A stretch of 64,000 nt of DNA, taken from a virus. Positions 1 to 64,000 of the stretch are shown here, piece after piece. The first letter of the stretch is position 1. Each line of letters opens with the position of its first letter. The stretch spans positions 124,001-188,000 of the IMG/VR virus record IMGVR_UViG_3300044700_000691, one strand, 5' to 3'. The translations under genes were made by a program, and so were the position numbers. Under the pieces are notes generated by a model. It had not been told where the DNA came from, did not search any database, and was given only the letters and a program-made list of their open reading frames with translations.

Positions 1-1
1 C

Positions 2-3000
2 GATCAATTTGGTAATTCTGAAACTAAACAGGTTACAGTTAATATTAAAATATCGCCTGAGGATGCTGTGTATGAAACACAAGCTAAAGTTTTTCAAAAA
101 AGAAAGTTAGAAGTTGTTAAATTTGCATCACAGCTATATACTGATACAGCAGCAACTGATATTTTATATCCATTTACTGGCTCACTTGCCGAATTTTATA
201 AAAAGATTGAGGATCCTTTAAAATTATTTACGCTACAGGAAAAAGGTTTAACCACAAGTTCAGCTAACGTTGATAAAAAATTAAAAAAAGAAGGCCTTGA
301 CGGAATAGTTAAAGAAAAAAGATCAAATGGTACAGAGGAACAGTTCTATATTGAAAATACTGAAAAGTATCAGCAGTTTTATGAAAATCTTGAGCCTAAG
401 ATTGAAGCTCGTATTGAAGTAGAGCGTCAGAAATTTAGAAAAGACTTAGTTAGCTCTGGTAAATTTTTAAAATTATCAAATCTTGCCAAAAAACAGGTAT
501 TTGATGTTGTTAATAATGGTAATATAGAGGCAAAACCTACTGAAAAACTTATTGTAAATGGAGTAGAGGTTTTACCAAGCGAATATGGGCAAAATGCTAG
601 AACTGCAATTAAAAACAGCTCAGCTGAAGTATTAGGTTTAATTAAAGACATTGAAACCCGAATCGCTAAGATAAAGGAGGCAAATTCGCCAAAACCAGAC
701 GATTTAGCCAAAGCTCTTGCGGCAACTGGCTGTGTTCCGCCTGATGAAGGCCCCTGTAAAAAATTAGCAAAAGCCGGCTCTGACCCATTGGGTTACAAAT
801 CAATGACCGTGCAGCCAACTGAAGCTAATCCAGATTATACATGTGGCTGTTATTGGAAAGAGGTAACTAAACACCTAAATAAGCTAAACCTATTACCTAT
901 TCCAGATATTATGCGCCTACCCGCATTAAGATATTGGCCAGTTGGATTAATTATCCCAACTCCATATCCAATTAGAATTCCACTACCTCAAATTTGGTTT
1001 CATATAGTAACCTTAAACTTACCATTTGGTACTCTAGTTATTTGGTATGTACAGTGTGGAATCGTTCCATCACCAATTGTTATGTACATTGGACCAGATG
1101 GAAAAAAGATTATCCTATTAAGTTTTAGAGCACTACAAGGTCAATTTGATCCAGTTGGATATACACTAGATGAAGCCAGCGTTTCTCCATTAGGAATAAA
1201 CCAAACATCAATTGGAAAACCTAGCGGAACTGGCGCAAAGACAATTACGTTTGGTAATATCATGGTAAATGCTAAATTGCAAAAAGTAGCAAAAGTTGCA
1301 GCACAAGCGCAAGCCTTATTGGAATTAGCGGATCCTGGTAAATTAATGCCAAACGGTTTTAATATTCCATTTAAACCAGGCGAAAAACCAGACTGGAAAA
1401 CTGGAGATGAAGATTTTTTAGATACTGCAACTGCTTCCTTAAATGATTTTACCGTATTTGTTAAAAATATTAATCGCACAATTTGCGTTAAAATAGATGA
1501 ACTTGGAGATTTTGAATTACCTAATTTTTCAATCGCATTAAAAAGCGCCCAAGACTCTGCTAAAAATCGACAAACTACGCTAGCCGGCCTTCCGTATAAT
1601 TTTGATCAAGCCTGGCTAAACTGCGATCCAGGTAATCTTTATTCAAATATTCCATCTAACTTCTCACACTCAAACTTAAATATTGATTCTAATGAATGTA
1701 AAGAAATGGTATTATCTCTTTCGCTAGATTTAGATAAATTTTTAGATAAACTTAAACTTGGAACCTATACCATTCCAAAAGACAAGGGCAAATCAATTAA
1801 ACCTGAAGCCATGCTTGATGGAGTAATTGATTCTGTTATGGAGTATATGTCAAGAACAAACTTTGGAAAAGCCAAATCTATCAACTTTAATAAGAAGTTT
1901 AGAAAAGCAATGCGAGATTTAGATTTAAATGCCGCAATTGATGCAGCCGCAGCTAAAGTTGATATAACTAAAGTCGAAAGTGTAACCGCATTTAAGAAAA
2001 CTGCAAAAGGTTACGTTGATCAAATATGTGATGTTTTTTCTGGAAAAAACCTAAAGGTAAAAAGAGATTCTCCAGAATTTCAACGAAAGGTTGATGCTGA
2101 AATTGCAAAAAGAAAAAGATTTAACGAAAGAAATGCTGAGTATGATGCAAATCACCCTAAACAAGCAGCTCGCGTACAATCCTATGAAAAAAAGATTGGT
2201 CAAGAAACTCCAAGGGCACTTTCAATTGATAAACTGACTGTTGCAAACTTTGTTTATGAGGCCGAGATTAAAAAAAGAAAACGTTTTGCTGAATTACTGG
2301 GTCACTCTGTTGCTGGATTTACTAAACCAATTAAAGATGCACTGGGTAATTTTACACAAATTGTAAAACCTAAGTGTTGCCCAAGCGATCTAGCAATACC
2401 CCAATTTATTGATCCTCTGGTTCTTGCAATTATTATGTCTTTTAGACAATTGGCTCATACTGCAATTGATGCACTAACAACTGACTTAATCAAATCTATA
2501 TTTGGCGAAGTATTTAGTGTAACAAAGGAAATTATCCAATCAATAACAAATCTTATAGCTAAATCTATTCCAAATATAGATATTCCGCTAAATGGCGCAG
2601 CCGCTCTGCAACTCCTTTTAAGTATATTAAAGCCATTCTTACCTCTGTTAAGAATTCCGCTAGGGCCTCTTCCTAGAATATTAGGTGTGCCACAATTAAC
2701 GATCAACTTAGATTCATTAATTAAACCGTTATTAAAAGCAGGTATTCAGGTGTTAATGGATAAAATATTAAGCCTATTACCTATTAGAATATGTGATTTA
2801 CCAATTACTGCAATTTCAACTGCCTGGATTTCTGCTCTATATAGAGGAATTAAGGTTGCAATTAAAATGGCAATTACTGAACTAATAGAAACTTTACTAG
2901 CGCCGTTACAATCCTTATTTAAATTAATTAACCTATTAAAAGGGGTTAAGGGTGCATTTACAGCTCTTTTTGATATGACCAATCCTTTTCTTAAAATCTA

Positions 3001-3370
3001 TAAAATGATTAAAGAGGCTCTGGAAAGATCTCTCCCAACTCCAGCTTTTATTAAAACGGTTAACCAATTAATCTTGTTAGCTCAATTAGAAATTTTAAAA
3101 GTAATGGACAAAGCTGCTAAGAATTTACCAGAAATTGCCGTATATTTACCGATCGCGGCTGGCCAATCACTAGGTCTTGGAAATATTCTACGAGCAGGCG
3201 TGCACCCAATCCTAAATCAAGATGACCTTCCAACTTGGGATAGGTTAACTATGAAGAACCCTTTATATGTTATGTTTTTGGATGATTTAGCGCATAAAGC
3301 AAAGGCAGCAACCGGTACGATTTTAGGCCAAGATTTTTTAGGTACCCCAGTGTATGTTCCTACTCCATAA
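2..3370 (+). CDS. Large probable virion protein, 5' end cut by window edge
   Basis: The frame is open back to base 2, so the gene probably starts left of the window; a GTG at 68 is the first start codon inside it. At least 1,100 residues are visible. The first 220 residues are charged and helical. A proline-rich hydrophobic stretch (about residues 280-370 counted from the GTG) has repeated short P-[IL]-P motifs and scattered cysteines. The last 330 residues are rich in Leu, Ile and Pro with amphipathic helices. I do not recognise a catalytic motif. Its size and composition resemble large structural proteins of T4-like marine phages, so a virion role is inferred. It is followed 56 bases later by the S1-domain gene. 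Confidence 0.6.
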   Translation, partial: DQFGNSETKQVTVNIKISPEDAVYETQAKVFQKRKLEVVKFASQLYTDTAATDILYPFTGSLAEFYKKIEDPLKLFTLQEKGLTTSSANVDKKLKKEGLDGIVKEKRSNGTEEQFYIENTEKYQQFYENLEPKIEARIEVERQKFRKDLVSSGKFLKLSNLAKKQVFDVVNNGNIEAKPTEKLIVNGVEVLPSEYGQNARTAIKNSSAEVLGLIKDIETRIAKIKEANSPKPDDLAKALAATGCVPPDEGPCKKLAKAGSDPLGYKSMTVQPTEANPDYTCGCYWKEVTKHLNKLNLLPIPDIMRLPALRYWPVGLIIPTPYPIRIPLPQIWFHIVTLNLPFGTLVIWYVQCGIVPSPIVMYIGPDGKKIILLSFRALQGQFDPVGYTLDEASVSPLGINQTSIGKPSGTGAKTITFGNIMVNAKLQKVAKVAAQAQALLELADPGKLMPNGFNIPFKPGEKPDWKTGDEDFLDTATASLNDFTVFVKNINRTICVKIDELGDFELPNFSIALKSAQDSAKNRQTTLAGLPYNFDQAWLNCDPGNLYSNIPSNFSHSNLNIDSNECKEMVLSLSLDLDKFLDKLKLGTYTIPKDKGKSIKPEAMLDGVIDSVMEYMSRTNFGKAKSINFNKKFRKAMRDLDLNAAIDAAAAKVDITKVESVTAFKKTAKGYVDQICDVFSGKNLKVKRDSPEFQRKVDAEIAKRKRFNERNAEYDANHPKQAARVQSYEKKIGQETPRALSIDKLTVANFVYEAEIKKRKRFAELLGHSVAGFTKPIKDALGNFTQIVKPKCCPSDLAIPQFIDPLVLAIIMSFRQLAHTAIDALTTDLIKSIFGEVFSVTKEIIQSITNLIAKSIPNIDIPLNGAAALQLLLSILKPFLPLLRIPLGPLPRILGVPQLTINLDSLIKPLLKAGIQVLMDKILSLLPIRICDLPITAISTAWISALYRGIKVAIKMAITELIETLLAPLQSLFKLINLLKGVKGAFTALFDMTNPFLKIYKMIKEALERSLPTPAFIKTVNQLILLAQLEILKVMDKAAKNLPEIAVYLPIAAGQSLGLGNILRAGVHPILNQDDLPTWDRLTMKNPLYVMFLDDLAHKAKAATGTILGQDFLGTPVYVPTP

Positions 3371-3426
3371 TCAAAACTACTAGCCCTTTATCTGTATAAT
3401 ATTTTAGATTATTCAAATATAAAAAT

Positions 3427-4605
3427 ATGACTTATACCAACGAGGAACTTGAAATTCTTTTTTCACAAGGAAATTCAAAAATTAACAAATCAGTTAAATT
3501 ATCAGAAGCCGATCGAAAAGCTAATGTTAAAATTTTCTGTAAGGAGCCTTATGCTCAGGACCTATACGATAAATATTTTGGATCAGAAGCTGGTCACCGA
3601 CTACCAACTGCAAGTAAAGATATTCCAGTAGGAGAAATCCGAACAGTTAGCCTTAAGAAAATTGACTTTGCTATGTCAATGGTTGAAATGGAAGACGTTT
3701 CATCAATGACTAGTATTTTTGTACCATTTAGAGAATTTTCTCAGGAACCTTCGTTAAGTCTCCTAAATGAAGATAAAGATCGTAAATATAAAGTTATGGT
3801 CTATAAATCTAACATGAGCGAAATTCTTGGATCAGAGAAAAAATGTGCAGCCCTTACTCTTAGAGAAGACGTTGAATACTTTACTAAGAATAATAAATGG
3901 TTCTATGTTAAAGTGGTTGAGCTTATTAAAGGAGGTTACCTTGCAATCTATAAAAACCAAATTAAATGTTTCTTACCAGGTTCGCACGCTGCAGCCAACG
4001 TAATTAGAGATTTCTCTGAGTATCTACACAAAGAAATTCCAGTTATGGTTGAAAATTATGATTCAGTTAATAACCTATTCATTGTTTCATACAAGAAATA
4101 TATTAAAGAAACCCTTCCACAAAAAGTATCTGATCTATCATTTAGCCAGAAATATACTGGAACTCTTACCAATAATCCTTATGACTTTGGAATATTTGTT
4201 GAATTCCAAAACTACTACACCGGACTTATACACAAGTCAGATTTTGAAAATGACGCAGCCTTTAAGGAATTCTCAAAAGGTTTACGTTCAGGCAATCAAA
4301 TTGACTTCTGGGTTAAAGACGTCGTGCAGAAGAAAGGAGAGTACAGAATTATACTTACCACCAAGCCAGACTCAATTGATCCAGTTAAGAAAAGCTGGCA
4401 AAGCCTTAAGGACGGCATTGAGAACCAAATTTTAAACTATTCATATAGTAAAGGGTCTATGACAATGACTCTACCTGATGAGCAAACTATTTCTGTTTCA
4501 GTATCTGCTACTGTAATGCAAGATCACAACGTTGATGGTCGAGTATTAATACAAAAAGTTGATGTAATAAAACAAAATTTAGGGTTCGAAGTACTGTTAG
4601 ATTAA
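3427..4605 (+). CDS. Ribosomal protein S1-like RNA-binding protein
   Basis: A 392-residue protein with two recognisable S1 (OB-fold) RNA-binding domains and perhaps a third. Residues 156-224 match the S1 repeat layout (VKVVELIKGGYL, then FLPGS, then NNLFIVSYK), as in the N-terminal repeats of ribosomal protein bS1. Residues 241-311 carry the classic GTLTNN..DFGIFVEF...TGLIHKSDF core. Residues 68-126 could be a degenerate first repeat. The family binds single-stranded mRNA and helps its docking on the 30S subunit, so a role in phage mRNA translation or protection is inferred. It precedes the nucleotide-metabolism genes. Ribosomal proteins including S1 have been reported in phage genomes. The fold call is firm; the function is not. 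Confidence 0.75.
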   Translation: MTYTNEELEILFSQGNSKINKSVKLSEADRKANVKIFCKEPYAQDLYDKYFGSEAGHRLPTASKDIPVGEIRTVSLKKIDFAMSMVEMEDVSSMTSIFVPFREFSQEPSLSLLNEDKDRKYKVMVYKSNMSEILGSEKKCAALTLREDVEYFTKNNKWFYVKVVELIKGGYLAIYKNQIKCFLPGSHAAANVIRDFSEYLHKEIPVMVENYDSVNNLFIVSYKKYIKETLPQKVSDLSFSQKYTGTLTNNPYDFGIFVEFQNYYTGLIHKSDFENDAAFKEFSKGLRSGNQIDFWVKDVVQKKGEYRIILTTKPDSIDPVKKSWQSLKDGIENQILNYSYSKGSMTMTLPDEQTISVSVSATVMQDHNVDGRVLIQKVDVIKQNLGFEVLLD

Positions 4606-4629
4606 GTATATTAAGATAAATATCCTTAT

Positions 4630-4770
4630 ATGACACACGGTAAAAGTACACTAGATGTTAAGTTGAAAGCACGTCAAACTACAGAAAACAGCGCAGCTTA
4701 TCACAAATCAACATCCATTTTTAAAGCACAACCGAGTCAATCTTTATTCACATTTAAAAAAATAAATTAA
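4630..4770 (+). CDS. Small basic protein, 46 residues, unknown
   Basis: An ATG at 4630 opens a 46-codon frame ending in TAA at 4768-4770, two bases before the nrdB start, so it would be translated in tandem with nrdB. The product is basic and polar (Lys, Ser, Thr, Gln) with no hydrophobic segment. It fills the whole gap between the S1-like gene and nrdB, which supports it being real. No family is recognised. Confidence 0.5.
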
Positions 4771-4772
4771 AA

Positions 4773-5735
4773 ATGGAACCGATTCTAACCGAGAATCCGC
4801 ACAGATTCGTCATCTTCCCTATTCAGCATCATGATCTGTGGGACTTTTATAAAAGGTCAGAGGCGTCTTTTTGGACAGCCGAAGAAATTGACTTAGCGGC
4901 GGACTTAACTGACTGGCGAACTAAACTTAACGACGACGAGCGTTATTTTGTTAAAAACATACTAGCTTTCTTTGCCGCATCAGATGGCATTGTAAACGAG
5001 AACTTAGCTGAAAATTTTGTTAGAGAGGTGCAATACCCAGAAGCTAAATTTTTCTATGGTTTTCAAATTATGATGGAGAATATCCATTCTGAAACATATT
5101 CCCTTCTTATTGATACTTATATTAGTGATGAAGAAGAAAAAGCCAACTTATTTAACGCGATTGATACAATTGATGCAGTTAAGAAAAAGGCAGAATGGGC
5201 ATTAAAATGGATTAAAAGTGATTCATTTGCTGAGAGACTAGTTGCATTTGCTGCAGTCGAAGGTATCTTTTTTTCTGGCTCTTTTTGTTCAATATTTTGG
5301 TTAAAGAAAAGAGGCCTTATGCCAGGACTAAGTTTTTCAAATGAACTTATTTCAAGAGATGAGGGTATGCATACAGATTTTGCAGTACACCTACATAATA
5401 ATCATATTGTAAATAAAGTTTCCGAAGAAAAAATCAAAGAGATTATTCTTTCTGCTTTGGAAATTGAAAAAGAATTCATTACAGAGTCTCTTCCAGTTAG
5501 ACTCATCGGTATGAATGCTGACTTAATGAAGCAATATCTGGAATTTGTTACAGATAGATTGCTACTTGACTTAGGTTGCAGTAAAGAGTTTAATGTTAAA
5601 AACCCATTTGACTTTATGACTAATATTGCACTTAAAGGAAAAACTAACTTCTTTGAAAAAAGAGTTGGGGAATACCAAAAGGCCGGCGTAAACTCTGCGA
5701 GTATTCAAGATTTTTCTACCGACGAGGATTTTTAA
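4773..5735 (+). CDS. nrdB: Ribonucleoside-diphosphate reductase beta subunit
   Basis: The 320-residue small subunit of class I ribonucleotide reductase, which houses the di-iron tyrosyl radical used by NrdA. Visible signatures are the DGIVNENL helix, [10 protein letters not shown] with the likely radical tyrosine, the metal-ligand segment [10 protein letters not shown], and the second ligand segment ISRDEGMH. It ends with a Phe- and acid-rich tail (TDEDF) of the sort that docks to NrdA. The sequence is closer in style to the eukaryotic/Bacteroidota R2 type than to E. coli NrdB. nrdA follows 18 bases downstream, so the two are almost certainly co-expressed to supply dNTPs for replication. Confidence 0.95.
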
Positions 5736-5753
5736 AAAATAAGAGATAAGAAC

Positions 5754-8162
5754 ATGAAGGTTACCAAAAGAGATGGCTCGTTAGAGACCCTTAGACTAGA
5801 TAAGATTACCAACCGTATTAAAAAACAAACATATGGTTTAAATTCAGATTTCGTAGATGCGTTAGAGGTTGCTACTAAAGTAGTTTCTGGTATTTATGAT
5901 GGAATTACTACAGCTGAGCTTGATAATTTAGCAGCAGAAACCGCTGCTTCTTTAAATCATGCCCACCCAGATTATTCATACCTTGCTGCAAGAATTGCAA
6001 TTACGCGTTTACATAAAACCGTTAGTAAAAAGTTTTCAGATGTTATTGAATCTTTGTATTCATATATTGATCCTAAAACATTATTACCAGCTGGCTTAAT
6101 TAACGATGACGTAATTAAAGCTGTTCGTAAGCATGCTGATACCCTAAATGAATCTATCCTACACGATAGAGATTTTAATTTTGACTATTTTGGATTTAAG
6201 ACCCTTGAAAAGAGTTACCTATTAAAAATAAACGGTGAAACTGCAGAGGCTCCTCAACATATGTACATGAGAGTAGCAGTTGGTATTTGGGGAGAAGATA
6301 TTCAAAATGTGTTAAAGACATATGAATTATTGTCTACTCACAAAATGACACATGCAACTCCTACGTTATTCAACGCTGGAACAAGACGCCCTCAATTATC
6401 TTCATGCTTTCTATTAACTATGCAGGAAGATTCAATTCAAGGAATTTATAAAACCCTTTCTGATGTTGCAGCGATTTCACAAAATGCAGGTGGAATTGGG
6501 TTATCTATACATAATATTAGAGCAACAGGTTCCTATATTAAAGGAACAAATGGATCCTCTAATGGAATTGTTCCAATGCTTAAAGTATTTAACGAAACAG
6601 CTAGATATGTTGATCAAGGTGGCGGAAAGCGTAAAGGCTCATTTGCAATTTACCTTGAACCTTGGCATGCTGACGTCGAGGATTGGTTAGATCTTCGTAA
6701 AAACCACGGTAAAGAAGAACGCCGAGCTAGGGATCTTTTCTTAGCACTATGGACTCCTGATTTATTTATGGAAAGAGTTGAAGCCGATGCAGATTGGACT
6801 CTATTTTGTCCAGCTGAAATTGGTGTTGAACTTTGGGAAATGCACGGCCAAGAATTTAAAGAAAATTACGAAAGACTTGAAAGTGAAGGAAAGGGTCGTC
6901 GCACAATAAAAGCAAGAGCTCTTTGGCAAAAGGTATTAGAATCTCAAATTGAAACAGGCACGCCTTATATTCTTTATAAAGATGCAGCTAATGAGAAATC
7001 TAATCAAAAAAATCTAGGTACAATTAAGTCTTCAAACTTATGTACAGAGATTATGGAATACACAAGCAAGGACGAGCAAGCTGTTTGTAATCTTGCTTCA
7101 ATTGCAGTTAATCAATTTATCAAGTTTCCAGAGAAAAGATCGTTAAAGCAGCGTAGAGCTCATGCAGAATACGATCATCAAGCACTATACGATGTTACTT
7201 ATCAAACTACCCTAAATCTTAATAAGGTAATTGATATTAATTTCTATCCAACACCAGAGACCAAAGCCTCTAATATGAAACACCGTCCAATTGGAATCGG
7301 TATTCAGGGATTGGCCGATACATTTGCAATCTTAGGCTTACCTTTTACTTCAGATGAAGCTAAATCTCTAAATGAAGACATTTTTGAAACAATTTATTTT
7401 GCTTCAATGAAAGCTTCAGCCGATCTTGCTAAGAAACTTGGTGCATACGAATCGTTTGAAGGCAGTCCTTTAAGTCAAGGCCAATTTCAGTTTAATCTAT
7501 GGCAAGCCGACGAGTCCAAATTTTCTGGAAGATGGGATTGGTCTGCATTAAGAAAGCAGGTTATAAAAACTGGTGCACGCAATTCATTATTATTAGCACC
7601 AATGCCAACTGCGTCAACTGCTCAAATTATGGGTAATAACGAAGCGTTTGAGGCATTTACATCAAATTTGTATACTAGACGAACCCTATCTGGAGAATTT
7701 GTTATTGTTAACAAGCACCTAGTTAGAGACCTAGTTGAATTGGATCTATGGTCAGACAATATAAAGAATAGAATTATTACTGAAAAGGGCTCTGTTCAAA
7801 ATATTGCAGAAATTCCCGTTGAAATTAGAGAAATCTATAAAACAGTTTGGGAATTAAAACAGAAAGACATTATTGATATGTCAGCTGACCGTGGTAAATT
7901 TATATGTCAGTCACAGTCGCTTAACCTTTTTATTAAAGATGCAAATGCTGCTAAATTAACGTCTGCACATTTCCACTCTTGGAGAAAGGGTCTTAAAACT
8001 GGAATGTACTACCTAAGAACCGAATCTGCCGTTGATGCAATAGCGGGTCTTGGGGTTGATTCAGCTGCACTAAAAAAGTCTACCCTAACTGCTGAGCAAA
8101 TTCAAAGTGATTTAACTTGTTCGATTGACAATCCAGACGATTGTATTGCCTGTTCTTCTTAA
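5754..8162 (+). CDS. nrdA: Ribonucleoside-diphosphate reductase alpha subunit
   Basis: The 802-residue catalytic subunit of class I ribonucleotide reductase. An ATP-cone starts at residue 1 (KVTKRDGSLE) and is the likely allosteric site. The ten-stranded barrel follows, with the SSCFLL cysteine, the SQNAGGIG loop, the NLCTEI radical-site region and AVCNLASIAVN. A C-terminal redox pair lies in CIACSS. Length is normal. It reduces ribonucleotides to deoxyribonucleotides with the NrdB encoded just upstream. Its stop codon overlaps a putative late promoter for the next gene. Confidence 0.96.
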   Translation: MKVTKRDGSLETLRLDKITNRIKKQTYGLNSDFVDALEVATKVVSGIYDGITTAELDNLAAETAASLNHAHPDYSYLAARIAITRLHKTVSKKFSDVIESLYSYIDPKTLLPAGLINDDVIKAVRKHADTLNESILHDRDFNFDYFGFKTLEKSYLLKINGETAEAPQHMYMRVAVGIWGEDIQNVLKTYELLSTHKMTHATPTLFNAGTRRPQLSSCFLLTMQEDSIQGIYKTLSDVAAISQNAGGIGLSIHNIRATGSYIKGTNGSSNGIVPMLKVFNETARYVDQGGGKRKGSFAIYLEPWHADVEDWLDLRKNHGKEERRARDLFLALWTPDLFMERVEADADWTLFCPAEIGVELWEMHGQEFKENYERLESEGKGRRTIKARALWQKVLESQIETGTPYILYKDAANEKSNQKNLGTIKSSNLCTEIMEYTSKDEQAVCNLASIAVNQFIKFPEKRSLKQRRAHAEYDHQALYDVTYQTTLNLNKVIDINFYPTPETKASNMKHRPIGIGIQGLADTFAILGLPFTSDEAKSLNEDIFETIYFASMKASADLAKKLGAYESFEGSPLSQGQFQFNLWQADESKFSGRWDWSALRKQVIKTGARNSLLLAPMPTASTAQIMGNNEAFEAFTSNLYTRRTLSGEFVIVNKHLVRDLVELDLWSDNIKNRIITEKGSVQNIAEIPVEIREIYKTVWELKQKDIIDMSADRGKFICQSQSLNLFIKDANAAKLTSAHFHSWRKGLKTGMYYLRTESAVDAIAGLGVDSAALKKSTLTAEQIQSDLTCSIDNPDDCIACSS

Positions 8163-8168
8163 TAAATA
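8160..8168 (+). promoter_or_regulatory. Putative T4-type late promoter
   Basis: TAATAAATA lies 20 bases before the ATG at 8188, at the same spacing as the similar motifs before minus-strand virion genes. It overlaps the nrdA stop codon. The gene behind it encodes a tagged putative head protein, which fits late expression in an otherwise early region. Confidence 0.5.
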
Positions 8169-8187
8169 GAATAAAGAGGCCAATACT

Positions 8188-8610
8188 ATGCTTAAGAATT
8201 TTAATTCCTGGTTAACCGAACAAACTGACCCAATGTCAATGGATCCAGCGGTTGCTGCTCCGGCCGTGCCGGTGGCACCTGGCAAACCTGCTCAAATTAG
8301 AGCAATTTTAATATCAAATCCAATTGGTTCAGTCGATATGCCTGGCGATATGTCAACTAAGCAATTTAACGAATATGTTCTAGACCTCGATAGAGTTAAA
8401 GAATGGATTACTAAAAATGCAAAGGAGTCAGAACAAGAAATTTTAGACTACTTATCAGGAAAAGATATTGAAGTTAAAGACGCCCATAAAAAATTCACGA
8501 AAGCTGTACAAGCTGACGAATTTGGAAAAGCTCAAACTGTAATTGATATAGATTTTACTAAAGAAGGCGAACCTACTACCAAAGACATTAACTTAATATT
8601 TTTAGCATAA
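8188..8610 (+). CDS. Putative packaged head protein with N-terminal capsid-targeting-like tag
   Basis: A 140-residue protein that begins LKNFNSWLTEQ, matching the recurrent tag [IVL]xxFxx[FYW][ILV]xE seen on many proteins here and on T4 internal proteins. A Pro/Ala-rich linker follows (about residues 15-35), then a mixed alpha/beta acidic domain of unknown family. Predicted cleavage by the prohead protease would be after E11. The gene has its own late-promoter-like motif although it sits between nrdA and a zincin-like gene. Packaging inside the head is inferred from the tag only. Confidence 0.55.
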   Translation: MLKNFNSWLTEQTDPMSMDPAVAAPAVPVAPGKPAQIRAILISNPIGSVDMPGDMSTKQFNEYVLDLDRVKEWITKNAKESEQEILDYLSGKDIEVKDAHKKFTKAVQADEFGKAQTVIDIDFTKEGEPTTKDINLIFLA

Positions 8611-9272
8611 TGCAGCTAAGTGAACTTTCACAAAATATAACTAACGATATCTTTCGGTTAATTCAGCAAAATGTTGGAAAACCCGAAAGATATCGTTCTT
8701 TTGATTTAGAATACAAAGATCCAATTTATTTTGACTTAAAGGTCAATATTAAGATTACTGATACTCTGCATCCAACTAAGGACCTATATTTTAAAACAGT
8801 TCCGTCTGAGGTCTTAAAATTTGAAAAGTTTGGATTTGCAATAGATGGAGATTCATTTGGTGGAGATAATGAAGATGGAGCCGAGATTGAAATTTCAGTT
8901 GCAGTTGACCAAACCCAAATTAATTCACCTAAACTTAAAGCCCGAATTCTTGATGTTGCTCGACACGAAGTTGAACACATTTTACAAAGAGGTCCTAACT
9001 TTTCACTAGATCACAAAGTTAAAATACCTAGACCCATAACTAGGGAACTTGCAAAATCCAACTATCGATATTTTATCCTAAGCGACGAAATACCTGCACA
9101 GGTTAGAGGACTTGCAGAAGAGGCTCAGCTATCTGGCCAAACTGTAAAAGAGTGTGCAATTGAATACCTAACCCCATTCCTAGAATTAGGATTTATTACC
9201 CAGAAAGAAATTGAAATGGTTCTTACTACATGGCAAGCCTGGGCATCTCAACATAATATTAAATTCGAGTAA
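8610..9272 (+). CDS. Zincin-like putative metalloprotease
   Basis: A 220-residue protein whose ATG overlaps the previous stop codon by one base. The HExxH zinc-binding motif of zincins is at residues 119-123 (HEVEH in ARHEVEHILQRG), and an Asp-Glu pair about 55 residues later (LSDEIPAQV) could provide the third ligand. There is no signal peptide or membrane segment, so an intracellular or virion location is likely. Similar HExxH proteins occur in T4-like phages without known function. Its early coding region contains a perfect 15-bp inverted repeat at 8643-8697. The substrate is unknown. Confidence 0.6.
   Translation: MQLSELSQNITNDIFRLIQQNVGKPERYRSFDLEYKDPIYFDLKVNIKITDTLHPTKDLYFKTVPSEVLKFEKFGFAIDGDSFGGDNEDGAEIEISVAVDQTQINSPKLKARILDVARHEVEHILQRGPNFSLDHKVKIPRPITRELAKSNYRYFILSDEIPAQVRGLAEEAQLSGQTVKECAIEYLTPFLELGFITQKEIEMVLTTWQAWASQHNIKFE
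8643..8697 (+). repeat. Perfect 15-bp inverted repeat inside a coding region
   Basis: AACGATATCTTTCGG (8643-8657) is repeated as its exact reverse complement at 8683-8697, separated by 25 bases. It lies about 30 bases into the zincin-like gene. In mRNA it would form a very stable hairpin close to the start codon; in DNA it could be an operator. Confidence 0.75.
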
Positions 9273-9273
9273 A

Positions 9274-9310
9274 ACTTTGGCAGTTTATTGGGTAAAATAT
9301 CTATAATAAA
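9274..9310 (+). promoter_or_regulatory. Possible promoter before gene 32
   Basis: The 58-base gap before gene 32 holds TTTGG near 9277 and TATAATAAA near 9301, a -10-like box about 20 bases before the start. This is a plausible early or middle promoter for a protein needed in large amounts. The spacing fits no consensus exactly. Confidence 0.3.
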
Positions 9311-9330
9311 CTTAAAAAACCAAAGAAACA

Positions 9331-10359
9331 ATGGATTTATTCAATTTAAACACCGATGACTTTACCGCGCCGAAAGCCGGCACCGCACGTAGCGTAGATG
9401 AAAACCTCTACAACCCTGGACCAGATCAAGCTCAAAATGGAGTTTACCGTTCAGTAATCAGATTTATTCCTTGGATCGGGGATCCAGCTAAGAGTAAATA
9501 CAAGAAGTATTATGCTCGACTAACAAACCCGTTGACAGGCGAAAGATTTACACTAGACTGCCCATCTTCACTAGGCAAACCGTCTATCTTATGGACGCTT
9601 GATTTAGAGCTTCGTAAATTAGCAAACGAAGAACCTGAAATCGTAAAAGAGATTCAAAAGAATTTCATGAGAGCTTACAATTATTACTCTCTTGTTTACA
9701 TTAAGAAAGACCCTCAGTTTCCACAACTTGAAGGCAAAATTAAAGTGTATAGCTTTGGCTACAATATTGATAATTTGATCCAACAAGAGTTAAACCCAGA
9801 AGCAGAATTGATGAACATTAGAAAAATCAATCCTTATTCTATGCTTGAAGGAAAAGACATGGTACTTGTAGTAAAACGTAAAACTAAGAGCTGGAGAGAT
9901 TACTCTTCTTCTAAATTTATGTCAGAAACAAGCCCATTAATCTTAAAATTAGATGATGGTCGCGAACTTCCAGTAAATGGCGAAGAAAAGGTTCAAACCT
10001 ACGTAAAAGGATTCTTGGAGAAAAACTCTCCAGATTTGAGTCAGTACTTCTACAAAGAGTGGTCAGATTCAGACTATGAGAAAGTTGCAGAATTTATTAA
10101 AGCAATTATTCCTCATAAATCTATTCTTGATCAAGTTTTAGCAAACACAAGAGATGAGAGAATTAAACCTTATTTCTCAGCGATTAAATCAGCTCAACCC
10201 GTAAACAGAGTAGTAGCAGATGATTTAGATTTTGCTGCGCCAGCTAAACCAATTGCAAACAATGCGTTTGATGATTTTGATGCTCCAACACAAGCACCAG
10301 CTGCTCCAGTGAAAGCTGCTCCATCAAATGACTTTGACGATCTATTAGCAGATCTTTAA
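9331..10359 (+). CDS. 32: Single-stranded DNA-binding protein, gp32-like
   Basis: A 342-residue protein with the gp32 layout: a short N-terminal cooperativity region, a core OB-fold DNA-binding domain (about residues 30-250), and a low-complexity Ala/Pro linker ending in an acidic tail with repeated DDFD-type motifs that recruit replication partners. Unlike T4 gp32 it lacks the Cys/His zinc cluster; only one cysteine, in LDCPSS, is present. Phages often replace the zinc subdomain. It coats ssDNA in replication and recombination together with the UvsX, UvsY-like, helicase and polymerase proteins encoded elsewhere in the window. As in T4, it lies close to the rnh gene. Confidence 0.85.
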   Translation: MDLFNLNTDDFTAPKAGTARSVDENLYNPGPDQAQNGVYRSVIRFIPWIGDPAKSKYKKYYARLTNPLTGERFTLDCPSSLGKPSILWTLDLELRKLANEEPEIVKEIQKNFMRAYNYYSLVYIKKDPQFPQLEGKIKVYSFGYNIDNLIQQELNPEAELMNIRKINPYSMLEGKDMVLVVKRKTKSWRDYSSSKFMSETSPLILKLDDGRELPVNGEEKVQTYVKGFLEKNSPDLSQYFYKEWSDSDYEKVAEFIKAIIPHKSILDQVLANTRDERIKPYFSAIKSAQPVNRVVADDLDFAAPAKPIANNAFDDFDAPTQAPAAPVKAAPSNDFDDLLADL

Positions 10360-10380
10360 TCTTTAAAATAATTTAAATAC

Positions 10381-10695
10381 ATGTCAAAAGAACAAGTAAA
10401 TACAGAGGAAACTGTTCAGCAAGAAGCTCCCAAGACTTATCTATTGTCAACTATTTCTTACACAGATAAAGCTGATTATAATAAGTTTTTAGAAAACCTA
10501 TCTCCTGAACATGCACTAATCGTGCTAATTTCTGCCGCTAATCACGGCCAACTTAAGGGTGCATATAATTTGGATGAAGCTGAACTTATTGCAAAGGCAA
10601 TTCGTACAATTACTCCAAACTCTGCACAAGAAGAAACCCCTGCTGAAGAGGCTGCTCCTAAAAAAGCAAAGGCTTCTGCTAAAAATCCTAAATAA
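10381..10695 (+). CDS. Hypothetical protein between gene 32 and rnh
   Basis: A 104-residue protein with a compact predicted helical core (about residues 20-80) flanked by acidic N-terminal and Lys/Ala-rich C-terminal tails. In T4 the same neighbourhood carries small transcription proteins (gp33, DsbA), but I see no convincing similarity, so no function is assigned. It starts 22 bases after gene 32, and its TAA overlaps the rnh ATG by one base, suggesting translational coupling. Confidence 0.6.
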   Translation: MSKEQVNTEETVQQEAPKTYLLSTISYTDKADYNKFLENLSPEHALIVLISAANHGQLKGAYNLDEAELIAKAIRTITPNSAQEETPAEEAAPKKAKASAKNPK

Positions 10696-11804
10696 TGAAT
10701 ATAGTAATTGATGGAAATGCTTTTCTTAATGTCTCTGCCTCGATTGTCAAGAATATGTTACAACAAGACAAGCGCATCGGCGAAAAGTACTTTGTCAATG
10801 ATTTGTTTGATGACAGCAAGTTTTTATTAAAACAACAAGCTGCTGTTTCATTTAGGACATTTGTTATCAACTACTTCAGCTCCATTGTCTCTCCTTTTAA
10901 GGGCAGCACTGGAGCTGTTTTCTTCGTTTTTGATTCTAAAAGCTGGCGAAAAGAATATATTAAGCAGTTTTTTAAAGAAGATGATAAACAAGAAGGCCAA
11001 TTTGAATACAAAGGAACCCGTAAATACGACGATAAGATTTATCTATTTTTTGAACTTTTTCAAAATGAGATTATGTCTGAACTAAAGGAAATGGGCGCAG
11101 TTTCTGCCAGAATTCTTGGAGCAGAGGGCGACGATTTAATAGCCCATATTGTTGATAATTTTAATGGAGATATTTGTATTTGGTCAGTAGATAAAGATCT
11201 AATCCAATTGTTGGAAAGCGGCAAGCGCTCAGTTATTTTAGTTACTCCGAAAATGATGACTAAAAATAAACGGGTAATTGTTGCACATAACAAACAGGAA
11301 GAGAAACCTGCCGATATTTTTAATTTTGAATCAGCTGTTGACAATTCTAATCTTGATGAACTTCTTAAAGAATTTACACACAGAAGTTTTGTTAAGTATG
11401 AAGTTGACCCAGCTGAGGAATTAATGTTAAAAATATTAGGCGGTGATCCATCTGATACAATTCCTAGAGTCCATCCAAAGATGACAAAGTCTAAGATTGA
11501 AGCTGTAATTTCTACCCTAAAACAAAACCAAGGCGATTGGTCAATGTTAGTCCATAAGTTAAGAACAAACGATCCATATGTAAAAGACATGATAACTGAA
11601 GCTAGTGTTAAGGAGCTTAAGTTAGCTTCCCAAGAGTTACAGGATCAATTCAGAAAGACTTTAGACTTTAATATTAAGATCATATGTCTATCAATAGATC
11701 ATGTCCCTGCGAAGCTCTCTGGTTCAATCCGAGAGTCGTTTGATTTTAATTCAATAAAGAGATTTGACATTAACGCATTTAAAAAATATCATTCTTCAAA
11801 ATGA
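10695..11804 (+). CDS. rnh: RNase H / flap 5'-3' exonuclease (T4 Rnh-like)
   Basis: A 369-residue protein of the FEN/5'-nuclease superfamily, which removes RNA primers and 5' flaps from lagging strands. Acidic metal-binding motifs are visible in order: IVIDGN at the N-terminus, VFDSK, the AEGDDLIAHIV helix, and WSVDKDLIQLL. A helix-hairpin-helix-like region follows near LGGDPSDTIPRV. T4 Rnh is 305 residues; this protein is longer, mostly in its C-terminal half. It sits between gene 32 and the co-chaperonin, and its stop overlaps the next ATG. Confidence 0.85.
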   Translation: MNIVIDGNAFLNVSASIVKNMLQQDKRIGEKYFVNDLFDDSKFLLKQQAAVSFRTFVINYFSSIVSPFKGSTGAVFFVFDSKSWRKEYIKQFFKEDDKQEGQFEYKGTRKYDDKIYLFFELFQNEIMSELKEMGAVSARILGAEGDDLIAHIVDNFNGDICIWSVDKDLIQLLESGKRSVILVTPKMMTKNKRVIVAHNKQEEKPADIFNFESAVDNSNLDELLKEFTHRSFVKYEVDPAEELMLKILGGDPSDTIPRVHPKMTKSKIEAVISTLKQNQGDWSMLVHKLRTNDPYVKDMITEASVKELKLASQELQDQFRKTLDFNIKIICLSIDHVPAKLSGSIRESFDFNSIKRFDINAFKKYHSSK

Positions 11805-12115
11805 GCTCACCAATAATCCCAATTTACGATCGAGTGGTTATTAAACCAGACGAACAAAACAAAAAAACTGAAACTGGTATAATTCTGCCGCCTGATACTA
11901 GAAAACGCTCTAATAGTGGGGTAGTTATTGCAGTAGGCGGCGGAGCAGAAAGACCTATTCCATTAGAACCAGGAGATAAAGTAATCTATCAGCGTCATGC
12001 TGGATTGGATATGCAATGGAATGGCGAGACTTACTTAGTGGTTCTTGCACATGAAATTGTTGCAAAAATTGTAGCAGACTCTGCTCCAACCTTTCTTGAA
12101 CCTGGCGAAAGATAA
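11801..12115 (+). CDS. GroES-family co-chaperonin (gp31 counterpart)
   Basis: A 104-residue Cpn10 protein with the conserved start IPIYDRVVIKPDE, the mobile loop region EKKTETGIILPPD-like (here QNKKTETGIILPPD), and the GDKVIYQ strand. It would cap host GroEL, as T4 gp31 does for folding the major capsid protein gp23. It resembles cellular GroES more than gp31, which is diverged. It overlaps rnh by four bases and is followed by a bidirectional terminator. Confidence 0.93.
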   Translation: MSSPIIPIYDRVVIKPDEQNKKTETGIILPPDTRKRSNSGVVIAVGGGAERPIPLEPGDKVIYQRHAGLDMQWNGETYLVVLAHEIVAKIVADSAPTFLEPGER

Positions 12116-12136
12116 TCCCAGTTAATACTACATAAA

Positions 12137-12160
12137 AAAAGCCGCTATTAGCGGCTTTTC
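12137..12160. terminator. Bidirectional intrinsic terminator
   Basis: AAAAGCCGCTA pairs with AGCGGCTTTT across a two-base loop, with A- and T-runs on both sides. It lies between the convergent co-chaperonin and tail sheath genes and can serve both strands. Confidence 0.9.
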
Positions 12161-12180
12161 TTGTTTATTAAGAGTCGTTC

Positions 12181-15100
12181 TTAGAACGAAGGAATAAATC
12201 CAGTTGCTTCTGAAGAAAGACCTCCACCAACTCTTGTAATTGTAATACGGTTGATGAATTTGTGAATACCTCTTGGGAAATCTAAGAATACATCGATAAT
12301 CGCTGAGTTTGCAGATAATACTTCTGGACCGTTATTGGTCGAGTCAAATACTACTGTATAACTTGCAACACCTTGTGCATTTTTAGCTCTATCTAAATAA
12401 CCTTCAACTAATGTTTTAATTCTTAAACGAGTAATTTCATCGTTAAAATCAAATAAGAAGTTGAATAGGATTCTTTCGATATCTTTTTCGATTGTTGCAA
12501 GAGCTTCTCTAACGTGAGTATTATTAAGAGCTGAATTAATTTTTTGATATGCAGTATTATTTGTAAATACCATGATACCAAATCCTCTACGACGAACGAT
12601 TAAGTTATAACCAACTGGCTCTAAGTAATCTCTATCTTCTTGAGATAATTCATATTCAACATTAACAATTTCAGGATCTCCTAAGATACCATTTTTACCA
12701 GCTACAATTGAGAAAGGTCTGCCTGCTTCGTACTTATTCATAAATGCATTTGCAACGTATGCTGCCGGCGGAACTGACTTGTTTCTACCATTATCATTTA
12801 CAATTAAGTTAGGCATAAAGTATGCTGCGTAAGATGCCATTGGAACTCCATTAACTTCTTCATCTACAAATTTAAATGTAGTAGTTGGATTAAGATCCAA
12901 ATTACCTCCATCTGCAATATGTTTAGCAGAAACTAATTTTGTAGTTAAATCAGAGAATGATGGTTCAACTGAAAGCTCTAATTGTCTGTAAGATGGAGCA
13001 TTTAAGATTGCTAAACACTGACCATTGTCTGCTGCAAGTTTTGCTAAATAATATTTAGATGAACCAGAGATATCACCTTCGTAAGTATCAATAATATATC
13101 TAAAATCTACAGCTTGACCTTCAGCCAATGTGCTTGCAATATTTGTGTTTTCATATAACCAACCTAAAATATCAGCTTGTCTAGTAGCAGTTCCATTAGG
13201 AAGTTGAGCATCTCTCATTACAAATCCGCTTAGCTTAACGCCTTTAGATGAAGTAATATAGTTTCTAATACCTTTATGGAAAATAATATCAGTATCAATG
13301 TCAACTCCAATTATAGTTGAATCGCTTGGTACTAATGTTGTAACTGTAAACTTTTTGTAAGTTTTTGTTGTAACAGTAGTAAACGCTGCAACTAAAGCTT
13401 TAGTAAAAGTATAAGTTCCACCGCTTCCTGCTGTTGTTGCCGCAGATAAAGTTAAGACATTTCCTACTTTATTAGTTACCGTAGTATTAGCTGCAATTCC
13501 TGTACCAGCTACTGTGCATCCAATTACAATATTTGCATTTGCTGCAGTTAAGGTAATTGTAGTTGCGCCTGTGATAAATGAGTTAACTGCAATTGCAGTT
13601 TCGTTAACAGCTGGGACAGCTGCTGTAACAACTGATGCCGAAGAAATTTCGTCTGCTCCAGCAACTGAAACAATTTTTAAGAATCTTGAACGTTTTGCTC
13701 CATTTGCTTTAGCTTTCACATAGTGATTAGGCTTAACAAATTCTGTAACGCTATCTAAATAAGCAGCATTACTTGCTGTTACAGCTGGAGAACCACTTCC
13801 TATTGTTACTGAGGTTGAGCTAAGAACTTTCATCTCAATTTTATTAAGAGCAGTCTTAGTTGTAGTAATTTCAAGACCATTATTGTTTGCAGTTAATTCA
13901 GTTGCAAAATCAAATACCTTTGTTGTTGTGCTAGTTCCATGAATATCTAGTGAAAGCTTAACAAATGTATCAACTACAGTAATTACTGGAATAGTTGCGC
14001 TTTGATTAGTTAAAGCAACGTTATCAAAACATTTAATTTTAATATAGCTTTTAGTAACTAAGTTAACAACTTCAGTAAATCCAGATTCAACTTTAAGATA
14101 TTTAGATGCAACCGTTCCGTTTTGCGTAGTAATAAAACCATTACCAGTTACAATAAATCCATCATACCATGCGTTGTAAAGTTGAGTACCTTCACGAGCA
14201 ATAATAATTTGATTACCGTTTTCTGTTACGACTCTACTAGAATCTGAAACTCCAGTTGTAACTTCAAATACTGCTGTGTTTTTAACTGGTGCTTTATAAC
14301 CAAGTACATCTAATTTAGCATTAGCGTCGGTGTAGTCTCCAATAAAACCATTATCAATAAAGTAATCTTGAAAATCTGCTGCAATAAGGTCTGTATAACC
14401 ATGACCAGCTAAATCGATTCGGTGTGAATCCATTGAAGCATTTGCAAAAACAGTGTCAAGGTCAATCAATTCAATTTTGTTTTCGTCTAGTGCACAAAAT
14501 AATTCGGTTTGAGAAAATAATCTGTTGAATACTCTGTCAATTGAAATATCTGAACCAGTTGCATCTTTAAATTGAGGAATAATTGAGCCGTTTACTCTTG
14601 CAATATTCTTAACTTCTCTTAAATTTAAGAAACCATTAAGTTTAGACATAATTAAACCTTTTTCGTTAAAGTATGTTTTATAAACAGGGTCAGTTGAAAG
14701 TCTCATATTATCTGACCAGTCGCCTTCTACTGCAATTAATTCAATAATATAGTCAGCAACGATATCATCTGGGTGAAGATAACTTGGAATAGTTACTTTG
14801 TCTCCGCCTGTAACCTTGTAGTATTCTTTAACAGTTACATCGTATCCGCTAACGTCTGCAAGCTTGGCCCAAACAGTAACTGGGCGTTTTCCTAAGTTAA
14901 CAATAGAAAAAATCTTATTGTCATCTTCTGAACTTAACGCGTTATTTTTAGTTCTGTTGAACTGGTCTTCGTCAGCATACCATAACTTCTGAGTATTAAA
15001 GAAGCTAGAAAGTGGTTGCTCGAATGCAGATGCATTAAAATCTGAATTAAATGATGCAGATTCAGTGTTGAATGTTGCAAATGTTACTTTGTCTAATGTA

Positions 15101-15393
15101 TCGTCAGTTGGCAATACGTTCAAAGCATAAACTGGGCCTTTTCTTAGAGCTACTTCTAAAGTTCTATGAAAATAACTACCCTTGCTTTCAAGTTTAGTGT
15201 CTCTTTCACCATAAACTGCTAGCGCGCTGTTTAAGTCGCTTAAAGCCACAACAGTATTGATTGGTCCTCTTTTACTCGATCCGATAACTAATCGGCCGGT
15301 TCCTAAAGGTAATGCAATGTTTTGACTCTCATCGATTTCAACTGTGTAAACACCACTTGATTTAAAGCGATTGAGATTTAATTTTTGTGCCAT
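12181..15393 (-). CDS. 18: Contractile tail sheath protein, gp18-like
   Basis: A 1,070-residue sheath subunit. The N-terminus (SGVYTVEIDESQNIALP, then GRLVIGSSKRGPINTVV) and the C-terminal third (GRPFSIVAGKNGILGDPE, the YNLIVRRRGFGIMVFTNNTAY strand, and final helices) match T4-like sheaths. T4 gp18 has 659 residues; the extra length is mostly in the middle. About residues 585-675 form a Thr/Ala/Val-rich segment containing CTVAGTGIAANTTVT, typical of inserted surface beta domains. It forms the outer layer that contracts during injection. It is transcribed alone from a late promoter 23-31 bases upstream. Confidence 0.9.
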   Translation of the reverse strand: MAQKLNLNRFKSSGVYTVEIDESQNIALPLGTGRLVIGSSKRGPINTVVALSDLNSALAVYGERDTKLESKGSYFHRTLEVALRKGPVYALNVLPTDDTLDKVTFATFNTESASFNSDFNASAFEQPLSSFFNTQKLWYADEDQFNRTKNNALSSEDDNKIFSIVNLGKRPVTVWAKLADVSGYDVTVKEYYKVTGGDKVTIPSYLHPDDIVADYIIELIAVEGDWSDNMRLSTDPVYKTYFNEKGLIMSKLNGFLNLREVKNIARVNGSIIPQFKDATGSDISIDRVFNRLFSQTELFCALDENKIELIDLDTVFANASMDSHRIDLAGHGYTDLIAADFQDYFIDNGFIGDYTDANAKLDVLGYKAPVKNTAVFEVTTGVSDSSRVVTENGNQIIIAREGTQLYNAWYDGFIVTGNGFITTQNGTVASKYLKVESGFTEVVNLVTKSYIKIKCFDNVALTNQSATIPVITVVDTFVKLSLDIHGTSTTTKVFDFATELTANNNGLEITTTKTALNKIEMKVLSSTSVTIGSGSPAVTASNAAYLDSVTEFVKPNHYVKAKANGAKRSRFLKIVSVAGADEISSASVVTAAVPAVNETAIAVNSFITGATTITLTAANANIVIGCTVAGTGIAANTTVTNKVGNVLTLSAATTAGSGGTYTFTKALVAAFTTVTTKTYKKFTVTTLVPSDSTIIGVDIDTDIIFHKGIRNYITSSKGVKLSGFVMRDAQLPNGTATRQADILGWLYENTNIASTLAEGQAVDFRYIIDTYEGDISGSSKYYLAKLAADNGQCLAILNAPSYRQLELSVEPSFSDLTTKLVSAKHIADGGNLDLNPTTTFKFVDEEVNGVPMASYAAYFMPNLIVNDNGRNKSVPPAAYVANAFMNKYEAGRPFSIVAGKNGILGDPEIVNVEYELSQEDRDYLEPVGYNLIVRRRGFGIMVFTNNTAYQKINSALNNTHVREALATIEKDIERILFNFLFDFNDEITRLRIKTLVEGYLDRAKNAQGVASYTVVFDSTNNGPEVLSANSAIIDVFLDFPRGIHKFINRITITRVGGGLSSEATGFIPSF

Positions 15394-15415
15394 TTCGGTC
15401 CTACTATTTTTAAGT

Positions 15416-15424
15416 TATTTATTT
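15416..15424 (-). promoter_or_regulatory. Putative late promoter for tail sheath gene
   Basis: AAATAAATA on the minus strand begins about 31 and ends 23 bases before the sheath start. A second copy, ATAAATAAT, lies at 15467-15475 on the same strand. Both resemble the T4 late promoter TATAAATA. Confidence 0.6.
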
Positions 15425-15539
15425 AACTTCGGACTCAAGATTTTGTCTAGATTGTCCTTTGCTATCATTATTTATCATCGCAAAGATCTTAGTATATCTA
15501 AGACAGTATAAGAAATTACGAAAAATCAAATTACTCACC

Positions 15540-16028
15540 ATGAATTCAATGAAAAGAACCCCAAAACCTCTATCTAGAGGAGAATTAATTAGATTTATTA
15601 AGATTAGAGACGTTAAGTCGCCCGAATACGGAACTCCCGGTTCAGCTGGAATAGACTTTTTTGTTCCAAATGATTTTAAAGGCGCAATACTTGAACCAGG
15701 TGAAGCCATTTTAATTCCAAGCGGTATTCGTGCAAGGCTTCCTCTACATACAGCTCTAATTGCATTCAATAAAAGCGGGGTTGCTACAAAGAAGAGACTC
15801 CAAGTTGGTGCCCAAGTAGTAGATTGTGATTACCAAGGGGAAATCCATCTACATCACTATAATTGTGGAACAATCGATGCGTTAGTTTCTCCAGGAGATA
15901 AAATTGTACAGTTTATTCTTACCCCAATTATTAAAGCAAAATTAATTGAGTGTGAAAATGAGTCTGAGGTATTTCCAACACAATCTGATAGAGGTTCTGG
16001 CGGATTTGGTTCCACTGGAACAAATTAA
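15540..16028 (+). CDS. dut: Deoxyuridine triphosphatase
   Basis: A trimeric-type dUTPase of 162 residues, counted from the ATG at 15540. A longer in-frame extension to 15459 would run into the sheath promoter region and lacks family sequence. The five motifs are present in order: PGSAGIDFF, NKSGVATKK (motif 2 with Ser-Gly), VVDCDYQGEI (catalytic Asp), GDKIVQFIL, and RGSGGFGSTG, the C-terminal lid. It hydrolyses dUTP to dUMP, preventing uracil incorporation and feeding thymidylate synthesis. It is the first gene of the replication block and diverges from the sheath gene. Confidence 0.95.
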   Translation: MNSMKRTPKPLSRGELIRFIKIRDVKSPEYGTPGSAGIDFFVPNDFKGAILEPGEAILIPSGIRARLPLHTALIAFNKSGVATKKRLQVGAQVVDCDYQGEIHLHHYNCGTIDALVSPGDKIVQFILTPIIKAKLIECENESEVFPTQSDRGSGGFGSTGTN

Positions 16029-16056
16029 TTGGTATATTAACCCAAAGTAAGATAAA

Positions 16057-17436
16057 ATGATAATAAGCTCTGAATTTAAACAAGAAGATTCTAAACTAGT
16101 AGTTTCATATTATGATGAAGCTGGTAATATTGCATATGCAGTAAAGCATATCCACGATGCTGATCAATTTAATTGGAAGCTGACGGGTCGCCCTTCGGAG
16201 TATCGAAATTGGGATAATAAATTTGTTGATAAAAGTAAAAGCAAATGGCTAAGTCGCTTCCGAATCGAAGAACTTATTCAAACCAGCTTTACTAAAGAAG
16301 AGCTTGATCAAATCTATTCTGAATATACTCCAAAGAAATATTTTCTCGATATTGAGATTCAGTTAACTTCAAACGAGTTCCCCGATCCAGCCAAAGCTGC
16401 CATGCCAGTAAACTTAATTTCATTTTGTGGTCCAGATAATGTAACCTATATTTTATCCACAATGAAAAAGCTAGATAACGAAGCTATTTCTAAAATGGAA
16501 GCAGAGATTAATGAATACCTAAGTGCACAAGGCCAGGTATTTACACTTAAATATATGTTTTTTGAGAAAGAAGAAGACTTAATGTCAACCTTCTTCCATC
16601 GAATACTTCCAAAGCTTCCATTTATTACAGGTTGGAATGTAATTGAATTTGACTGGAAATATCTAATTAATCGATGCAAGCGCCTTAATATTAAACCAAT
16701 GGAATCTATGGTTTGTGATAGGCTAATCGGTAAAGGTCAAGCGCCAGTTCATTTAGGTCTACTCGATTATCTTGAAGTATTTATGAACCTTAAACCAATT
16801 AAAGTTGTTGAAAATTACAAGCTTGATTACATTTCTCAATTAGTGCTTGGAGTAAGTAAATTACATCACGAATATGGTTCAATGATGGAAGCTCAACAAG
16901 ATGTTGAAAACTTCGTAAAGTATAACGCAATTGACGTAATGCTTGTTAAATTAATTGAAGATAAGCTAAGTCTACTTGATGTAGCCTTCGCTATTTCCAA
17001 AACTGCACAAGTTGATGTATCGAAAGTCTTTAGTGCAGTGTTTATTACAGAATCCCTAATGTGTCGCCACTTTTTACGAGATGGTAAGAAAATGGCATCA
17101 GACAAAAGAGATTTAGCCGAACAGGTAACATACGAAGGTGCCTATGTAAGTAAGCCTATTCCAGGTCACCATAAATATGTTTCATGCTTTGACTTTTCGT
17201 CAATGTACCCTAACGTTCAAATCCAGTTTAATATTTCTCCTGATACATACTTAGGTAAAATGAAACCTGGTCATATTCTTAAAGAGGATGAAATTTATAC
17301 AAAAAATGGTACCCTTTTTACTAAGAAGAAAGACTCAGCTGCTCGAGTTATACTAAAATCAATGTACGATCGACGTATGGGTATTAAAGGGCATATCACT
17401 GAATTAAAACAAGCAGCGAAAAAAGCCGCACACTAA
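16057..17436 (+). CDS. 43: DNA polymerase B, N-terminal half (exonuclease and palm motif A)
   Basis: 459 residues covering the N-terminal domain, the 3'-5' exonuclease domain and the start of the palm of a gp43-like family B polymerase. Exo I is FLDIEIQ, Exo II is TGWNVIEFDWKYL, and Exo III is YNAIDVMLVKL. Polymerase motif A is DFSSMYPNV, with the catalytic Asp at residue 379. The protein stops in the fingers helix after KSMYDRRMGIKG, before motifs B and C. Those are encoded 38 kb away at 55705-57135. Neither end has intein features. The two products presumably associate into one enzyme. Its stop overlaps the next ATG. Confidence 0.93.
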   Translation: MIISSEFKQEDSKLVVSYYDEAGNIAYAVKHIHDADQFNWKLTGRPSEYRNWDNKFVDKSKSKWLSRFRIEELIQTSFTKEELDQIYSEYTPKKYFLDIEIQLTSNEFPDPAKAAMPVNLISFCGPDNVTYILSTMKKLDNEAISKMEAEINEYLSAQGQVFTLKYMFFEKEEDLMSTFFHRILPKLPFITGWNVIEFDWKYLINRCKRLNIKPMESMVCDRLIGKGQAPVHLGLLDYLEVFMNLKPIKVVENYKLDYISQLVLGVSKLHHEYGSMMEAQQDVENFVKYNAIDVMLVKLIEDKLSLLDVAFAISKTAQVDVSKVFSAVFITESLMCRHFLRDGKKMASDKRDLAEQVTYEGAYVSKPIPGHHKYVSCFDFSSMYPNVQIQFNISPDTYLGKMKPGHILKEDEIYTKNGTLFTKKKDSAARVILKSMYDRRMGIKGHITELKQAAKKAAH

Positions 17437-18026
17437 TGATAAAATGGTTAAAAAACAAAATAAACAAATATATGTACGATATTGATGCACTCGCCCAAAC
17501 TAGAGATTTTATTATGGGCAAAGATTACCAATGGGTAAATACCCCAGATAATACCAAAATGTCAACAATTACCAAGGTAGTTGACGTATTTAGTAGAGGA
17601 GGCCTAATGGCTGTAAAATTAGCTGATGGCTCTAGTATAAGTTTAGAAGAACTTAATACTAAATTAATGGCAATTATGGATGGACAAGAAGCTTTAACTA
17701 GAGCCGAATGTATGTCTATTAGAGGGCCAGTAATTGATCCAAATATAACTAACGCAGAAGCCTTGCCTAAAGTTAGTCAACCTGTTCAAGCTGAGGTCCA
17801 AGCTACGTTAAAATCTGCAGGTATATTTGAAATGTTTGCGACTGAGGAGTCTTTACTAAACCTAAATTTAAGAGTAAACTTGCCTTCACTTAACTTATTG
17901 AAGATGATGTACAAGAACTCACAGAACAAGTCAGAATTTTTAACAGAGTTAGCAAACCATATAAATAATCAAATAACAGCAGATCATATTAAAGATGCCT
18001 TGCTGAAAAAACTTGATTCTAAATAG
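17436..18026 (+). CDS. Hypothetical protein in replication cluster
   Basis: A 196-residue protein, its ATG overlapping the stop of the polymerase fragment. Residues 40-75 look like a small beta domain (STITKVVDVFSRGG, then MAVKLADGSSISLEEL), and the C-terminal 80 residues are helical. No family is recognised. Its position directly behind the truncated polymerase and ahead of uvsX suggests a replication or recombination role, but this is inference. Confidence 0.6.
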   Translation: MIKWLKNKINKYMYDIDALAQTRDFIMGKDYQWVNTPDNTKMSTITKVVDVFSRGGLMAVKLADGSSISLEELNTKLMAIMDGQEALTRAECMSIRGPVIDPNITNAEALPKVSQPVQAEVQATLKSAGIFEMFATEESLLNLNLRVNLPSLNLLKMMYKNSQNKSEFLTELANHINNQITADHIKDALLKKLDSK

Positions 18027-18376
18027 TGGAGCTAATTATTTTACCAATTGAAGTCTCGGATTCAGAAAAAATACGAGCAATTTACTGTAAGCCAGATGGC
18101 GAACCAGTTACAATAAAAATTGATCATGCTAAAGATGCGTCGAGTTTTTCTGCAATTAAACGCATGTATCAAGAGATTGGGGTAGAAGACTTAGAACAAT
18201 CTAGAATATTTAAATTAGGAAAAATAGACAAGGACCTGTGTTTTGCTGTTAATGTTAGCGGGCTAAAAGCTGACTCAGATTTAACCAGAGTACCTTTCTA
18301 TAAAGTAATGCAAGGCGAGCATTCAAATTCAAAATTACTTGCTGCAAGCTTCCTAACTATATCATACTTTGCCTAA
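18026..18376 (+). CDS. Hypothetical protein upstream of uvsX
   Basis: A 116-residue protein starting at GTG, whose first base is the last base of the preceding stop codon. It is a small soluble alpha/beta protein with no recognised motif and no transmembrane segment. The tight overlap supports translation as part of the replication operon. Confidence 0.55.
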   Translation: MELIILPIEVSDSEKIRAIYCKPDGEPVTIKIDHAKDASSFSAIKRMYQEIGVEDLEQSRIFKLGKIDKDLCFAVNVSGLKADSDLTRVPFYKVMQGEHSNSKLLAASFLTISYFA

Positions 18377-18377
18377 G

Positions 18378-18421
18378 ATCCTTTATCCCCTTCTGTGTAA
18401 AAGAGGATATAACAAAAGGAT
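18378..18421 (+). promoter_or_regulatory. Hairpin covering the uvsX ribosome-binding site
   Basis: ATCCTTT (18378-18384) pairs with AAAGGAT (18415-18421), and inside it TATCCCCTT (18384-18392) pairs with AAGAGGATA (18401-18409) with one mismatch. The right outer arm contains AAAGGA, the Shine-Dalgarno-like site about 10 bases before the uvsX ATG, so the structure would hide it. Confidence 0.5.
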
Positions 18422-18430
18422 TAAATATTT

Positions 18431-19624
18431 ATGGCAAAATCTACACTAGATGCATTCGCAAAATTTAATGATTTACTTGAAAAGAAAGTAAAATCTAAAA
18501 TTGAAATTCGTGGCTTCTCCGATATCGAGGAGTATATTCCAACAGGCAACTTTTTACTAAACGCACAAATGTCAGGCTCCTTGTTTGGAGGTTATCCAAA
18601 TACTCGAAGTATTGGAATTGCTGGAGACTCTGGTGCTGGTAAAACCTTCCTCTGCTTAAATGCAGTTCGTGAATTACAGAAAAAAGATTACATGGTTATC
18701 TACATTGATACCGAAGGCGCAATCGATTCACATGACTATGTAAAATTTGGAGTAGACCTTTCTAAATTAAAATATCTACGTATGGGTCTTATTAGCGAGG
18801 TAAAATTCTATATTAATGACCTAATTGACACAATCAAAGAAAATCCAGGTCTTAAAATCGCGCTATTTGTTGACTCAGTTGGAATGTTAGACACAGACAA
18901 GAGCAAACGAGATATGGATGCAGGTAAAAATGCTTCAGATATGGGTCTTCGTGCAAAGGAAATGCGATCCCTTTTTAAATCTTTAACACTAGATCTTTCG
19001 AATTATAAAGTTCCCTTCATTTTTACAAATCACACCTATGCGTCAATGGATCAGTATACGCCAAAGGGTATGTCAGGCGGTGGTGGTCCAGAGTTTTCAG
19101 CTTCAATTATTTTAATGCTAAGCAAAGGAACACTTCGTGACGAAAACAAAACTACAACTGGAATTATTGTTCGCAGTAAAACCAAAAAGAATCGTTTAGC
19201 TCGTCCGCTTGATATTGAATTCCATATCTCTTTTCATAAAGGTATGAATCCATTTGTTGGATTAGAACAATATGTAAATTGGGAAAACTGTGGAGTTGGC
19301 AGAGGCGTAATTATAACTCAAAAAGAGTTTGATAAGATGAAGCCAGAGGAGCAAGAAATTGTTTCACCATTTGAATTAAATGGAGAGACTGTCTATTTTT
19401 ATCCTAAAAAACTTGGAAAAACTTATATTGTAAGACACAATGGAGATGCCGTTCCAGTTAAAGAATTTTTCTCAGCTAGGCTTTTTACAAATGAGGTTCT
19501 ACATGAACTTGATGAAAACATTATTAAGCCAACCTTTAAATTCCCTGAAACTCAAGACGGTATTGTCGATATGGAAACTGATGAACTAACAGAAATTACA
19601 GATTTAGATGGAGCCGAAGATTAG
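18431..19624 (+). CDS. uvsX: UvsX, RecA-family recombinase
   Basis: A 397-residue RecA/UvsX-type recombinase that forms filaments on ssDNA and drives strand exchange. Walker A is GDSGAGKT (residues 65-72), the Walker B region is ALFVDSVGML, and a DNA-binding loop lies near KGMSGGGGPEFS. The acidic tail resembles that of T4 UvsX. It works with gp32, the UvsY-like protein, UvsW and gp46/47 encoded in this window. A hairpin just upstream may control its translation. The last 17 bases overlap the next gene. Confidence 0.93.
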   Translation: MAKSTLDAFAKFNDLLEKKVKSKIEIRGFSDIEEYIPTGNFLLNAQMSGSLFGGYPNTRSIGIAGDSGAGKTFLCLNAVRELQKKDYMVIYIDTEGAIDSHDYVKFGVDLSKLKYLRMGLISEVKFYINDLIDTIKENPGLKIALFVDSVGMLDTDKSKRDMDAGKNASDMGLRAKEMRSLFKSLTLDLSNYKVPFIFTNHTYASMDQYTPKGMSGGGGPEFSASIILMLSKGTLRDENKTTTGIIVRSKTKKNRLARPLDIEFHISFHKGMNPFVGLEQYVNWENCGVGRGVIITQKEFDKMKPEEQEIVSPFELNGETVYFYPKKLGKTYIVRHNGDAVPVKEFFSARLFTNEVLHELDENIIKPTFKFPETQDGIVDMETDELTEITDLDGAED

Positions 19625-19952
19625 TTTTAAACTTAAGTCGGAGCTTCCAATTAAATATGAGTTAGGTTTACACAGAGTGCTTCCGTCATATCCAACCGAA
19701 ACTGATTTTATGGTTGATATTATTCAATATATTATTAAGGTTTGTGAAATAAAGGATAAAAACTTCAATCCAGCTGATTTGAAATTTTCAGCAAAAACCC
19801 TTAAGTATGTATTTAATGAAAACGAGGTAACTCCAGGTTTCAAAGATAAACTACGAATTGTAATTAAAAAATTAATGGATGCAGAAACTCTGATTAAAAG
19901 AGGAGAATTTTTGTATATTAATAAAGCAGTATTTAACGAACTGTATAACTAA
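19608..19952 (+). CDS. Hypothetical small protein between uvsX and helicase
   Basis: A 114-residue protein starting inside the end of uvsX (17-base overlap). The middle and C-terminal parts look like a small helical or winged-helix fold (FSAKTLKYVF, LRIVIKKLMDAETLIKRGEFLYIN). A helicase-loader role is possible from its position directly before the gp41-like gene, but no similarity to gp59 is visible. Confidence 0.6.
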   Translation: MEPKISFKLKSELPIKYELGLHRVLPSYPTETDFMVDIIQYIIKVCEIKDKNFNPADLKFSAKTLKYVFNENEVTPGFKDKLRIVIKKLMDAETLIKRGEFLYINKAVFNELYN

Positions 19953-19957
19953 AAAAT

Positions 19958-21445
19958 ATGATAGACTTTAAAGAAAATATTGAGTTACTGGAGAAAGTTA
20001 TTCTTAACTTCATTCTAATGGATGATAATAACGAAACACTAATTCGCCCAAAGAATGTGGAGGCTCTTGATATACGGGAAGTAATTCCTAAAATGAAGAC
20101 CCAGTACTTCAATAATGATGATCTTGGTAATATTTTTAAAGTAGTAAAAAACTATTATAAAGAATATCATAAAGTTCCGTCTAAAACAGAAATTCGTCAA
20201 CTACTTAACCTAGCTAGTTATGAAATATCTGACGAGCATTTTGATACTCTATTGAGTGTAAACTTAGGAGAATACAATTATGAATTCTTAACTAAATATA
20301 CAAAGTCGTTTATTTTAATTAAGAATCTTAACTCTTCGATTATTGATATTTTATCATTTTTAAAGACTACTGAAATTAGTCCAGAGAATGTTAATATTAT
20401 TACAGATCAAGTTAGGACTAAGCTAAATACAAACCTAAATGTTTCTTTTAGTAATGCTGAATCTGGTCTAAACTTTTTTAATGCAGTAGATCACGTTCAA
20501 GTTTCTAAAATAGGTACTCCAACTGGCTTTCCGTTTCTTGATAAAACGCAGGGCGGCGGCTGGAACCCTAAAACCCTAGTTGTTTTCCAAGGTAGACCTA
20601 AAGTTGGTAAATCCATGGTTCTTTCTAATATTGCAGCTCGTGCATTTATGACAGGTTGTCAAACTGGAGTTGCAACACTAGAATTATCCGATACTAAATA
20701 TATGAAGAGACTAGGTTCGAATATCTTAAATATTCAATCTAATCACTATAATGATATTACTTCAGCGGATCGTACCCAGTTAATTGAAGCTAAAATTGAA
20801 CAATTTAAACAAAGCGGCTCCAATCCTGGAGAACTTTGGATTAAAGAGTTTGCAACCGGTAGCGCAACCGCAGTTGATATTGAGAACTATTTCCTAAAGG
20901 TACAGGAAAGTACAGGTCAACACATGCAAATTATAATAGTTGACTATATTAATTTAATGAGACCTATGCGTGAGCAGGGAAATACTTACGAGAAAATCAA
21001 AGTAATTTCTGAAGAATTAAGAGCAGTAGCTCAACGAAATGAATGGACTATTATTACTGCAACTCAAATTAAACGTGATGCAGTAGACGATCAAAATATT
21101 GGAATGTCAGATATTGCAGAATCATTTGGTCTTGTCCATACAGTTGACTCTCTTTATGGATTGATGCGAGGTCCAATGGAAAAACGAATTAAAATTAAGG
21201 TTATTGCTAACCGTGATGAAGGCTATACGGAAAGCTTTAAAATGTATCGAATGAATTACGATTTCTCTAGACTTGTCGAAGAAACTGATCCAGCTAGCGA
21301 ATACTACTCGGATGACGATGATATTTCTGCAATCGAAGATGATTTACGTCTACAGTATGCAAATGTCCAACCTAAACCGCAGTTGACCATTGCGCCTACT
21401 ATCAAGCAGTTTGGAGAACATAGCGACATTTTAGAAAATTTATAA
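19958..21445 (+). CDS. 41: Replicative DNA helicase, gp41/DnaB-like
   Basis: A 495-residue hexameric replicative helicase. The N-terminal 160 residues are helical. The RecA-like motor domain has Walker A GRPKVGKS (residues 212-219), a Walker B strand IIIVDYINLM, and the Q/R motif ATQIKRDAV. It unwinds the fork in front of the polymerase and acts with the DnaG-type primase at 57140. The C-terminal tail is acidic and disordered. It sits in the uvsX to gp47/46 cluster. Confidence 0.92.
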   Translation: MIDFKENIELLEKVILNFILMDDNNETLIRPKNVEALDIREVIPKMKTQYFNNDDLGNIFKVVKNYYKEYHKVPSKTEIRQLLNLASYEISDEHFDTLLSVNLGEYNYEFLTKYTKSFILIKNLNSSIIDILSFLKTTEISPENVNIITDQVRTKLNTNLNVSFSNAESGLNFFNAVDHVQVSKIGTPTGFPFLDKTQGGGWNPKTLVVFQGRPKVGKSMVLSNIAARAFMTGCQTGVATLELSDTKYMKRLGSNILNIQSNHYNDITSADRTQLIEAKIEQFKQSGSNPGELWIKEFATGSATAVDIENYFLKVQESTGQHMQIIIVDYINLMRPMREQGNTYEKIKVISEELRAVAQRNEWTIITATQIKRDAVDDQNIGMSDIAESFGLVHTVDSLYGLMRGPMEKRIKIKVIANRDEGYTESFKMYRMNYDFSRLVEETDPASEYYSDDDDISAIEDDLRLQYANVQPKPQLTIAPTIKQFGEHSDILENL

Positions 21446-21462
21446 AAAAACTACAATAAGTT

Positions 21463-22119
21463 ATGTGGAAGAAAAAAGTTAAAGAGGAAGAACTATTTAC
21501 AAACGAAGGCGACAATTGGTCAGCCTTAGATGGAGAAGATAGTGAAGTCTCTAGTCACGACGATTCTGAAGAAATTGATTTAGCTGAAGACTCTGAAATT
21601 GATGATGGCGATGAAGCAAGGTATCAACAACACTTAAAATTAAAGAGAGAAGATAAAATCTTCAATAACTCTTGGAATAGTGGAGATGGAGGTAGCGATG
21701 AGATTTATCAAAACAATGGAATTAGGTTAGATCCAAGTCATACTGATAGTCATCTACTGGATGCAGCATCATTTGATCGATATACTGATAAGATGATTAT
21801 CGAACGAGACCTAAATAATATTGCACTAGCAGATGAAGTTATGATTGGCTTAATGGAAATATCGTCACAGGGTCGCAAATTTACTAAACCTGAATTAAAT
21901 CTAGCGTTTGCTAGACTATGCGAACTGGTTAGAACTAATAGAAAAACAACATTCATTGGACCAATCGATGTATTAGATTTCGTGTCAATGATTTCTCAAC
22001 TAGATTTTAAACGACTGTTTGAATCAATGGAATACGAACATAAAGAGGTTCTTTTATTAGAACTTAATAATAAATTTGGAATACTAGACGGTAAGGTTCG
22101 ATTTAAAAAGTTATTTTAA
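21463..22119 (+). CDS. Hypothetical acidic protein between helicase and gp47
   Basis: A 218-residue protein. The first 80 residues are highly acidic and probably disordered. Residues 100-218 are predicted helical (ALADEVMIGLMEISSQGRK, LLLELNNKFGIL). No family is recognised. Its last base overlaps the ATG of the gp47 gene, so a replication or recombination accessory role is inferred from context only. Confidence 0.6.
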   Translation: MWKKKVKEEELFTNEGDNWSALDGEDSEVSSHDDSEEIDLAEDSEIDDGDEARYQQHLKLKREDKIFNNSWNSGDGGSDEIYQNNGIRLDPSHTDSHLLDAASFDRYTDKMIIERDLNNIALADEVMIGLMEISSQGRKFTKPELNLAFARLCELVRTNRKTTFIGPIDVLDFVSMISQLDFKRLFESMEYEHKEVLLLELNNKFGILDGKVRFKKLF

Positions 22120-23243
22120 TGAAGTTAAACAATATAGACAAAATCTTTTTAGTAGGTGATCTCCATCTTGGAATTAGAAACAATTCTGTAGAGTGGGCAG
22201 ATATTCAAAAAGAATTTTTATTAGAAGTTTTACCAAAAACGGCAGCTGACAATGGATTTAATCCAGAAACAGATATTCTTATTTTAGAGGGCGATATTTT
22301 TCATTCTAGAGAATCTATTAATGTTAGAATTCAAAATGATTCAATGGAAATTTTTGAAAATCTGGCTAAAGTATTTAAAAGAGGTGTCTTTATTATATTA
22401 GGTAATCATGATGTCTATTACAAAGATTCAAATCAAGTTAACTCAGTTCGCCACCTAAAACACCTTGCTGAAAATATCCATGTATTTGAGAGCCCAGAGA
22501 TTTTAACAATTAACGAAACTGAGAATTGGCTAATGCTACCTTGGGTTGAAGATACTAAAACTCTAGGAGGCCATGTTGCAGACTATGCAGGTATGTGTAA
22601 TCGTATTGTATGTCATGCAGATATTAAGGGTCTTAAATTTAATAGATGGACCAAAGTTGAACATGGATTAGAAATTACCGCCCTATCCCAGTATAACAGG
22701 GTTTACTCTGGCCACATCCATCACAGACAAGAACAAGATAATATATTGTATACCGGAACGCCCTACCAGATGGACCGTGGTGATCGAGGGAACGCTAAGG
22801 GGTATTACATAATAGATGCTAAAAACAATTATACAGAAACCTTTATTGAAAACCTAACATCGCCAAATTATGTCAAATACGATATATGCGAGTTATTAGA
22901 TATGAATATTGATCAGCTAAAAGGATTATTAACCAATAATTTTGTTGATGTTATGATTGAGATTAATTTATCCAATAAAATTCCGCTTAGTCAGTTCTTA
23001 GCTGTATTAGAGCAGATAAAATATAGAAAAATTGAATTTTTTACCTATACAAGTAGTGATTCATCCGAAGCTAAGCCGGCTGATATTTTGTTAGACCTAT
23101 CAAGTTCAGATAAGTTTGATGCGTTTGAAATTTTTAAAACCTACTTAAATTCAAAACAATACACTCCAGTTATGAAAAAGGATCTTATTACAAAATTCTT
23201 TGAAATACAGGAAAGAGCAAAACAAGATAAAGACTATGTTTAA
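22119..23243 (+). CDS. 47: Recombination endonuclease subunit gp47 (Mre11-like)
   Basis: A 374-residue calcineurin-like phosphoesterase. Motifs in order are VGDLHLG (metal-binding Asp and His), LEGDIFHS, LGNHDVYY, and YSGHIHHRQ, with the substrate loop in TGTPYQMD. It pairs with the gp46 ATPase at 23742 to form the Mre11/Rad50-type nuclease that resects ends for recombination-dependent replication. Its last eight bases overlap the next start. Confidence 0.93.
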   Translation: MKLNNIDKIFLVGDLHLGIRNNSVEWADIQKEFLLEVLPKTAADNGFNPETDILILEGDIFHSRESINVRIQNDSMEIFENLAKVFKRGVFIILGNHDVYYKDSNQVNSVRHLKHLAENIHVFESPEILTINETENWLMLPWVEDTKTLGGHVADYAGMCNRIVCHADIKGLKFNRWTKVEHGLEITALSQYNRVYSGHIHHRQEQDNILYTGTPYQMDRGDRGNAKGYYIIDAKNNYTETFIENLTSPNYVKYDICELLDMNIDQLKGLLTNNFVDVMIEINLSNKIPLSQFLAVLEQIKYRKIEFFTYTSSDSSEAKPADILLDLSSSDKFDAFEIFKTYLNSKQYTPVMKKDLITKFFEIQERAKQDKDYV

Positions 23244-23745
23244 TATTGGAATTACAAATAAAGTTAAAATACAGCTTGACCCGGTCGAAGGTTTTCCTAA
23301 GATTATAGCTACCAATAGAATTTTACAAGGTGAACCTATTGAAACAGTTTGTGCACACGATTTAAATATGATTCAGGCAAAACTTGTATTTAGTTTAGCA
23401 CCAGCATTTTCAAATACAATTCAGACCAATCCAATCAAATTAAAGCAATTAAATTCTGAGATGGATAAGTTAGTTAATGATTTAAGAAATGAATTACTTG
23501 AGTCAAACTCCGATGCTACGCCAGAAGATCTTAAAAATATTCAAGATGATCCACGATTGGTTGATAAATTACATGCATATCACTGGCTGGACTTTTTAAC
23601 AGGTAATATTTCAAGCTATACTGTATCAGACTATCCAAACGCTAGTATTGAATGGAATGATCAAATTAAAACTTGGCAAGTTATTGCTTCTACTGAAATT
23701 TTGACAGATCAGGTAATAAGCTTGCCTAAACCAAAAGACTTATGA
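23236..23745 (+). CDS. Putative SET-domain-like protein between gp47 and gp46
   Basis: The ATG at 23236 is preferred; an in-frame ATG 36 bases earlier lies deep inside gp47. The 169 residues read like the two ends of a SET domain. GFPKIIATNRILQGEPIETV resembles the N-terminal GxGxFATxxIxxGExIE segment. YPNASIEW followed by TWQVIASTEILTDQVISLP resembles the C-terminal PNAxIxW...VIAxxxIxxGEEI segment. The middle is a variable helical insert. The canonical NHS motif and catalytic tyrosine are not clear, so it may be an inactive or binding relative. SET proteins methylate lysines. The tandem stop/start overlap with gp47 and gp46 suggests co-expression. Confidence 0.5.
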   Translation: MFNIGITNKVKIQLDPVEGFPKIIATNRILQGEPIETVCAHDLNMIQAKLVFSLAPAFSNTIQTNPIKLKQLNSEMDKLVNDLRNELLESNSDATPEDLKNIQDDPRLVDKLHAYHWLDFLTGNISSYTVSDYPNASIEWNDQIKTWQVIASTEILTDQVISLPKPKDL

Positions 23746-25406
23746 AAATAAAGGAATTTGCATTTAAAAATATTTGCTCGTATGGAAATAAGATACAAAC
23801 TTTTAAATTTTCAGATGAGCCAAATTTAATTCTTGTTCAAGGAACAAACGGGTCTGGTAAATCCAGTATATCGGATGCCTTGACTGTTTCTATATATGGA
23901 AAATCTGGTATTAGAAAAATCAAAGAGATTCCAAATAGAATCAATAAAAATGCCTATACTTTAGTAAAGTTTACCGCAAACAATGGTGATGAAGTTGAAA
24001 TAGAAAGAGGACTTGAACCAAATTTCTCTAAAATTCTAATTAACGGAAATGACTATAATTTACCTGATAAAAGAAGAGTTGATGAATTTATTGAAGAAGA
24101 ACTTGTTAAAATTCCATTTAATGTTTTTTCAAATACGATTTCTCTTTCAGTAAATGACTTTAAGAGTTTTGTTAAATTGAGCCCAGCTGATAAACGAAAA
24201 ATTATTGATAAGATCTTTGGATTAGATCTAGTTAATGATATGAATCAATTGGTTAAAGAAGACGCAAAAACAGTAAAGGGCAAGCAATTCGCTAGTCAAA
24301 CTGCTCTTACTAAAAATCAACATCTATTAGAGCAAGCAGTGCAACAATTATTAGCTCTGCAACAAGACTTAACTCAAGAAAAGGAAAGCAGAATTATTCA
24401 ACTAAACGATATTTTAACTAGAGCCAAGTCTAAACAAGACGAAGTTAAGCTATCATATGCTGATCTTAAAACCGAATTGGACGCTACTAAGAATAAGTTA
24501 AAGGCTGCCAGAGAATCTAAATCTTCGTGCACATTTAATATTGCTGAGATCGATAAAAAATTAGCAATATATGCAAAAAACAAGTGTCCACACTGCTTAA
24601 GCGATTTAACTGATACTGTTCATATTGGAATTAAGCAGCAACTGGAAGATAATAAAGCCAATTTTCAAGAAGAACTTTTGCCAATAGCAACTAAGATTTC
24701 AGAAATAGAAACTGGAGCTAGGGATCTTGAAGCATCTCAAGAAAAATTTAGAAACGACCATGCAAAACTTTCGTCAGCAATCGATTCTGCAAAAATAGAA
24801 TTGGATTCGCTAACGCAATCGCAAGACTCAGAAAAACAAACTCAATATCTACAAAAGATTATTGATCAGTTAAACGAAGATATTGAATCGACTAACACCG
24901 ATCTAGGCGAATTAGATAAGGAACTTTCAGTTAATCAAGAGCTTGAAGTAATTCTTTCAGATAACGGAATGAAACGTATCCTAATGAATCAAATTATTCC
25001 TCTACTTAATAAGAATATTCTAAGAACTTCTAAAATGCTTGAGTTTAAGTTTGCATTTGAATTTGATTTGGAATTTAATCCTATTATTACACACCTTGGA
25101 ATGCAAATTTCGCCAGAGTCACTATCAGCCGGCGAACAAAAGAAAATGAATCTAATTGTACTATTGTGTATATTAGAATTAATTAAAATGAAAAATAATA
25201 AAATTAATCTACTTTTTCTAGATGAAATATTTTCTTCTCTAGATTCTGTAAGTATTTACAAAGTAGTTGATTTGTTAAAAACTTTTGCTAAGAAGCACAA
25301 TATGACAGTGTTTGTAATCTCGCATGATCCATTACCGGAAGAGTTTTTTGATATTAAGGTGTTTGTCGAAAACAAAGACCATTTTTCTGATATAAGAGTA
25401 AATTAA
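23742..25406 (+). CDS. 46: Recombination endonuclease subunit gp46 (Rad50-like ATPase)
   Basis: A 554-residue SMC/Rad50-type ATPase. Walker A is GTNGSGKSS (residues 34-42). Two coiled-coil arms flank a zinc-hook CPHC near residue 283, the ABC signature is LSAGEQKK, and Walker B is LLFLDEIFSSLD. It forms a complex with gp47 for end resection. Length and layout match T4 gp46 (560 residues). Confidence 0.95.
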   Translation: MKIKEFAFKNICSYGNKIQTFKFSDEPNLILVQGTNGSGKSSISDALTVSIYGKSGIRKIKEIPNRINKNAYTLVKFTANNGDEVEIERGLEPNFSKILINGNDYNLPDKRRVDEFIEEELVKIPFNVFSNTISLSVNDFKSFVKLSPADKRKIIDKIFGLDLVNDMNQLVKEDAKTVKGKQFASQTALTKNQHLLEQAVQQLLALQQDLTQEKESRIIQLNDILTRAKSKQDEVKLSYADLKTELDATKNKLKAARESKSSCTFNIAEIDKKLAIYAKNKCPHCLSDLTDTVHIGIKQQLEDNKANFQEELLPIATKISEIETGARDLEASQEKFRNDHAKLSSAIDSAKIELDSLTQSQDSEKQTQYLQKIIDQLNEDIESTNTDLGELDKELSVNQELEVILSDNGMKRILMNQIIPLLNKNILRTSKMLEFKFAFEFDLEFNPIITHLGMQISPESLSAGEQKKMNLIVLLCILELIKMKNNKINLLFLDEIFSSLDSVSIYKVVDLLKTFAKKHNMTVFVISHDPLPEEFFDIKVFVENKDHFSDIRVN

Positions 25407-25415
25407 TATAGACCT

Positions 25416-26294
25416 ATGCATACTTACAAAGGAACATCATTCGCAGAAGCTTACCAAAAATCACTAATTGATTTATTTGATAATGGCGACTTGTGTGAAA
25501 CCCGAGGAACTACCAGTAAAGAATTACTAAATGTTTCATTAGAAATTACTGATCCAAGTCAGTGTATGTATACTAATATGACCAGGTCAACCCAGACCAA
25601 ATATATTGCAGCTGAATTATTATGGTATTATGCCGGACGTAATGACGTTGCGTTTATTTCAAAGTATGCTAAATTTTGGGAACAGATACAAAATCCAAAT
25701 GGAACTGTAAACTCAGCATACGGTAACTTAATATTTAAGCCAAAGTCGCTAGGCGGTCTTACTCAATATGAATGGGCAGTTGCTTCCTTAGCAAAAGATA
25801 AGGACAGTCGACAGGCGATACTTCACTTTAATACGCCAGAACATCAATATAACGGAAATAAAGATTTTGTTTGTACAATGTATGGAATTTTTCATATTAG
25901 ACATAATAAACTAAATTTCAGTGTCTATATGAGATCCAATGATGCAATTTGGGGTACTCCAACTGATGTTGCATTTTTCTGTTCTCTTCAAATGCAAGCC
26001 CTAGCACATCTAAAAGAATTTTATCCAGAATTGGAACTTGGTACATACACTCACCATGCAAATTCATATCACATATATGATAGACACTATGAGTTAGTTA
26101 GTAAAATGCTGCTTGGCGAGTTTATCCCAACTAGACTACCATCAGTTAAAACTAATCTAGTATCAATGTCTGGCCATCCAACTCAAGATTTTACAGATAT
26201 TTTTGAATTTGTTGAACAGGACCAAGATGATATTTTAATTCTACAAGAAAAAGACGATCTTTTAACCTGGATTGTAAACCAATTTGAAGTATGA
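25416..26294 (+). CDS. Thymidylate synthase family enzyme; candidate dCMP hydroxymethylase (gp42-like)
   Basis: A 292-residue member of the thymidylate synthase/dCMP hydroxymethylase family, using methylene-tetrahydrofolate on a pyrimidine dNMP. The nucleophilic Cys is C153 in DFVCT, with phosphate-binding MRSND at 172-176. At the residue that distinguishes uracil (Asn) from cytosine (Asp) in this family, the sequence has Asp184 in GTPTDVAFF. DF[VM]CT...IR...MRSND also resembles T4 gp42 more than T4 Td. HIYDRHYE matches the sugar-binding region. I therefore favour dCMP hydroxymethylase, with ordinary thymidylate synthase as the alternative. The dCMP deaminase gene overlaps it by four bases. 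Confidence 0.8.
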   Translation: MHTYKGTSFAEAYQKSLIDLFDNGDLCETRGTTSKELLNVSLEITDPSQCMYTNMTRSTQTKYIAAELLWYYAGRNDVAFISKYAKFWEQIQNPNGTVNSAYGNLIFKPKSLGGLTQYEWAVASLAKDKDSRQAILHFNTPEHQYNGNKDFVCTMYGIFHIRHNKLNFSVYMRSNDAIWGTPTDVAFFCSLQMQALAHLKEFYPELELGTYTHHANSYHIYDRHYELVSKMLLGEFIPTRLPSVKTNLVSMSGHPTQDFTDIFEFVEQDQDDILILQEKDDLLTWIVNQFEV

Positions 26295-26737
26295 TAACTA
26301 GATATGATATAGTATACATGAAAATGGCGTCACAATGGGGCCAGTTATCCAATGCTCGTCGTAAAAAGGTTGGAGCTCTATTGGTAAAAAACAATACTAT
26401 TATTGCAGATGGTTATAATGGAACCCCTTCTGGATTTGAAAACGAGTGCGAAACTCCAATCTTTGATAAAGATAATAACTTTTTAGACTATGAAACTAAG
26501 TGGTACGTTTTGCATGCTGAATCAAATGCATTAGCTAAAGTTGCAAAATCCACACAATCTTCTGAGGGATCTACTCTTTATGTTACAATGTCTCCGTGTA
26601 GAGAATGTAGCAAATTAATTCTACAAGCTGGAATTAACCGAGTAGTTTATTCAGAAACATACAGAGACTCTGCCGGTCTCGACTTATTAAAAAAGGCAGG
26701 GGTTGATGTAGTTCAGATTCTAACCGAGTCTGAATAA
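26291..26737 (+). CDS. cd: Deoxycytidylate (dCMP) deaminase
   Basis: A 148-residue zinc-dependent deaminase. The catalytic HAESNAL motif provides a zinc-binding His and the proton-shuttle Glu, and SPCRECSKLI provides the two cysteine ligands. It converts dCMP to dUMP for thymidylate synthesis, complementing the dUTPase and the neighbouring thymidylate synthase family enzyme. The T4 counterpart is Cd. It overlaps the previous gene (ATGA). Confidence 0.95.
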   Translation: MITRYDIVYMKMASQWGQLSNARRKKVGALLVKNNTIIADGYNGTPSGFENECETPIFDKDNNFLDYETKWYVLHAESNALAKVAKSTQSSEGSTLYVTMSPCRECSKLILQAGINRVVYSETYRDSAGLDLLKKAGVDVVQILTESE

Positions 26738-26754
26738 AAAAAGTTATCCACATT

Positions 26755-27156
26755 TTGACAGAAGATATTGCAACCAGAGAATTAACTATTGTTTTCGTAA
26801 GAGATTATAAAACATTCGTTGAGCGCTTTTCTAAAAAAAGTAAAAGCGACTATGTTCTTAATATTAATAAGATCGTAAAGGAAAAATTTCAAACTGAAAT
26901 CTTTATTCCAAATAAAGTCCAAGCGTTTCTATTAAATTATGAAATTTCTAAATTGATTGATAAAGTTATTAAGATAAAGAACCAGAAATATTCCAGGCTA
27001 ATTTATCTAAATACTGAGCTTTCGCCAACTGGCATCTTGAATTCAATTAATTTCTTAAAGACCACATATACTTGGGTCGAGTTTGATTTTACCGTAATTG
27101 ATCCAGACCAAGAATTTCAAGCCGTTCTAAAAGACATAAAAAAAGGAGATCATTGA
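26755..27156 (+). CDS. Hypothetical protein, TTG start
   Basis: A 133-residue protein; the frame opens with TTG at 26755, with no ATG nearby. It is soluble and Lys/Ile-rich, with alternating beta strands and helices (LTIVFVRDYKTFV, YSRLIYLNTELSPTGILNS, WVEFDFTVID). No family is recognised. It is the last gene of the block and runs into the terminator hairpin. Confidence 0.5.
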   Translation: MTEDIATRELTIVFVRDYKTFVERFSKKSKSDYVLNINKIVKEKFQTEIFIPNKVQAFLLNYEISKLIDKVIKIKNQKYSRLIYLNTELSPTGILNSINFLKTTYTWVEFDFTVIDPDQEFQAVLKDIKKGDH

Positions 27157-27165
27157 TCTCCTTTT
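27141..27165. terminator. Bidirectional terminator between convergent genes
   Basis: AAAAGGAGATCA and TGATCTCCTTTT form a near-perfect palindrome with A/T runs on both sides. It overlaps the last codons of the plus-strand gene ending at 27156 and faces the minus-strand gene ending at 27186. Confidence 0.85.
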
Positions 27166-27185
27166 CTATTTAAGTAAATTTAATA

Positions 27186-27764
27186 TTATTCTTCGTCTTC
27201 GTCAGTTAATTCTTCCGACTCGTCCTCTTCTGGCATTTCTGCAACTCTTTGAATAGCTGCTTTAAATATTTCAACACATTCGTCTTTTTCGATTTCCATT
27301 TTTTCGCAAGCAATTTCTAAAATTTCTTTTAGTTCATCACTAAACTCTTCCATAAACATTTCAAGAGCTTCTTCGTCGATTTCTGGAGTTTCTTCTATTT
27401 CAGTGTCTTTAATTTCTTCGTCTTCTTCAAACATATAGTTTTCAAATTGAGGAACATGACTTTCTTTTACTATTGTAACGCCCATTGCTGGAGTCGTATT
27501 TAAAGGTTCTTCGATTTTAATCTTAGCTGCACGACTTGGTACATCACTATTAAAAGCTTTCCAATAACTATCGTTATTATGATTCTTTCCGCCATTTTCA
27601 AAGTTAGCGTCTCTTTTTGCAATATTAGTCCATTCTTTTAAAGACTTTCTTTTAGATTTATCAAATGACTCAGTTTCGTTAGGTCCACCAAACGACGGAG
27701 CCTTTATATCCATAAATCTTTTAAAGTCTTTAACAGCGCTGCTTTTTAGGTTAAAAATATCCAT
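27186..27764 (-). CDS. Hypothetical acidic protein downstream of tail tube gene
   Basis: A 192-residue protein with a basic N-terminal half and a strongly acidic C-terminal half. The N-terminus (AVKDFKRFMDI) and an internal segment (VPQFENYMFEED, about residues 104-115) both loosely resemble the head-targeting tag described for other proteins here. It could be a prohead core component or a tail assembly chaperone; neither is proven. It follows the tail tube gene by 21 bases in the same operon. Confidence 0.55.
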   Translation of the reverse strand: MDIFNLKSSAVKDFKRFMDIKAPSFGGPNETESFDKSKRKSLKEWTNIAKRDANFENGGKNHNNDSYWKAFNSDVPSRAAKIKIEEPLNTTPAMGVTIVKESHVPQFENYMFEEDEEIKDTEIEETPEIDEEALEMFMEEFSDELKEILEIACEKMEIEKDECVEIFKAAIQRVAEMPEEDESEELTDEDEE

Positions 27765-27785
27765 TTAGCTTTAGGTTTTTAATTT

Positions 27786-28373
27786 TTAGAATTGTCCGTT
27801 TCTGGTTTCAGTATAGCTATCTGCAACGAATTGGAATGCTGTTGTATAGATTGCATCACCTTCGTATTTCAAATCCATTTCACCAGTTAAATTATCTCCG
27901 TAAACAAATACTGGAGAGAATGTGAATTCTCTATAGATATCGCCGGCTCTGTTGTGTATACCTACATAAATGTTGGCACCGTTTGGAGCATAGTCCTTTT
28001 TAAGACCTTGACGACCAGTTAATGGATCGTATACTAGGTTACCCCATGCTCTAAATTGATTGTAAATATACATTTCATTTGCGTCATTTAAGTTGACTTC
28101 AAACTCAATTGTAAGTTTTGCACCAGTTTCCTTAGGAGCTGCTGCCGCGAAATATCTTTTAGAGAATCTGTACTTTTGTTCAGCCAATGTACCGGTACCA
28201 GCTTGTTCTGGTAAACCTTTAATTGATTTTACGTGCTCAACCAATAATGGGGTAATTGTATTATTGTTGATTGATGCAGGAGGGGTAATAATTACCGTGA
28301 ACTGGTTAAGGTATAACGGTTCAAATAGATTACGACCTACTGTTGAATTTTTAAAATGTGGTAAACCTGCCAT
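27786..28373 (-). CDS. 19: Tail tube protein, gp19-like
   Basis: A 195-residue protein of the T4 gp19/phage tail tube family. The pattern is a beta strand NQFTVIITPP, a tube-forming loop region, LTIEFEVNLND, FRAWGNLVYDPLTGRQG (characteristic of the family in non-enterobacterial T4-like phages), and late strands FTFSPVFVYGD and TTAFQFVADSY. It polymerises into the inner tube inside the sheath. A late promoter lies 18 bases upstream. Confidence 0.85.
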   Translation of the reverse strand: MAGLPHFKNSTVGRNLFEPLYLNQFTVIITPPASINNNTITPLLVEHVKSIKGLPEQAGTGTLAEQKYRFSKRYFAAAAPKETGAKLTIEFEVNLNDANEMYIYNQFRAWGNLVYDPLTGRQGLKKDYAPNGANIYVGIHNRAGDIYREFTFSPVFVYGDNLTGEMDLKYEGDAIYTTAFQFVADSYTETRNGQF

Positions 28374-28390
28374 TTATATTGGACCTTTTT

Positions 28391-28401
28391 GTTTATTTAT
28401 T
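28391..28401 (-). promoter_or_regulatory. Putative late promoter for tail tube gene
   Basis: AATAAATAAAC on the minus strand, ending 18 bases before the tail tube start; it matches the motif upstream of other virion genes. Confidence 0.55.
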
Positions 28402-28408
28402 CTTTGAG

Positions 28409-29587
28409 TTATGCATTATCTCTACGCTCGTCTTCCTCCCATTTGGTAAGAAGCTTTTTAAACTCAGCTTCTTTTTGTTCTGGAGTCATGGTTTTTGTTC
28501 TATTGAACTCTAACTCATTTATTCTACGCTTTAACTCTCTTGCACTAACTTCGTTATAAGTCTTTGCGGTTTGAGTTGATGGTAGAGATTCGTTTCCAAC
28601 AATATCTAAATCTAACGTTGGAATAACTGCAACAATTAAGTTTCCAGCATAGACTGGATCATCGCTTTGAAAATCTTCAAGCTTCATATCAAAGCTTGCA
28701 CCAAATAATTTAGTTAATCTAGTAGAAGCTGGTGTAATTGAAATAGTAAATTTATCGGCGTTTGCTATTTTATCGCCGCCTAATTCCTTTAACATGTTAT
28801 TTGACATTAAATATCTAAATTTAATGTTTTTTTCGCCAGAACCTTCTTCAATCATTCGTAACTTATTTGTTTTAATAGTTACATAATAATTACAGCAGTC
28901 TTCTTCTGGTTTTTCTTCAATTGTACACTCTTTTTCAACTTCCTCTAGCGTTTTGTATGGGCCAGACGCAAGTTTTATCTTACCCTTAGCTTCAATATCA
29001 GTTCCAATTAAAGATTCTATAGTTGGAGCAGTTTCGCCAGACTTAACCTCGATTGTATGTATTACTTTATTCTCGTCTTCCATTGTTAAACAATAAAAAA
29101 GAGATTCGGCCGGAGCCGGTAGCAATTTTTGATCTTCTGGATCTTCTTTTGTATATTGAGCTGCATCATATGGAATAGTTGCAGGCAAGCCTGGTTTTTG
29201 TATAACAGCAGGTAGTCCTGGTTTTTGAGTAACTGCAGGCAATCCAGGTTTCTGAATAGTCGCAAGTTCCTTACTTCCTTGAACAGCAGGTAGATTAGAT
29301 CCTCCGGCTGGAAGCTCAAGAGCTTCGTTTTTAGTAGACTTGCTCTTCTTTTCATTAACATAACCACAAATAACTTTGTGTATTGCAAGTAAAAGGTCAC
29401 GTATTTTATCTGCACCTGTATACTTTACATAGGTAGAATTTCCATAGGCATCTACAAAATCTAGGTCAGGGTACACATTAAAGTTGTGCAAAACGGTTTT
29501 TTGATCGTTTTGGTTCCAAACTGGCTCGCAGTCTTTAACTTGCCATTTAAGTTCGTGACTTTGAAAAATTTCGCAGATTACTCCCAT
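28409..29587 (-). CDS. Hypothetical protein with PGLPA repeats
   Basis: A 392-residue protein. About residues 1-75 form an N-terminal domain. A Pro-rich linker holds three 9-residue copies of QKPGLPAVx (residues 112-138). Then come a middle domain with CCNYYVTI and a helical, highly charged C-terminus (LKRRINELEFNRTKT, then KLLTKWEEDERRD). There is no known catalytic motif. It lies between the tail tube gene and a tagged protein and is probably a virion or assembly protein. Confidence 0.55.
   Translation of the reverse strand: MGVICEIFQSHELKWQVKDCEPVWNQNDQKTVLHNFNVYPDLDFVDAYGNSTYVKYTGADKIRDLLLAIHKVICGYVNEKKSKSTKNEALELPAGGSNLPAVQGSKELATIQKPGLPAVTQKPGLPAVIQKPGLPATIPYDAAQYTKEDPEDQKLLPAPAESLFYCLTMEDENKVIHTIEVKSGETAPTIESLIGTDIEAKGKIKLASGPYKTLEEVEKECTIEEKPEEDCCNYYVTIKTNKLRMIEEGSGEKNIKFRYLMSNNMLKELGGDKIANADKFTISITPASTRLTKLFGASFDMKLEDFQSDDPVYAGNLIVAVIPTLDLDIVGNESLPSTQTAKTYNEVSARELKRRINELEFNRTKTMTPEQKEAEFKKLLTKWEEDERRDNA
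29174..29254 (-). repeat. Three tandem 27-bp repeats encoding QKPGLPAV
   Basis: Three in-frame copies of a 9-codon unit form a proline-rich hinge in the 392-residue protein. Protein repeats are near identical. Confidence 0.8.
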
Positions 29588-29591
29588 TTAA

Positions 29592-30077
29592 TTATGCTTG
29601 TGGTTTTTCTCCTCTAAAGGCTTTACCTTTATTGGAATCTTTTCTTTCTGGATCAACTGTTTTATAGTTTGCCCAAATTTCATTGTATATTCGACAGCTT
29701 GCTCCCATAAAATTAATAATGCCGACAAATTTCTTACGATCATCGCCAGTCATCTTGGAAACTTTTCTTCCAATACGTCGAGCATCGTCAAGATCTAATT
29801 CTTCTTCGTCATCTTTACCAACTAATTCTTTAAGAGAATTTCTTTTCTTTTCATTTAGTTGAATAAAAGACTCAAACGTCATTGATCTTGAGTCTTCAGC
29901 ATATGCTGACTCATGGTCAGCTGCATATGATTCAAATCGATCAAGCTCGTCGCCAGTCATTAGACCAGTTGCATACATAACAAATCTTTCATAAAGATCT
30001 GCTCTTTCCTGCATAGGAATACCTGCTTCATCCATATATTGAATTATGCTAGGAGGTACGCTTAGTGTAATCCTCAT
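29592..30077 (-). CDS. Hypothetical protein with internal tag-like motif
   Basis: A 161-residue protein. The N-terminus (ITLSVPPSIIQYMDEAGIP) looks like a short helical bundle. At residues 66-76 the sequence MTFESFIQLNE matches the head-targeting/cleavage tag, so prohead protease cleavage would release a C-terminal 85-residue domain (KKRNSLKELV onward). It lies between the repeat-rich tagged protein and the 392-residue protein on the minus strand. Function is unknown; head localisation is inferred. Confidence 0.55.
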   Translation of the reverse strand: MRITLSVPPSIIQYMDEAGIPMQERADLYERFVMYATGLMTGDELDRFESYAADHESAYAEDSRSMTFESFIQLNEKKRNSLKELVGKDDEEELDLDDARRIGRKVSKMTGDDRKKFVGIINFMGASCRIYNEIWANYKTVDPERKDSNKGKAFRGEKPQA

Positions 30078-30088
30078 CGAGTTTTTAA

Positions 30089-30442
30089 TTATTTTTGTTT
30101 GCTAGCCATCTTAGGATCAACTGACTTAGTGATAGCTGTACCTTTAATAACTAATTTGCCAAATGCTGGATCAACTGACTTAGTGATAGCTTTACCTTTA
30201 GGCGCAGCTTCTGCTAAGTTTTGGTTAACAGACTTAGTGATTTTAGCACCTTTAGCGGCTTTAAGATCAGTCATTTTAGTGTCAACTGATTTTTTAATGC
30301 TAGAACCTTTAGGCATATCTAATTTAGCCATTTTAGGATCAACGCTTTTTCCTAATCTAGAACCTGCAGCAGGCATAGATGCTAAGTTTTGGTTAACTTT
30401 TTCAGTTAGGAATTCTGTGTAAGACAATACTTGGTTTGCCAT
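30089..30442 (-). CDS. Tagged, lysine-rich repeat protein (putative internal head protein)
   Basis: A 117-residue protein beginning VLSYTEFLTEK, an excellent match to the T4 capsid targeting sequence pattern. After the tag come about six 18-19-residue repeats centred on KSVDPKM or KSVNQNL (Lys at residues 15, 32, 51, 70, 88, 106). The mature protein would be small, strongly basic and repetitive, which suits DNA binding inside the capsid, like T4 internal proteins. A terminator-bounded leader of about 150 bases with a late-promoter motif precedes it, so it can be expressed separately from the capsid gene. Confidence 0.65.
   Translation of the reverse strand: MANQVLSYTEFLTEKVNQNLASMPAAGSRLGKSVDPKMAKLDMPKGSSIKKSVDTKMTDLKAAKGAKITKSVNQNLAEAAPKGKAITKSVDPAFGKLVIKGTAITKSVDPKMASKQK
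30092..30400 (-). repeat. Tandem 54-57-bp repeats encoding KSVDPKM units
   Basis: Five clear and one partial in-frame repeat in the 117-residue basic protein; the DNA alternates similar phrases such as gatcaactgacttagtgatagc on the plus strand. Confidence 0.8.
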
Positions 30443-30625
30443 TTCATTGTTTCATTTTTTTAATTACTCGATCTTCTCTGATCACTCCTGGTCTCTCCAA
30501 TCCTGTAATATGAGTATTCATATTAAAAATAAGTTAAGGCCGTTAGAGGGTCTCAGATTAAATAGTTGTTATAATTACCTAATTAGACAATTATTTTAGT
30601 TATTTATCTGACCTCTTAAAATAAG
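30443..30625 (-). other. Leader region of the basic repeat protein
   Basis: About 180 bases with no gene. It holds a late-promoter-like ATAAATAAC (30599-30607), a small hairpin AATATGA/TCATATT near 30508-30525, and an A-rich segment before the ATG. The leader is long compared with the 13-26 bases at other late genes here. Confidence 0.5.
30599..30607 (-). promoter_or_regulatory. Putative late promoter upstream of repeat protein
   Basis: ATAAATAAC on the minus strand, just after the capsid gene terminator, about 157 bases before the next start. Confidence 0.45.
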
Positions 30626-30647
30626 AAAGCCCTCCGAAGAGGGCTTT
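30626..30647 (-). terminator. Intrinsic terminator of major capsid gene
   Basis: On the minus strand a perfect 9-bp stem AAAGCCCTC/GAGGGCTTT closes a TTCG tetraloop, followed by a T-rich tail. It is 30 bases beyond the capsid gene stop. Confidence 0.92.
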
Positions 30648-30676
30648 ACTTTATTGAGATATTAATCTATTAAAGA

Positions 30677-32266
30677 CTAAGCAACATACTCACCAGTTAA
30701 GTGTTTAACACCCGTTGCATTAGCACCGTCAACAATATTAAATTGTACGTACTGAGTTTGTGGATGCCATCCAGCTTCAACTAGAGCATATCTTGACTTC
30801 ATTCCGATTTTCGGAGAGAATGTACCCTCTGAAATAGTTTGAAGAGATTCAGCCATGATGTAAGGCATGAATTTAAGTCCTGGCTCTTCGTCAGCACCTT
30901 TACGTCCGATAAGAACAGTGTTGTTATCAAAACGTAAGTTTGGATCAACATAGATAGTTAAACCGTGAACTTTACCAGCAGGGTAAAGAGTTCCAGCAGT
31001 AGAACCTAAATCATTGTTGAATGGAGCGATTGAATAACCAGCAGCATCAGCCATAGCAGATGCAACTTTAGCAGAAACTACTGCGAAAGTACCAGCTCCG
31101 AAACGAGCTCTGTGATAAATTAAGTTAGCAGATTCAAGAATCTTAGTAACTAATTTTCTTTGAGAAGTCGTTACGTTTTCAAAAGTACCAGAACCTGGTT
31201 GAACGTTAACGTTAGCAACATAACCTTCAGTTGCGTTAGCAAGTGTAGCATTAGTTGTAGCTAAGTTTTTAACTTTAGAAACGATTTCTTTGTTGATTGT
31301 TTGAGCAAGCTCATTAACAGCAACGTTCTCCAACATAGAGATTGCATCGAAATTCCAAACTCTGTTAAGATCTTGGATTTGTTCAACAGTTGCAGAGATA
31401 GAAACTTGAGAAGTTTTAGCCTCAACGAACTTAGTAAACATTTTAAGACCCATTTGACGGAATTTAGAACCTTCACCAGCTGCTCTATCCATAGATTGAG
31501 TATACTCATTTCCAGAAAGGAAAGGACCAGAGAAATCTGTGTGAGCTTCAGTTGAAGTCGAAGTGAATCCAGAGATGTGGTTTTCTAAAGCAGATACTAA
31601 ATCAACTTTGTTAGCCGCATCTAAAGTTACACTGTTTAACACTTTACCAGCACCTAAGTAAGTAGCTAAAGTGATAGAATCATCAGAAGTAACTACTTTG
31701 AAGATCAATTGACCGTCAATACGTGAAGCACCTACGAATTGTAGTGTAAGTACTGCAGCTGTTCCAGCTCCATCACCATCAACTGTGTACTCAGTACCAG
31801 CTGTGAATGTAGCCTTTTCACCTGTAGTGAAATCAGCGATTTTGATCAAATATGGTTCGAATTCAGTACCTAAGTTACCACCTTGGTAAACATAATCTAG
31901 GTAAGGAAGGAAACCAACTGGAGAGTCCATAGGAACTACACCAACTAGGTCGAAACCAATTGTTTTTGCTGCTACTTGAATAGCAACTGGCAATAAACTT
32001 GGGAATTTATCACCTGAACCGTTTGCACCTGTTGTAGGAGCTAATGGGTTACCGATTCCACTGATAGAACCTGGTTGTTGATAGAATAAGCCTGGAGCAA
32101 CTGTAGCTTCATTGATTGAACCTGCGTTTTCGAACATTGCGTGATAGTGGCAATAATCTACTAACCAAGGACGTGAATCTGCGTTTACACCATAGCTTTC
32201 TAAAACTGGAGCCCAAGTTGACTTAATCGAAGAATCGTTTAGTCTTTTAAATACTTTTGTAGACAT
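30677..32266 (-). CDS. 23: Major capsid protein, gp23-like
   Basis: A 529-residue HK97-fold capsid protein; T4 gp23 has 521. N-terminal residues 1-53 look like a propeptide ending in the prohead protease consensus I-N-E|A (residues 51-54). T4-like signatures include FDLVGVVPMDSPVGFLPYLDYVY and the C-terminal region GRKGADEEPGLKFMPYIMAESLQTIS. After cleavage the mature N-terminus would begin with a Gly/Pro-rich arm (residues 54-90) that is also found at the end of the 537-residue protein at 44413. It lies 17 bases after the protease-scaffold gene and ends at a strong terminator. The phage GroES probably assists its folding. Confidence 0.93.
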   Translation of the reverse strand: MSTKVFKRLNDSSIKSTWAPVLESYGVNADSRPWLVDYCHYHAMFENAGSINEATVAPGLFYQQPGSISGIGNPLAPTTGANGSGDKFPSLLPVAIQVAAKTIGFDLVGVVPMDSPVGFLPYLDYVYQGGNLGTEFEPYLIKIADFTTGEKATFTAGTEYTVDGDGAGTAAVLTLQFVGASRIDGQLIFKVVTSDDSITLATYLGAGKVLNSVTLDAANKVDLVSALENHISGFTSTSTEAHTDFSGPFLSGNEYTQSMDRAAGEGSKFRQMGLKMFTKFVEAKTSQVSISATVEQIQDLNRVWNFDAISMLENVAVNELAQTINKEIVSKVKNLATTNATLANATEGYVANVNVQPGSGTFENVTTSQRKLVTKILESANLIYHRARFGAGTFAVVSAKVASAMADAAGYSIAPFNNDLGSTAGTLYPAGKVHGLTIYVDPNLRFDNNTVLIGRKGADEEPGLKFMPYIMAESLQTISEGTFSPKIGMKSRYALVEAGWHPQTQYVQFNIVDGANATGVKHLTGEYVA

Positions 32267-32283
32267 TTTGTTTTAAAAATTTT

Positions 32284-33630
32284 TTAGTTTTGTGCTCTTC
32301 TTTTTAGAGCGTCGAGGTATGTGTTACCATAGCCTCTTTGATGTTCCGCAACTTTCTCAATCGAGATAAAACCTTCTCTACCTTGGCTTTCGTTGATGTG
32401 TTGCGCATTTTTATTTTGTTTTTCGAAATAAATTCTTTCATTAATTCCTCTTAGATCTCTGCTCTCCCAGAAGTTTTTAACTTGGTAAGGAGTGTTAAGA
32501 ACAGTTAGGGAAGCTTGTGCTTCTAAGCGGCTCTTTTCTGCAGGGGTCATGCTTTCAAAAATATCTTTGAATTTAGTAGGCATGAATTTGATTAAGGTAG
32601 GAACGTTTTCTTGTTGTTTGTTAAGAACTGACTCAATAATTTGGATAACGTCTTCTTCTTTAAAATAAACTGCTCCAGAAAGAGCTTCTATAATAGCAGT
32701 TTTTTGTGTTTGATCTAAATTAAAGAATCTTGATTTATTATCTTCGTTAAGAAGTTTTAGGAATGGATATCTGCTTTCTAATACAGATTTAGCTGAGTTA
32801 TCTTTAATATGCTTAACAATTGCATTTACTGAACCAACTATATCGTTAACTTTAGAACCTTCAGCAACTTGGTAGTTTACTGATTCGTCTAATTTTTCGA
32901 TTTGGCTAAATGCAGAGGCAGATTTGGTAGAAAGACCAGATTTACCGTCATTTAGTGATTCTGCAATATACTCAGAATATTTAATTCCTTTTTCAAGGTT
33001 TTCAGCAAGATAATTAGCGTAACCAACTGAGTGCTTTAAGTTTTCAGCAACGTATTCAGTGTATCTGATACCTTGTTCTGATTTTTCAGCAACATACTCA
33101 GTGTATTGAATTCCTTTATCAAGGTTTTCTGCTAAGTATTCTGTGTACTTAATATTTTTGTTTACGTTTTCTGCGATATGCTCAGAGTAATCAATTGCAT
33201 TATTTAAGTTTTCGCCAACGTATTCAGAGTAACCGATACCTTGTTCAACTTTTTCAGCAAGATAATCCGAGTAATCGATTACCTTATTAACTTTCTCAGC
33301 AACATGCTCAGAATAGTCAATTGATTTGTTTAACATGCCAGAAAGGTAATTGTTATATTCAATTACTTTGCCAAGCTCGCTTGAAAGATAGTTAACGTAC
33401 TCAACTAATTGGTTATTAGTTGCAGGTGTGTTTTCTTCTTCAGCATTTAGATCTGTAACCAAATTCGGATCTTCATCTGTTTGGTCTTCTTCGGTAACTG
33501 CGAAGTTATCAACCATTTTATCTACACTCTCCTTAAGAGAATCAAACTTGCCTTTAACAAGTTCAGAATATTGGTTGAACGCTTCTTTCGTTACAAACTC
33601 ATTAGTCATGTGTTTGTTATTATTTTCCAT
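32284..33630 (-). CDS. 22: Possible nested scaffold-only product (internal start)
   Basis: An in-frame ATG (Met229 of the fusion) is preceded 19 bases upstream by ATAAATAAT, the late-promoter motif at the spacing used by other late genes. It would yield a 448-residue scaffold with all eleven repeats but no protease, like lambda C/Nu3, giving the excess of scaffold over protease that assembly needs. This is inference from sequence only; the motif might be chance because it also encodes residues of the fusion. Confidence 0.4.
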   Translation of the reverse strand: MENNNKHMTNEFVTKEAFNQYSELVKGKFDSLKESVDKMVDNFAVTEEDQTDEDPNLVTDLNAEEENTPATNNQLVEYVNYLSSELGKVIEYNNYLSGMLNKSIDYSEHVAEKVNKVIDYSDYLAEKVEQGIGYSEYVGENLNNAIDYSEHIAENVNKNIKYTEYLAENLDKGIQYTEYVAEKSEQGIRYTEYVAENLKHSVGYANYLAENLEKGIKYSEYIAESLNDGKSGLSTKSASAFSQIEKLDESVNYQVAEGSKVNDIVGSVNAIVKHIKDNSAKSVLESRYPFLKLLNEDNKSRFFNLDQTQKTAIIEALSGAVYFKEEDVIQIIESVLNKQQENVPTLIKFMPTKFKDIFESMTPAEKSRLEAQASLTVLNTPYQVKNFWESRDLRGINERIYFEKQNKNAQHINESQGREGFISIEKVAEHQRGYGNTYLDALKRRAQN

Positions 33631-34314
33631 AGGTTTTACTATCTCTTCATTATTTATCTTATAAACTTTGATCGATTCTGCGAGGTTTAAGCTTTCAGAA
33701 ATATCTACCAATTTGTTTATAATTGAGCTTGATTTAATATTATCCAAAGATTCGAAAAGCATAGAATAATTGCTTTGGAAACTTTCGTTAACTGATCTTC
33801 TAAGAACTGCTTCGCTAAAACCAGGCTCAGCGACTAAGTCGTATGTGAATATTCTTTGGATTTTTACTTTACCCTCATTTGCTACTTGACCAGCAGCTCT
33901 TGAAGAGGTTGAAATTGTACAGCCTGACTCAACTAGAGTTTTTGCAATCTGACCAGCCGGTGTATTTAGCAGACGTACTTTAATTTTTACGTTATTAGAA
34001 TCTTGATCGTACCATAATTTCTCAATTACGTGAGAAACATTCTTAAGTGAAACATCAAAATTTTGTGGATGATCTAACTCACCAAATAGTTGACCCTTTT
34101 CGATTTTCTCGTTTAGGTATTCTAGGTGTGGAAGATACTCAGCTTTTTCGTAGATTCGGTTGTTGTTATTCTTTGTGTCAAATACTGCACAAACCCCTTC
34201 CATAACAATGTCACCATTCTCTGACTTAACTGTGTTTAGACCTTCATTTACTCTTTCAATAATGAAGAGCATATCTGAGGTATTTGTAATTTCGTTTACG
34301 TCTGTAAGGACCAC
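32284..34314 (-). CDS. 21: Prohead protease-scaffold fusion (gp21-gp22-like) with 14-residue repeats
   Basis: A 676-residue fusion, GTG start. Residues 1-175 are a gp21-type prohead serine protease: GELDHP with catalytic His82, and the CTISTSSRA serine region (about 135-138). T4 gp21 is 212 residues. After a likely self-cleavage site (SVNE|S, about 177) comes a helical scaffold. Residues 303-456 contain eleven uninterrupted 14-residue repeats with core [IV]xY[ST]EY[VLI]AE[NK]. Fourteen residues equal two heptads, so a coiled coil is likely. The repeat core matches the head-targeting tags on many other proteins in this genome. The C-terminal 220 residues are helical and gp22-like. A late promoter lies 20 bases upstream, and the capsid gene follows. 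Confidence 0.88.
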   Translation of the reverse strand: MVLTDVNEITNTSDMLFIIERVNEGLNTVKSENGDIVMEGVCAVFDTKNNNNRIYEKAEYLPHLEYLNEKIEKGQLFGELDHPQNFDVSLKNVSHVIEKLWYDQDSNNVKIKVRLLNTPAGQIAKTLVESGCTISTSSRAAGQVANEGKVKIQRIFTYDLVAEPGFSEAVLRRSVNESFQSNYSMLFESLDNIKSSSIINKLVDISESLNLAESIKVYKINNEEIVKPMENNNKHMTNEFVTKEAFNQYSELVKGKFDSLKESVDKMVDNFAVTEEDQTDEDPNLVTDLNAEEENTPATNNQLVEYVNYLSSELGKVIEYNNYLSGMLNKSIDYSEHVAEKVNKVIDYSDYLAEKVEQGIGYSEYVGENLNNAIDYSEHIAENVNKNIKYTEYLAENLDKGIQYTEYVAEKSEQGIRYTEYVAENLKHSVGYANYLAENLEKGIKYSEYIAESLNDGKSGLSTKSASAFSQIEKLDESVNYQVAEGSKVNDIVGSVNAIVKHIKDNSAKSVLESRYPFLKLLNEDNKSRFFNLDQTQKTAIIEALSGAVYFKEEDVIQIIESVLNKQQENVPTLIKFMPTKFKDIFESMTPAEKSRLEAQASLTVLNTPYQVKNFWESRDLRGINERIYFEKQNKNAQHINESQGREGFISIEKVAEHQRGYGNTYLDALKRRAQN
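32947..33408 (-). repeat. Eleven tandem 42-bp repeats in scaffold coding region
   Basis: Residues 303-456 of the protease-scaffold fusion read as eleven 14-residue units in perfect register. Examples are SIDYSEHVAEKVNK, NIKYTEYLAENLDK and GIQYTEYVAEKSEQ. The first two units are the most diverged. Confidence 0.95.
33649..33657 (-). promoter_or_regulatory. Possible internal late promoter for scaffold-only product
   Basis: ATAAATAAT on the minus strand inside the protease-scaffold gene, 19 bases before the in-frame ATG at 33630. Confidence 0.35.
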
Positions 34315-34333
34315 GTTGCCTGATTTTTTTTAT

Positions 34334-34341
34334 TATTTATA
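34334..34341 (-). promoter_or_regulatory. Putative late promoter for prohead genes
   Basis: TATAAATA, an exact match to the T4 late promoter box, on the minus strand, 20 bases before the GTG start of the protease-scaffold gene. Confidence 0.7.
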
Positions 34342-34367
34342 TCGTATCAGTACAAATAATTTATAAC

Positions 34368-34386
34368 AGATGACAACTTGTCATCT
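34368..34386 (-). terminator. Hairpin at the end of the dnaJ-like gene
   Basis: AGATGACAA and TTGTCATCT are perfect inverted arms around one base, overlapping the dnaJ-like stop codon. There is no long T-run, so it may be a weak terminator or processing site. Confidence 0.45.
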
Positions 34387-35239
34387 ATATAGTTTTATTT
34401 ATTAAGCGTAGTAGGTCCTGCTTCTCGAGATCAGTTAGTTTATCAAAATTAGGTACCCTTGTATGAATTTTAAAGACATATGCACCTTTATTTTGAAACC
34501 CAGTAGCTAATCCTCGGCCTGGAATGGTTATTTGAATATCGCTAAAGGACTTAGCGCTAAGAGATTTTATCTTAAATTTTGTGCCAGACACAGATTTAAA
34601 GATTAGATTTTCAATATTAATTAACTCGGTTAAGTCTACTTCTCTGTTATCTATAATATTACCGGCTGCATCCATAACAATACCAGATGGTATTACTATT
34701 TCTAATAGGACATATAGATTACCAATAAATGTGCGATTAAACATTGCACCTCCACCAAGTTTACCAGTATTTCCCATATTTTGGAAAGTTAATCTAGAAA
34801 ATGCTCGATTACCATCAAAAATTAATTGGTGTTTGGTTTTGTCTGGGCTAAGCTCTACACTAAAACGATTTGGGGTAGACTCGCCCTTTTTATTATAGAC
34901 TACTTCAATAGTCTTACCAGTTAAAAGGTCTTTAAGATCGATTTTTTGATTAACTACTATATCAAGATCAATACCCCAATTTTGGGTAAAAATATCGGTT
35001 GAGCCAAATCCGCTAAACATGTCACGAAGGTCCTCAAAGTTAGCACCGCCTTTATCGTAACCTTTACGCTTTTCTACATCTCCTAATACACCATAAGCTT
35101 CGGCGATTTCCTTAAATTTGGAATCACCGTCAGGATTTTTATCAGGGTGATATTTAATGGCAAGTTTTCGATATGCCTTTTTAATATCTGCCTGATTGCA
35201 TCCGCGCTCAACTTCTAGTATATTATAATAGTCTTTCAC
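34385..35239 (-). CDS. DnaJ-like J-domain co-chaperone
   Basis: 284 residues. A canonical J domain occupies residues 1-65, with HPD at 31-33 ([12 protein letters not shown]), the motif that stimulates Hsp70/DnaK ATPase. A short G/F-like region (DMFSGFGS) follows, then a DnaJ C-terminal substrate-binding domain ([19 protein letters not shown], then the second beta subdomain). The zinc-finger CxxCxGxG repeats are absent, so it is a CbpA-like class II protein. It would recruit host DnaK to phage proteins. It lies between the spike gene and the prohead operon, suggesting a role in virion assembly. Confidence 0.92.
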
Positions 35240-35258
35240 TATAATTAATATACCTAAA

Positions 35259-36062
35259 TTACTTACCCACGGTAACTGTATCTGATAAAATTAATGGTTT
35301 TGCTAAACTTACAACGCCTTTAGCTAGGCCTGGGGTCGACGGCATTTTGCCATCGATCATTGATGCAAGGGACTCAATTGTTGCCATAAGTGCATCTCCC
35401 ATAACAGCTGGCTCAGTTAAGCCGCTTGCTCCAAGTCTAGTAAAGTCTCCTCTAAGCCATACTTGCTCAGATGTTACCCTAACCTCAGAGGTTGCTGTAA
35501 TATCAACAGTTGAATTTGCAATAATTTTAATAGTAGGACCCTCTAGTTCAATAATAGACTCAGTGTCTTTATGCTCAATTGTAATAGTTGAATCCTGAGC
35601 AATATTAATTCGGGATTTTTTATTTTCGAATGTTAAGCCTTTGCCTACAGTAAACCACAATTTAAGCTGTTCATCGCCATCCCATAGGATAAAATGCGAA
35701 CCTAAATATTCACCATCCTTTTTTAATTCTTCCTGTAAGTCTGCCGCAAGTTCCTGTAACTGAGAATACTCAGGCGAATAAATGTCGCCTTGATCAAATG
35801 TTACAACTACAAGGGCTCCGTTTTTTGGAATAGAAATACTGGCAGCACCCTCTTTACCAAAAAATGTAGGTTTTGCCATTGGATTTGCCCAAGGAAGATC
35901 CTCAGTTTTTAGTGTATCAAATACTCCATGCACTAAAATTTTACATCGACCCTGTTTAAGAGGATCGTTTGCATCAACAACTGTACCCATATACTTTTTT
36001 AAAATATAGTCAATCGTTGTGTCTGACGAGCGTTTAATATCTAGGTCTCTGTTTACAATCAT
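35259..36062 (-). CDS. 5: Baseplate spike protein, gp5-like without lysozyme
   Basis: 267 residues. The N-terminal OB-fold ([22 protein letters not shown], then LPWANPM) matches gp5/gpV spike proteins. The C-terminal half has alternating short beta strands ([19 protein letters not shown], then [19 protein letters not shown]) typical of the trimeric beta-helix needle. The lysozyme domain found between them in T4 gp5 is missing, so cell-wall hydrolysis must come from another protein. It sits at the tip of the tail tube. Confidence 0.8.
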
Positions 36063-37765
36063 TATGGCTTAAGTGGATTTTGACTAGTTATTTTACCTCC
36101 AACTTTCCTTTGGTTTACCGCTTTCATAATTGGAACGTCTCCTGGGAAAATATCAGTATTAATTTTTCCAATTTGGGTAATCTCCTTTCCAGGAAACATA
36201 TCATTCTTGATTGGTGAAGCTGTTCTGGTGTCTTTACCTGGAAATATATCATTTTTAATTGGTAAAACAGTTCTAATGTCTTTGCCTGGGAAAGTGTCTT
36301 TTGTAATTGTACCACCGGCCTTTCGTTCAGTTAATATCTGTACTAGCGATCCATCATATAAGTCATCATTAATTGGAGCAGCTCCTCTTTCTTTGGTAAC
36401 TGCGGTTAAATCTGTTGGCGAAAACTTTTCAAATGGCCTAGAATTAAGAGGACCATTTGATAGTGCACCATCAACGGCTGCATCAAACTGTCTTTCTAGA
36501 CCAAGTAGAGCATCATTTAGGGCTCGTTGAGGAGCTCCTAATATATTAGTTAGAGCTCGACGGCCCGCGGATAACACTCTAGTTATTCCTCCAGTAAAAG
36601 GACCAAGATCAAGAGCACCGCCCAATCCTCCAAATAGTGGATTTAAGCCAGCTTCATCATCAAAGAAACCAGCTGTGCCAAATGCTTTATCGCCAAAATA
36701 TGTGGCTGGCATTACTCGATCAACAATAATTTTAATTTTAGGTTGTAGGTTACTGGAAGATTCGCCAGTCGACGATTTAGTTTGAGTTCCTGCATTTTCT
36801 AAAAAGTCTGAAAAATCAAATTTGCAGCCCATGCATCTAAATGCAATTCCACCAAAGTTTACCTGGCCACTGAACGTTTCATCGTATTGTGCACTGGGTC
36901 CGCCAAAGCCTAAATTAATATTAAGTCCAACATTTTCACCATTTTTTAGGAAACGTAAATCCATAAAATAGATATCCATTGAGAACTTTTCAAGATTCGG
37001 AGGCAATACCTTTCTACCATTAAACGAATCATAACTCAATAGACGATATGCTTCGGCAAGGCGGGTTAATCTAAGATCTACTGTCTCATCTCCAGTTATT
37101 GTAAGTGTAATTGGTTCAAATTTGTAGCCTGCTTGGCAAGCTTTCCATAGGTTAGGTATTCCATCTAGTTCTTTAAATGCCCATGGAGATTTTTCTTGAA
37201 TATGATTTAAAGTTTTAATAAATTCCATTAAATAGAAACCTCGGTTTAATTCGCCAGCCGGTCTATTTGTGATAGTAGAGGCTGCTGCCGAATTCAATAG
37301 TAGATTTTTAGGTAAAATTTCGTCGTTAGTTTCACTAAGTTTAAGAGAAAAACTATTCAAGTATTGAATTGCACAGGCTTCGCTGGCATTTGCAAGTAGG
37401 TCAGGAAAATTTGTTCCAGTGTTTACTTCAGTAATACCGCTTCCATCTGATGACATTTTTGCCCAGTCTGGCAAATAGAACAGTGGATTTGCTTTAAGCC
37501 CAGTGTATGGGTTTATAGTTCCTTTAGCTTCACTTAATTGACTATGTATGTCTAGTGCAAATCCAAAATAGGTAGGTTCATCATATCCAGTCGAAAGCCT
37601 AGAATTTCTAAATGATTGAATAATATTAGGTAATGATCTAGTATCTTTATCATTTACAACAGATGCTACCCAAGAGCTTCTTTTATCACCAGCTGTTGCG
37701 TCAGCACCCAAGGCACTGCTATTAACATATGGATCTGGTTGTGGTTCAAAATCTGGTAATGACAT
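36062..37765 (-). CDS. Putative baseplate/tail protein with FPGK repeats
   Basis: A 567-residue protein. The middle part (FSMDIYFMDLRFLKNG, then FSGQVNFGGIAFRCMGCKF) has the beta-rich character of tube-initiator proteins. Near the C-terminus (residues 490-543) four 16-residue repeats carry the core DxFPGKDxRTxxPIKN. Similar flanks (ERKAGGTITK and QRKVGGKITS) bracket the repeats. It lies between the hub-like and spike genes, with one-base overlap to the spike gene, so a baseplate role is likely. Confidence 0.6.
   Translation of the reverse strand: MSLPDFEPQPDPYVNSSALGADATAGDKRSSWVASVVNDKDTRSLPNIIQSFRNSRLSTGYDEPTYFGFALDIHSQLSEAKGTINPYTGLKANPLFYLPDWAKMSSDGSGITEVNTGTNFPDLLANASEACAIQYLNSFSLKLSETNDEILPKNLLLNSAAASTITNRPAGELNRGFYLMEFIKTLNHIQEKSPWAFKELDGIPNLWKACQAGYKFEPITLTITGDETVDLRLTRLAEAYRLLSYDSFNGRKVLPPNLEKFSMDIYFMDLRFLKNGENVGLNINLGFGGPSAQYDETFSGQVNFGGIAFRCMGCKFDFSDFLENAGTQTKSSTGESSSNLQPKIKIIVDRVMPATYFGDKAFGTAGFFDDEAGLNPLFGGLGGALDLGPFTGGITRVLSAGRRALTNILGAPQRALNDALLGLERQFDAAVDGALSNGPLNSRPFEKFSPTDLTAVTKERGAAPINDDLYDGSLVQILTERKAGGTITKDTFPGKDIRTVLPIKNDIFPGKDTRTASPIKNDMFPGKEITQIGKINTDIFPGDVPIMKAVNQRKVGGKITSQNPLKP
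36137..36298 (-). repeat. Four tandem 48-bp repeats encoding DxFPGKDxRT units
   Basis: In-frame repeats near the 3' end of the 567-residue baseplate-region gene; three are well conserved and the fourth is partial. Confidence 0.8.
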
Positions 37766-37770
37766 TGTAT

Positions 37771-39303
37771 TTAAATATTTTTTTCCGAGTCTAATTTATT
37801 ATCATCACTAATTTCAAGCCATTCGCGTCTAACTAAAATAAGTTCAGTTGAATATTTAAATTCAGACGCTTCTGGGCTTCCATTAAATTCATATATTATA
37901 TCTTTTACAATATATGGTCCAGTCAAGTATAAATCAATTACTTCCCCTGATCCTTTGATTGAGGTGACGGGTTGTTCAAAGTTTGAATCTGGCGCAATTG
38001 CATCTGCTTCACCTGATAATTGTCTCTTAATTAACACATCAACTTTACCACCTCGATAGATAGCTTGAGTTACTCCAGGCAGCTTAACAACCAAATAATT
38101 TTTTCCAAGTTCATCAGTATTATGGCTATTTAGTAATCTAGCAAATTTATAGTTTGCATGGCCGTTATTATAGTCAACTCCAACCCACCTACTAGTTTGT
38201 TCCTTTGAAAATGTAGCAAGCTTGGGTTTTTGATAAGTAGCATTTTTATTCTCAATTGTTTTTTCGCTCAATGGCTCAATATAGTGATTGATTGGCAGCT
38301 TATTTTCTAAATAAAACTTTCTATCGTGCCACGTAATACTTTTCCTAAAGCTTTGTTTTGATAAAACCTCGCCGTGGTTAGAATACATTGCATAGTGTGC
38401 AATGTTGAATCCAGAATGGGTGTCCGTGATTGACGAAGATAATAGTACATCGATTAACTCTGTGTCTTTAGGTTTATCGTCTTTTGATTCAGTCTTACTT
38501 ACACTATTGACTGCACTATATTGAGACTCCATTCCATCGCCGGCTGTTTGCATAACTTTAGTTTCTTTGCTAAGGGCTTTTTCATAATTAACAAAATTTA
38601 AAATATAATTAGTGTCGATAAAACATCCAAAAAAGCTCTTTTCGTTTTTATAGGCTCTAGCACAAATATCTTGTATGAAAGTTTCAATCGTTCCGTTTGG
38701 ATTAATCCAAGTCATTAGATCATCAGTTGAAGTTTCGTTTGTTGCAAAACCTAATTTTAGGTGATCGGCCAAACTTTTTAGTGCCTCCCATGATTTCTTT
38801 TTTGGAATACTTTGTACAGTATTTCCATATATTCCAGGAACATATAGCTTTGCAGTAATTGTATAGATACTTTCAATGCGGCCTGCTCCAGTGTAAAGTG
38901 TACTTAACTCAGAGCTTACAATATTAGTAATTAAATAATCAGATCTAATTGGTTTTATTGCTGGCGAAAGGGACTTTATGTATAGTTTTAAAATAGGGTT
39001 GGTTCTTGGAAAATACATTCCAGAAAATACTCCAGTATTATCAATAACACTTAGCGTCAGCTCTGGCAAAAATCCATTTTGATTTATAGAAAGAGACACT
39101 AGCCTATTTTGTGGAACAACATAGTTATCAATTTCAACATAGGGTGCAATCAACCCAGTTACAGTTTGAATATTTGCGTTATTTGCGCGCTCGGTGGTTA
39201 CTTCTGACTCTGACTCAAAACTTTCTGGATTTATATGAGAAATCCTTCTAATTTCTAAATTAGGTTGAGTAATCGCTAATATTGAATTTGGATCCAGTGC
39301 CAT
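37771..39303 (-). CDS. Putative baseplate hub protein, gp27/gpD-like
   Basis: A 510-residue protein. The region SWEALKSLADHLKLGFATN, then TFIQDICARAYKNEKSFFGCF and ILNFVNYEKAL, matches the layout of phage hub proteins (gp27, gpD/late control), where tube-like beta domains form a trimeric ring for the spike. The N-terminal part contains another such domain (LSINQNGFLPELTLSVID). It lies between the gp53-like gene and the 567-residue baseplate gene. Confidence 0.6.
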   Translation of the reverse strand: MALDPNSILAITQPNLEIRRISHINPESFESESEVTTERANNANIQTVTGLIAPYVEIDNYVVPQNRLVSLSINQNGFLPELTLSVIDNTGVFSGMYFPRTNPILKLYIKSLSPAIKPIRSDYLITNIVSSELSTLYTGAGRIESIYTITAKLYVPGIYGNTVQSIPKKKSWEALKSLADHLKLGFATNETSTDDLMTWINPNGTIETFIQDICARAYKNEKSFFGCFIDTNYILNFVNYEKALSKETKVMQTAGDGMESQYSAVNSVSKTESKDDKPKDTELIDVLLSSSITDTHSGFNIAHYAMYSNHGEVLSKQSFRKSITWHDRKFYLENKLPINHYIEPLSEKTIENKNATYQKPKLATFSKEQTSRWVGVDYNNGHANYKFARLLNSHNTDELGKNYLVVKLPGVTQAIYRGGKVDVLIKRQLSGEADAIAPDSNFEQPVTSIKGSGEVIDLYLTGPYIVKDIIYEFNGSPEASEFKYSTELILVRREWLEISDDNKLDSEKNI

Positions 39304-39872
39304 TATTTAAATATTTTTGATTCAATTAGGTTTTTTAACACATTTGATCTTGAAATTGGGGTAGGACAGTCCTGTTTATTAACCTTTGTAACATCTGCAC
39401 CAAATATAACCTTTCCATTTTGAACTTTAATATTTTTATCGTTAGGCAGAGTCAAATTTGGCTGCGTCAAACTTGTTCCAAGCTTCTTTAAATATGAAAG
39501 TCTAGTTGAATCCCTTTTTGTAGCTAAAATTACGTTCGGCAAAGCTTTAACTGTGCCCTTATCTATAATATCTTCGGTTTTAACGAAATATGCATCAGGT
39601 GTATTTGGAACCCTAATTAATTGATCTCTAACCAAACTAAATGGATTTGATATACCATTATATTTACACAAGATATCTGCATAGTTTTCAGTTCCATAAT
39701 ATAGAATTGATATTAAATCTGGTCGCATTTCTTCAATAGGATCAACTTTATGTAAAGTATAGTCGCTAGTTAACTGCTTACTATCAAACCTAACTGTACC
39801 TTTGCTAAGGATTTTTTGAGTAAAACTTCCTGAAAAAAATGGTTTATTTGATATAGTTTTAAATAATAACAT
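39303..39872 (-). CDS. 53: Putative baseplate wedge protein, gp53-like
   Basis: 189 residues. The segment YTLHKVDPIEEMRPDLISILYYGTENYADILCKYNG (given here in two parts: residues 38-56 and 57-75) has the RPDLIA..LYGTxxYaDilckyNGisNPF pattern of gp53-like wedge and LysM-like tail proteins. A low-complexity C-terminus follows. It overlaps the hub gene by one base. Confidence 0.55.
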   Translation of the reverse strand: MLLFKTISNKPFFSGSFTQKILSKGTVRFDSKQLTSDYTLHKVDPIEEMRPDLISILYYGTENYADILCKYNGISNPFSLVRDQLIRVPNTPDAYFVKTEDIIDKGTVKALPNVILATKRDSTRLSYLKKLGTSLTQPNLTLPNDKNIKVQNGKVIFGADVTKVNKQDCPTPISRSNVLKNLIESKIFK

Positions 39873-39888
39873 GGTTTACTTTATATTT

Positions 39889-41700
39889 TTATCTAGATCC
39901 GCCGACTGTACCAACTTCAGGCGGCACATAGAAGTATACGTCCTTTAGAAATACTGCGCCTTCTCCGTCCGCTGTGCCTGCGCCATATCGATTATTTAAC
40001 CAATTTGCAACTTGTCCTTGTCTGGCGTCGCTTGCGCTCTGCTTTTTCGGCTCCTCCGTGGTTCCTCTACTAGCTAATTCCTGACCTTTATTTTCTATTC
40101 CGTATGTATTAGCCTGATCATATGTGTGTCCTACAAATGTTTCAACATAATCGGTTCGACCTAAGTTAAACGTTTGTCTAATATCAGCACTATCTCTTGG
40201 TCTGGTTGGAGAAAGAGTTACTGTAAATTTTAAATCAATTGGAAAATCTTCTGGACCCAATTCTTCGCCAAAATCCAATGAACAGCTTCTAACAATAACA
40301 TCTCCAATTCTCATAATTGGATTCATTGGGTTGCCTATTGTTAAGTGCCAGTTCCCAGTTGGCATGTCTGGAACATTTGCTCTCTGTTGAACAAATGCAG
40401 GAAAACTGTCGGCTAGTGCCTTTGTTATTTCAACATTAAGAGCTGCCTCCATGGAAGCTTTGTCTGCTGCTGACATACCTTCATATGGGTTAACATTAAA
40501 ATCACCACTTAATACAGATTTAGCAGTACCCACTACTACATTGGTAGCAGTCTTTGCCAAAGCCGGCGCTAATTTGCCTGCCAATTTTAAAATTGAACCT
40601 GCCCTGGCCTTGGCGATATCGGTAAATGCAGCAAGTAACTTATCTGGATTTAATCCGCCTGAAACAAAGGCACTTTCTAGTAGAGCCTGTTCAGTTGGTG
40701 CAAGTGCAAGTCCTAGTTTTTTATAGTAGACGTTTAGTGACTGCAACCATTCTCCATCAGAATAGGTTAAAGCTAGCATGTTTGCAATAATGTCTAGTGC
40801 AACTCTTTTTTGACTCATCCCAAAATACGAATCAGTTTTATATTCAAATATAATTACCCAATTGGCATCTTGAGCAGTAGTCGAAAGCCCTCTATCCCTA
40901 ATTAAAAAATCTTTTTTAACATTAACTGGACCTTGTATTTGATTAAAAAAGGCGCCATTATCTGCCCATAATCCCTTTAAATAAATTTGTTCATTTTCTT
41001 CAATTTTAGCCCTACCGTATTGGTCAGCGGTTCCGCCACCAGCTATTCCATCTGCCTGATTTGCTAGATTTTCTACCGCTGCTATGAGAGCTTTATTCGC
41101 GCCGCTTGCACTTAAACCTTTAACTAGGGATTGTGTAAAATTAGTAACATTATTTCCCGCAACTTCCTTAGGCGCAGTGTCCTTTTTTGTCCAAGCCAGC
41201 GACCATGTACTTTGCCAAATTTTGTTTAGGTCATTACCCGTTCCAGCCCCAAACCAAGTTACAGCCTGTGCGACTGGTATATTTTGAACCGGTTTTGCTC
41301 TTTTAATTGCAGCATCGTCATTTGATGCTAACGGAAATTTTCTAAGGGTTATAAGTCGGTTGTTTGGCACAATTCCATACCATTTACAAAATAGGAAATC
41401 TGACCATGTGTATGGCGAGTTTTTTATGCCATACTTACTATTATCTTGATTGACTGGAATAGTTTTAGCCCAGTCAACAATAGCAGATGCAGTTGGATTA
41501 CTAATAATATGAGGCGCGGCCCCATGTCTTGAACTTTGATTATTGGATGAATAGGTTGATTCATCAATTATATCAACTCCACCACTATACTTAAACACAT
41601 AAAATGCATTAAATAGAGAAGTGGCTCCGCCCGATGACTGTGGAGCACCGGTTTTGGTATCTATAACTGGAACTTCTTGTCCTTTACTGCCTGTTGCCAT
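39889..41700 (-). CDS. Putative tail-tube initiator/baseplate protein
   Basis: A 603-residue protein. The C-terminal segment MRIGDVIVRSCSLDFGEELG, then EDFPIDLKFTVTLSPTRPRD, strongly resembles the conserved end of baseplate-tube junction proteins of T4-like phages (gp48/gp54 type). The N-terminal half is beta-rich with WSDFLFCKWYGIVPNNRLITLRK. It is the first gene of the baseplate operon and has a late-promoter-like motif 17 bases upstream. Confidence 0.6.
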   Translation of the reverse strand: MATGSKGQEVPVIDTKTGAPQSSGGATSLFNAFYVFKYSGGVDIIDESTYSSNNQSSRHGAAPHIISNPTASAIVDWAKTIPVNQDNSKYGIKNSPYTWSDFLFCKWYGIVPNNRLITLRKFPLASNDDAAIKRAKPVQNIPVAQAVTWFGAGTGNDLNKIWQSTWSLAWTKKDTAPKEVAGNNVTNFTQSLVKGLSASGANKALIAAVENLANQADGIAGGGTADQYGRAKIEENEQIYLKGLWADNGAFFNQIQGPVNVKKDFLIRDRGLSTTAQDANWVIIFEYKTDSYFGMSQKRVALDIIANMLALTYSDGEWLQSLNVYYKKLGLALAPTEQALLESAFVSGGLNPDKLLAAFTDIAKARAGSILKLAGKLAPALAKTATNVVVGTAKSVLSGDFNVNPYEGMSAADKASMEAALNVEITKALADSFPAFVQQRANVPDMPTGNWHLTIGNPMNPIMRIGDVIVRSCSLDFGEELGPEDFPIDLKFTVTLSPTRPRDSADIRQTFNLGRTDYVETFVGHTYDQANTYGIENKGQELASRGTTEEPKKQSASDARQGQVANWLNNRYGAGTADGEGAVFLKDVYFYVPPEVGTVGGSR

Positions 41701-41716
41701 TTAGTTAATCCTTTTT

Positions 41717-41725
41717 ATTATCTAT
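41717..41725 (-). promoter_or_regulatory. Variant late promoter for baseplate operon
   Basis: ATAGATAAT on the minus strand, one mismatch from ATAAATAAT, ending 17 bases before the start of the 603-residue gene. Confidence 0.35.
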
Positions 41726-41763
41726 TTGTGACAATAAAAGAGTTCGTATGCGGAGGTAATGGA

Positions 41764-42483
41764 TTATCCGTGAAACGGATCGAGATCTGGATTAGGAATC
41801 ATTTTCCAGCGTCTTTCTAGGTTCATGCCTTGGCCTCTAGCTAATTGAATCTCTGTTGAGTGATCTTTAATTGCATTTAGTGCACCAATATAATCACGTC
41901 GATCAACAAACGATTGAACATAGTCAGCAACATCATCAGTTAAAGAAACTCTATAAACAACTGGATGGCGCTGTTGATTAAAGCTGCAGCGCATCATCAT
42001 CATATTTAGCTGACCATTGTATGCTTGCATTACGCTCTTTCGGGTCGGGGCAGTTTCATCAGCAAGACCTAAATCATGGATTCTATCTAATTGATTTAGG
42101 TAATTATGATCAATATTTTCTTTAGTAAAAGATTCTACACCATGACAATCTGCAATACCAAAGTACCAACTAGCTGGCTTCTTTGCTTCATTTAAAAAAG
42201 AAGAAAAGGTTAGTACTCTACTTTCAGGCAACGGCTCATTTACATCAATTAGGTCTAGATCTGCATCGCGAAGATCGTAAATCTCGTCAAAGGTTGTACC
42301 TTCGAACTCAATAGGTTCTTCTAAATCGACCATGTATAAAGTTTGATCTGGTGCATAGTCTAATCTATAGACTTTGCCAATAGTAACAATTTTATTATCA
42401 ATTGGGGCGCCTACCAGATTGAGACGGTCCATTGTATCTTTAGATAATCTAAGCTTAACTTTATCGCCGATTTCAAATGCCAT
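41764..42483 (-). CDS. Hypothetical protein with internal head-targeting tag
   Basis: A 239-residue protein. Residues 1-80 form a KOW/SH3-like beta domain (IGDKVKLRLS, then KIVTIGKVYRLDY). Residues 90-99 are VLTFSSFLNE followed by Ala, an ideal tag and protease site. Residues 101-239 form a separate alpha/beta domain (WYFGIADCHGVESF, then MMMMRCSFNQQRHPVVYRV). Cleavage would free the C-terminal domain inside the head. The CHG and multiple Met/Cys/His suggest possible metal binding, but no enzyme family is recognised. Confidence 0.6.
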   Translation of the reverse strand: MAFEIGDKVKLRLSKDTMDRLNLVGAPIDNKIVTIGKVYRLDYAPDQTLYMVDLEEPIEFEGTTFDEIYDLRDADLDLIDVNEPLPESRVLTFSSFLNEAKKPASWYFGIADCHGVESFTKENIDHNYLNQLDRIHDLGLADETAPTRKSVMQAYNGQLNMMMMRCSFNQQRHPVVYRVSLTDDVADYVQSFVDRRDYIGALNAIKDHSTEIQLARGQGMNLERRWKMIPNPDLDPFHG

Positions 42484-42484
42484 T

Positions 42485-42751
42485 TTATGATTTATAGATT
42501 TTTACAACCAAATTACCATCGCCTTTAATTAGTCGATGCCAATCGTGCTTTTTAATATTTATTCGATTGGTTTGATTTAACTCTATAGGTAGTGAGTTAT
42601 CTAATTGGATTTTCCAGCCATTACCCTCAATCAATTCAAGAGCACGATCTTCATCATCCCTATGCCATAATAGTTCAATTGGATCCACTGCTTGGGTGAA
42701 TTTTCGTATTACCCAGTTATCACCAGATGCTATATCTTTATATGGATGCAT
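42485..42751 (-). CDS. Cupin-like small protein
   Basis: The ATG at 42751 follows the previous stop by one base and gives 88 residues; earlier in-frame starts lie inside the upstream gene. The sequence WHRDDEDRALELIEGNGWKIQLD and later KKHDWHRLIKGDGNLVVKI matches a family of small phage cupin-like proteins, with His and Glu residues placed as possible metal ligands. Biochemical role is unknown. Confidence 0.6.
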   Translation of the reverse strand: MHPYKDIASGDNWVIRKFTQAVDPIELLWHRDDEDRALELIEGNGWKIQLDNSLPIELNQTNRINIKKHDWHRLIKGDGNLVVKIYKS

Positions 42752-42752
42752 G

Positions 42753-43229
42753 TTACCTAGTCTTTTTGACATCTGCCCAAGATTTACTTGGACCTGCCGC
42801 ATTTACTCTAGCCATTGCCCATTGATGAGCAGTCATTCCTGGTCTGGAACCAGAAGAGTAGAATGCACCTAGACCTTTGGAATATTCTCGTTTTAAATCA
42901 GCAAACGAATAACCCTTTTTAGTAGCAACTGCCCTAATTTTAGCTAGGGTTTCTTTGCTAAGGTTAGAAGATTTTTTCTTATCCGCCTCAGTTACCTTTG
43001 AATCAGGTCTTGGCGTATTTTTCCAACCAGATTTCTTTCGTTCAGCGGCCTCCATCTCATCTCTAAGTTTATATGCAGCATCCTTTTTACCGCTATCTAA
43101 TAAACTCTTCGCTTTATCTAGCTTTTTATCTCTAGAACTTCCTTCTGGGGCTTTATATTGAGCTGGATTTTCAAGAGTCGACTTTTTCTCAAGTAAACTT
43201 ATGTATTCATTAAATGGTTTTACGTACAT
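42753..43229 (-). CDS. Tagged putative head protein with SSGSRPGMTAHQWAMARV motif
   Basis: A 158-residue protein that starts VKPFNEYISLLEKK, a tag-like N-terminus. The C-terminal part (LKREYSKGLGAFYSSGSRPG, then MTAHQWAMARVNA) matches a small domain common in T4-like phages of unknown function. It is strongly basic. It sits in a run of tagged small genes, so it is likely packaged. Confidence 0.6.
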   Translation of the reverse strand: MYVKPFNEYISLLEKKSTLENPAQYKAPEGSSRDKKLDKAKSLLDSGKKDAAYKLRDEMEAAERKKSGWKNTPRPDSKVTEADKKKSSNLSKETLAKIRAVATKKGYSFADLKREYSKGLGAFYSSGSRPGMTAHQWAMARVNAAGPSKSWADVKKTR

Positions 43230-43232
43230 CGT

Positions 43233-43520
43233 TTATGACTTTTTATTTAGTTGGCGCTTTACCTCGGCTCTAACCTTTTCCATCTTTTTAGCATAGGCTG
43301 GATTATCATTACGATTAAATACAATTTGCTGGTTAAGGCTACCTGTAATTTTTCTCATATCGCCGCCTCTAGTTTTAATTAACCATGAAGCTAAGGCTTT
43401 GATTCCAAGGCTTTTAAATCTACCATTTGCATCAGGGGCATTTGAATCGTGCCAATCTGGTGAGTTTTTGGTTTTTCTTGCCTCTGTAATAAATTCTGTG
43501 TATGTAAGTATATTATTCAT
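43233..43520 (-). CDS. Tagged small internal head protein candidate
   Basis: The ATG at 43520 is two bases after the previous stop and gives 95 residues; a longer frame to 43568 overlaps the upstream gene. It begins NILTYTEFITEARK, almost the T4 IPIII targeting sequence (TYxEFIxEA), with cleavage predicted after TE. The mature part is basic (DMRKITGSLNQQIVF, KKMEKVRAEVKRQLNKKS). It is a prime candidate for an ejected internal protein. Confidence 0.65.
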   Translation of the reverse strand: MNNILTYTEFITEARKTKNSPDWHDSNAPDANGRFKSLGIKALASWLIKTRGGDMRKITGSLNQQIVFNRNDNPAYAKKMEKVRAEVKRQLNKKS

Positions 43521-43524
43521 ATAA

Positions 43525-44052
43525 TTACCAGTACCCCGGATAAGTTTTACCGCCCCAAAGATGAGCATATCGATTTATTCGGCAAGCCCAATATCCAGCT
43601 TTGGTTTTGTCTTTCTTTAGGTGACATTGATGTCTAGCTGCAAATGATGCTCTAGCCTTTGGATTGCTTACCTTTGCGGTAAGGCCTCCATGGATATCGC
43701 CGAATGCAATTTTAATGATTTTGCCAGTTTTTGGATTTTTAACGTAGACATGATACTTTTTAGCACCACCTCGTTTTGGATAGTTTAGGTCAACTTCTCG
43801 ACCTTTATATTCAGCCTCATTAAGTTCTTCAATTGGAAAATCTAGTGGCACTGGCTCCCCTAAATATTCTCCAATAAAACCTAAATCAGTTTTTATGAAT
43901 AATTCCTCTGTAATAGAATCAAATGTAACCCCATTTTCAAAATAAAACCTAGCCTCAGTTAATAACGAAATATGTGCATCACTGCCCGGCCTAAAGGCGG
44001 ATTCGGCAATACATATATTTTCATTTAAATGATACTGTAGATTAGGCGACAT
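43525..44052 (-). CDS. Putative virion protein with two prohead-protease sites
   Basis: A 175-residue protein. LLTEAR (about residues 30-35) and ELNEAE (about 75-80) each match [IL]xE|A cleavage sites. The C-terminal 90 residues (KKYHVYVKNPKTGKIIKIAF, then NPKARASFAARHQCHLKKDK and AGYWACRINRYAHLW) are a conserved Cys/His-containing basic domain seen in head-gene clusters of many T4-like phages. Cys/His spacing (H-x-C-H ... C) could bind metal. Cleavage would release this domain. Confidence 0.6.
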   Translation of the reverse strand: MSPNLQYHLNENICIAESAFRPGSDAHISLLTEARFYFENGVTFDSITEELFIKTDLGFIGEYLGEPVPLDFPIEELNEAEYKGREVDLNYPKRGGAKKYHVYVKNPKTGKIIKIAFGDIHGGLTAKVSNPKARASFAARHQCHLKKDKTKAGYWACRINRYAHLWGGKTYPGYW

Positions 44053-44066
44053 TTAATAATTAGATT

Positions 44067-44411
44067 TTAGTATTCCTTTGGGTCTTCTTGAATTAGTTCC
44101 TTATCTTGAGAATCGTTAACTTCATTAATTAAAAAGTTAAATACCTCTTCTACGTCATCTTTTGATGTAGCAATATGGTCAGCTGCCCATGCGTGTCCGT
44201 TTTTCAAAATTTCATCAACACTAGACTCGTCCATTTCTAATAAAAGATCAACACATCTTTTAATTGTTTTAAGATTTCCAAAAAACATATAATTTTCATA
44301 TTCAGCTTCATGTGAATCTTCTTTGCTGTGTATTGGTTCAGCTGCTAGTTGAATTTGAGTTGGCTCGAAATCTTCTTGTGAAAATGATTCGAAAGTTTTA
44401 ATTTTTTGCAT
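44067..44411 (-). CDS. Tagged acidic protein, putative head cargo
   Basis: A 114-residue protein that starts IKTFESFSQED, a tag-like N-terminus lacking the usual L/I-x-E ending. The rest is acidic and helical. It ends 14 bases before the next gene and is embedded in the tagged-gene run. Function is unknown. Confidence 0.5.
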   Translation of the reverse strand: MQKIKTFESFSQEDFEPTQIQLAAEPIHSKEDSHEAEYENYMFFGNLKTIKRCVDLLLEMDESSVDEILKNGHAWAADHIATSKDDVEEVFNFLINEVNDSQDKELIQEDPKEY

Positions 44412-44412
44412 T

Positions 44413-46026
44413 TTACTTTTTATTTAAATTTTTATAAAAGCTAGTAAAGTCTAAAATATTTCTATTAGCTTTTTTAGATTTCTTTGGTTGAAAATTATCA
44501 CCAGAACCTGGTGAAGTTTGAGTTGGCGCAATTGGATTACCCATGCCGCCGATACTTGCTGGTGTTTGCATTGCTACACCTGGTGATGCAACATCCTCTT
44601 TAACTTGACCGGATCCAACTTTAGTTGCTCCTTTAATTTTACTTTGTGGTGCATCTAGTCCGCTTTCTGCACTTGTAAATAAGAAGCGTGTCCACTTTTC
44701 AGCTTTTAATTGAGCCTCTTTACCACCAGTCACCTTGGCAGTTCTTGAAATGGTTCTTCCAATAATAGGTAAAGTTGCTTGTCTAAATCTTGCGAGTTGA
44801 GCTCCAAGATTCTTTTGCTCTTCTCCTTGATATTCGACAGTTGCCGATAGCGTACCAAGATAGGTTCCAATCTTTAGTAGATAATTAATTCGGCTGGAGT
44901 CTAACATTTGTTTAGACGTAATTGCAATTTTAGTTCTTTCAAATAGAGGAAGCTTAATTTCTGGAGAATAGGCAACTCCCTTATAACGACTTATGTCAAG
45001 GTCAGTTTTATATTTTCCAAGACGAGTCCTTGCCTCTAAGTATGCCTCAATTGCCTCAACCATATATTGTTTCTTGGCCGAATCGTCGAGAGTCTGTAAC
45101 ATAGTTCGACGTTTTGTAATAGCATCAATTTCGCCTCGCTCATCCGTCATAATCATAATACGAACTTTTACAAATTGAGACTCTAATGTATTTAGGTCTG
45201 GCCAATTTCTAAGTTCTTCGATTGCATTTCTAATAATAACGTCACGTTTAACTAATTTCTCAGCCTTACCGCCAGTTCGCTTATTAAAATCCTCTGACGA
45301 TTTCTTGAAGTCGTCAACATCATTATCCATTTCCGTTTGAACTTCTTCCCATTCAACATCAATAATATCTGGTTCAGGCTTCTTTTTATCCTCATCTTTA
45401 TTTGAAAAGTCTGAAATAATATAGGCTACCTTTACCGAGTCTTCTGCTGTTTTTCTAAAGTCTTCAGAATCTGCAGTCGTACCATCCATTTTTTCCTTGG
45501 CAGAGCTAACTAATGTTTTAGTAACCTCAGCTTCAGTTTTCTTTTGATCAGTAAATGAAATTTTAATTTTATCAAGCAGGTCATTAACCTCGGCTGTCCA
45601 ATTGCTCTCCTCAATGGTTTGATATGCTTCCCATACAATAGCCATTCGACCTTTGTATGCTCGTATTCTCTCTAACTGTAATTCAATGTCTTCGCCATCT
45701 TTAATCATTTGATCAAGAACTTCGGTTTCAATTTTTAAAGTTTGAGAAATAAAATCAATATACTTATTTAAAATATCAATCCATTCTTTATTAAGAAAAG
45801 CTTGGCTTAATTGCTGAAGAACCTGAGGATCAGTCTTTGCCTTATTTAAAATATCATTTTCGATAAGTCTTGATAAAAACTCATCGACCTTCTTCATGAT
45901 ATCCTCCTCCTTTTTATTGGAGCCTTTGGCAAATGTGATAATATCAGAAATTTCATTTCCAATAATAATTAATTCAGATTCTAATAGAAGCTGTTCGAGG
46001 ATATGTATGTGTTTAAATTTCAGCAT
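44413..46026 (-). CDS. Head-region protein sharing a capsid-protein arm motif
   Basis: A 537-residue, mainly helical protein. Residues 481-514 (VASPGVAMQTPASIGGMGNP and the following IAPTQTSPGSGDNF) align with residues 56-88 of the major capsid protein, the arm just after its cleavage site. The C-terminus (NILDFTSFYKNLNKK) also resembles the head-targeting tag, here at the end of the chain. Residues 1-200 contain coiled-coil-like stretches. It may sit on the inner capsid surface using the same contacts as the gp23 arm. No enzymatic motif is recognised. Confidence 0.6.
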   Translation of the reverse strand: MLKFKHIHILEQLLLESELIIIGNEISDIITFAKGSNKKEEDIMKKVDEFLSRLIENDILNKAKTDPQVLQQLSQAFLNKEWIDILNKYIDFISQTLKIETEVLDQMIKDGEDIELQLERIRAYKGRMAIVWEAYQTIEESNWTAEVNDLLDKIKISFTDQKKTEAEVTKTLVSSAKEKMDGTTADSEDFRKTAEDSVKVAYIISDFSNKDEDKKKPEPDIIDVEWEEVQTEMDNDVDDFKKSSEDFNKRTGGKAEKLVKRDVIIRNAIEELRNWPDLNTLESQFVKVRIMIMTDERGEIDAITKRRTMLQTLDDSAKKQYMVEAIEAYLEARTRLGKYKTDLDISRYKGVAYSPEIKLPLFERTKIAITSKQMLDSSRINYLLKIGTYLGTLSATVEYQGEEQKNLGAQLARFRQATLPIIGRTISRTAKVTGGKEAQLKAEKWTRFLFTSAESGLDAPQSKIKGATKVGSGQVKEDVASPGVAMQTPASIGGMGNPIAPTQTSPGSGDNFQPKKSKKANRNILDFTSFYKNLNKK

Positions 46027-46445
46027 TAGTCTAGGGTTAATCTGTATGCAAGTTTATTCTTTAATGATAAAAACTCGTCTCTTACATTGTATAATTCAGT
46101 GTTTGTTTCTTGATCAAATATTTCACAAAAATCTTGTTGAAATACTCTTTCGATATTTTGAATAAAAATTGGCATTGCTTGATCGTAGTCCATAACTAGA
46201 ATTGCGCAGCCTCCAACTTTAAATCTGCCAAATTTACCAATGATCTGTTCAGCAATTTCATCAACTAATCCTAAGAAATCATCATAAAATGCACCAAATG
46301 CATTGTGTTGAGCTTCGTTTGTAGTTTGCCAATGTAAAATATGAGCCTGGTCTCTAATTTGCAGTAGACTTAACATAAATGTAGATACATCCATGGCATC
46401 AGTCTGTGGCTCGTCTAACCCGCTTTGTAATTCAAATGGAATCAT
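46026..46445 (-). CDS. Ferritin/Dps-like helical protein
   Basis: The ATG at 46445 overlaps the stop of the upstream small gene (ATGA); a TTG at 46469 is the alternative. The 139 residues include IRDQAHILHWQTTNEAQHNA and FYDDFLGLVDEIAEQIIGK, reminiscent of ferritin-like or Dps-like di-metal helices found in a small phage protein family. His and Asp/Glu positions would fit metal binding. Dps proteins protect DNA from oxidation, but activity here is only inferred. Confidence 0.6.
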   Translation of the reverse strand: MIPFELQSGLDEPQTDAMDVSTFMLSLLQIRDQAHILHWQTTNEAQHNAFGAFYDDFLGLVDEIAEQIIGKFGRFKVGGCAILVMDYDQAMPIFIQNIERVFQQDFCEIFDQETNTELYNVRDEFLSLKNKLAYRLTLD

Positions 46446-46621
46446 TTCTTTGTAGTATGTTTTTTCCAATCGGCGAATGGTTTAATCCAAAAGGTCCGAT
46501 TAGTTTCCTTTTGTAAAAGATCCATAATCTTATTGTCTCCACTTGGATGCTGCATAACTGCATTTTCCAATCTGGCTTTACCCTGAAGATAAGCTTTGTA
46601 GTTTTTCTGAGAAGAATTCAC
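46442..46621 (-). CDS. Small basic protein, 59 residues, unknown
   Basis: A GTG at 46621 opens a 59-codon frame whose TGA overlaps the ferritin-like gene ATG. A late-promoter motif TATTTATTA (minus strand TAATAAATA) lies 20 bases upstream, the usual spacing. The product is basic with NYKAYLQGKARLEN and TFWIKPFADWKKHTTKK. It fills an otherwise empty gap of about 190 bases. Confidence 0.55.
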   Translation of the reverse strand: MNSSQKNYKAYLQGKARLENAVMQHPSGDNKIMDLLQKETNRTFWIKPFADWKKHTTKK

Positions 46622-46640
46622 AAGTTTCGCCCTTTTAGGA

Positions 46641-46649
46641 TATTTATTA
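46641..46649 (-). promoter_or_regulatory. Putative late promoter
   Basis: TAATAAATA on the minus strand, 20 bases before the GTG start at 46621; it could drive the head gene run from 46621 down to 41764. Confidence 0.55.
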
Positions 46650-46663
46650 GAGCAAGGCTAGAC

Positions 46664-49558
46664 TTATTCTTGAGGAGCAGTTGAGAATGAATCCATGTTA
46701 AGATCTATTCCCAATAGAGAGTCAGATGAAGTAGATTTAGGTCTAATATTATTAGCCTGTTCAATCTTAAAGTATTTAAGCTGATCATCTGTAATCTTTC
46801 CGTTAATTAAAACATAGTCTCCTGTGTGTTTACTAACTGCCATAAAATATGTGCCGTCCTGTAAATATCGATCAAACTCAATCTTTAATACTCCATTTAA
46901 ATAGACACCAGTATTAAATGTACCGTCTTCTGCGATTGCACCGTTAAATACAGCAGTCAACTCATCTTTGTAGTTCTTATAGATTAGGTTGAATCCGGCT
47001 GCTAAAATTTCAACAACCTCTTCTTTAGTTGAAGCTTGAACAGCAGCTGTAATTCCTTGGCTAAAATATTCTTTTCTTGGAGTAGCAGAAGCTGATGGTG
47101 TAAATGCCGTAGAGTTTTCAAAATACTCTGGCACTTCCTGTTTAGCTGCAGTAAATAGATCGGCTAAACCTTTTCTAATATAGTTTCCAGTATCTGCTCC
47201 CATACCAGTACCGCTTTGTCCAGTTAATCTAAAATTATCTCCGCTTGATTTAATTTCAATTAAATCTGTCTTAATTTTAATATCGCCCTTATCTCTATTT
47301 CCAGCGTTTACCGCATCCTTAATTAAGATTGACATTAAAATTTCGCCGCGACCAATGTTTACATTACCAACTGACCCAATTAAATTAAAAAGCTGATCAT
47401 ATAGTGCTGGGCTAAGACCTGTCGTATCAAATAAGGTTTTTAGATTGCCGTTTGGGCTATTTGTAATATCTTCAAATGTAATAGTTGGATTATCTAAATA
47501 CACCAATAGGTCATCGTCTTGATCAAGATCGTCCGCAATTGAAACAATGGTTTTTGCTAAATCTTTATAGCCTTTACCTGTGCCGAGAATATCAAATAAC
47601 TCTTTATTTACGTCGTTATGGGTTCTCTTTAATAGTTTTTCAATCTTTTTATAGAGAGCCTCATTATATGGTGCATCAATAATTAAATCAAGCAGGTCAC
47701 TTTTCTTTTTATCAAGCTCTGCAACTGAAATCGACTCAGTTAAAAGGGATTCTTCAATCTCCTTTGTCATATTATAAAACTCTGAGTGTAGAGGCTTACT
47801 GGTTATGTTTTTATACAAAACAAAATCTTGGTTTTTAACTGAATTAACAAGCTCTGCTTCTAGTTCAATTTTAGGTACTTCTACTACCTTTAACTGAGAT
47901 GGAATTTTTGCGTATGGAGCTCTCTTATTAATACGATTTAGGTCAATTACTAAATCTGGCACAAACTCTAAGTTGGTTGCAATTGCTTTAATTGAATAAC
48001 CTTGGCCAATTGCACCAATTAATTCATCTATTCCAACTGAATCTACAGTTGAACCGCCTACTACATAATCTGAAGTTTTTGATAATCGGTCAATTGAATT
48101 TTTGACTGTTTCCGAAGACATTGGAAAAGCTGAACTTCTTTGTCCAGGGTGATACGCTACCATTAAACAAGGAACATCATACTTTCCTTTAATATTAGCT
48201 GCGATTTTTTCGTGTTCTTTACTTAGAGGTTGAAATTTATCTAGGTAAATAACGATTTCAATATCTTTTTTTTTAGTTTGATTTGCTTGAAATTGACTAA
48301 AAAAATCTGAGGCATCCTCATCTGTACCAAAAAATTGATTAAATGTTGGAAAAAATGCCTCGTTTAATTTATCCTCTGCTGCAAGTTGAACTTTAGCAAT
48401 TTGGGATTTTAGAGTTTCTTTCATAGTTTTATTAAAAAAGGTTGAGCTAACTCTAATATTTTTCTTTCTAAATGTATTTAAGAAAACTCTGTACAATTCC
48501 TTAAGAGTTTTATCTGAATCGATTAATCTAATTACCATATCATCATTGATCAAGACACGATTAACATCAAACTCCGGCTTATTTAGGAATTCTGGAGTTG
48601 TTATTTCAAGACCGCGATATTTGCTACCGTGCTCCTGTATAAAATCTTTAAATATTGCATTTATAATTTGAATATAACGTCTTTCAAATGTTGTACCATC
48701 TGGCTTAATTGCATCAAGGTCTGCTTGTGAATAGGTTTCAATAAAATTCATTAAGTCAGCTGTCATAATCCAAATGTAATCATCAGTCTTTGGTGCAGCT
48801 ACTCTGTCTTGTGCCTTTTCCTTTGCTCTTGCTTGGAAAACCGGGTCAACTAATTTTGCTAAAAATACTGAATCTTCTCCGCCTGGTTCATAGAATCTAA
48901 AAACAATACCTTCGATATCTTTGTCAGCGGTGTCTCTTAAAAAAGAGGTTCTAAGTTCAGGATTAAGAACATTAATAATGTATTTGGTAAAAGATGCAGT
49001 TTTAAATTTTCCAACTAACTCATCAAGCGGAGTATAGACAAAATCTAAAATTTTCTCTTTTTGATCATCTGTTAGTTTTCCTTGAAAAATAATTGGTGGG
49101 CGCTCGATATCTAAAATATCCGCCCATTTGTCTAATTCTGCCTTATCTTGGATAGTCTCAGCCTGTTCGCCAGCTTTATCCAATATATGAATATAACTTA
49201 GGATCAAGTGGTTTTTAGGTAATCTATCGTATTGTATTGATTGAGCAGTCGGTGAACTAAAATACTCCATTCCAAAATGATAGTTACATGGAAGTTTTTC
49301 AATTGAGTCAGCCGATAATTCATCGAAGTGTTTAAGTGCAGGGTTATAGTATGAACTTAGGACACGATCTACACCTGTTAATTTAGTATTACGTTTAAAA
49401 AATTCAAATGGTTCTTCGGAATTTCCACAATTTCTTTGTGCACCAAAAAATGCACCGTCCATTTTTTCGTTAACAATAACTTCTTTATTAAGAAGAGCCT
49501 CTAAAAATTCTTTGCCCTTTTTTTCGTAAATGTCCTTTAAGTGGTTTAGTCCTGCCAT
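46664..49558 (-). CDS. Fusion: KxDG-type ligase, nucleotidyltransferase-like and nuclease-like domains
   Basis: 964 residues. Domain 1 (1-250) has nucleotidyltransferase/ligase motifs: motif I EKMDGAFFG (Lys32), FGMEYF, motif IV EGIVFRF (216-221), and motif V-like FLAKLVDP. Domain 2 (about 432-560) resembles HxGH nucleotidylyltransferases (IYLDKFQPLSKEHEK, then SSETVKNSI) but the HxGH is degraded. Domain 3 (about 655-930) has GRGEILMSIL, then GDI (758-760) and EIKSS (768-772), a PD-(D/E)xK-like layout. LNE400|A and FNQFFGTDEDAS between domains 1 and 2 resemble the tag and cleavage site. An RNA-repair or NAD-linked role is inferred. Confidence 0.65.
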   Translation of the reverse strand: MAGLNHLKDIYEKKGKEFLEALLNKEVIVNEKMDGAFFGAQRNCGNSEEPFEFFKRNTKLTGVDRVLSSYYNPALKHFDELSADSIEKLPCNYHFGMEYFSSPTAQSIQYDRLPKNHLILSYIHILDKAGEQAETIQDKAELDKWADILDIERPPIIFQGKLTDDQKEKILDFVYTPLDELVGKFKTASFTKYIINVLNPELRTSFLRDTADKDIEGIVFRFYEPGGEDSVFLAKLVDPVFQARAKEKAQDRVAAPKTDDYIWIMTADLMNFIETYSQADLDAIKPDGTTFERRYIQIINAIFKDFIQEHGSKYRGLEITTPEFLNKPEFDVNRVLINDDMVIRLIDSDKTLKELYRVFLNTFRKKNIRVSSTFFNKTMKETLKSQIAKVQLAAEDKLNEAFFPTFNQFFGTDEDASDFFSQFQANQTKKKDIEIVIYLDKFQPLSKEHEKIAANIKGKYDVPCLMVAYHPGQRSSAFPMSSETVKNSIDRLSKTSDYVVGGSTVDSVGIDELIGAIGQGYSIKAIATNLEFVPDLVIDLNRINKRAPYAKIPSQLKVVEVPKIELEAELVNSVKNQDFVLYKNITSKPLHSEFYNMTKEIEESLLTESISVAELDKKKSDLLDLIIDAPYNEALYKKIEKLLKRTHNDVNKELFDILGTGKGYKDLAKTIVSIADDLDQDDDLLVYLDNPTITFEDITNSPNGNLKTLFDTTGLSPALYDQLFNLIGSVGNVNIGRGEILMSILIKDAVNAGNRDKGDIKIKTDLIEIKSSGDNFRLTGQSGTGMGADTGNYIRKGLADLFTAAKQEVPEYFENSTAFTPSASATPRKEYFSQGITAAVQASTKEEVVEILAAGFNLIYKNYKDELTAVFNGAIAEDGTFNTGVYLNGVLKIEFDRYLQDGTYFMAVSKHTGDYVLINGKITDDQLKYFKIEQANNIRPKSTSSDSLLGIDLNMDSFSTAPQE

Positions 49559-49573
49559 AAATTTAAATTAGTA

Positions 49574-50074
49574 TTAGTCCAAAGATCCGTATTTTCCTGC
49601 TCCCATATCCTTTGCAAAATCTTTGCCAGCCTTTGAAGAAACGCTAAGGCTAATGCCTTTTAGTAAACCAGCATCCTCTGGGTTCTCTTCAAAATAGGTA
49701 ATTAAGCTAGCTAGGTTAACATTTTGATATGGTTGAATTGTTCCTTCTGGTAGTTTTTTTTCTAATTCTCTACCAGATGAATAGTCTTTCCAGTTAAGAT
49801 TCCAACAATAAAATCTAACTTCTTCTTTCATTTTTGTTGTATAGTAACGGTCAACATCTGCAAGTCTGGCTTGAACTTCAGAAAGATCAGTTTTATATGA
49901 AGTCGAGTGGCCATAGATATCAGCTGGTGTTCCAATGCTTAAACTATCTGATGTAATATCAGTCAATTTAACTAGTTGGTCCATAAGTTCCTGAAATGGT
50001 AATCCTTTAAGTGCCTCAGATTCTTCTGCTTCGTTTAGGAACTGCTTAAAGTTTCCAATAGTGCGTTTTGTCAT
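49574..50074 (-). CDS. Tagged putative head protein
   Basis: A 166-residue protein that begins IGNFKQFLNEAEE, a strong tag with predicted cleavage after LNE. The mature part is helical and acidic (FQELMDQLVKLTDITSDSLS) with a middle beta region (EVRFYCWNLNWKDY). A late promoter lies 21 bases upstream. The gene sits between the kinase-like and ligase-fusion genes. Function is unknown. Confidence 0.6.
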   Translation of the reverse strand: MTKRTIGNFKQFLNEAEESEALKGLPFQELMDQLVKLTDITSDSLSIGTPADIYGHSTSYKTDLSEVQARLADVDRYYTTKMKEEVRFYCWNLNWKDYSSGRELEKKLPEGTIQPYQNVNLASLITYFEENPEDAGLLKGISLSVSSKAGKDFAKDMGAGKYGSLD

Positions 50075-50094
50075 TTTATAGTTGCCTATTTCTG

Positions 50095-50104
50095 ATTATT
50101 TATC
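50095..50104 (-). promoter_or_regulatory. Putative late promoter for tagged protein
   Basis: GATAAATAAT on the minus strand, 21 bases before the tagged gene start, overlapping the end of the kinase-like gene. Confidence 0.55.
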
Positions 50105-50695
50105 CCGAACTAATCTTTGGATTAACTCGCAAAACTCATCAACTGAGTCTTGACTAAAATTATTTGTAAAATGGTCAAAGGAATTACCTTCACGAGCATC
50201 TTTAAATCTAAATGGCGCATCTTCAATCAATTTTAGCATAAGTCGCTTTTCTTCTTTTGCTGAAACTAATCCATCCCATAGGTCTTTTTTGCGAGCCTGA
50301 TCCTGTTTAAATTCATCTGGTGCATCAATCATAATAGTTTTGCAGTTTTGGTAGCCCGGTCTTTTAATTAAGCCATATAGCTCAGATTGAGCTTGACTAA
50401 ATTCCAAGCGATTCCAAATGGTTGCCCAAGTAGCTGCGGTAATATGAGCTCTATCAAATACAAAAATCTTATCGGGAAAATGCTCATGTAGATCAAGTAT
50501 TGTCATAATATTACCCATACTAAAATAGTGAATACCAGAATCAGATTTATCCCATTCTTTAACTATTGCTGAATATTCATCAGCTAGGTAAAATTTATAA
50601 TAAAATAGATTTAATTCATCACCGTGTAGCTTAACCAGTTGATTAAGTAAATGGGTTTTGCCTGAGTGACGGGTACCTTCAATAAAAATTATCAT
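50096..50695 (-). CDS. P-loop nucleoside/polynucleotide kinase-like protein
   Basis: A 199-residue P-loop protein with Walker A GTRHSGKT (residues 7-14) and a DR-containing Walker B-like strand IFVFDRAHITAATWA. The layout fits a thymidylate-kinase or polynucleotide-kinase type fold. It overlaps the HAD gene by four bases. In T4, kinase and HAD phosphatase are one RNA-repair protein (Pnkp). The adjacent separate kinase and HAD genes suggest a similar pair, but substrate is not shown by the sequence. Confidence 0.65.
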   Translation of the reverse strand: MIIFIEGTRHSGKTHLLNQLVKLHGDELNLFYYKFYLADEYSAIVKEWDKSDSGIHYFSMGNIMTILDLHEHFPDKIFVFDRAHITAATWATIWNRLEFSQAQSELYGLIKRPGYQNCKTIMIDAPDEFKQDQARKKDLWDGLVSAKEEKRLMLKLIEDAPFRFKDAREGNSFDHFTNNFSQDSVDEFCELIQRLVRDK

Positions 50696-51222
50696 GAGTA
50701 TTTAAGTTGTATTCTTTCTCTTGATAATATACCAATATTTCCATTAATTTGGAGCAATTCGGTCTTATCAACAAACCAATATTCAATTGATTTTGTAATC
50801 TTACTTAGGTATGGATCTTTAGTGTATTTGTCTATTTGAACTAGAGAATCTTCAAATATTCGGATTTTATCAAAAGACGGCCCGACTGTATCTAAATATT
50901 CAAGTAGCATTTGCGGCTTATCTGTATTACGCTCGCATAGAATAATTTGGTTAAATGTTTTGGTAATTCCAAAATTATCTAAAACTGCCTCCATTGCCTT
51001 TCTGGTTGCAGCTACCCGGTGGCTTAGAATTATTGTAGTGTGATCCTTATCCAGTTTGTTAAAAACCGACTCGATTAGTTGCAATCTATATAGATTGGTA
51101 TTTAGGGATTTTGGATTATCGAACCACTCATATGGTTTTTTGAACTCTGTACCAGCATGGGTAAATGGGGGAACCCTAAATAAGGTTTCATCAAAATCTA
51201 CGACGTTTAAAACTTTCTCCAT
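50692..51222 (-). CDS. HAD-superfamily phosphatase-like protein
   Basis: The ATG at 51222 gives 176 residues; an upstream in-frame extension to 51363 would overlap the divergent gene. HAD motif I is DFDETLF (Asp9, Asp11), motif II is ILSHR, and FEDS near residue 130 is motif IV-like. RVPPF...WF resembles HAD proteins linked to RNA repair. It is the first gene of a minus-strand cluster with the kinase and ligase fusion. A 3'-phosphatase role in RNA repair is an inference. Confidence 0.7.
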   Translation of the reverse strand: MEKVLNVVDFDETLFRVPPFTHAGTEFKKPYEWFDNPKSLNTNLYRLQLIESVFNKLDKDHTTIILSHRVAATRKAMEAVLDNFGITKTFNQIILCERNTDKPQMLLEYLDTVGPSFDKIRIFEDSLVQIDKYTKDPYLSKITKSIEYWFVDKTELLQINGNIGILSRERIQLKYS

Positions 51223-51225
51223 ATG

Positions 51226-51234
51226 AAATAAATA
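51226..51234 (+). promoter_or_regulatory. Putative late promoter in divergent region
   Basis: AAATAAATA on the plus strand, ending 26 bases before the TTG start at 51260, in the short gap between divergent genes. Confidence 0.4.
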
Positions 51235-51259
51235 ACTTTGAAATAATATTATACTAAAA

Positions 51260-51721
51260 TTGAACTTAGAGTTTATAAAAGGGGAGTACGAAGGTAACAG
51301 AGTTAACTTGGTTAGGGAAACTATCCAAAGAAAACAGCCATTTTCCATCTTTACTTTCAGCAACCCAAAGATTTATCGTCAATTTTTAACAGATTTATCC
51401 AAATTTGCAACCTTGCCGTATGTTCGTCAAACATTTATGACAAATCATCAAATGGGAGGCTATCCTATCATCTATCCAAGCATCTTTATAACTAATGTTG
51501 GATCAGCCGTATCTGATCAAGACTTTAAAAATATGATGCTAGGCAGTTTAAAACAGTACCATATCGATTCTATAATTTGTCTCTATGCAGGTCAAATTAG
51601 TTCCTATTATAAAAATGGAGACAGGCACTCCATTGGAACAGATATCTACACTTCACTCAATCCACAAGAATTTGATACATATTATTTTAAGGTTGAGAGT
51701 ACTTGTTACACCTTTGTTTAA
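51260..51721 (+). CDS. Hypothetical protein, TTG start
   Basis: A 153-residue protein with a TTG start at 51260. It is alpha/beta with several aromatic strands (PYVRQTFMTNHQMGGYPIIY, IDSIICLYAGQI). No family is recognised. It precedes the UvsY-like gene by 31 bases and may be late-expressed, given the promoter motif. Confidence 0.5.
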   Translation: MNLEFIKGEYEGNRVNLVRETIQRKQPFSIFTFSNPKIYRQFLTDLSKFATLPYVRQTFMTNHQMGGYPIIYPSIFITNVGSAVSDQDFKNMMLGSLKQYHIDSIICLYAGQISSYYKNGDRHSIGTDIYTSLNPQEFDTYYFKVESTCYTFV

Positions 51722-51752
51722 ACCTTAGGGCCAGTACCAAGTAAAAGAAGAT

Positions 51753-52202
51753 ATGGAATTCGAACAACAATCACCAGAAGTTAAAAAGAGTTTATCTGAT
51801 GTTTTTTCAGCAAAGCGTAAAGCTGTGTCTGAAGAGGTACAGGAAGGAATTGGTTATATGAGTAATATAAAGCGACTCGCTGATGCCCAAGTCTACTTTT
51901 TAAGCTTGCGTCAACGATTGCTTGAGGAAAACCATACCCTAATTGAACACTTCAATCGCTACAAAAAGAAATATAGAGAACAAAAAGGAGACGAGTGGGA
52001 AGCAGTCTCCAGAACATCCCAGCTAAGATACAATTCTAACGAAAAGACTACTATTGTCGACGGAAAAACGTCTATTATCAAAGAAACGATCGACCAGATC
52101 GAAAGCCAAATTCAATTTTATCAAGACACAATCAAGACAGTAGACGCCGCGCTTTTTGGTACAAAAACTAGACTTGATATTGAAAAGATGCTGGGTGTGT
52201 AA
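51753..52202 (+). CDS. uvsY: Putative recombination mediator, UvsY-like
   Basis: A 149-residue, mainly helical protein with a central basic helix (LIEHFNRYKKKYREQKGDEW) and acidic ends. Size and charge pattern resemble UvsY (137 residues in T4), which loads UvsX on gp32-coated ssDNA. It sits directly upstream of uvsW, and in T4 uvsY is also a neighbour of uvsW. Sequence similarity is weak by eye, so the call rests partly on position. Confidence 0.5.
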   Translation: MEFEQQSPEVKKSLSDVFSAKRKAVSEEVQEGIGYMSNIKRLADAQVYFLSLRQRLLEENHTLIEHFNRYKKKYREQKGDEWEAVSRTSQLRYNSNEKTTIVDGKTSIIKETIDQIESQIQFYQDTIKTVDAALFGTKTRLDIEKMLGV

Positions 52203-52217
52203 AAACATCCAAAGAGT

Positions 52218-53780
52218 TTGCTAAAGTTTAAGTTAACACCAGATAAAAGATATTTTCAATTAATACATAATGACCTTAAAAAAGAACTGGTTGATCTTAA
52301 GAACTTTTTTAAAAAACGAGCTAAAGGCTATCACTTCAGTCCGCTATTTCAGCGTCGCCTTTGGGACGGTTACGATAAATTTATTGATCGTGAAAACCGA
52401 ATTGGCGTAGGGTTATGGTATCAAATCAAACAGTTTAGCCAAATTTATGGTCATGAAATTGAGTTAGATGGCTTAGATTCTCTGCTTAATCTTGAATTTA
52501 CAAAGGATCAACTTGATAAATTTGCAAGCGTCCTATTAGATGGAGTTGATCTTACTCCATACGATTACCAAATGGAAGCTGCCTACCGTGCACTTAAATT
52601 TAAGTTTAGCGCTCAGGAATTAGCAACATCAGCCGGTAAAACCCTAATCCTATTTTTATATCTAAGTTTCCTTAAACGTAAGGGAATTATTAATGGTAAA
52701 GATAAAAAGGCTCTAATCGTAGTGCCTAATATCTCACTAGTTGGCCAAACTGCAGAAAAATTTATGAAAGACTATCATACTGGTCTAATTAACTGGAATA
52801 TCCTTGAAGTTGGTGGTAAAAACAAATACTCAGACAAGAAATTTGAAGATGCTGACCTGGTTATTTCAACATATCAAAGTTTAGCAAAACGCGATGGAGA
52901 TTTTTTTAAGAAATTTACCGTACTGTGTATTGATGAGTGCCATACTTCAAGAGGCGATACAATTAAAGATATTCTTCTAGCCTCAACCAATGTTGAATAT
53001 AAGCTGGGTCTATCTGGAACAATTCAAGTAGATGAAGATTTTTCTGATTTCTATAAAATCCAAGAATACATTGGCCCTCTAAGCATGACTCTTAAATCAA
53101 GCTTTTTAATTGAAAACAAACATTCGCCTGATGTTTACATCAAGATGCTTTTCTTAAAATATCCTGAAACTGAACCTTTTATCCAAAACTATAAGTATAT
53201 GCAGGAGCACGGTAAAAGTCAATTTCATCGTATTGAAGACTATGGCAAAAACATGTTTCAAATGGAAAAGGATTTTATTATTTCATATGAACCGCGTGTA
53301 GATTTTATTTCGTCACTAGTCCAAAAACTAGGCGGCAACTCACTGATACTATTCATTAATGTGAAGGACAAATATGGTCAACGTATTAAAGAAAGAATTT
53401 TAGAATGGAATCCAAATTCATTCTATATTGATGGTGAAGTAAGTGGAGATCATCGAGCCGAATATAAAGATGCAATGGAAGCTGGGTCTAATGTGGCCCT
53501 AGTTGCAAGCTATGCAACCTTTGCGACTGGTATTGACTTAAAGAATGTGCAAAATATTATTTTTGCAGAAAGCTATAAATCTGAAATTACTATTCGACAA
53601 GCAGTCGGTCGTGGAATGCGAAAGTTGGCTGGAAAAAGCAAGGTAACAATTTACGATCTAGTTGATGATCTAAGTGGTTATATTGTAAAGCACGGTAAAG
53701 TTCGTGAGAAAATTTATGAAAAGGAACAGTGGATTGTGTCTAAACACAGCTACGATTTAAGTAAATTTCTTAAGGATTAA
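52218..53780 (+). CDS. uvsW: UvsW, superfamily 2 DNA/RNA helicase
   Basis: A 520-residue SF2 helicase. A UvsW-type N-terminal domain (residues 1-100; GYHFSPLFQRRLWDGYDKF) precedes motif I TSAGKT, motif II DECH, motif III GLSGT, and helicase C motifs ATFATGIDLKN and QAVGRGMRK. It unwinds R-loops and branched intermediates and helps switch from origin- to recombination-dependent replication. The start is a TTG at 52218, 16 bases after the UvsY-like gene. It converges with the next minus-strand gene, their stop codons overlapping. Confidence 0.93.
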   Translation: MLKFKLTPDKRYFQLIHNDLKKELVDLKNFFKKRAKGYHFSPLFQRRLWDGYDKFIDRENRIGVGLWYQIKQFSQIYGHEIELDGLDSLLNLEFTKDQLDKFASVLLDGVDLTPYDYQMEAAYRALKFKFSAQELATSAGKTLILFLYLSFLKRKGIINGKDKKALIVVPNISLVGQTAEKFMKDYHTGLINWNILEVGGKNKYSDKKFEDADLVISTYQSLAKRDGDFFKKFTVLCIDECHTSRGDTIKDILLASTNVEYKLGLSGTIQVDEDFSDFYKIQEYIGPLSMTLKSSFLIENKHSPDVYIKMLFLKYPETEPFIQNYKYMQEHGKSQFHRIEDYGKNMFQMEKDFIISYEPRVDFISSLVQKLGGNSLILFINVKDKYGQRIKERILEWNPNSFYIDGEVSGDHRAEYKDAMEAGSNVALVASYATFATGIDLKNVQNIIFAESYKSEITIRQAVGRGMRKLAGKSKVTIYDLVDDLSGYIVKHGKVREKIYEKEQWIVSKHSYDLSKFLKD

Positions 53781-54559
53781 TTAATATGACCGTCTGCAAC
53801 TTCCTCTTCTAAAAAATCTAGAAAATACTGCTTTGCATTTTGCTCAAATTCTCTGTGTTGACGTTGGATTGACTTAAGATCATCTTCAATCTGTTCAAGT
53901 TTAGAGTATTCTGCCTTAAACCATTTAATAGATTCAGTTAATTTATCAGTAATATCCTTTACTGCGTCTTCATCTTCAACTAAACCAAGTTCAGCAAGAC
54001 GTTTCCATTCAGCACTATTAATTGCATTAGCAACGTCTGCAATAGTTTCTTCATCGTAATATTCTTTAGTATCTAAATATTCCTGAATGGTTTCTTCAGC
54101 GTATTCTAATAGACGATCTGCTCCATTATCTGGTGAAAGGTGAATCCAACCGCCGCTATTGCCGCCCCAACCAACATGTCCAACCCAATCATAAGATTGT
54201 TCAATGTCTTCTTGGAACATTTCGGCTTGGTCCTGTAGCCATCTATACCAAATATCAGAGAGTCTTTCTTCGTCCAGCTCTATGCCAACCTTTGCCAAAA
54301 CCTCTTCATTATCTGGCGAATTATAAACCTTTACGTTTAGGGCAAAAAAGTCTCCATTGTATTGATTACGACCTCTGTTTAGATTCCAACCATCTGAAAA
54401 TATCGAATCGATCTTGGCCTCAAATAATTCTAGTTTTTCAAGTAAGTCCTTTTCCAACCAAAAATCTCCAAGCTGCTCTGTATAAAAGGCAACTAGCGAA
54501 TTATTATTTGCCTTTACGTATTCTCTACTAAAATTTTCAAATAGTTTAATATGTTTCAT
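53777..54559 (-). CDS. Tagged hypothetical protein, putative head cargo
   Basis: A 260-residue protein that begins IKLFENFSREY, a tag-like N-terminus with the aromatic spacing but a weaker end. The body is very acidic and aromatic (IWYRWLQDQAEMFQEDIEQ, WVGHVGWGGNSGGWIHL). No enzyme motif is recognised. It is last in a three-gene minus operon. Confidence 0.5.
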   Translation of the reverse strand: MKHIKLFENFSREYVKANNNSLVAFYTEQLGDFWLEKDLLEKLELFEAKIDSIFSDGWNLNRGRNQYNGDFFALNVKVYNSPDNEEVLAKVGIELDEERLSDIWYRWLQDQAEMFQEDIEQSYDWVGHVGWGGNSGGWIHLSPDNGADRLLEYAEETIQEYLDTKEYYDEETIADVANAINSAEWKRLAELGLVEDEDAVKDITDKLTESIKWFKAEYSKLEQIEDDLKSIQRQHREFEQNAKQYFLDFLEEEVADGHIN

Positions 54560-54560
54560 G

Positions 54561-55013
54561 TTATTCTACTCGACCATCATTTCCATCCATTGCATCATGC
54601 ACTGAATTTAAATTGTCCAGGGATGTAGTTAATTGAGAATACATCCAAGACTCTAGTTGCTCGCCTTTAGCCATTCGGTCTTTAATCATATTTGCATAGT
54701 CTGCAATTCTTTCAAGTTGGCCAAATGTCATTTCATTTAATTCAGCTAGGGTATCTCTGCCCTCTGCTTTATTTGTAAATTCTTCAAAAAGAAGTATTGA
54801 AGATTCATTAACTGGTTGGTAAGCTAAGGTTTTGGTTTTTTCTTTAACCGCAGTAGATTTAATTTGTGTAGTTTGACCTTGAGACACCTTAACCGCTAAT
54901 TCTGTAACCTTGTCTCTAATCGCACAAATTTTTTGATAGTCCCGTTTAGTTATCTGAGTCGTTGATTCGTTAATTGTAGACAAATAGGTTAAAAACTGGT
55001 CGATTTGCGACAT
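54561..55013 (-). CDS. Putative virion protein with tag-like segments
   Basis: The ATG at 55013 (two bases after the previous stop) gives 150 residues. It begins IDQFLTYLSTINES, partly tag-like, and has a second segment VNESSILLFEEFTNKAEG (about residues 68-84). The C-terminal 60 residues are a helical domain (GQLERIADYANMIKDRM, then WMYSQLTTSLDNLNSVHDAM) common in phage structural clusters. Function is unknown. Confidence 0.55.
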   Translation of the reverse strand: MSQIDQFLTYLSTINESTTQITKRDYQKICAIRDKVTELAVKVSQGQTTQIKSTAVKEKTKTLAYQPVNESSILLFEEFTNKAEGRDTLAELNEMTFGQLERIADYANMIKDRMAKGEQLESWMYSQLTTSLDNLNSVHDAMDGNDGRVE

Positions 55014-55015
55014 AT

Positions 55016-55630
55016 TTAAAGAGATATTTTTGCAGCAATAATTATCCCAAGCACCAATTTGCAATAAATCATTTGGAAATCGTAATACGTCATAATAATA
55101 TCGTATTGCTTTTTATCCATTTTTATTACGTTTGCGCCAGAAGATAATTTATTAATGTTATTTATTAATTGTACAGTCTCTTTGAGTTGAGTTACGCCAA
55201 TTAGACGCATCAAAATATCATTAAACGTACTGTAATTTAGGGTAGAGCGCTCGTCCGCGATCTTTTTTAGCCAGTGTTCAATTACCAGGACAGCATCACG
55301 TTTTTTAATAATGTCCCCAGCGGGTAAAGCCTCATTTATTATATGAACAATATCATCAAGCTCAGTAATTAGGTCTGCCCTAGTACTTAACCAGTCCAGT
55401 TCTCTGTCAAAAACTGAAATTGCAGTAGTTTGCTTTTCTCTAGAATAGACAAAGTTAATAACAAAAGGATTTGTCATTGAATTTGCTGTAATTACAAACT
55501 CCCCGTCATCGGCCTGAGGTCTTTTTAGCTCCTCGGCTTCAATCTGGAAGTCTTGGAATGGAAAGTTTCGCAAAAAAGGATAATTTGCGTAAACTTTAGA
55601 TAGAGTTCTGTCTTGTGCTACCAATGCCAT
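55016..55630 (-). CDS. Hypothetical protein in tagged-gene operon
   Basis: A 204-residue protein. The N-terminal half is beta-rich, the C-terminal half helical (VQLINNINKLSSGANVIKM). No tag and no family are recognised. A late-promoter motif lies 13 bases upstream. It leads a three-gene minus operon. Confidence 0.6.
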   Translation of the reverse strand: MALVAQDRTLSKVYANYPFLRNFPFQDFQIEAEELKRPQADDGEFVITANSMTNPFVINFVYSREKQTTAISVFDRELDWLSTRADLITELDDIVHIINEALPAGDIIKKRDAVLVIEHWLKKIADERSTLNYSTFNDILMRLIGVTQLKETVQLINNINKLSSGANVIKMDKKQYDIIMTYYDFQMIYCKLVLGIIIAAKISL

Positions 55631-55642
55631 GCTAATTTTTAT

Positions 55643-55651
55643 TATTTATTA
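55643..55651 (-). promoter_or_regulatory. Putative late promoter
   Basis: TAATAAATA on the minus strand, 13 bases before the gene starting at 55630, in the divergent gap before the polymerase C-terminal half. Confidence 0.55.
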
Positions 55652-55704
55652 GTATTATACTAGTAGGTTAAACTAAGAACACCAACCGAGTAAAACACTT
55701 AAGT

Positions 55705-57135
55705 ATGCAAACAAAAGAACAATTAGACAAAGAGATTAAACGTCTTAATCTAGAGCAAAACGCTCTAAAAATCTTGATTAACTCGTTTTACGGAGCCTTC
55801 GGTAATAAGTATTTCTATTTTCACGATACAGATATTGCACAATCGATCACCCTACAAGGACAAGACCTTATTAAATTTTCAATTAAAGCAATTAATCACT
55901 ACTTTACAGAAAAGTGGCACCTTGATACAGAATTACATGAAAAGCTTGGCATATCCAATCTAAAGATTAATCAAGTTAAAGAAGAATCTGCAATTTATAC
56001 TGACACAGACTCATGTTATGTTAGTTTTCATCCAGCGATTAACTCAATCGAAGGTTTTCCTTTAAATGATACAGAAGCTCTTAAGTTTTGCTTGGCAATC
56101 AATCGCGAAAGACTAAGTGCCTATTTCAAAGCAGCCTTTCAAAAATATGCAACTGCATTTAATACTGATAATTGCCAAGAGTTTGAAATGGAAAATCTTT
56201 CTAGAGCCGCAATTTGGTGTGCTAAAAAGAAATACGTTCTTAAAGTAAGTTATGAAGACAATCCAGCTGAAGAGTTATCAGAAAAAGAAAGTCAAGTAGT
56301 AAAAGGTCTTGAAAAAGTTCAATCATCATATCCTATTTGGGCAAGAACCCATCTTGAAAAACTATACGACTTCTTTTTAGATCGCGGTTATGACTTAGAT
56401 CTTGAAGATGAGCTTATTCCTAAATTACAGGCCCTACGTGCTGAAATGGAAACTCTTTCGCCCGATGATATTTGTTTCTCGTTTTCTGTTCGTACCTATG
56501 ATAAGTATGTTAAGAGTGAACATCCTTTAAAATTAGATAAAGGTGTTCCAATTTATACTAGAGCTGCAGCTTATCATAATTTCATGTTAAAAGAAACAGG
56601 TAATATAAAATATAATCGTGTGCTAAGCGGTAAAGTTAAATTTTACTATGCTGCGCCCAATCCATACGAATTTGATATTTTTGCATTTTCTCCAGGAGTT
56701 TATCCAACTGAATTTGCTCTACCGATGGATAAAGATCAGCAGTTCTTTCGTTTAATTTGTGAACCTTTAAATAAGCTGCTTCTTGCAATGGGATTACCTC
56801 AAATTAATCCACAATTACGTCGTGCAATTGAAGTAGTTAAACACAGACCTAAAAAAGGTCAAGATATACAGTCTTTTCCGATTCATATCGTCGACTCTGA
56901 GACATTTGAAAATACCCTAGTTCCAGAGTCTCTTCAAGAGTTTATTGCAAATCCAGATTCAGCAATTCCACCTCAATTGATGCCACAATACTTAAGTATT
57001 GTATCTAAATATGGTTTAAATACAGTGGTTGTCCCAGATGCTGAACTTGCAAAATATATTGATAAAATTAAGAAAAAGAAAGCTACAAAAGCCGTTGTTG
57101 TCGAAGAAGATGAGATGGAGGAAGTAGAAGACTAA
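55705..57135 (+). CDS. 43: DNA polymerase B, C-terminal half (fingers end, palm, thumb)
   Basis: 476 residues completing the gp43-like enzyme begun at 16057. It starts in the fingers helix, then motif B is KILINSFYGAFGN (Lys22, Tyr29, Gly30) and motif C is YTDTDS with catalytic Asp100/Asp102. A thumb domain and an acidic tail (VVEEDEMEEVED) follow. The fragment has its own start and is directly followed by the primase gene. Combined length with the N half is 935 residues, near T4 gp43 (898), so little sequence is missing between them. Activity must require association of both chains. Confidence 0.93.
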   Translation: MQTKEQLDKEIKRLNLEQNALKILINSFYGAFGNKYFYFHDTDIAQSITLQGQDLIKFSIKAINHYFTEKWHLDTELHEKLGISNLKINQVKEESAIYTDTDSCYVSFHPAINSIEGFPLNDTEALKFCLAINRERLSAYFKAAFQKYATAFNTDNCQEFEMENLSRAAIWCAKKKYVLKVSYEDNPAEELSEKESQVVKGLEKVQSSYPIWARTHLEKLYDFFLDRGYDLDLEDELIPKLQALRAEMETLSPDDICFSFSVRTYDKYVKSEHPLKLDKGVPIYTRAAAYHNFMLKETGNIKYNRVLSGKVKFYYAAPNPYEFDIFAFSPGVYPTEFALPMDKDQQFFRLICEPLNKLLLAMGLPQINPQLRRAIEVVKHRPKKGQDIQSFPIHIVDSETFENTLVPESLQEFIANPDSAIPPQLMPQYLSIVSKYGLNTVVVPDAELAKYIDKIKKKKATKAVVVEEDEMEEVED

Positions 57136-57139
57136 TTAA

Positions 57140-58246
57140 ATGGAGATAACTGAAGTTTCAAAGTTTGTAAAAAGTGTCATGAGCGCCAGATTTCCTGGCA
57201 TTCACGATAAACAGACTATTGATGAGAGCGATGGCAAATTAAATTTTGCATGTCCATTTTGCGGAGACTCTAAGGTTAAAGCTTCCAAAAAAAGAGGACA
57301 CCTCTATATGGAAACTAAAACCTATAAGTGTTTTAACGATGGTTGCATGGCATGGATGAGTCTTGCTGAATTTGTTGCAAGCCTAAGCAATCAATATGGA
57401 ATTATATCGTCTCTGTTCTTAGACGAAGCTGATCTTGATATTAATTACAAAAAAACTACTGAAAATCACCTTGTTAGATTCTTAACATCTAACAGAAAAG
57501 GTATGATTTCAATTAGTGATGTAATTAACCGTTTTTCGCTAAAGAGATTAGACCAAATTTCAGAAAATTCTGCTGCATATAGCTTTGCTCAATCTAGAGG
57601 CTTAACTAAAGTTAAAAACTTTGGCGATATTATGTATGCTGATGCAATGGATAATAAAGTTTATATTTTTAACTTTGATCACCGTTCTGGTAAAATTCTA
57701 GGCCTTGCAACTAGAAGTTTAGACCCATTTACCGATAGAAAATACCTGATTAAATCCTATAATGAGGTTTCTAAAATCTTTACAAATGGAGATACTCCAG
57801 AAATTATTGATGATGCCAATTATCTTAATAACTATTTTAATATCCTAAATGTTGATTTTACGCAGCCGCTAATGGTTGCAGAAGGTCAAATTGACTCAAT
57901 GTTTTTAAAGAACGGTTTAGCAACATCTGGTGTTTCCAAAGCTAAATCTATCTTAAAAGCAATGGGTGCAGTCGATATTAAAATTATATTTGACCGAGAC
58001 AAAGCCGGTAAAGATTCAATGCTAGCTTTTATTAAAGATGGATATTCTGTATTTTTATGGAATAGTTTAATGGATGAATTAAAGAAAAAGTTTCCAACTC
58101 AAATTATTAAGCTTTCAAAAATTAAAGATATTAATGACCTATTTCTTTTCCTAAATAAACAGGATCCATCATTTACAATTTCTCAATTTCAAGACTTAAT
58201 AGGTAAGCACTTTAGTAATTCAGTATATGATATAGTCTACCTATAA
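57140..58246 (+). CDS. 61: DNA primase, DnaG-type (gp61-like)
   Basis: A 368-residue primase. The N-terminal zinc ribbon has CPFCGDS (Cys38, Cys41) and CFNDGCM (Cys64, Cys69). The TOPRIM catalytic core has VAEGQIDSMF and IIFDRDKAGKDS. It makes RNA primers for lagging strands together with the gp41-like helicase. It starts five bases after the polymerase fragment. Its stop codon is inside the TATAAATA of the next gene. Confidence 0.9.
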   Translation: MEITEVSKFVKSVMSARFPGIHDKQTIDESDGKLNFACPFCGDSKVKASKKRGHLYMETKTYKCFNDGCMAWMSLAEFVASLSNQYGIISSLFLDEADLDINYKKTTENHLVRFLTSNRKGMISISDVINRFSLKRLDQISENSAAYSFAQSRGLTKVKNFGDIMYADAMDNKVYIFNFDHRSGKILGLATRSLDPFTDRKYLIKSYNEVSKIFTNGDTPEIIDDANYLNNYFNILNVDFTQPLMVAEGQIDSMFLKNGLATSGVSKAKSILKAMGAVDIKIIFDRDKAGKDSMLAFIKDGYSVFLWNSLMDELKKKFPTQIIKLSKIKDINDLFLFLNKQDPSFTISQFQDLIGKHFSNSVYDIVYL

Positions 58247-58249
58247 ATA
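58242..58249 (+). promoter_or_regulatory. Putative late promoter for gp4-like gene
   Basis: TATAAATA, exact T4 late box, ends six bases before the ATG at 58255 and overlaps the primase stop. If used as in T4, transcription would begin almost at the start codon, so the leader would be nearly absent. Confidence 0.45.
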
Positions 58250-58254
58250 TTAAT

Positions 58255-58767
58255 ATGAAAGATCCCAATCAAAAAAAGAATATAAAAACATTTCTTAAAC
58301 CTAGAATCGGCGGATCTGTTAAACAGGGGTATTTTAGACCTCAACAGCCAGATCGTTATATGGGCGATCCGGGTCAAATTATCTATCGATCCAGTTGGGA
58401 ATATAAATTTCTAAAATGGTTAGATTCAAGCCCGTCAGTTCTTAAGTATTCGTCTGAACCATTTGGTATTCCATACTATAATCCAATGGACAAGCGCGGT
58501 CATATTTACTATATTGATTTTTTTGTTAAATTAGCTGGGCCAACCGGTAACGAAGAAAATTGGTTAATTGAAGTTAAGCCAAACAAATATGTTTCGCCAC
58601 CAACTAAACCTAAACGCATGACAGATAAGCAAACTGCAAGTTATGTCTATGCAGCAAAGCAGTTTATTACAAATCAGGCAAAATTTGAAGCAGCCAGAGA
58701 CTATGCTGCACAAAAAGGAATTAAGTTTGGAATTATTACCGAAAACTTCTTGTTTAAAAGTTTGTAG
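58255..58767 (+). CDS. 4: Head completion nuclease, gp4-like
   Basis: A 170-residue protein matching T4 gp4 (head completion) over its length: GDPGQIIYRSSWEYKFLKWL, a short gap, GIPYYNPMDKRGHIYYIDFF, LIEVKPNKYVSPP, and AQKGIKFGIITENF. The pattern of E, D and ExK residues is that of a PD-(D/E)xK nuclease fold. It acts at the portal/neck to complete packaged heads. Together with portal it forms a plus-strand late group. Confidence 0.9.
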   Translation: MKDPNQKKNIKTFLKPRIGGSVKQGYFRPQQPDRYMGDPGQIIYRSSWEYKFLKWLDSSPSVLKYSSEPFGIPYYNPMDKRGHIYYIDFFVKLAGPTGNEENWLIEVKPNKYVSPPTKPKRMTDKQTASYVYAAKQFITNQAKFEAARDYAAQKGIKFGIITENFLFKSL

Positions 58768-58776
58768 AATATAAAG

Positions 58777-59442
58777 ATGATAAAAACAACATTTAGTTCC
58801 CAAATAGACGATTTTAGAAGTAAAGGTGAAAAACTAGAGGATCCTTTCTTTAGCGAACTTTCGCCATTACCAGACTCAGTTTTTATTCCAGCTCATATCT
58901 ATACTTTCTTTGCCTTACCAGTTGACGATCAACAAATCCCAACGGCTGATCAATATCTTGATGCAAAGGCAATGACTAACTATTCAATTAAGCGACCTTA
59001 TTATGACCAGAGACCAATCGGCATCTGTTTAGCAAATGACGCAGAGTCTGTTACCATATTAAATCTTAAAATAATGCCATTAGGGGCTACCCAAGTTATC
59101 CTGAATATACTCTGGCAGACTCTTAATAGTATCATACGTAAATCATATGATGATAAAGGACAATTCATCAATGATACCCGAAAGTTATATCAACTTCCTG
59201 AATATGCCCCACTTATGGGATTTAATTCAAATCCATTTGCAATGGTGGATCTTTTTCAAAACGCGAGCGGCGGAAAATTTAACGTGCGTTACGCAGTAAA
59301 TAAATATCAAAAAGAAGCTATTACCAATCCAAAGCTTATACCCTTTCACCTGGTACCCAGAATTGCTCAAACTAATATTTTTGACGGCATTCAGACAAGA
59401 TCAATAAGCATGGAATCAGTAATATCACAATTTAACGCATAA
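58777..59442 (+). CDS. Hypothetical structural protein next to portal
   Basis: A 221-residue soluble alpha/beta protein with no recognised motif. It lies between the gp4-like and portal genes with gaps of 9 and 2 bases, so a role in head or neck assembly is likely but unproven. Confidence 0.6.
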   Translation: MIKTTFSSQIDDFRSKGEKLEDPFFSELSPLPDSVFIPAHIYTFFALPVDDQQIPTADQYLDAKAMTNYSIKRPYYDQRPIGICLANDAESVTILNLKIMPLGATQVILNILWQTLNSIIRKSYDDKGQFINDTRKLYQLPEYAPLMGFNSNPFAMVDLFQNASGGKFNVRYAVNKYQKEAITNPKLIPFHLVPRIAQTNIFDGIQTRSISMESVISQFNA

Positions 59443-59444
59443 TT

Positions 59445-61154
59445 ATGGCAGGATTTCTAGACAATATCGGCTTAGGAGGACTTAAATCAAGACTATCAGA
59501 TTTAAGCCGAGTTGGTATGAAGTACGAGGATCTTTTAATTAAGAACTCACAATCGATAGGTTTTATTGAAAGTCAATTAATGCAAGCTCGAGGCAGTGTT
59601 TTACCAGGAGGTCAGACTGACTCTTTAGCAAGAGCAACTATGGCAATCTCAGATACAACATCTGCTCTTAGAACTAAAGCTATTGCATTTTTCCAATTGG
59701 ATTATGCAACAAAACGCGAAAGACTTAGAGACCTTGCATCAAATGGTGAAATTGAATTTGTAATTGAGTCTATTACAGACGACGTTATTGTATTTGATGA
59801 AGATAACAGATTTGCTTATCCAAATGACCTAGTTGGCGAAATGCTCTACAAAGGTAAAAACAAAGAGCAGCGTCTTAAATATCAAGAGAAAGTTATTGAC
59901 AAATACAATGAAAACTTTGAAAAAATCTACAATGCATGGGGTTTCAACGAAGGAATTTCAGCATGGCAGTATTTCTTTCAATGGTTAATTGAAGGTCACT
60001 TAGCATTTGAAATTCTCTATGATGACTTACAAAATCCAAGAGAAATTATTGGATTTAAGGAGATTGACCCTTCTACACTATATCCACAAATTAAAAAGGA
60101 TGCAGCTGGAAAGATCTTTTTAGAATGGGCACAAAAAGTTCCTGGCGAATCTAAAGTAAGAACACTTACTGATTCTCAGGTTTTATACCTATCATATTCA
60201 AACCACTTTAGAACAAAACGTATCTCGTTTGTTGAAAGAATGGTTAGATCATTTAACTTAATGCGTGTTATTGAACACTCTAAAGTTATTTGGCATACAA
60301 TGAACGCTCCGATTCGTTTAACAACTAAAGTTCCAATTGGAAGTAAGTCACTAAACAAAGCAAAAGAAGATGTTCGTGAATTTGCAAACCAATTAAAAGA
60401 AGATATTTTCTTTGATACTAATACTGGTGAAATTCAGGTAGACGGTCGTCCAAATCTACTATTCTACAAGAATTATATTTTACCAGTTAATGACCAAAAC
60501 CAGTCAATTGAAATTGCACCACTAGAATACGCAGGTCCTAATATGTCTGGCTCTGAACTTCTTAACTACTTTAAAGAAAAGTTAAAGATGGATTCAAAAA
60601 TCCCTTATTCACGATGGGATTCAGCAAATGGCTCAGGTCAATATACAATGAATGCTGAAGGTATTCGTCGAGAAGAGATTCGTTATAATAAATTTGTAAC
60701 GCGTTTGCGCTCTGCATTTAAGGAACTTTTAACTAAGCCTCTATATTTACAAATGTGTCTTGATTTTAAAGACTTAAAAGATGATTATCGTTTTAAAAAT
60801 GCAGTTGGTATTAACTGGCATGATGATAACGTCTTTGAAGAAATTAAACAACAGGACTTACTTAATAAACGTCTTGCAACAATTAACGCTCTTAAAGGAG
60901 TTGTTGATGATGAAGGCAAACCATACTTCTCTACTGAATACTTGGTTAAAGAGTATTTACGTATGAGTGATGAAGATCTTCAAAAGAATAGAGACTATAT
61001 GAATCAAACTCCAACTGGAGAAGGCGAAGCTGGAGAAGCAGCCGCACCTGGAGCTGCTCCTGAAGCAGGTACTGCACCGGAAGGTGGAGCTGGCGCTGAA
61101 GCCGCAGCTGGCAAAGAAACTGCATCTGAATTAGGCGCGCCTGGAGCTCTATAA
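59445..61154 (+). CDS. 20: Portal protein, gp20-like
   Basis: A 569-residue portal. Signatures include ERLRDLASNGEIEFVIESIT, AWQYFFQWLIEGHLAFEILY, the MNAPIRLTTKVPIGSKSLNKA region, and the NGSGQYTMNAEGIRREEIRY loop typical of T4-like portals. A Gly/Ala/Pro-rich tail (about residues 520-569) is probably disordered. It forms the dodecameric DNA entry channel. The gene ends at a strong terminator. Confidence 0.92.
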   Translation: MAGFLDNIGLGGLKSRLSDLSRVGMKYEDLLIKNSQSIGFIESQLMQARGSVLPGGQTDSLARATMAISDTTSALRTKAIAFFQLDYATKRERLRDLASNGEIEFVIESITDDVIVFDEDNRFAYPNDLVGEMLYKGKNKEQRLKYQEKVIDKYNENFEKIYNAWGFNEGISAWQYFFQWLIEGHLAFEILYDDLQNPREIIGFKEIDPSTLYPQIKKDAAGKIFLEWAQKVPGESKVRTLTDSQVLYLSYSNHFRTKRISFVERMVRSFNLMRVIEHSKVIWHTMNAPIRLTTKVPIGSKSLNKAKEDVREFANQLKEDIFFDTNTGEIQVDGRPNLLFYKNYILPVNDQNQSIEIAPLEYAGPNMSGSELLNYFKEKLKMDSKIPYSRWDSANGSGQYTMNAEGIRREEIRYNKFVTRLRSAFKELLTKPLYLQMCLDFKDLKDDYRFKNAVGINWHDDNVFEEIKQQDLLNKRLATINALKGVVDDEGKPYFSTEYLVKEYLRMSDEDLQKNRDYMNQTPTGEGEAGEAAAPGAAPEAGTAPEGGAGAEAAAGKETASELGAPGAL

Positions 61155-61174
61155 TAACTAACAATTTTTCATAA

Positions 61175-61199
61175 AAAAAGCCGCAATTTGCGGCTTTTT
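61175..61199. terminator. Bidirectional intrinsic terminator
   Basis: AAAAAGCCGCA pairs with TGCGGCTTTTT around ATT, between the convergent portal and gp25-like genes. Confidence 0.92.
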
Positions 61200-61217
61200 C
61201 TTTTTATATCGAGTCCG

Positions 61218-61595
61218 TTATTTGTATGCAATAACAAATCTAGCCTTACCATCAATTGTTAATAATAGGTGTATAGAATCTTTAAATTGATCTATTCCGT
61301 CTGGTACAAGATAAGCCTTAACTTCAAAGTTTCTATTCTTTAATAGTGAACAATATTGTTTTAATTGGTAGCGTACGCCGATTTCTAATCCAGCTAAATC
61401 TACTGAGTCTGAAAAATCAAATAAGAACGACTCTTCATCTACTCCATAATCGGACCCACCGAGTACAGTTTTAGTTGGAGTTAATAGCGTCATTTTAATT
61501 TGAGCCAATAACACCTGTAATTCTTCCCTTTCAATAAATGAAAGTTCTTCGTATCCTGGATCGTTTTCGTGTTTTAAGTAAATATCAGTAATCAT
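61218..61595 (-). CDS. 25: Putative baseplate wedge protein, gp25-like
   Basis: A 125-residue protein. IKMTLLTPTKTVLGGSDYGV, then VRYQLKQYCSLLKNRNFEVK and HLLLTIDGKARFVIAY, follow the gp25 order of an initial helix, the G-x-x-x-x-G-V start of the core, a helix, and two final strands. T4 gp25 is 132 residues. gp25-like proteins form the conserved wedge core of contractile injection machines. It ends at the terminator. Confidence 0.55.
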   Translation of the reverse strand: MITDIYLKHENDPGYEELSFIEREELQVLLAQIKMTLLTPTKTVLGGSDYGVDEESFLFDFSDSVDLAGLEIGVRYQLKQYCSLLKNRNFEVKAYLVPDGIDQFKDSIHLLLTIDGKARFVIAYK

Positions 61596-61596
61596 A

Positions 61597-62331
61597 TTAG
61601 AATCTCATTGTATACATCCAACCGGCAGAGTTTTCGCCTTTAATTGCTTCCAAAACAGCTGCCATTTCAGTATCAGCCTTTGTTACTAGGTTGGTGTAAT
61701 TTATTTTAACATCTCCAGGTAGTACATAGTCAAATGTAGTAATCATTTCCCCAAGTCTCTGTTTAGACTTTGCTCTGCAATAGCGTTGAAACATTTCATC
61801 TTCATATAGATTAGATGGATCAATTTTCTTAGCAACTTCTAGCACAGCGCCTCTCTTAGGGGTTCTGCCAAGAACAGTTATTTGTTTAGTGTTTTTGTTA
61901 TAATCATATGCAATTGTATCTAACAGAAAGGCTTTAGTTAAATCCAGGAATGAAAACATTACTGTTCTATACATTAAAGATTCTCCAACAAACGGTGTTA
62001 AGAAAGTTTCGGCTCCAATAAATTTGTTTTCGCCAAAGTCTCTATCCACTGTTGAAAATACTGAAGCTCCAGTCGGCTCAACTGCTTTGTGAACAAATTG
62101 TACGCAATCTGGTAAAGTAATAGTACGGCTTGCTTTAAATTGAGCAGCACTAAACACATCAATTGGAATTTGCAAATACGCTTTATCTAGAGCATATTGC
62201 CAATTATCATAGAAGAAAACCTCAGCATTCTTTATAACCCTTTCTACTTCTTTGGTTGGAAGTTGATAGGGAAGGGCTCCTGAAAAAGTTACTTCATCAA
62301 TAATATCTGATATTAATTCTTGTCTAGTCAC
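61597..62331 (-). CDS. Putative head-tail connector or neck protein
   Basis: A 244-residue protein with GTG start. The layout (helical N-terminus TRQELISDIIDEVTFSG, beta-rich middle, C-terminal RYCRAKSKQRLGEMITTFDY) resembles small adaptor/connector proteins of tailed phages. It is in one operon with the gp25-like protein and a tagged small protein. Which neck protein it is cannot be decided. Confidence 0.5.
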   Translation of the reverse strand: MTRQELISDIIDEVTFSGALPYQLPTKEVERVIKNAEVFFYDNWQYALDKAYLQIPIDVFSAAQFKASRTITLPDCVQFVHKAVEPTGASVFSTVDRDFGENKFIGAETFLTPFVGESLMYRTVMFSFLDLTKAFLLDTIAYDYNKNTKQITVLGRTPKRGAVLEVAKKIDPSNLYEDEMFQRYCRAKSKQRLGEMITTFDYVLPGDVKINYTNLVTKADTEMAAVLEAIKGENSAGWMYTMRF

Positions 62332-62350
62332 GCAGTTTGCGTTATTTTAA

Positions 62351-62578
62351 TTAGGCAGTTGGTGCCTGTGCAGCAGCCATTTTAGCAGCTTCTGCTTTCT
62401 TTTTATCCTCTTCGGTTTTTGCAGCAGTAGCATCAGCAATTTTTAATTTAATTGCATCAAGTTCTTTTTGAGAATCTAGTACCTTTTGCATAGCAGTTGC
62501 TTCTTGTTGGTTTAACGCAACTAGGTCTGCTGAAGCATCTTCATTTAGACCAAAGTAGTTTTGAAATGACTTAATCAT
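62351..62578 (-). CDS. Tagged small coiled-coil head protein
   Basis: A 75-residue protein that starts IKSFQNYFGLNEDAS, tag-like with LNE|D; this start closely matches residues 406-417 of the ligase fusion (FNQFFGTDEDAS). The rest is an Ala/Lys/Glu-rich helix. It may be a prohead core or internal protein. A late promoter lies 19 bases upstream. Confidence 0.55.
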   Translation of the reverse strand: MIKSFQNYFGLNEDASADLVALNQQEATAMQKVLDSQKELDAIKLKIADATAAKTEEDKKKAEAAKMAAAQAPTA

Positions 62579-62596
62579 TTTATTGTAGTTCTTTTT

Positions 62597-62605
62597 GTTA
62601 TTTAT
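62597..62605 (-). promoter_or_regulatory. Putative late promoter
   Basis: ATAAATAAC on the minus strand, 19 bases before the tagged small gene, overlapping the stop of the upstream fusion gene. Confidence 0.55.
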
Positions 62606-63941
62606 CGGAAATATAGTCCGAAAAAGTTTTTATACGGGTTGTGCCAGAACCAGGATTTGCTCCAAGTTCTTGACGACTTGCTTTATATGAACCCCATTGA
62701 GATGGTACGCGAATAGTTCCGGAAACTCGTTGTGGATTTCTTTCCGGTTGCAGGTCATCCATATCTGGATTGCTTTTCGTGCGGTCTCTGAATAACTCTG
62801 GTGTTAGCAGGTCCTCTTCAATCTTTCCACCTAATATCATCCATACCTTTTTAGGGTCCTTTCCTTCAGGGATCCCCTGTGAAAAGCTATCAAAGTCTTG
62901 TGCTAACCAAAACTCTCTCATTAGAGTGCCAGATACGCCATCTTCATCTCCGTCTGCACCAGAGTTTCCTCCAAATTCAGGGCGTTCAGTTTCTATTCTA
63001 TTAATTTTAGAAATTGAGCCTTGCCATTTTTCCATAGCAGCCCATCTGGGCATATCCTCATCTGTAGCATAAAGATTAACTACCGTATTTGGTGCATATT
63101 GTGTTTGGCCAAGAGCTTCAACAAATTCATATCCACTTCTGACTGGAGTAACGTTTGATAGGTGCAATTCAACATTATCAAAGTCTTCTAAATAGTAATC
63201 TAATACATCCATTGCAGATTTGCCGCTAATTCCAGCCATTTCTGTCTTGGAAATAAACACATGTACCTCGTCGTTTTCTTCTGCAATTTTTGCAATTGCA
63301 TCATAGTGACCGGCATGTGGTGGTTTAAATTTACCACTAAATATTCCGACGGTTTTAATATTTAATTTTGGAACTTGAGTACGACCAATTTTTCTGGTCT
63401 TCATTGTAATTTCTGCAAACTCAGTCTCTAGACTCTTTGCAAGTGCTAGGTTTTTGCGATCATCATCATAAAAAGTAAAATGAGTAAAGCCTTTTGCCAT
63501 TAGTTTACGAAAGGCTTCTTTTTTCTTTTCTGCAATAGTGCCGTCGAATCCAAATTCTGGATCACTTACTGCATAAATTAGGTTGGGGTGAATATCTATA
63601 CCGTGGGATAATAGAAATTCTCTGACTAGTTTCTTATTATCTCTAGCTGTAATAATCCCGACAGCAGTCCCGGATTCGTATGCAGAACGTAATATGTTAA
63701 GTACCCATTCAACTAATCTTCCAGCCTTTAAAATATTAGCATCATTGAATTGGGTATAGTTAACCTCATGATGAGGTTCCTTTTCATAATCGTTAAACTC
63801 CTGTGGAGTAAGATCAAATTTCTCGCCAGTCAAGGCATCCTTAACAAGGATCTTTGCATTGGTAACAACTAGCGTGTCATCCAAATCAAATACGATAATT
63901 GAATTGTCTCTAGAAAATGCCATTTCGTTTACTGTTTGCAC
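62598..63941 (-). CDS. HAD phosphatase-nucleotidylyltransferase fusion
   Basis: 447 residues from GTG at 63941; an ATG at 63923 is the alternative. Domain 1 (1-190) is a HAD hydrolase with DLDDT (Asp19, Asp21), TAR (98-100) and FYDDDRKN (157-164). Domain 2 (195-345) is a nucleotidylyltransferase of the NMNAT/cytidylyltransferase type with GKFKPPHAGH (HxGH at 209-212) and SGTLMR (337-342). The C-terminus TRIKTFSDYISDK resembles the head tag. It may act in NAD metabolism or RNA end repair; the substrate is not evident. The gene's own late promoter is at 63959. Confidence 0.75.
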   Translation of the reverse strand: MQTVNEMAFSRDNSIIVFDLDDTLVVTNAKILVKDALTGEKFDLTPQEFNDYEKEPHHEVNYTQFNDANILKAGRLVEWVLNILRSAYESGTAVGIITARDNKKLVREFLLSHGIDIHPNLIYAVSDPEFGFDGTIAEKKKEAFRKLMAKGFTHFTFYDDDRKNLALAKSLETEFAEITMKTRKIGRTQVPKLNIKTVGIFSGKFKPPHAGHYDAIAKIAEENDEVHVFISKTEMAGISGKSAMDVLDYYLEDFDNVELHLSNVTPVRSGYEFVEALGQTQYAPNTVVNLYATDEDMPRWAAMEKWQGSISKINRIETERPEFGGNSGADGDEDGVSGTLMREFWLAQDFDSFSQGIPEGKDPKKVWMILGGKIEEDLLTPELFRDRTKSNPDMDDLQPERNPQRVSGTIRVPSQWGSYKASRQELGANPGSGTTRIKTFSDYISDK

Positions 63942-63958
63942 TGGCCATTATTTTTTAT

Positions 63959-63967
63959 TATTTATTT
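63959..63967 (-). promoter_or_regulatory. Putative late promoter for HAD-nucleotidyltransferase gene
   Basis: AAATAAATA on the minus strand, ending 18 bases before the GTG start. The last 30 bases of the window show nothing else. Confidence 0.5.
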
Positions 63968-64000
63968 AGCCAGTATATCAATGTAAATATACTAATCCTG

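Follow-up and report, generated by a model that had tools for sequence, protein, structure and literature searches.

The stoichiometry in bacteriophage T4 is of 576 molecules of the scaffold gp22 to about 100 of the protease gp21 (PMC5694885). In T4 the internal proteins IPI, IPII and IPIII and the protein Alt begin with a capsid targeting sequence (CTS). Targeting of IPIII relies mainly on the aromatic residues 4 and 7 of this sequence, while its processing is set by residues 8 and 10 (PMC9026906); internal protein I is an injected counter-defence or takeover protein (PMC3012670). Reviews of T4 in the open-access literature describe the capsid-targeting tags as associating with the core, leaving the docking surface unnamed. 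In herpesviruses, UL26 joins protease and scaffold in one polypeptide, with an R-site cut between them, and a second in-frame gene, UL26.5, codes for the scaffold alone (PMC12474303). Among phages, Tenacibaculum phage PTm1 has a fused gene (ORF-300) with different repeats, annotated as 'prohead core scaffolding protein and protease', and the Lak phages have a fusion without repeats, whereas in Sphingomonas phage PAU protease and scaffold are separate genes (gp151/gp155); the protease of all three is related to the one described here, and none has YxEYIAE repeats. Flavobacterium phage MaF61 has a 1404-aa putative prohead scaffold (L040:3893-8107), with the protease domain first and a very long remainder. 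The bS21-encoding Bacteroidota lake phages of PMC9723584 also have a gene named prohead core scaffolding and protease, in passages that mention neither repeats nor tags.

The window examined here, a stretch of 64,000 nt, comprises positions 124001-188000 of a 216,815-bp (216.8 kb) viral contig (G000), on which genes were called simply as longest ORFs. The contig probably comes from a large phage of Bacteroidota, because it contains a bS21 gene and its gene starts are A-rich and poor in Shine-Dalgarno sequences (at only 15 of 170 starts). A Bacteroidota host is also proposed for the related lake phages, which likewise encode bS21 (PMC9723584). The bS21 gene (41662-41814 of the contig) is flanked by a NUDIX protein and a second protein, both bearing the N-terminal tag described below (region 41150-42432). 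A T4-type portal gene is situated at window positions 59445-61154. The genes and sites of the capsid and its protease are as follows.

32284..34314, minus strand: protease-scaffold fusion gene, 676 aa (Peptidase_S77, phrog_207; relatives share the layout)
33784..34314, minus strand: protease part, aa 1-177, with His82 and Ser137 (alignment with T4 gp21, PAU, Lak and huge phages)
33781..33792, minus strand: predicted self-cleavage junction VNE177/S ([VIL]NE[SA] conserved, Glu177 invariant)
30677..32266, minus strand: major capsid protein, gp23 family (PF07068, 9.4e-48), the next gene after the fusion gene
32105..32116, minus strand: predicted capsid propeptide cut site INE53/A (related capsid proteins have [IM]NE in roughly the same position)

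An earlier note, made by reading the letters of the window, had proposed a gp21-type protease with His82 and a serine near 135-138, fused to a scaffold that contains eleven 14-residue repeats. Profile searches bear out the protease, with matches to Peptidase_S77 in Pfam (2e-12, aa 35-149, 47.5 bits against a curated cut-off of 27) and to the head maturation protease phrog_207 in PHROGs (3.5e-35); both His82 and Ser137 are the same in every sequence of an alignment that covers T4 gp21, PAU, Lak and huge phages. The joined repeats are read directly from the ORF at 32284-34314. The C-terminal part gave no match to a gp22 family in Pfam or PHROGs, and we infer its role as scaffold from its position and the layout of the gene. 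An AlphaFold model of the fusion, built on a nine-row alignment, predicts a long helix with low confidence (mean pLDDT 46). The same fusion gene is carried by IMG/VR loci at 77-100% identity and by the huge phages LR756500-LR756504 and LR745206 at 33-40% identity. The 14-aa repeats, the form of the tag, the junction and an internal methionine are common to all of these; the huge phages differ in repeat copy number, and the nested promoter described below was seen in the clade of this contig only. The one-polypeptide arrangement, which the earlier note believed undescribed, is thus already known from PTm1 and the huge phages, herpesvirus UL26 being the classic case (PMC12474303); what this locus adds is a conserved internal promoter and start, and a predicted self-cleavage junction.

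Directly behind the protease domain, [VIL]NE[SA] occurs in every repeat-bearing fusion and in Lak, and Glu177 is invariant in the alignment, where it is matched to ITE/S of T4 gp21. A cut motif of the form [ILVM]xE is common to the tags, the major capsid protein and the protease-scaffold junction. From the conserved junction and the [IM]NE of the capsid propeptide, the favoured site of the protease therefore looks like [ILVM]NE/, these being candidate sites. A 537-aa protein (window 44413-46026, minus strand) has a C-terminal stretch, ASPGVAMQTPASIGGMGNPIAPTQTSPGSGDNF, that resembles the capsid protein just after the predicted cut site and is followed by a tag-like end, NILDFTSFYKNLNKK; its homologues in the related genomes G002 and G003 also match the capsid query at the capsid-like part. 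Nearby, a 964-aa protein (window 46664-49558, minus strand) has an N-terminal RNA ligase domain (2.8e-7) and a large remainder without assignment.

Two copies of a short promoter word and a putative nested product were found at the fusion gene.

34332..34341, minus strand: late-type promoter predicted for the fusion gene, TATAAATAAT (upstream enrichment of ATAAATAAT)
33649..33657, minus strand: internal copy of ATAAATAAT, predicted nested promoter, 27 nt ahead of the in-frame ATG229
32284..33630, minus strand: predicted scaffold-only nested product, aa 229-676, starting at Met229 (internal promoter, spacing, conserved Met)

The word ATAAATAAT is close to TATAAATA, the T4 late consensus. Of its 20 copies in the contig, 17 fall in the 90 nt that precede a gene start, where 1.06 would be expected (p 2e-19), and the first base of the word is often 24-30 nt from the start codon. 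Words with the same letters rearranged also prefer the A-rich upstream regions, but less so (mean fraction 0.24 versus 0.85). Only the exact 9-mer was informative, its one-mismatch form being at chance level, and a scan for sigma-70 promoters likewise gave a chance result. The internal copy is one of the few that do not precede an annotated start; it is kept in all five sequences compared and also stands inside the fusion genes of G002 and G003, and synonymous divergence around it is zero, against a mean of 0.24 for the gene. Distant repeat-bearing fusions keep a methionine at the place of the nested start, inside a variable linker, and in four huge phages the homologous methionines rank between the 82nd and 96th percentile for start-like context. 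Among the internal ATGs of this contig, Met236 ranks at the 99th percentile and Met229 at the 71st; Met236 was considered as the nested start from this context alone and discarded, since promoter spacing favours Met229. These features are most naturally read as pointing to a second product made of scaffold only, which is predicted here; this product would solve the stoichiometry problem that the fusion creates. The arrangement recalls UL26.5, although the nested product of the phage is a prediction. Herpesviruses are not known to have cargo tags or tag-like repeats, and the likeness is one of gene layout.

The scaffold part contains a conspicuous array of repeats.

32956..33417, minus strand: eleven 14-aa repeats, aa 300-453, core IxYxEY[ILV]AE (direct reading and column counts; helix in the low-confidence model)

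Nine of the eleven units match [YFW]xx[YFWH][ILVM]xE, where the rate at internal positions would predict 0.25; the glutamate is missing in units 1 and 2 (VEYVNYLSS and IEYNNYLSG). The two tyrosines are the most conserved of the 14 columns (entropies 0.46 and 0.51), above the aliphatic positions.

The earlier note had also listed eight unrelated proteins whose N-termini carry a motif of the same kind, four of which fit it strictly (8188, 30089, 43233 and 49574) and four only loosely (53777, 44067, 42753 and 62351).

8188..8610, plus strand: tagged protein, tag FNSWLTE (strict motif)
30089..30442, minus strand: basic repeat protein with the tag VLSYTEFLTE (strict motif, retained at 23 related loci)
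43233..43568, minus strand: tagged protein, tag ILTYTEFITE (strict motif, which needs an internal start at the second Met, MNNILTYTEF)
49574..50074, minus strand: tagged protein, tag IGNFKQFLNE (strict motif, behind the promoter word ATAAATAAT)
53777..54559, minus strand: loosely tagged protein, MKHIKLFENFSRE (top score with the motif learned from other phages)
44067..44411, minus strand: loosely tagged protein, MQKIKTFESFSQED (passes the 1% internal threshold with the transferred motif)
42753..43229, minus strand: loosely tagged protein with a DUF5824 body, MYVKPFNEYISLLE (direct reading only)
62351..62578, minus strand: loosely tagged protein, MIKSFQNYFGLNE (direct reading only)

The protein at 30089-30442, beside the capsid gene, has an N-terminus (SYTEFLTEKVNQNL) that resembles one entire scaffold repeat unit and a body of degenerate repeats around KSVDPKMA. 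Just beyond the window (188076-189452 of the contig, minus strand), a 458-aa protein behind ATAAATAAT and without a Pfam match has three internal tag-like copies, FADFLNE, FDGYVNE and YNDYVKE.

The tag on many unrelated proteins held up well when searched for across the contig and its relatives. The strict motif [YFW]xx[YFWH][ILVM]xE, a regular expression shaped by the finding itself, occurs near the N-terminus of 14 of 278 contig proteins (shuffle mean 0.99, maximum 6 in 2000 shuffles), and over the whole contig it is commoner at N-termini than at internal positions (Fisher 1e-6). A motif learned only from other phages, and so independent of the finding apart from a generic CTS-like seed, marks 25 N-termini in the contig against 2.4 expected at a 1% internal threshold, and transfer leaving one genome out at a time gave enrichment in all seven repeat-bearing genomes, this contig included, although these genomes are related and their counts are not independent. 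The scans covered the first 390 kb of two genomes (W02 and W04) and about 195 kb of Lak. In the repeat-bearing huge phages (462-735 kb) the tag is found on tens to more than 100 proteins, reaching 123 of 895 N-termini in LR756502 (0.9 expected; two-fold cross-validation, 0.1% internal rate). At least 123 proteins of LR756502.1 (642 kb) share MKHLKKYNES or MKYLKxYKIFES, often in neighbouring genes. A first EM motif search with no held-out data was overfitted, yielding a 'motif' even for the control PTm1, and was superseded by the cross-genome transfer and the cross-validation.

With the transferred motif, PAU showed no tag excess, and PTm1, Lak and MaF61 a slight one with top hits mostly of another form; these four related phages, which lack the repeats, have a different N-terminal motif or none that is clear. 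The N-terminal motif of PAU is a different one, MKTIxxLYE[SA], and its scaffold gp155 contains a similar ELYEAL; Lak (Lak-A1) has one resembling MNKNIKxLxES. C-termini showed no tag enrichment. Clustering of tagged genes was not significant in this contig (p 0.40) and was significant in the four huge phages.

The tag has the CTS spacing of T4 (0, 3, 4, 6), with aromatics at positions 4 and 7, an aliphatic residue at 8 and Glu at 10. Judged by its sequences, it is a portable signal at the protein level, because the tagged bodies are mostly unrelated (22 bodies fall into 22 clusters) and the tag codons vary synonymously. Its genes also tend to follow the promoter word: with the looser form [ATG]ATAAATA, 23 of the 82 led genes are tagged, compared with 24 of the 469 others (odds 7.2, p 5e-9 over three genomes, an optimistic value since these are related; singly, 2e-4, 5e-3 and 7e-4). 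This association agrees with the tagged proteins being late cargo and suggests it indirectly. The motif might instead be no address to the head at all, serving as a translation-enhancing start or as a signal for another cell compartment, which would suit the presence of more than 100 tagged proteins in one huge phage, against the handful known in T4, and the variability of the huge-phage tags noted above. This we consider very improbable, given the unrelated bodies with synonymous codon variation, the enrichment of tagged genes of this clade downstream of the word that leads the scaffold gene, the CTS shape of a motif whose end is a cut site of the type that this protease uses, and homologues that alter the letters of the tag and preserve its shape (YTEFITEA versus FTAWINEA). 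What the scaffold repeats and the N-termini of these proteins have in common suggests a putative address label, by which the tagged proteins would be loaded into the head and then injected.

The earlier note's view that the repeats mirror the tags is upheld for the four CTS positions, since the repeat Y-x-E-Y-[ILV]-A-E keeps all targeting and cleavage positions of T4 at the same spacing, and the T4 CTS compared with the repeats gives p 0.007 by column shuffling. Beyond these positions the view loses ground: profile comparisons of the phages' own tags with the repeats (identity and BLOSUM62, column shuffles), in which some of the de novo N-terminal motifs were junk, reached p 0.04 at best and were otherwise not significant, and a weight matrix built from the eleven repeats and scanned over the proteome gave top hits without N-terminal preference, missing the tags. 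The second aromatic is F in the tags and Y in the repeats, and the residue after the motif is often Ser or Ala in the former and Asn or Lys in the latter. Docking of the tags as repeat mimics is accordingly a claim that goes beyond the evidence, there being no clear sequence signal past the four positions. The repeats could also be an ordinary helical rod that sets the size of the core, the match to the tags being a coincidence of helix-friendly residues; besides these weak profile tests, the 14-residue period of two heptads, the variation in copy number among phages and the long helix of the low-confidence model fit such a rod. We find it improbable, as two fixed tyrosines are more conserved than the aliphatic positions, the T4 CTS does match the repeats, and the tag is enriched in the repeat-bearing genomes, related as they are, and not clearly in the four without repeats.

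A different account holds that tags and repeats are alike because both are substrates of the protease, the repeats being sites at which the scaffold is shredded and the tags docking elsewhere in the core. Both contain [ILV]xE, they are unlike beyond four positions, and T4 gp21 requires only L/I-x-E and cleaves its scaffold to pieces (PMC9026906, PMC5694885). Against this, the most conserved repeat columns are the two aromatics, which are targeting and not cutting residues in T4, and an aromatic pair at that spacing is absent from the capsid and junction sites. The IPIII tag, MKTYQEFIAE, itself has Ala at P2, as the repeats do, which speaks for shared cutting. However, Asn at P2, present at the conserved capsid and junction sites and in 52% of the tags, is found in 0 of 62 repeats; because this residue of the likely cut site is missing, docking is favoured over a shared cutting site, and we regard the shared-substrate account as unlikely. 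Tags and repeats would then share docking residues, with the favoured cutting site missing from the repeats.

This locus is a real, unusual variant of T4-type head assembly. As in T4, an S77 protease lies beside gp23, unrelated proteins begin with short propeptides that contain two aromatics and [IL]xE, and the capsid propeptide and the C-terminal side of the protease itself are probably cut. In contrast with T4, protease and scaffold are fused, there is an internal scaffold promoter, many more genes are tagged, Asn is apparently preferred at P2, and the scaffold carries repeats, which T4 gp22 does not have even though T4 has such tags. On balance we think it probable that the gene encodes the prohead core of a phage related to T4 and works as follows. 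One transcript would give a self-cleaving protease-scaffold fusion, and the internal promoter additional scaffold on its own; the scaffold, predicted to be helical, would form the core that the capsid shell is built upon. At least about twenty other proteins of the contig have at their N-terminus a short tag like that of T4, probably an address, whose two aromatics may bind to the core; the likeliest dock is in or between the 14-residue repeats, which show the same aromatic pair many times. In the closed prohead the protease would cut after [ILVM]xE, preferring Asn in the middle, at its own junction (VNE177/S), at the capsid propeptide (INE53/A) and at the tags, and cutting of the tags would free the cargo inside the head for injection. 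The sequences themselves establish the fusion, the repeats, the tag enrichment with its link to the promoter word, and the conservation of the internal promoter, the start and the junction motif; packaging, docking on the repeats, each of the cuts and the scaffold-only product are what we infer from them.

Most tagged proteins of the contig have no Pfam match. One of the tagged proteins is a NUDIX enzyme, and an amidase is loosely tagged. The 123 tagged proteins of LR756502 hit 16 Pfam families, and an untagged set of equal number and similar size hits 54, with many housekeeping enzymes among the latter. Families on the tagged side include acetyltransferases, SET, HNH, lysozyme and a 2H phosphoesterase, the latter with the tag KKYLEFMKE/S and also above the Acb1 anti-CBASS cut-off. 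These contents fit, without proving, a cargo of injected takeover and counter-defence proteins.

It is conceivable, although we give it somewhat less than an even chance, that huge phages load a very large set of proteins through one N-terminal address, the repeats docking the tags and being spared when the tags are cut. The candidate cargo of LR756502 would then exceed 120 genes, including the Acb1-like anti-CBASS enzyme and acetyltransferases, and, if this is true, infection would open with the delivery of a wide range of counter-defence proteins from the head. With up to about a dozen copies of the tag's targeting residues, the scaffold presents a definite candidate surface for docking that can be put to the test, and the predicted nested scaffold gene would bring the UL26/UL26.5 gene arrangement of herpesviruses to a T4-type head. 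The tag is also a reading key that flags, from the sequence alone, candidate injected proteins among the uncharacterised genes of huge phages, and the genes so marked are a likely source of new counter-defence proteins.

Follow-up and report, generated by a model that had tools for sequence, protein, structure and literature searches.

Enzyme delivery from phage heads is known (T4 Alt, probably virion NMNATs), and RNA repair in T4 combines Pnkp, whose kinase and HAD phosphatase share a single chain, with the RNA ligase RnlA. T4 internal proteins (IPI-III, Alt) carry a head-targeting motif and an L/I-X-E prohead-protease site, and many of them are ejected; targeting of IPIII needs residues 4 and 7, its processing residues 8 and 10, and gp21 cleaves after L/I-X-E (PMC9026906). 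In Synechococcus phage S-SCSM1, an NMNAT-like protein was found in virions by mass spectrometry, and its authors suggest that it affects host NAD levels (PMC9602691). In the literature searched, as far as its texts were available, no RNA ligase is described as delivered from phage heads, nor any head protease that cuts a single chain into two enzymes.

In the window (the whole stretch of viral DNA that was analysed, 64,000 nucleotides), the locus from 46664 to 51219 comprises minus-strand ORFs of 964, 166, 199 and 175 aa (Table 1). The 175-aa HAD protein is counted from its own ATG; the mechanical ORF extends to 51363. The cluster described in an earlier sequence-only reading, a 964-residue fusion near a separate kinase and a HAD protein, was confirmed as ORFs and domains. 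Judged from sequence and analogy, chances are about even that this ligase/NMNAT-like protein is made late, targeted to the head, cleaved by the head protease and ejected into the host.

Table 1. Features of the locus and of the head genes in the window (the bar marks the predicted cleavage position).
Feature	Position	Strand	Basis
964-aa fusion: ligase, helical domain, linker, NMNAT-like domain, C-terminal nuclease-like region	46664..49558	-	ORF, Pfam, structure model, Foldseek, VIA
Rnl2-type ligase domain, residues 1-250	48809..49558	-	PF09414, Foldseek to T4 Rnl2, motif table
Lys32 codon	49463-49465	-	motif I of ligase domain
Helical domain, residues 259-394	48377..48784	-	structure model; aligned in all clades
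Flexible linker, residues 395-431, with KLNE|A and FPTFNQF	48266..48376	-	pLDDT <50 at 397-430
Cleavage-like site LNE|A, residues 398-401	48356-48367	-	alignment and 65-protein recount
NMNAT-fold domain, residues 432-605, degraded motif FQPLSKEH	47744..48265	-	VIA, motif tables
Second junction, residues 601-609, sites IEE|S and LTE|S	47732..47758	-	pattern scan
C-terminal region, residues 610-964, GxGE...GDI...IEIK	46667..47731	-	alignment; resemblance to PD-(D/E)XK in the motif only
166-aa protein; N-terminal tag FKQFLNE|A, capsid-targeting-like	49574..50074	-	strict tag search
ATAAATAA, resembling a T4 late promoter; overlaps the kinase gene end and lies 22 nt ahead of the 166-aa ORF	50096..50103	-	motif scan
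P-loop kinase, thymidylate/deoxynucleoside-kinase fold	50096..50695	-	profile and structure model
HAD-family protein, catalytic residues conserved	50692..51219	-	alignment, phrog_415
Head maturation protease; tandem repeats of YSEYVAE type	32284..34314	-	phrog_207, E 3.5e-35
Major head protein; SINE|A site at residue 53	30677..32266	-	phrog_138, E 1.2e-48; position counted by hand

Of 311 relatives found, 80 were kept for analysis; together with five phage-record loci they gave 85 proteins, 65 of them distinct, including one identical to the window's own. Neighbourhoods were counted over 41 representatives (85% identity). The alignments (A2, 49 rows; A5, 44 rows) omit truncated and near-identical proteins, which a 65-row recount puts back, among them L047 (Val at motif I). 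Because the tree program flagged long branches (L014, L017 and others), positions of the phage-record rows in the tree are unsure. The 623-aa protein A0A6J5NWC5 of an uncultured Caudovirales phage very probably belongs to the same fusion family (Foldseek E 1.6e-54, 36% identity, 641 alignment columns). Its name, 'Cytidyltransferase-like domain-containing protein', covers the NTase only, and it is too short to hold the C-terminal region of the window fusion.

The first 250 residues of the fusion are an Rnl2-type ligase domain with Lys32 intact, for which sealing activity is predicted. Pfam RNA_ligase (PF09414) matches residues 25-235 (E 2.8e-7, 31.3 bits, cut-off 27), and the best PDB fold match of the fusion model in Foldseek is T4 RNA ligase 2 (Rnl2; 2hvr, E 2.4e-7; 1s68, E 4.7e-5), bearing out the ligase fold and the motifs EKMDG (residues 31-35) and EGIVFRF (216-222) picked out by the sequence-only reading. 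Motifs I, III, IV and V are all present (K32, E98, E216 and K235). Unlike T4 Rnl2, to which identity in the fold alignment is 13%, the window ligase is joined to an NMNAT-like domain via a cleavage-like linker. The sequence-only reading's own test, that the folds hold up and that Lys32 is conserved in homologues, is mostly passed: the ligase and NTase folds are correct, and Lys32 is kept in 58/65 distinct proteins (58/60 among those from IMG/VR). The exceptions are L047, L054 and each of the five phage-record relatives that were fetched.

The nucleotidyltransferase fold also stood, model residues 434-605 matching NMNAT 1f9a in VIA (Z 15.5, rmsd 2.6, 151 aligned); VIA-align of the whole fusion model listed the NTase part only and carries no information on the ligase part. 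None of the Pfam and NCBIfam nucleotidyltransferase models recognises the window's own domain, which was identified from its fold and from its alignment with relatives that such models do hit. Its HxGH site reads SKEH, in line with the 'degraded HxGH-type' domain proposed earlier, and the C-terminal Ser/Thr-Arg motif reads PKIELEAELVNSVKN. As both motifs are intact in 14 clade-B rows (GRFQPFHxGH in 14/14, the Ser/Thr-Arg motif likewise) and neither is intact here, the domain is taken as a degraded NMNAT relative. The first His of HxGH is kept in 32/59 distinct proteins having the domain. The GDI...IEIK noted previously in the C-terminal region is indeed present, with D, E and K unchanged across the 6 sequences aligned there. 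The region gave no Pfam match and no tblastn match in phages, and an IMG/VR scan with it returned 12 loci only, all of at least 75% identity. Since most of it was modelled at pLDDT <50, the name 'nuclease' is unproven, and a nuclease-like tail is weakly supported.

E400 and F406 of the linker are invariant in 44/44 aligned rows, F406 also in 49/49 rows of the larger alignment. The [LIV]xE[ASGN] site at 400 is the sole such site aligned in all 44 rows, which share ancestry, and the motif is short. Between the ligase and the NMNAT-like domain, [LIV]xE|[ASGN] was found in 58/60 distinct IMG/VR proteins and in 58/65 overall. Composition alone would place such a site in about 19% of 50-aa stretches. 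Both IMG/VR misses end before the site (L027, frame stop at residue 344; L066, contig end at 392); the five distant phage-record relatives, the same that lack Lys32, have it in 0/5. The window chain holds only three such sites (400, 603 and 608), and these coincide with its two domain junctions. Just after the cleavage-like site lies a conserved, internal F-x-x-F capsid-targeting-like motif; within the N-terminal 50 residues the strict tag occurs in 0/41 members of the ligase-fusion cluster. In these two elements the fusion resembles T4 internal proteins, whose propeptide tags are, however, N-terminal, whereas its own tag is internal and its site lies between two enzyme domains. The LNE|A seen between domains is real and conserved, and packaging, an aside of the sequence-only reading, is its best-supported part.

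The phage encodes a T4-type head protease (phrog_207) with 9 YSEYVAE-type repeats (shuffle mean 0.138, maximum 2), and its major head protein has a site matching that of the linker. The fusion is also like the virion NMNATs of T4-like cyanophages. S-SCSM1 ORF91 starts with the capsid-targeting-like MKSFLQFLKEA and is related to the NTase part of the fusion (hhalign E 1.1e-5, probability 82; BLASTP to L084, E 0.003), and virion-labelled gp93, two genes past it, is a homologue of a gene downstream of the clade-B fusion (L087 member, E 4e-8). Unlike the fusion, the cyanophage protein has no ligase domain, its tag is N-terminal, and its HxGH is TVGH in place of SKEH. N-terminal tags of this type are not a general virion mark, given their presence in 1/15 virion-labelled versus 3/53 other S-SCSM1 proteins.

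For the late promoter proposed earlier, the sequence offers a candidate motif. The exact T4 form TATAAATA was rejected, being rarer than chance (3 found, 9.5 expected); ATAAATAA does precede the 166-aa gene, and ATAAATA precedes the gene next downstream of the kinase in 25/25 clade-A representatives and the kinase itself in 0/25. Where the tagged gene does not intervene (8 clade-A representatives), ATAAATA lies only 6-9 nt before the start codon, overlapping the kinase end; in clade B it precedes the fusion in 2/11 representatives only. Among 27 control permutations, the highest near a start were TTAAAAAA (8/29), ATAATAAA (6/22) and AATAAATA (6/11), the last of which overlaps the ATAAATA motif itself. 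A conserved TTATTTAT before the HAD gene was not credited to the HAD operon as its promoter, because its opposite strand reads ATAAATAA and faces a divergent 153-aa gene. All 16/16 members of the 166-aa protein cluster carry the strict tag. Within the first 50 residues it was also found, by chance or otherwise, in 4/26 kinases, which are taken as not packaged, and in 0/25 HAD proteins; the clade-B upstream gene c22 has it in 0/11, its tag having looser spacing. A Polbeta-like assignment of c22, based on a GS...GDxD picked out by eye alone, was dropped; the PDB gave nothing up to E 1 and Pfam no match in its support.

In the proposed mechanism, the fusion and the tagged 166-aa protein would be transcribed from the T4-type late promoter motif at the kinase gene end, and the F-x-x-F linker motif would draw the fusion into the prohead core. 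There the T4-type head protease could cut the chain at two places, behind Glu400 and close to Glu608, so that the Rnl2-type ligase, the NMNAT-like domain and the nuclease-like tail come apart. By analogy with cyanophage virion NMNATs and T4 internal proteins, these pieces may be ejected with the DNA. In the host cell the ligase would seal nicked nucleic acid, most likely tRNA cleaved by host defence, ahead of phage gene expression; this is the weakest step, and RNA repair as the role is indicated by fold and motif only. The HAD and thymidylate-kinase-like proteins encoded upstream probably stay out of the head, as a nucleotide-metabolism pair of their own. More tentatively, the fusion is a virion polyprotein cut in the maturing head into ligase, NMNAT-like enzyme and, in this lineage, nuclease-like protein, all injected as a preloaded counter to RNA-cleaving defence. 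Injection of all pieces with the genome would permit nucleic-acid sealing at once in the host, before the ligase of the tRNA cluster can be made.

An intracellular RNA-repair set, with HAD protein and kinase healing RNA ends and the ligase sealing them (cf. T4 Pnkp and RnlA) and nothing packaged, is an unlikely explanation. It would account for a gene arrangement that is not chance, as the kinase lies upstream of the fusion in 25/25 and the HAD gene in 24/25 clade-A representative loci (both in 24/25), and for the invariance of HAD D8, D10, T12, K101 and D124 in 22 aligned sequences and of kinase G12, K13, D81 and R82 in 23. The HAD protein weakly matches phrog_415 'polynucleotide kinase' (E 0.0028); its Pfam matches are below cut-off only, and its profile found nothing convincing in the PDB (best match E 0.13, an unrelated protein). 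Jumbo-phage PNK and HAD enzymes generally accompany ATP-grasp RNA ligases (PMC7824862). The kinase, however, groups with deoxynucleoside/thymidylate kinases by P-loop, DR motif, profile (6ybh, E 1.9e-5) and whole-length fold (model pLDDT 86.5; VIA to 2v54, Z 17.1, rmsd 3.1, 181 aligned). It differs from 2v54 and 6ybh in its 12% identity and in adjoining a HAD protein gene. A Pfam scan gave no AAA_33, the polynucleotide-kinase type of P-loop domain, for it. Moreover, a promoter-like element separates kinase from ligase, neither the HAD nor the kinase cluster occurs within 1.6 kb upstream of the fusion in clade B and C loci (0/16), and among six tRNA genes about 36 kb away there is another RNA ligase with a polynucleotide-kinase-like neighbour (that neighbour's best match phrog_2071 'ATPase', 6.4e-42; second phrog_505 'polynucleotide kinase', 9.9e-8). 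Kinase and HAD protein being separate ORFs, not a Pnkp-type single chain, the parallel drawn with T4 Pnkp is weak and mostly unsupported on account of kinase fold, gene separation, dividing element and second ligase.

That the protein is structural or scaffolding, its ligase and NMNAT folds serving as head-core building blocks with vestigial catalysis, is rather improbable. The protein does persist in all the relatives without Lys32; the motif-I Asp is substituted in 8/30 clade-A rows, NTase motifs are eroded in clade A, and L015-L018 have no NTase domain. Against this, nearly all distinct IMG/VR proteins keep Lys32, and 61 of the whole set of 65 keep the lysine of motif V. Least probable is NAD or nucleotide salvage, with HAD protein and kinase supplying a mononucleotide for NAD synthesis by the NMNAT-like domain as a counter to NAD-depleting defence, and with the ligase domain as an adenylation partner. 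The NMNAT fold, intact in motif in clade B, would suit it, as would a weak whole-length kinase match (E 0.014, under the family cut-off) to AAA_28, the family of the NadR kinase. The S-SCSM1 authors' proposal that virion NMNAT influences host NAD levels also fits (PMC9602691). Yet clade A, where HAD protein and kinase occur, retains HxGH in 12/30 rows and the C-terminal Arg motif in 1/30 (by eye), and clade B has the intact NTase but no HAD or kinase. A search for NAPRTase in the 216,815-base record, itself possibly a fragment, found none; with the degraded window motifs, this leaves the NAD restoration proposed earlier without support here.

If head delivery of the fusion is true, RNA repair could begin ahead of any phage gene expression, which would change the view of timing for anticodon nucleases and similar defences. 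The combination of F-x-x-F, [LIV]xE|[ASG] and ATAAATA would then be a readable signal for candidate injected proteins in large phages known from metagenomes only.

The window covers G000:C1:124001-188000 within a virus record of 216,815 bases. The 964-residue ligase/NMNAT-like fusion matched Pfam RNA_ligase above its cut-off. In its AlphaFold model (mean pLDDT 64.4, pTM 0.42) residues 1-250, 259-394 and 431-600 were confident, the linker 397-430 was disordered and 605-964 was mostly poor. T4 Rnl2 gave the best PDB matches in Foldseek (2hvr, 2.4e-7; 1s68, 4.7e-5); other RNA ligases and adenylyltransferases of the NadD/CoaD type ranked behind it. Residues 434-605 superposed on NMNAT 1f9a with Z 15.5 (VIA-align), and a sequence profile built from 49 homologues recovered the same NMNAT (1e-4). 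The window fusion protein itself was matched by none of the Pfam or NCBIfam nucleotidyltransferase models. The domains had been correctly seen in the sequence-only reading. Such a ligase/NMNAT-like fusion was not found described in the literature searched. A small protein is encoded 3' of the fusion, and some clade A loci (see below) carry its cluster too.

Features of the fusion locus, head and tail genes and a second nucleotidyltransferase chain in the window
Feature	Coordinates	Strand	Order or match
HAD protein	50692-51219	-	1st in transcription order of cluster
P-loop kinase	50096-50695	-	2nd in transcription order
166-aa protein	49574-50074	-	3rd in transcription order
964-aa fusion	46664-49558	-	4th in transcription order
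Small protein 3' of fusion	46026-46469	-	'starvation-inducible transcriptional regulator' phrog_858, 1.1e-13; DUF5856
Head maturation protease	32284-34314	-	phrog_207, 3.5e-35
Major head protein		- (as fusion)	phrog_138, 1.2e-48
Tail sheath		- (as fusion)	phrog_34521, 2.7e-90
HAD-nucleotidyltransferase chain	62598-63941	-	HAD domain, phrog_415, 6e-10; HIGH nucleotidyltransferase, phrog_3041, 1.1e-11

Relatives were collected by an IMG/VR scan with the family alignment (311 relatives, 80 of them kept) and by tblastn, which matched six records from uncultured phages of very large size. Five of these were taken as loci (L014-L018); coordinates and scores of the sixth were the same as for one of the five. 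In a tree of 49 rows, clade A (30 rows including the window) and clade B (14 rows) were both starred and stood apart from the phage-record rows, whose own places are unsure because of their long branches. Lys32 was present in 58/65 distinct proteins and lost in the relatives L047, L054 and L014-L018. The first His of HxGH was found in 32 of the 59 distinct proteins with a nucleotidyltransferase domain, and this domain was absent altogether from L015-L018. All 14 clade B rows carried the His, preceded by GRFQPF, and had Ser/Thr-Arg as the second motif; clade A carried it in 12/30 rows and the Arg of the second motif in one (by eye), and the window fusion reads SKEH at the HxGH position. The ligase site thus persists where the nucleotidyltransferase erodes, and the most distant relatives have lost the ligase lysine.

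Kinase, HAD protein and fusion had initially been read as one T4 Pnkp-like RNA-repair or NAD-restoring anti-defence set, with packaging raised as an aside. Among clade A representatives, the kinase (25/25), the HAD protein (24/25) and the 166-aa protein (15/25) were found upstream of the fusion. None of the three was upstream in clade B representatives, where the protein of another cluster, c22, was found instead (11/11), and none was upstream in the five phage-record loci. The kinase profile matched deoxynucleoside kinases, and its confident model matched thymidylate kinases over the whole length (Z 17.1). On this positive profile and fold evidence, the window kinase is assigned as a thymidylate/deoxynucleoside-kinase relative. 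The other RNA ligase of the genome (phrog_968, 3.6e-54) and a kinase next to it lie amid six tRNA genes (201.8-216.6 kb). This kinase matched phrog_2071 'ATPase' most strongly (6.4e-42) and phrog_505 'polynucleotide kinase' second (9.9e-8). This ligase (locus L114, G000 200000-216815, outside the window) has a PHA02142 OB-fold domain, and several short ORFs of the locus have tag-like starts (by eye).

The window contains 15 occurrences of the element ATAAATAA, 8 of which sit 12-25 nt upstream of an ORF start and in correct orientation; the same test at 5-40 nt gave 78/516 over 27 same-composition permutations. The ORFs behind the eight include the head protease, the tail sheath and the 166-aa protein. 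In clade A representatives ATAAATA, which resembles the T4 late promoter (TATAAATA), stood before the gene directly following the kinase in 25/25 and before the kinase itself in 0/25. In clade B it preceded the fusion in only 2/11. On the + strand, ATAAATAA at 51228-51235 lies 25 nt before a divergent 153-aa gene, at the same place in clade A; ATAAATA preceded this gene in 22/24 loci.

The HAD-nucleotidyltransferase chain carries the motifs GKFKPPHAGH and SGTLMR and scored 20.6 bits with Pfam CTP_transf_like (just below the cut-off of 21). Its C-terminal end is the tag-like KTFSDYISDK, and ATAAATAA lies 17 nt upstream of its gene. Outside the window, three in-frame stops fall within a match to phrog_415 at G000:C1:195292-195729; the gene there is either broken or frameshifted, or its reading frame is interrupted.

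In the window chain, the T4 prohead-protease-like pattern [LIV]xE[ASGN] occurs at residues 400, 603 and 608 only, each at a domain junction; composition alone gives it in approximately 19% of 50-aa stretches. Only at residue 400 did it line up across the full 44 IMG/VR and window rows, which is conservation and not 44 independent events because the rows are related. The site was present in 58/65 distinct proteins, the misses being two that end before it and the five phage-record rows. Beside it, F406 was invariant in 49/49 (FPTFNQF in the window, FP[ST]Fxx[FY] through clade A). The T4 internal-protein tag is reported to act through residues 4 and 7 and to be processed through 8 and 10, after L/I-X-E (PMC9026906). 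The T4 spacing, [FY]xx[FYW][ILVMF]xE, was found within the first 50 residues of 16/16 members of the 166-aa family, 0/25 of the HAD cluster, 4/26 of the kinase cluster and 51/624 clustered ORFs, vs 1.8% of internal stretches. The head protease chain has nine YSEYVAE-type repeats with tag spacing (shuffle mean 0.138), 14 residues each, after the protease part; they might be a scaffold binding tags by like-with-like contacts. SINE|A was found at residue 53 of the major head protein. The c22 gene (L084 7047-7976 and 10 other clade B loci) lies between 11 and 457 nt upstream of the fusion. It carries a loose version of the F-x-x-F tag (the strict pattern matched in 0/11), an invariant, cut-site-like E-G-G and, by eye, a GS...GDxD motif resembling that of Polbeta; relatives are found both in Lak megaphages and in the Agrobacterium phage Atu_ph07.

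Published virion proteomes include an NMNAT-like or cytidylyltransferase protein for cyanophages S-SM1 (PMC3037559), S-SCSM1 (PMC9602691) and S-CREM2, where the authors warn of possible carry-over (PMC10665884). The S-SCSM1 protein begins with tag-type MKSFLQFLKEA, and its nucleotidyltransferase is related to that of the fusion (hhalign E 1.1e-5, probability 82; BLASTP against clade B locus L084 only E 0.003). Two genes on, virion-labelled gp93 is homologous to a clade B gene that lies downstream of the fusion (E 4e-8, from comparison with one member). Caution against over-reading this link is advised by the tag (first letter F, Y, W or L) being found in only 1/15 virion-labelled vs 3/53 other S-SCSM1 proteins, counted in the stretch tested with two cut genes and a tRNA left out.

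The proposed set is better split into the HAD protein and thymidylate kinase-like protein, probably a nucleotide-metabolism pair, and a putative late unit comprising a small tagged protein and the ligase fusion with its conserved interdomain protease-like site. For the fusion, fold and motifs would point most naturally to RNA repair, and the likeliest role of this protein would be that of a head-internal, ejected ligase.
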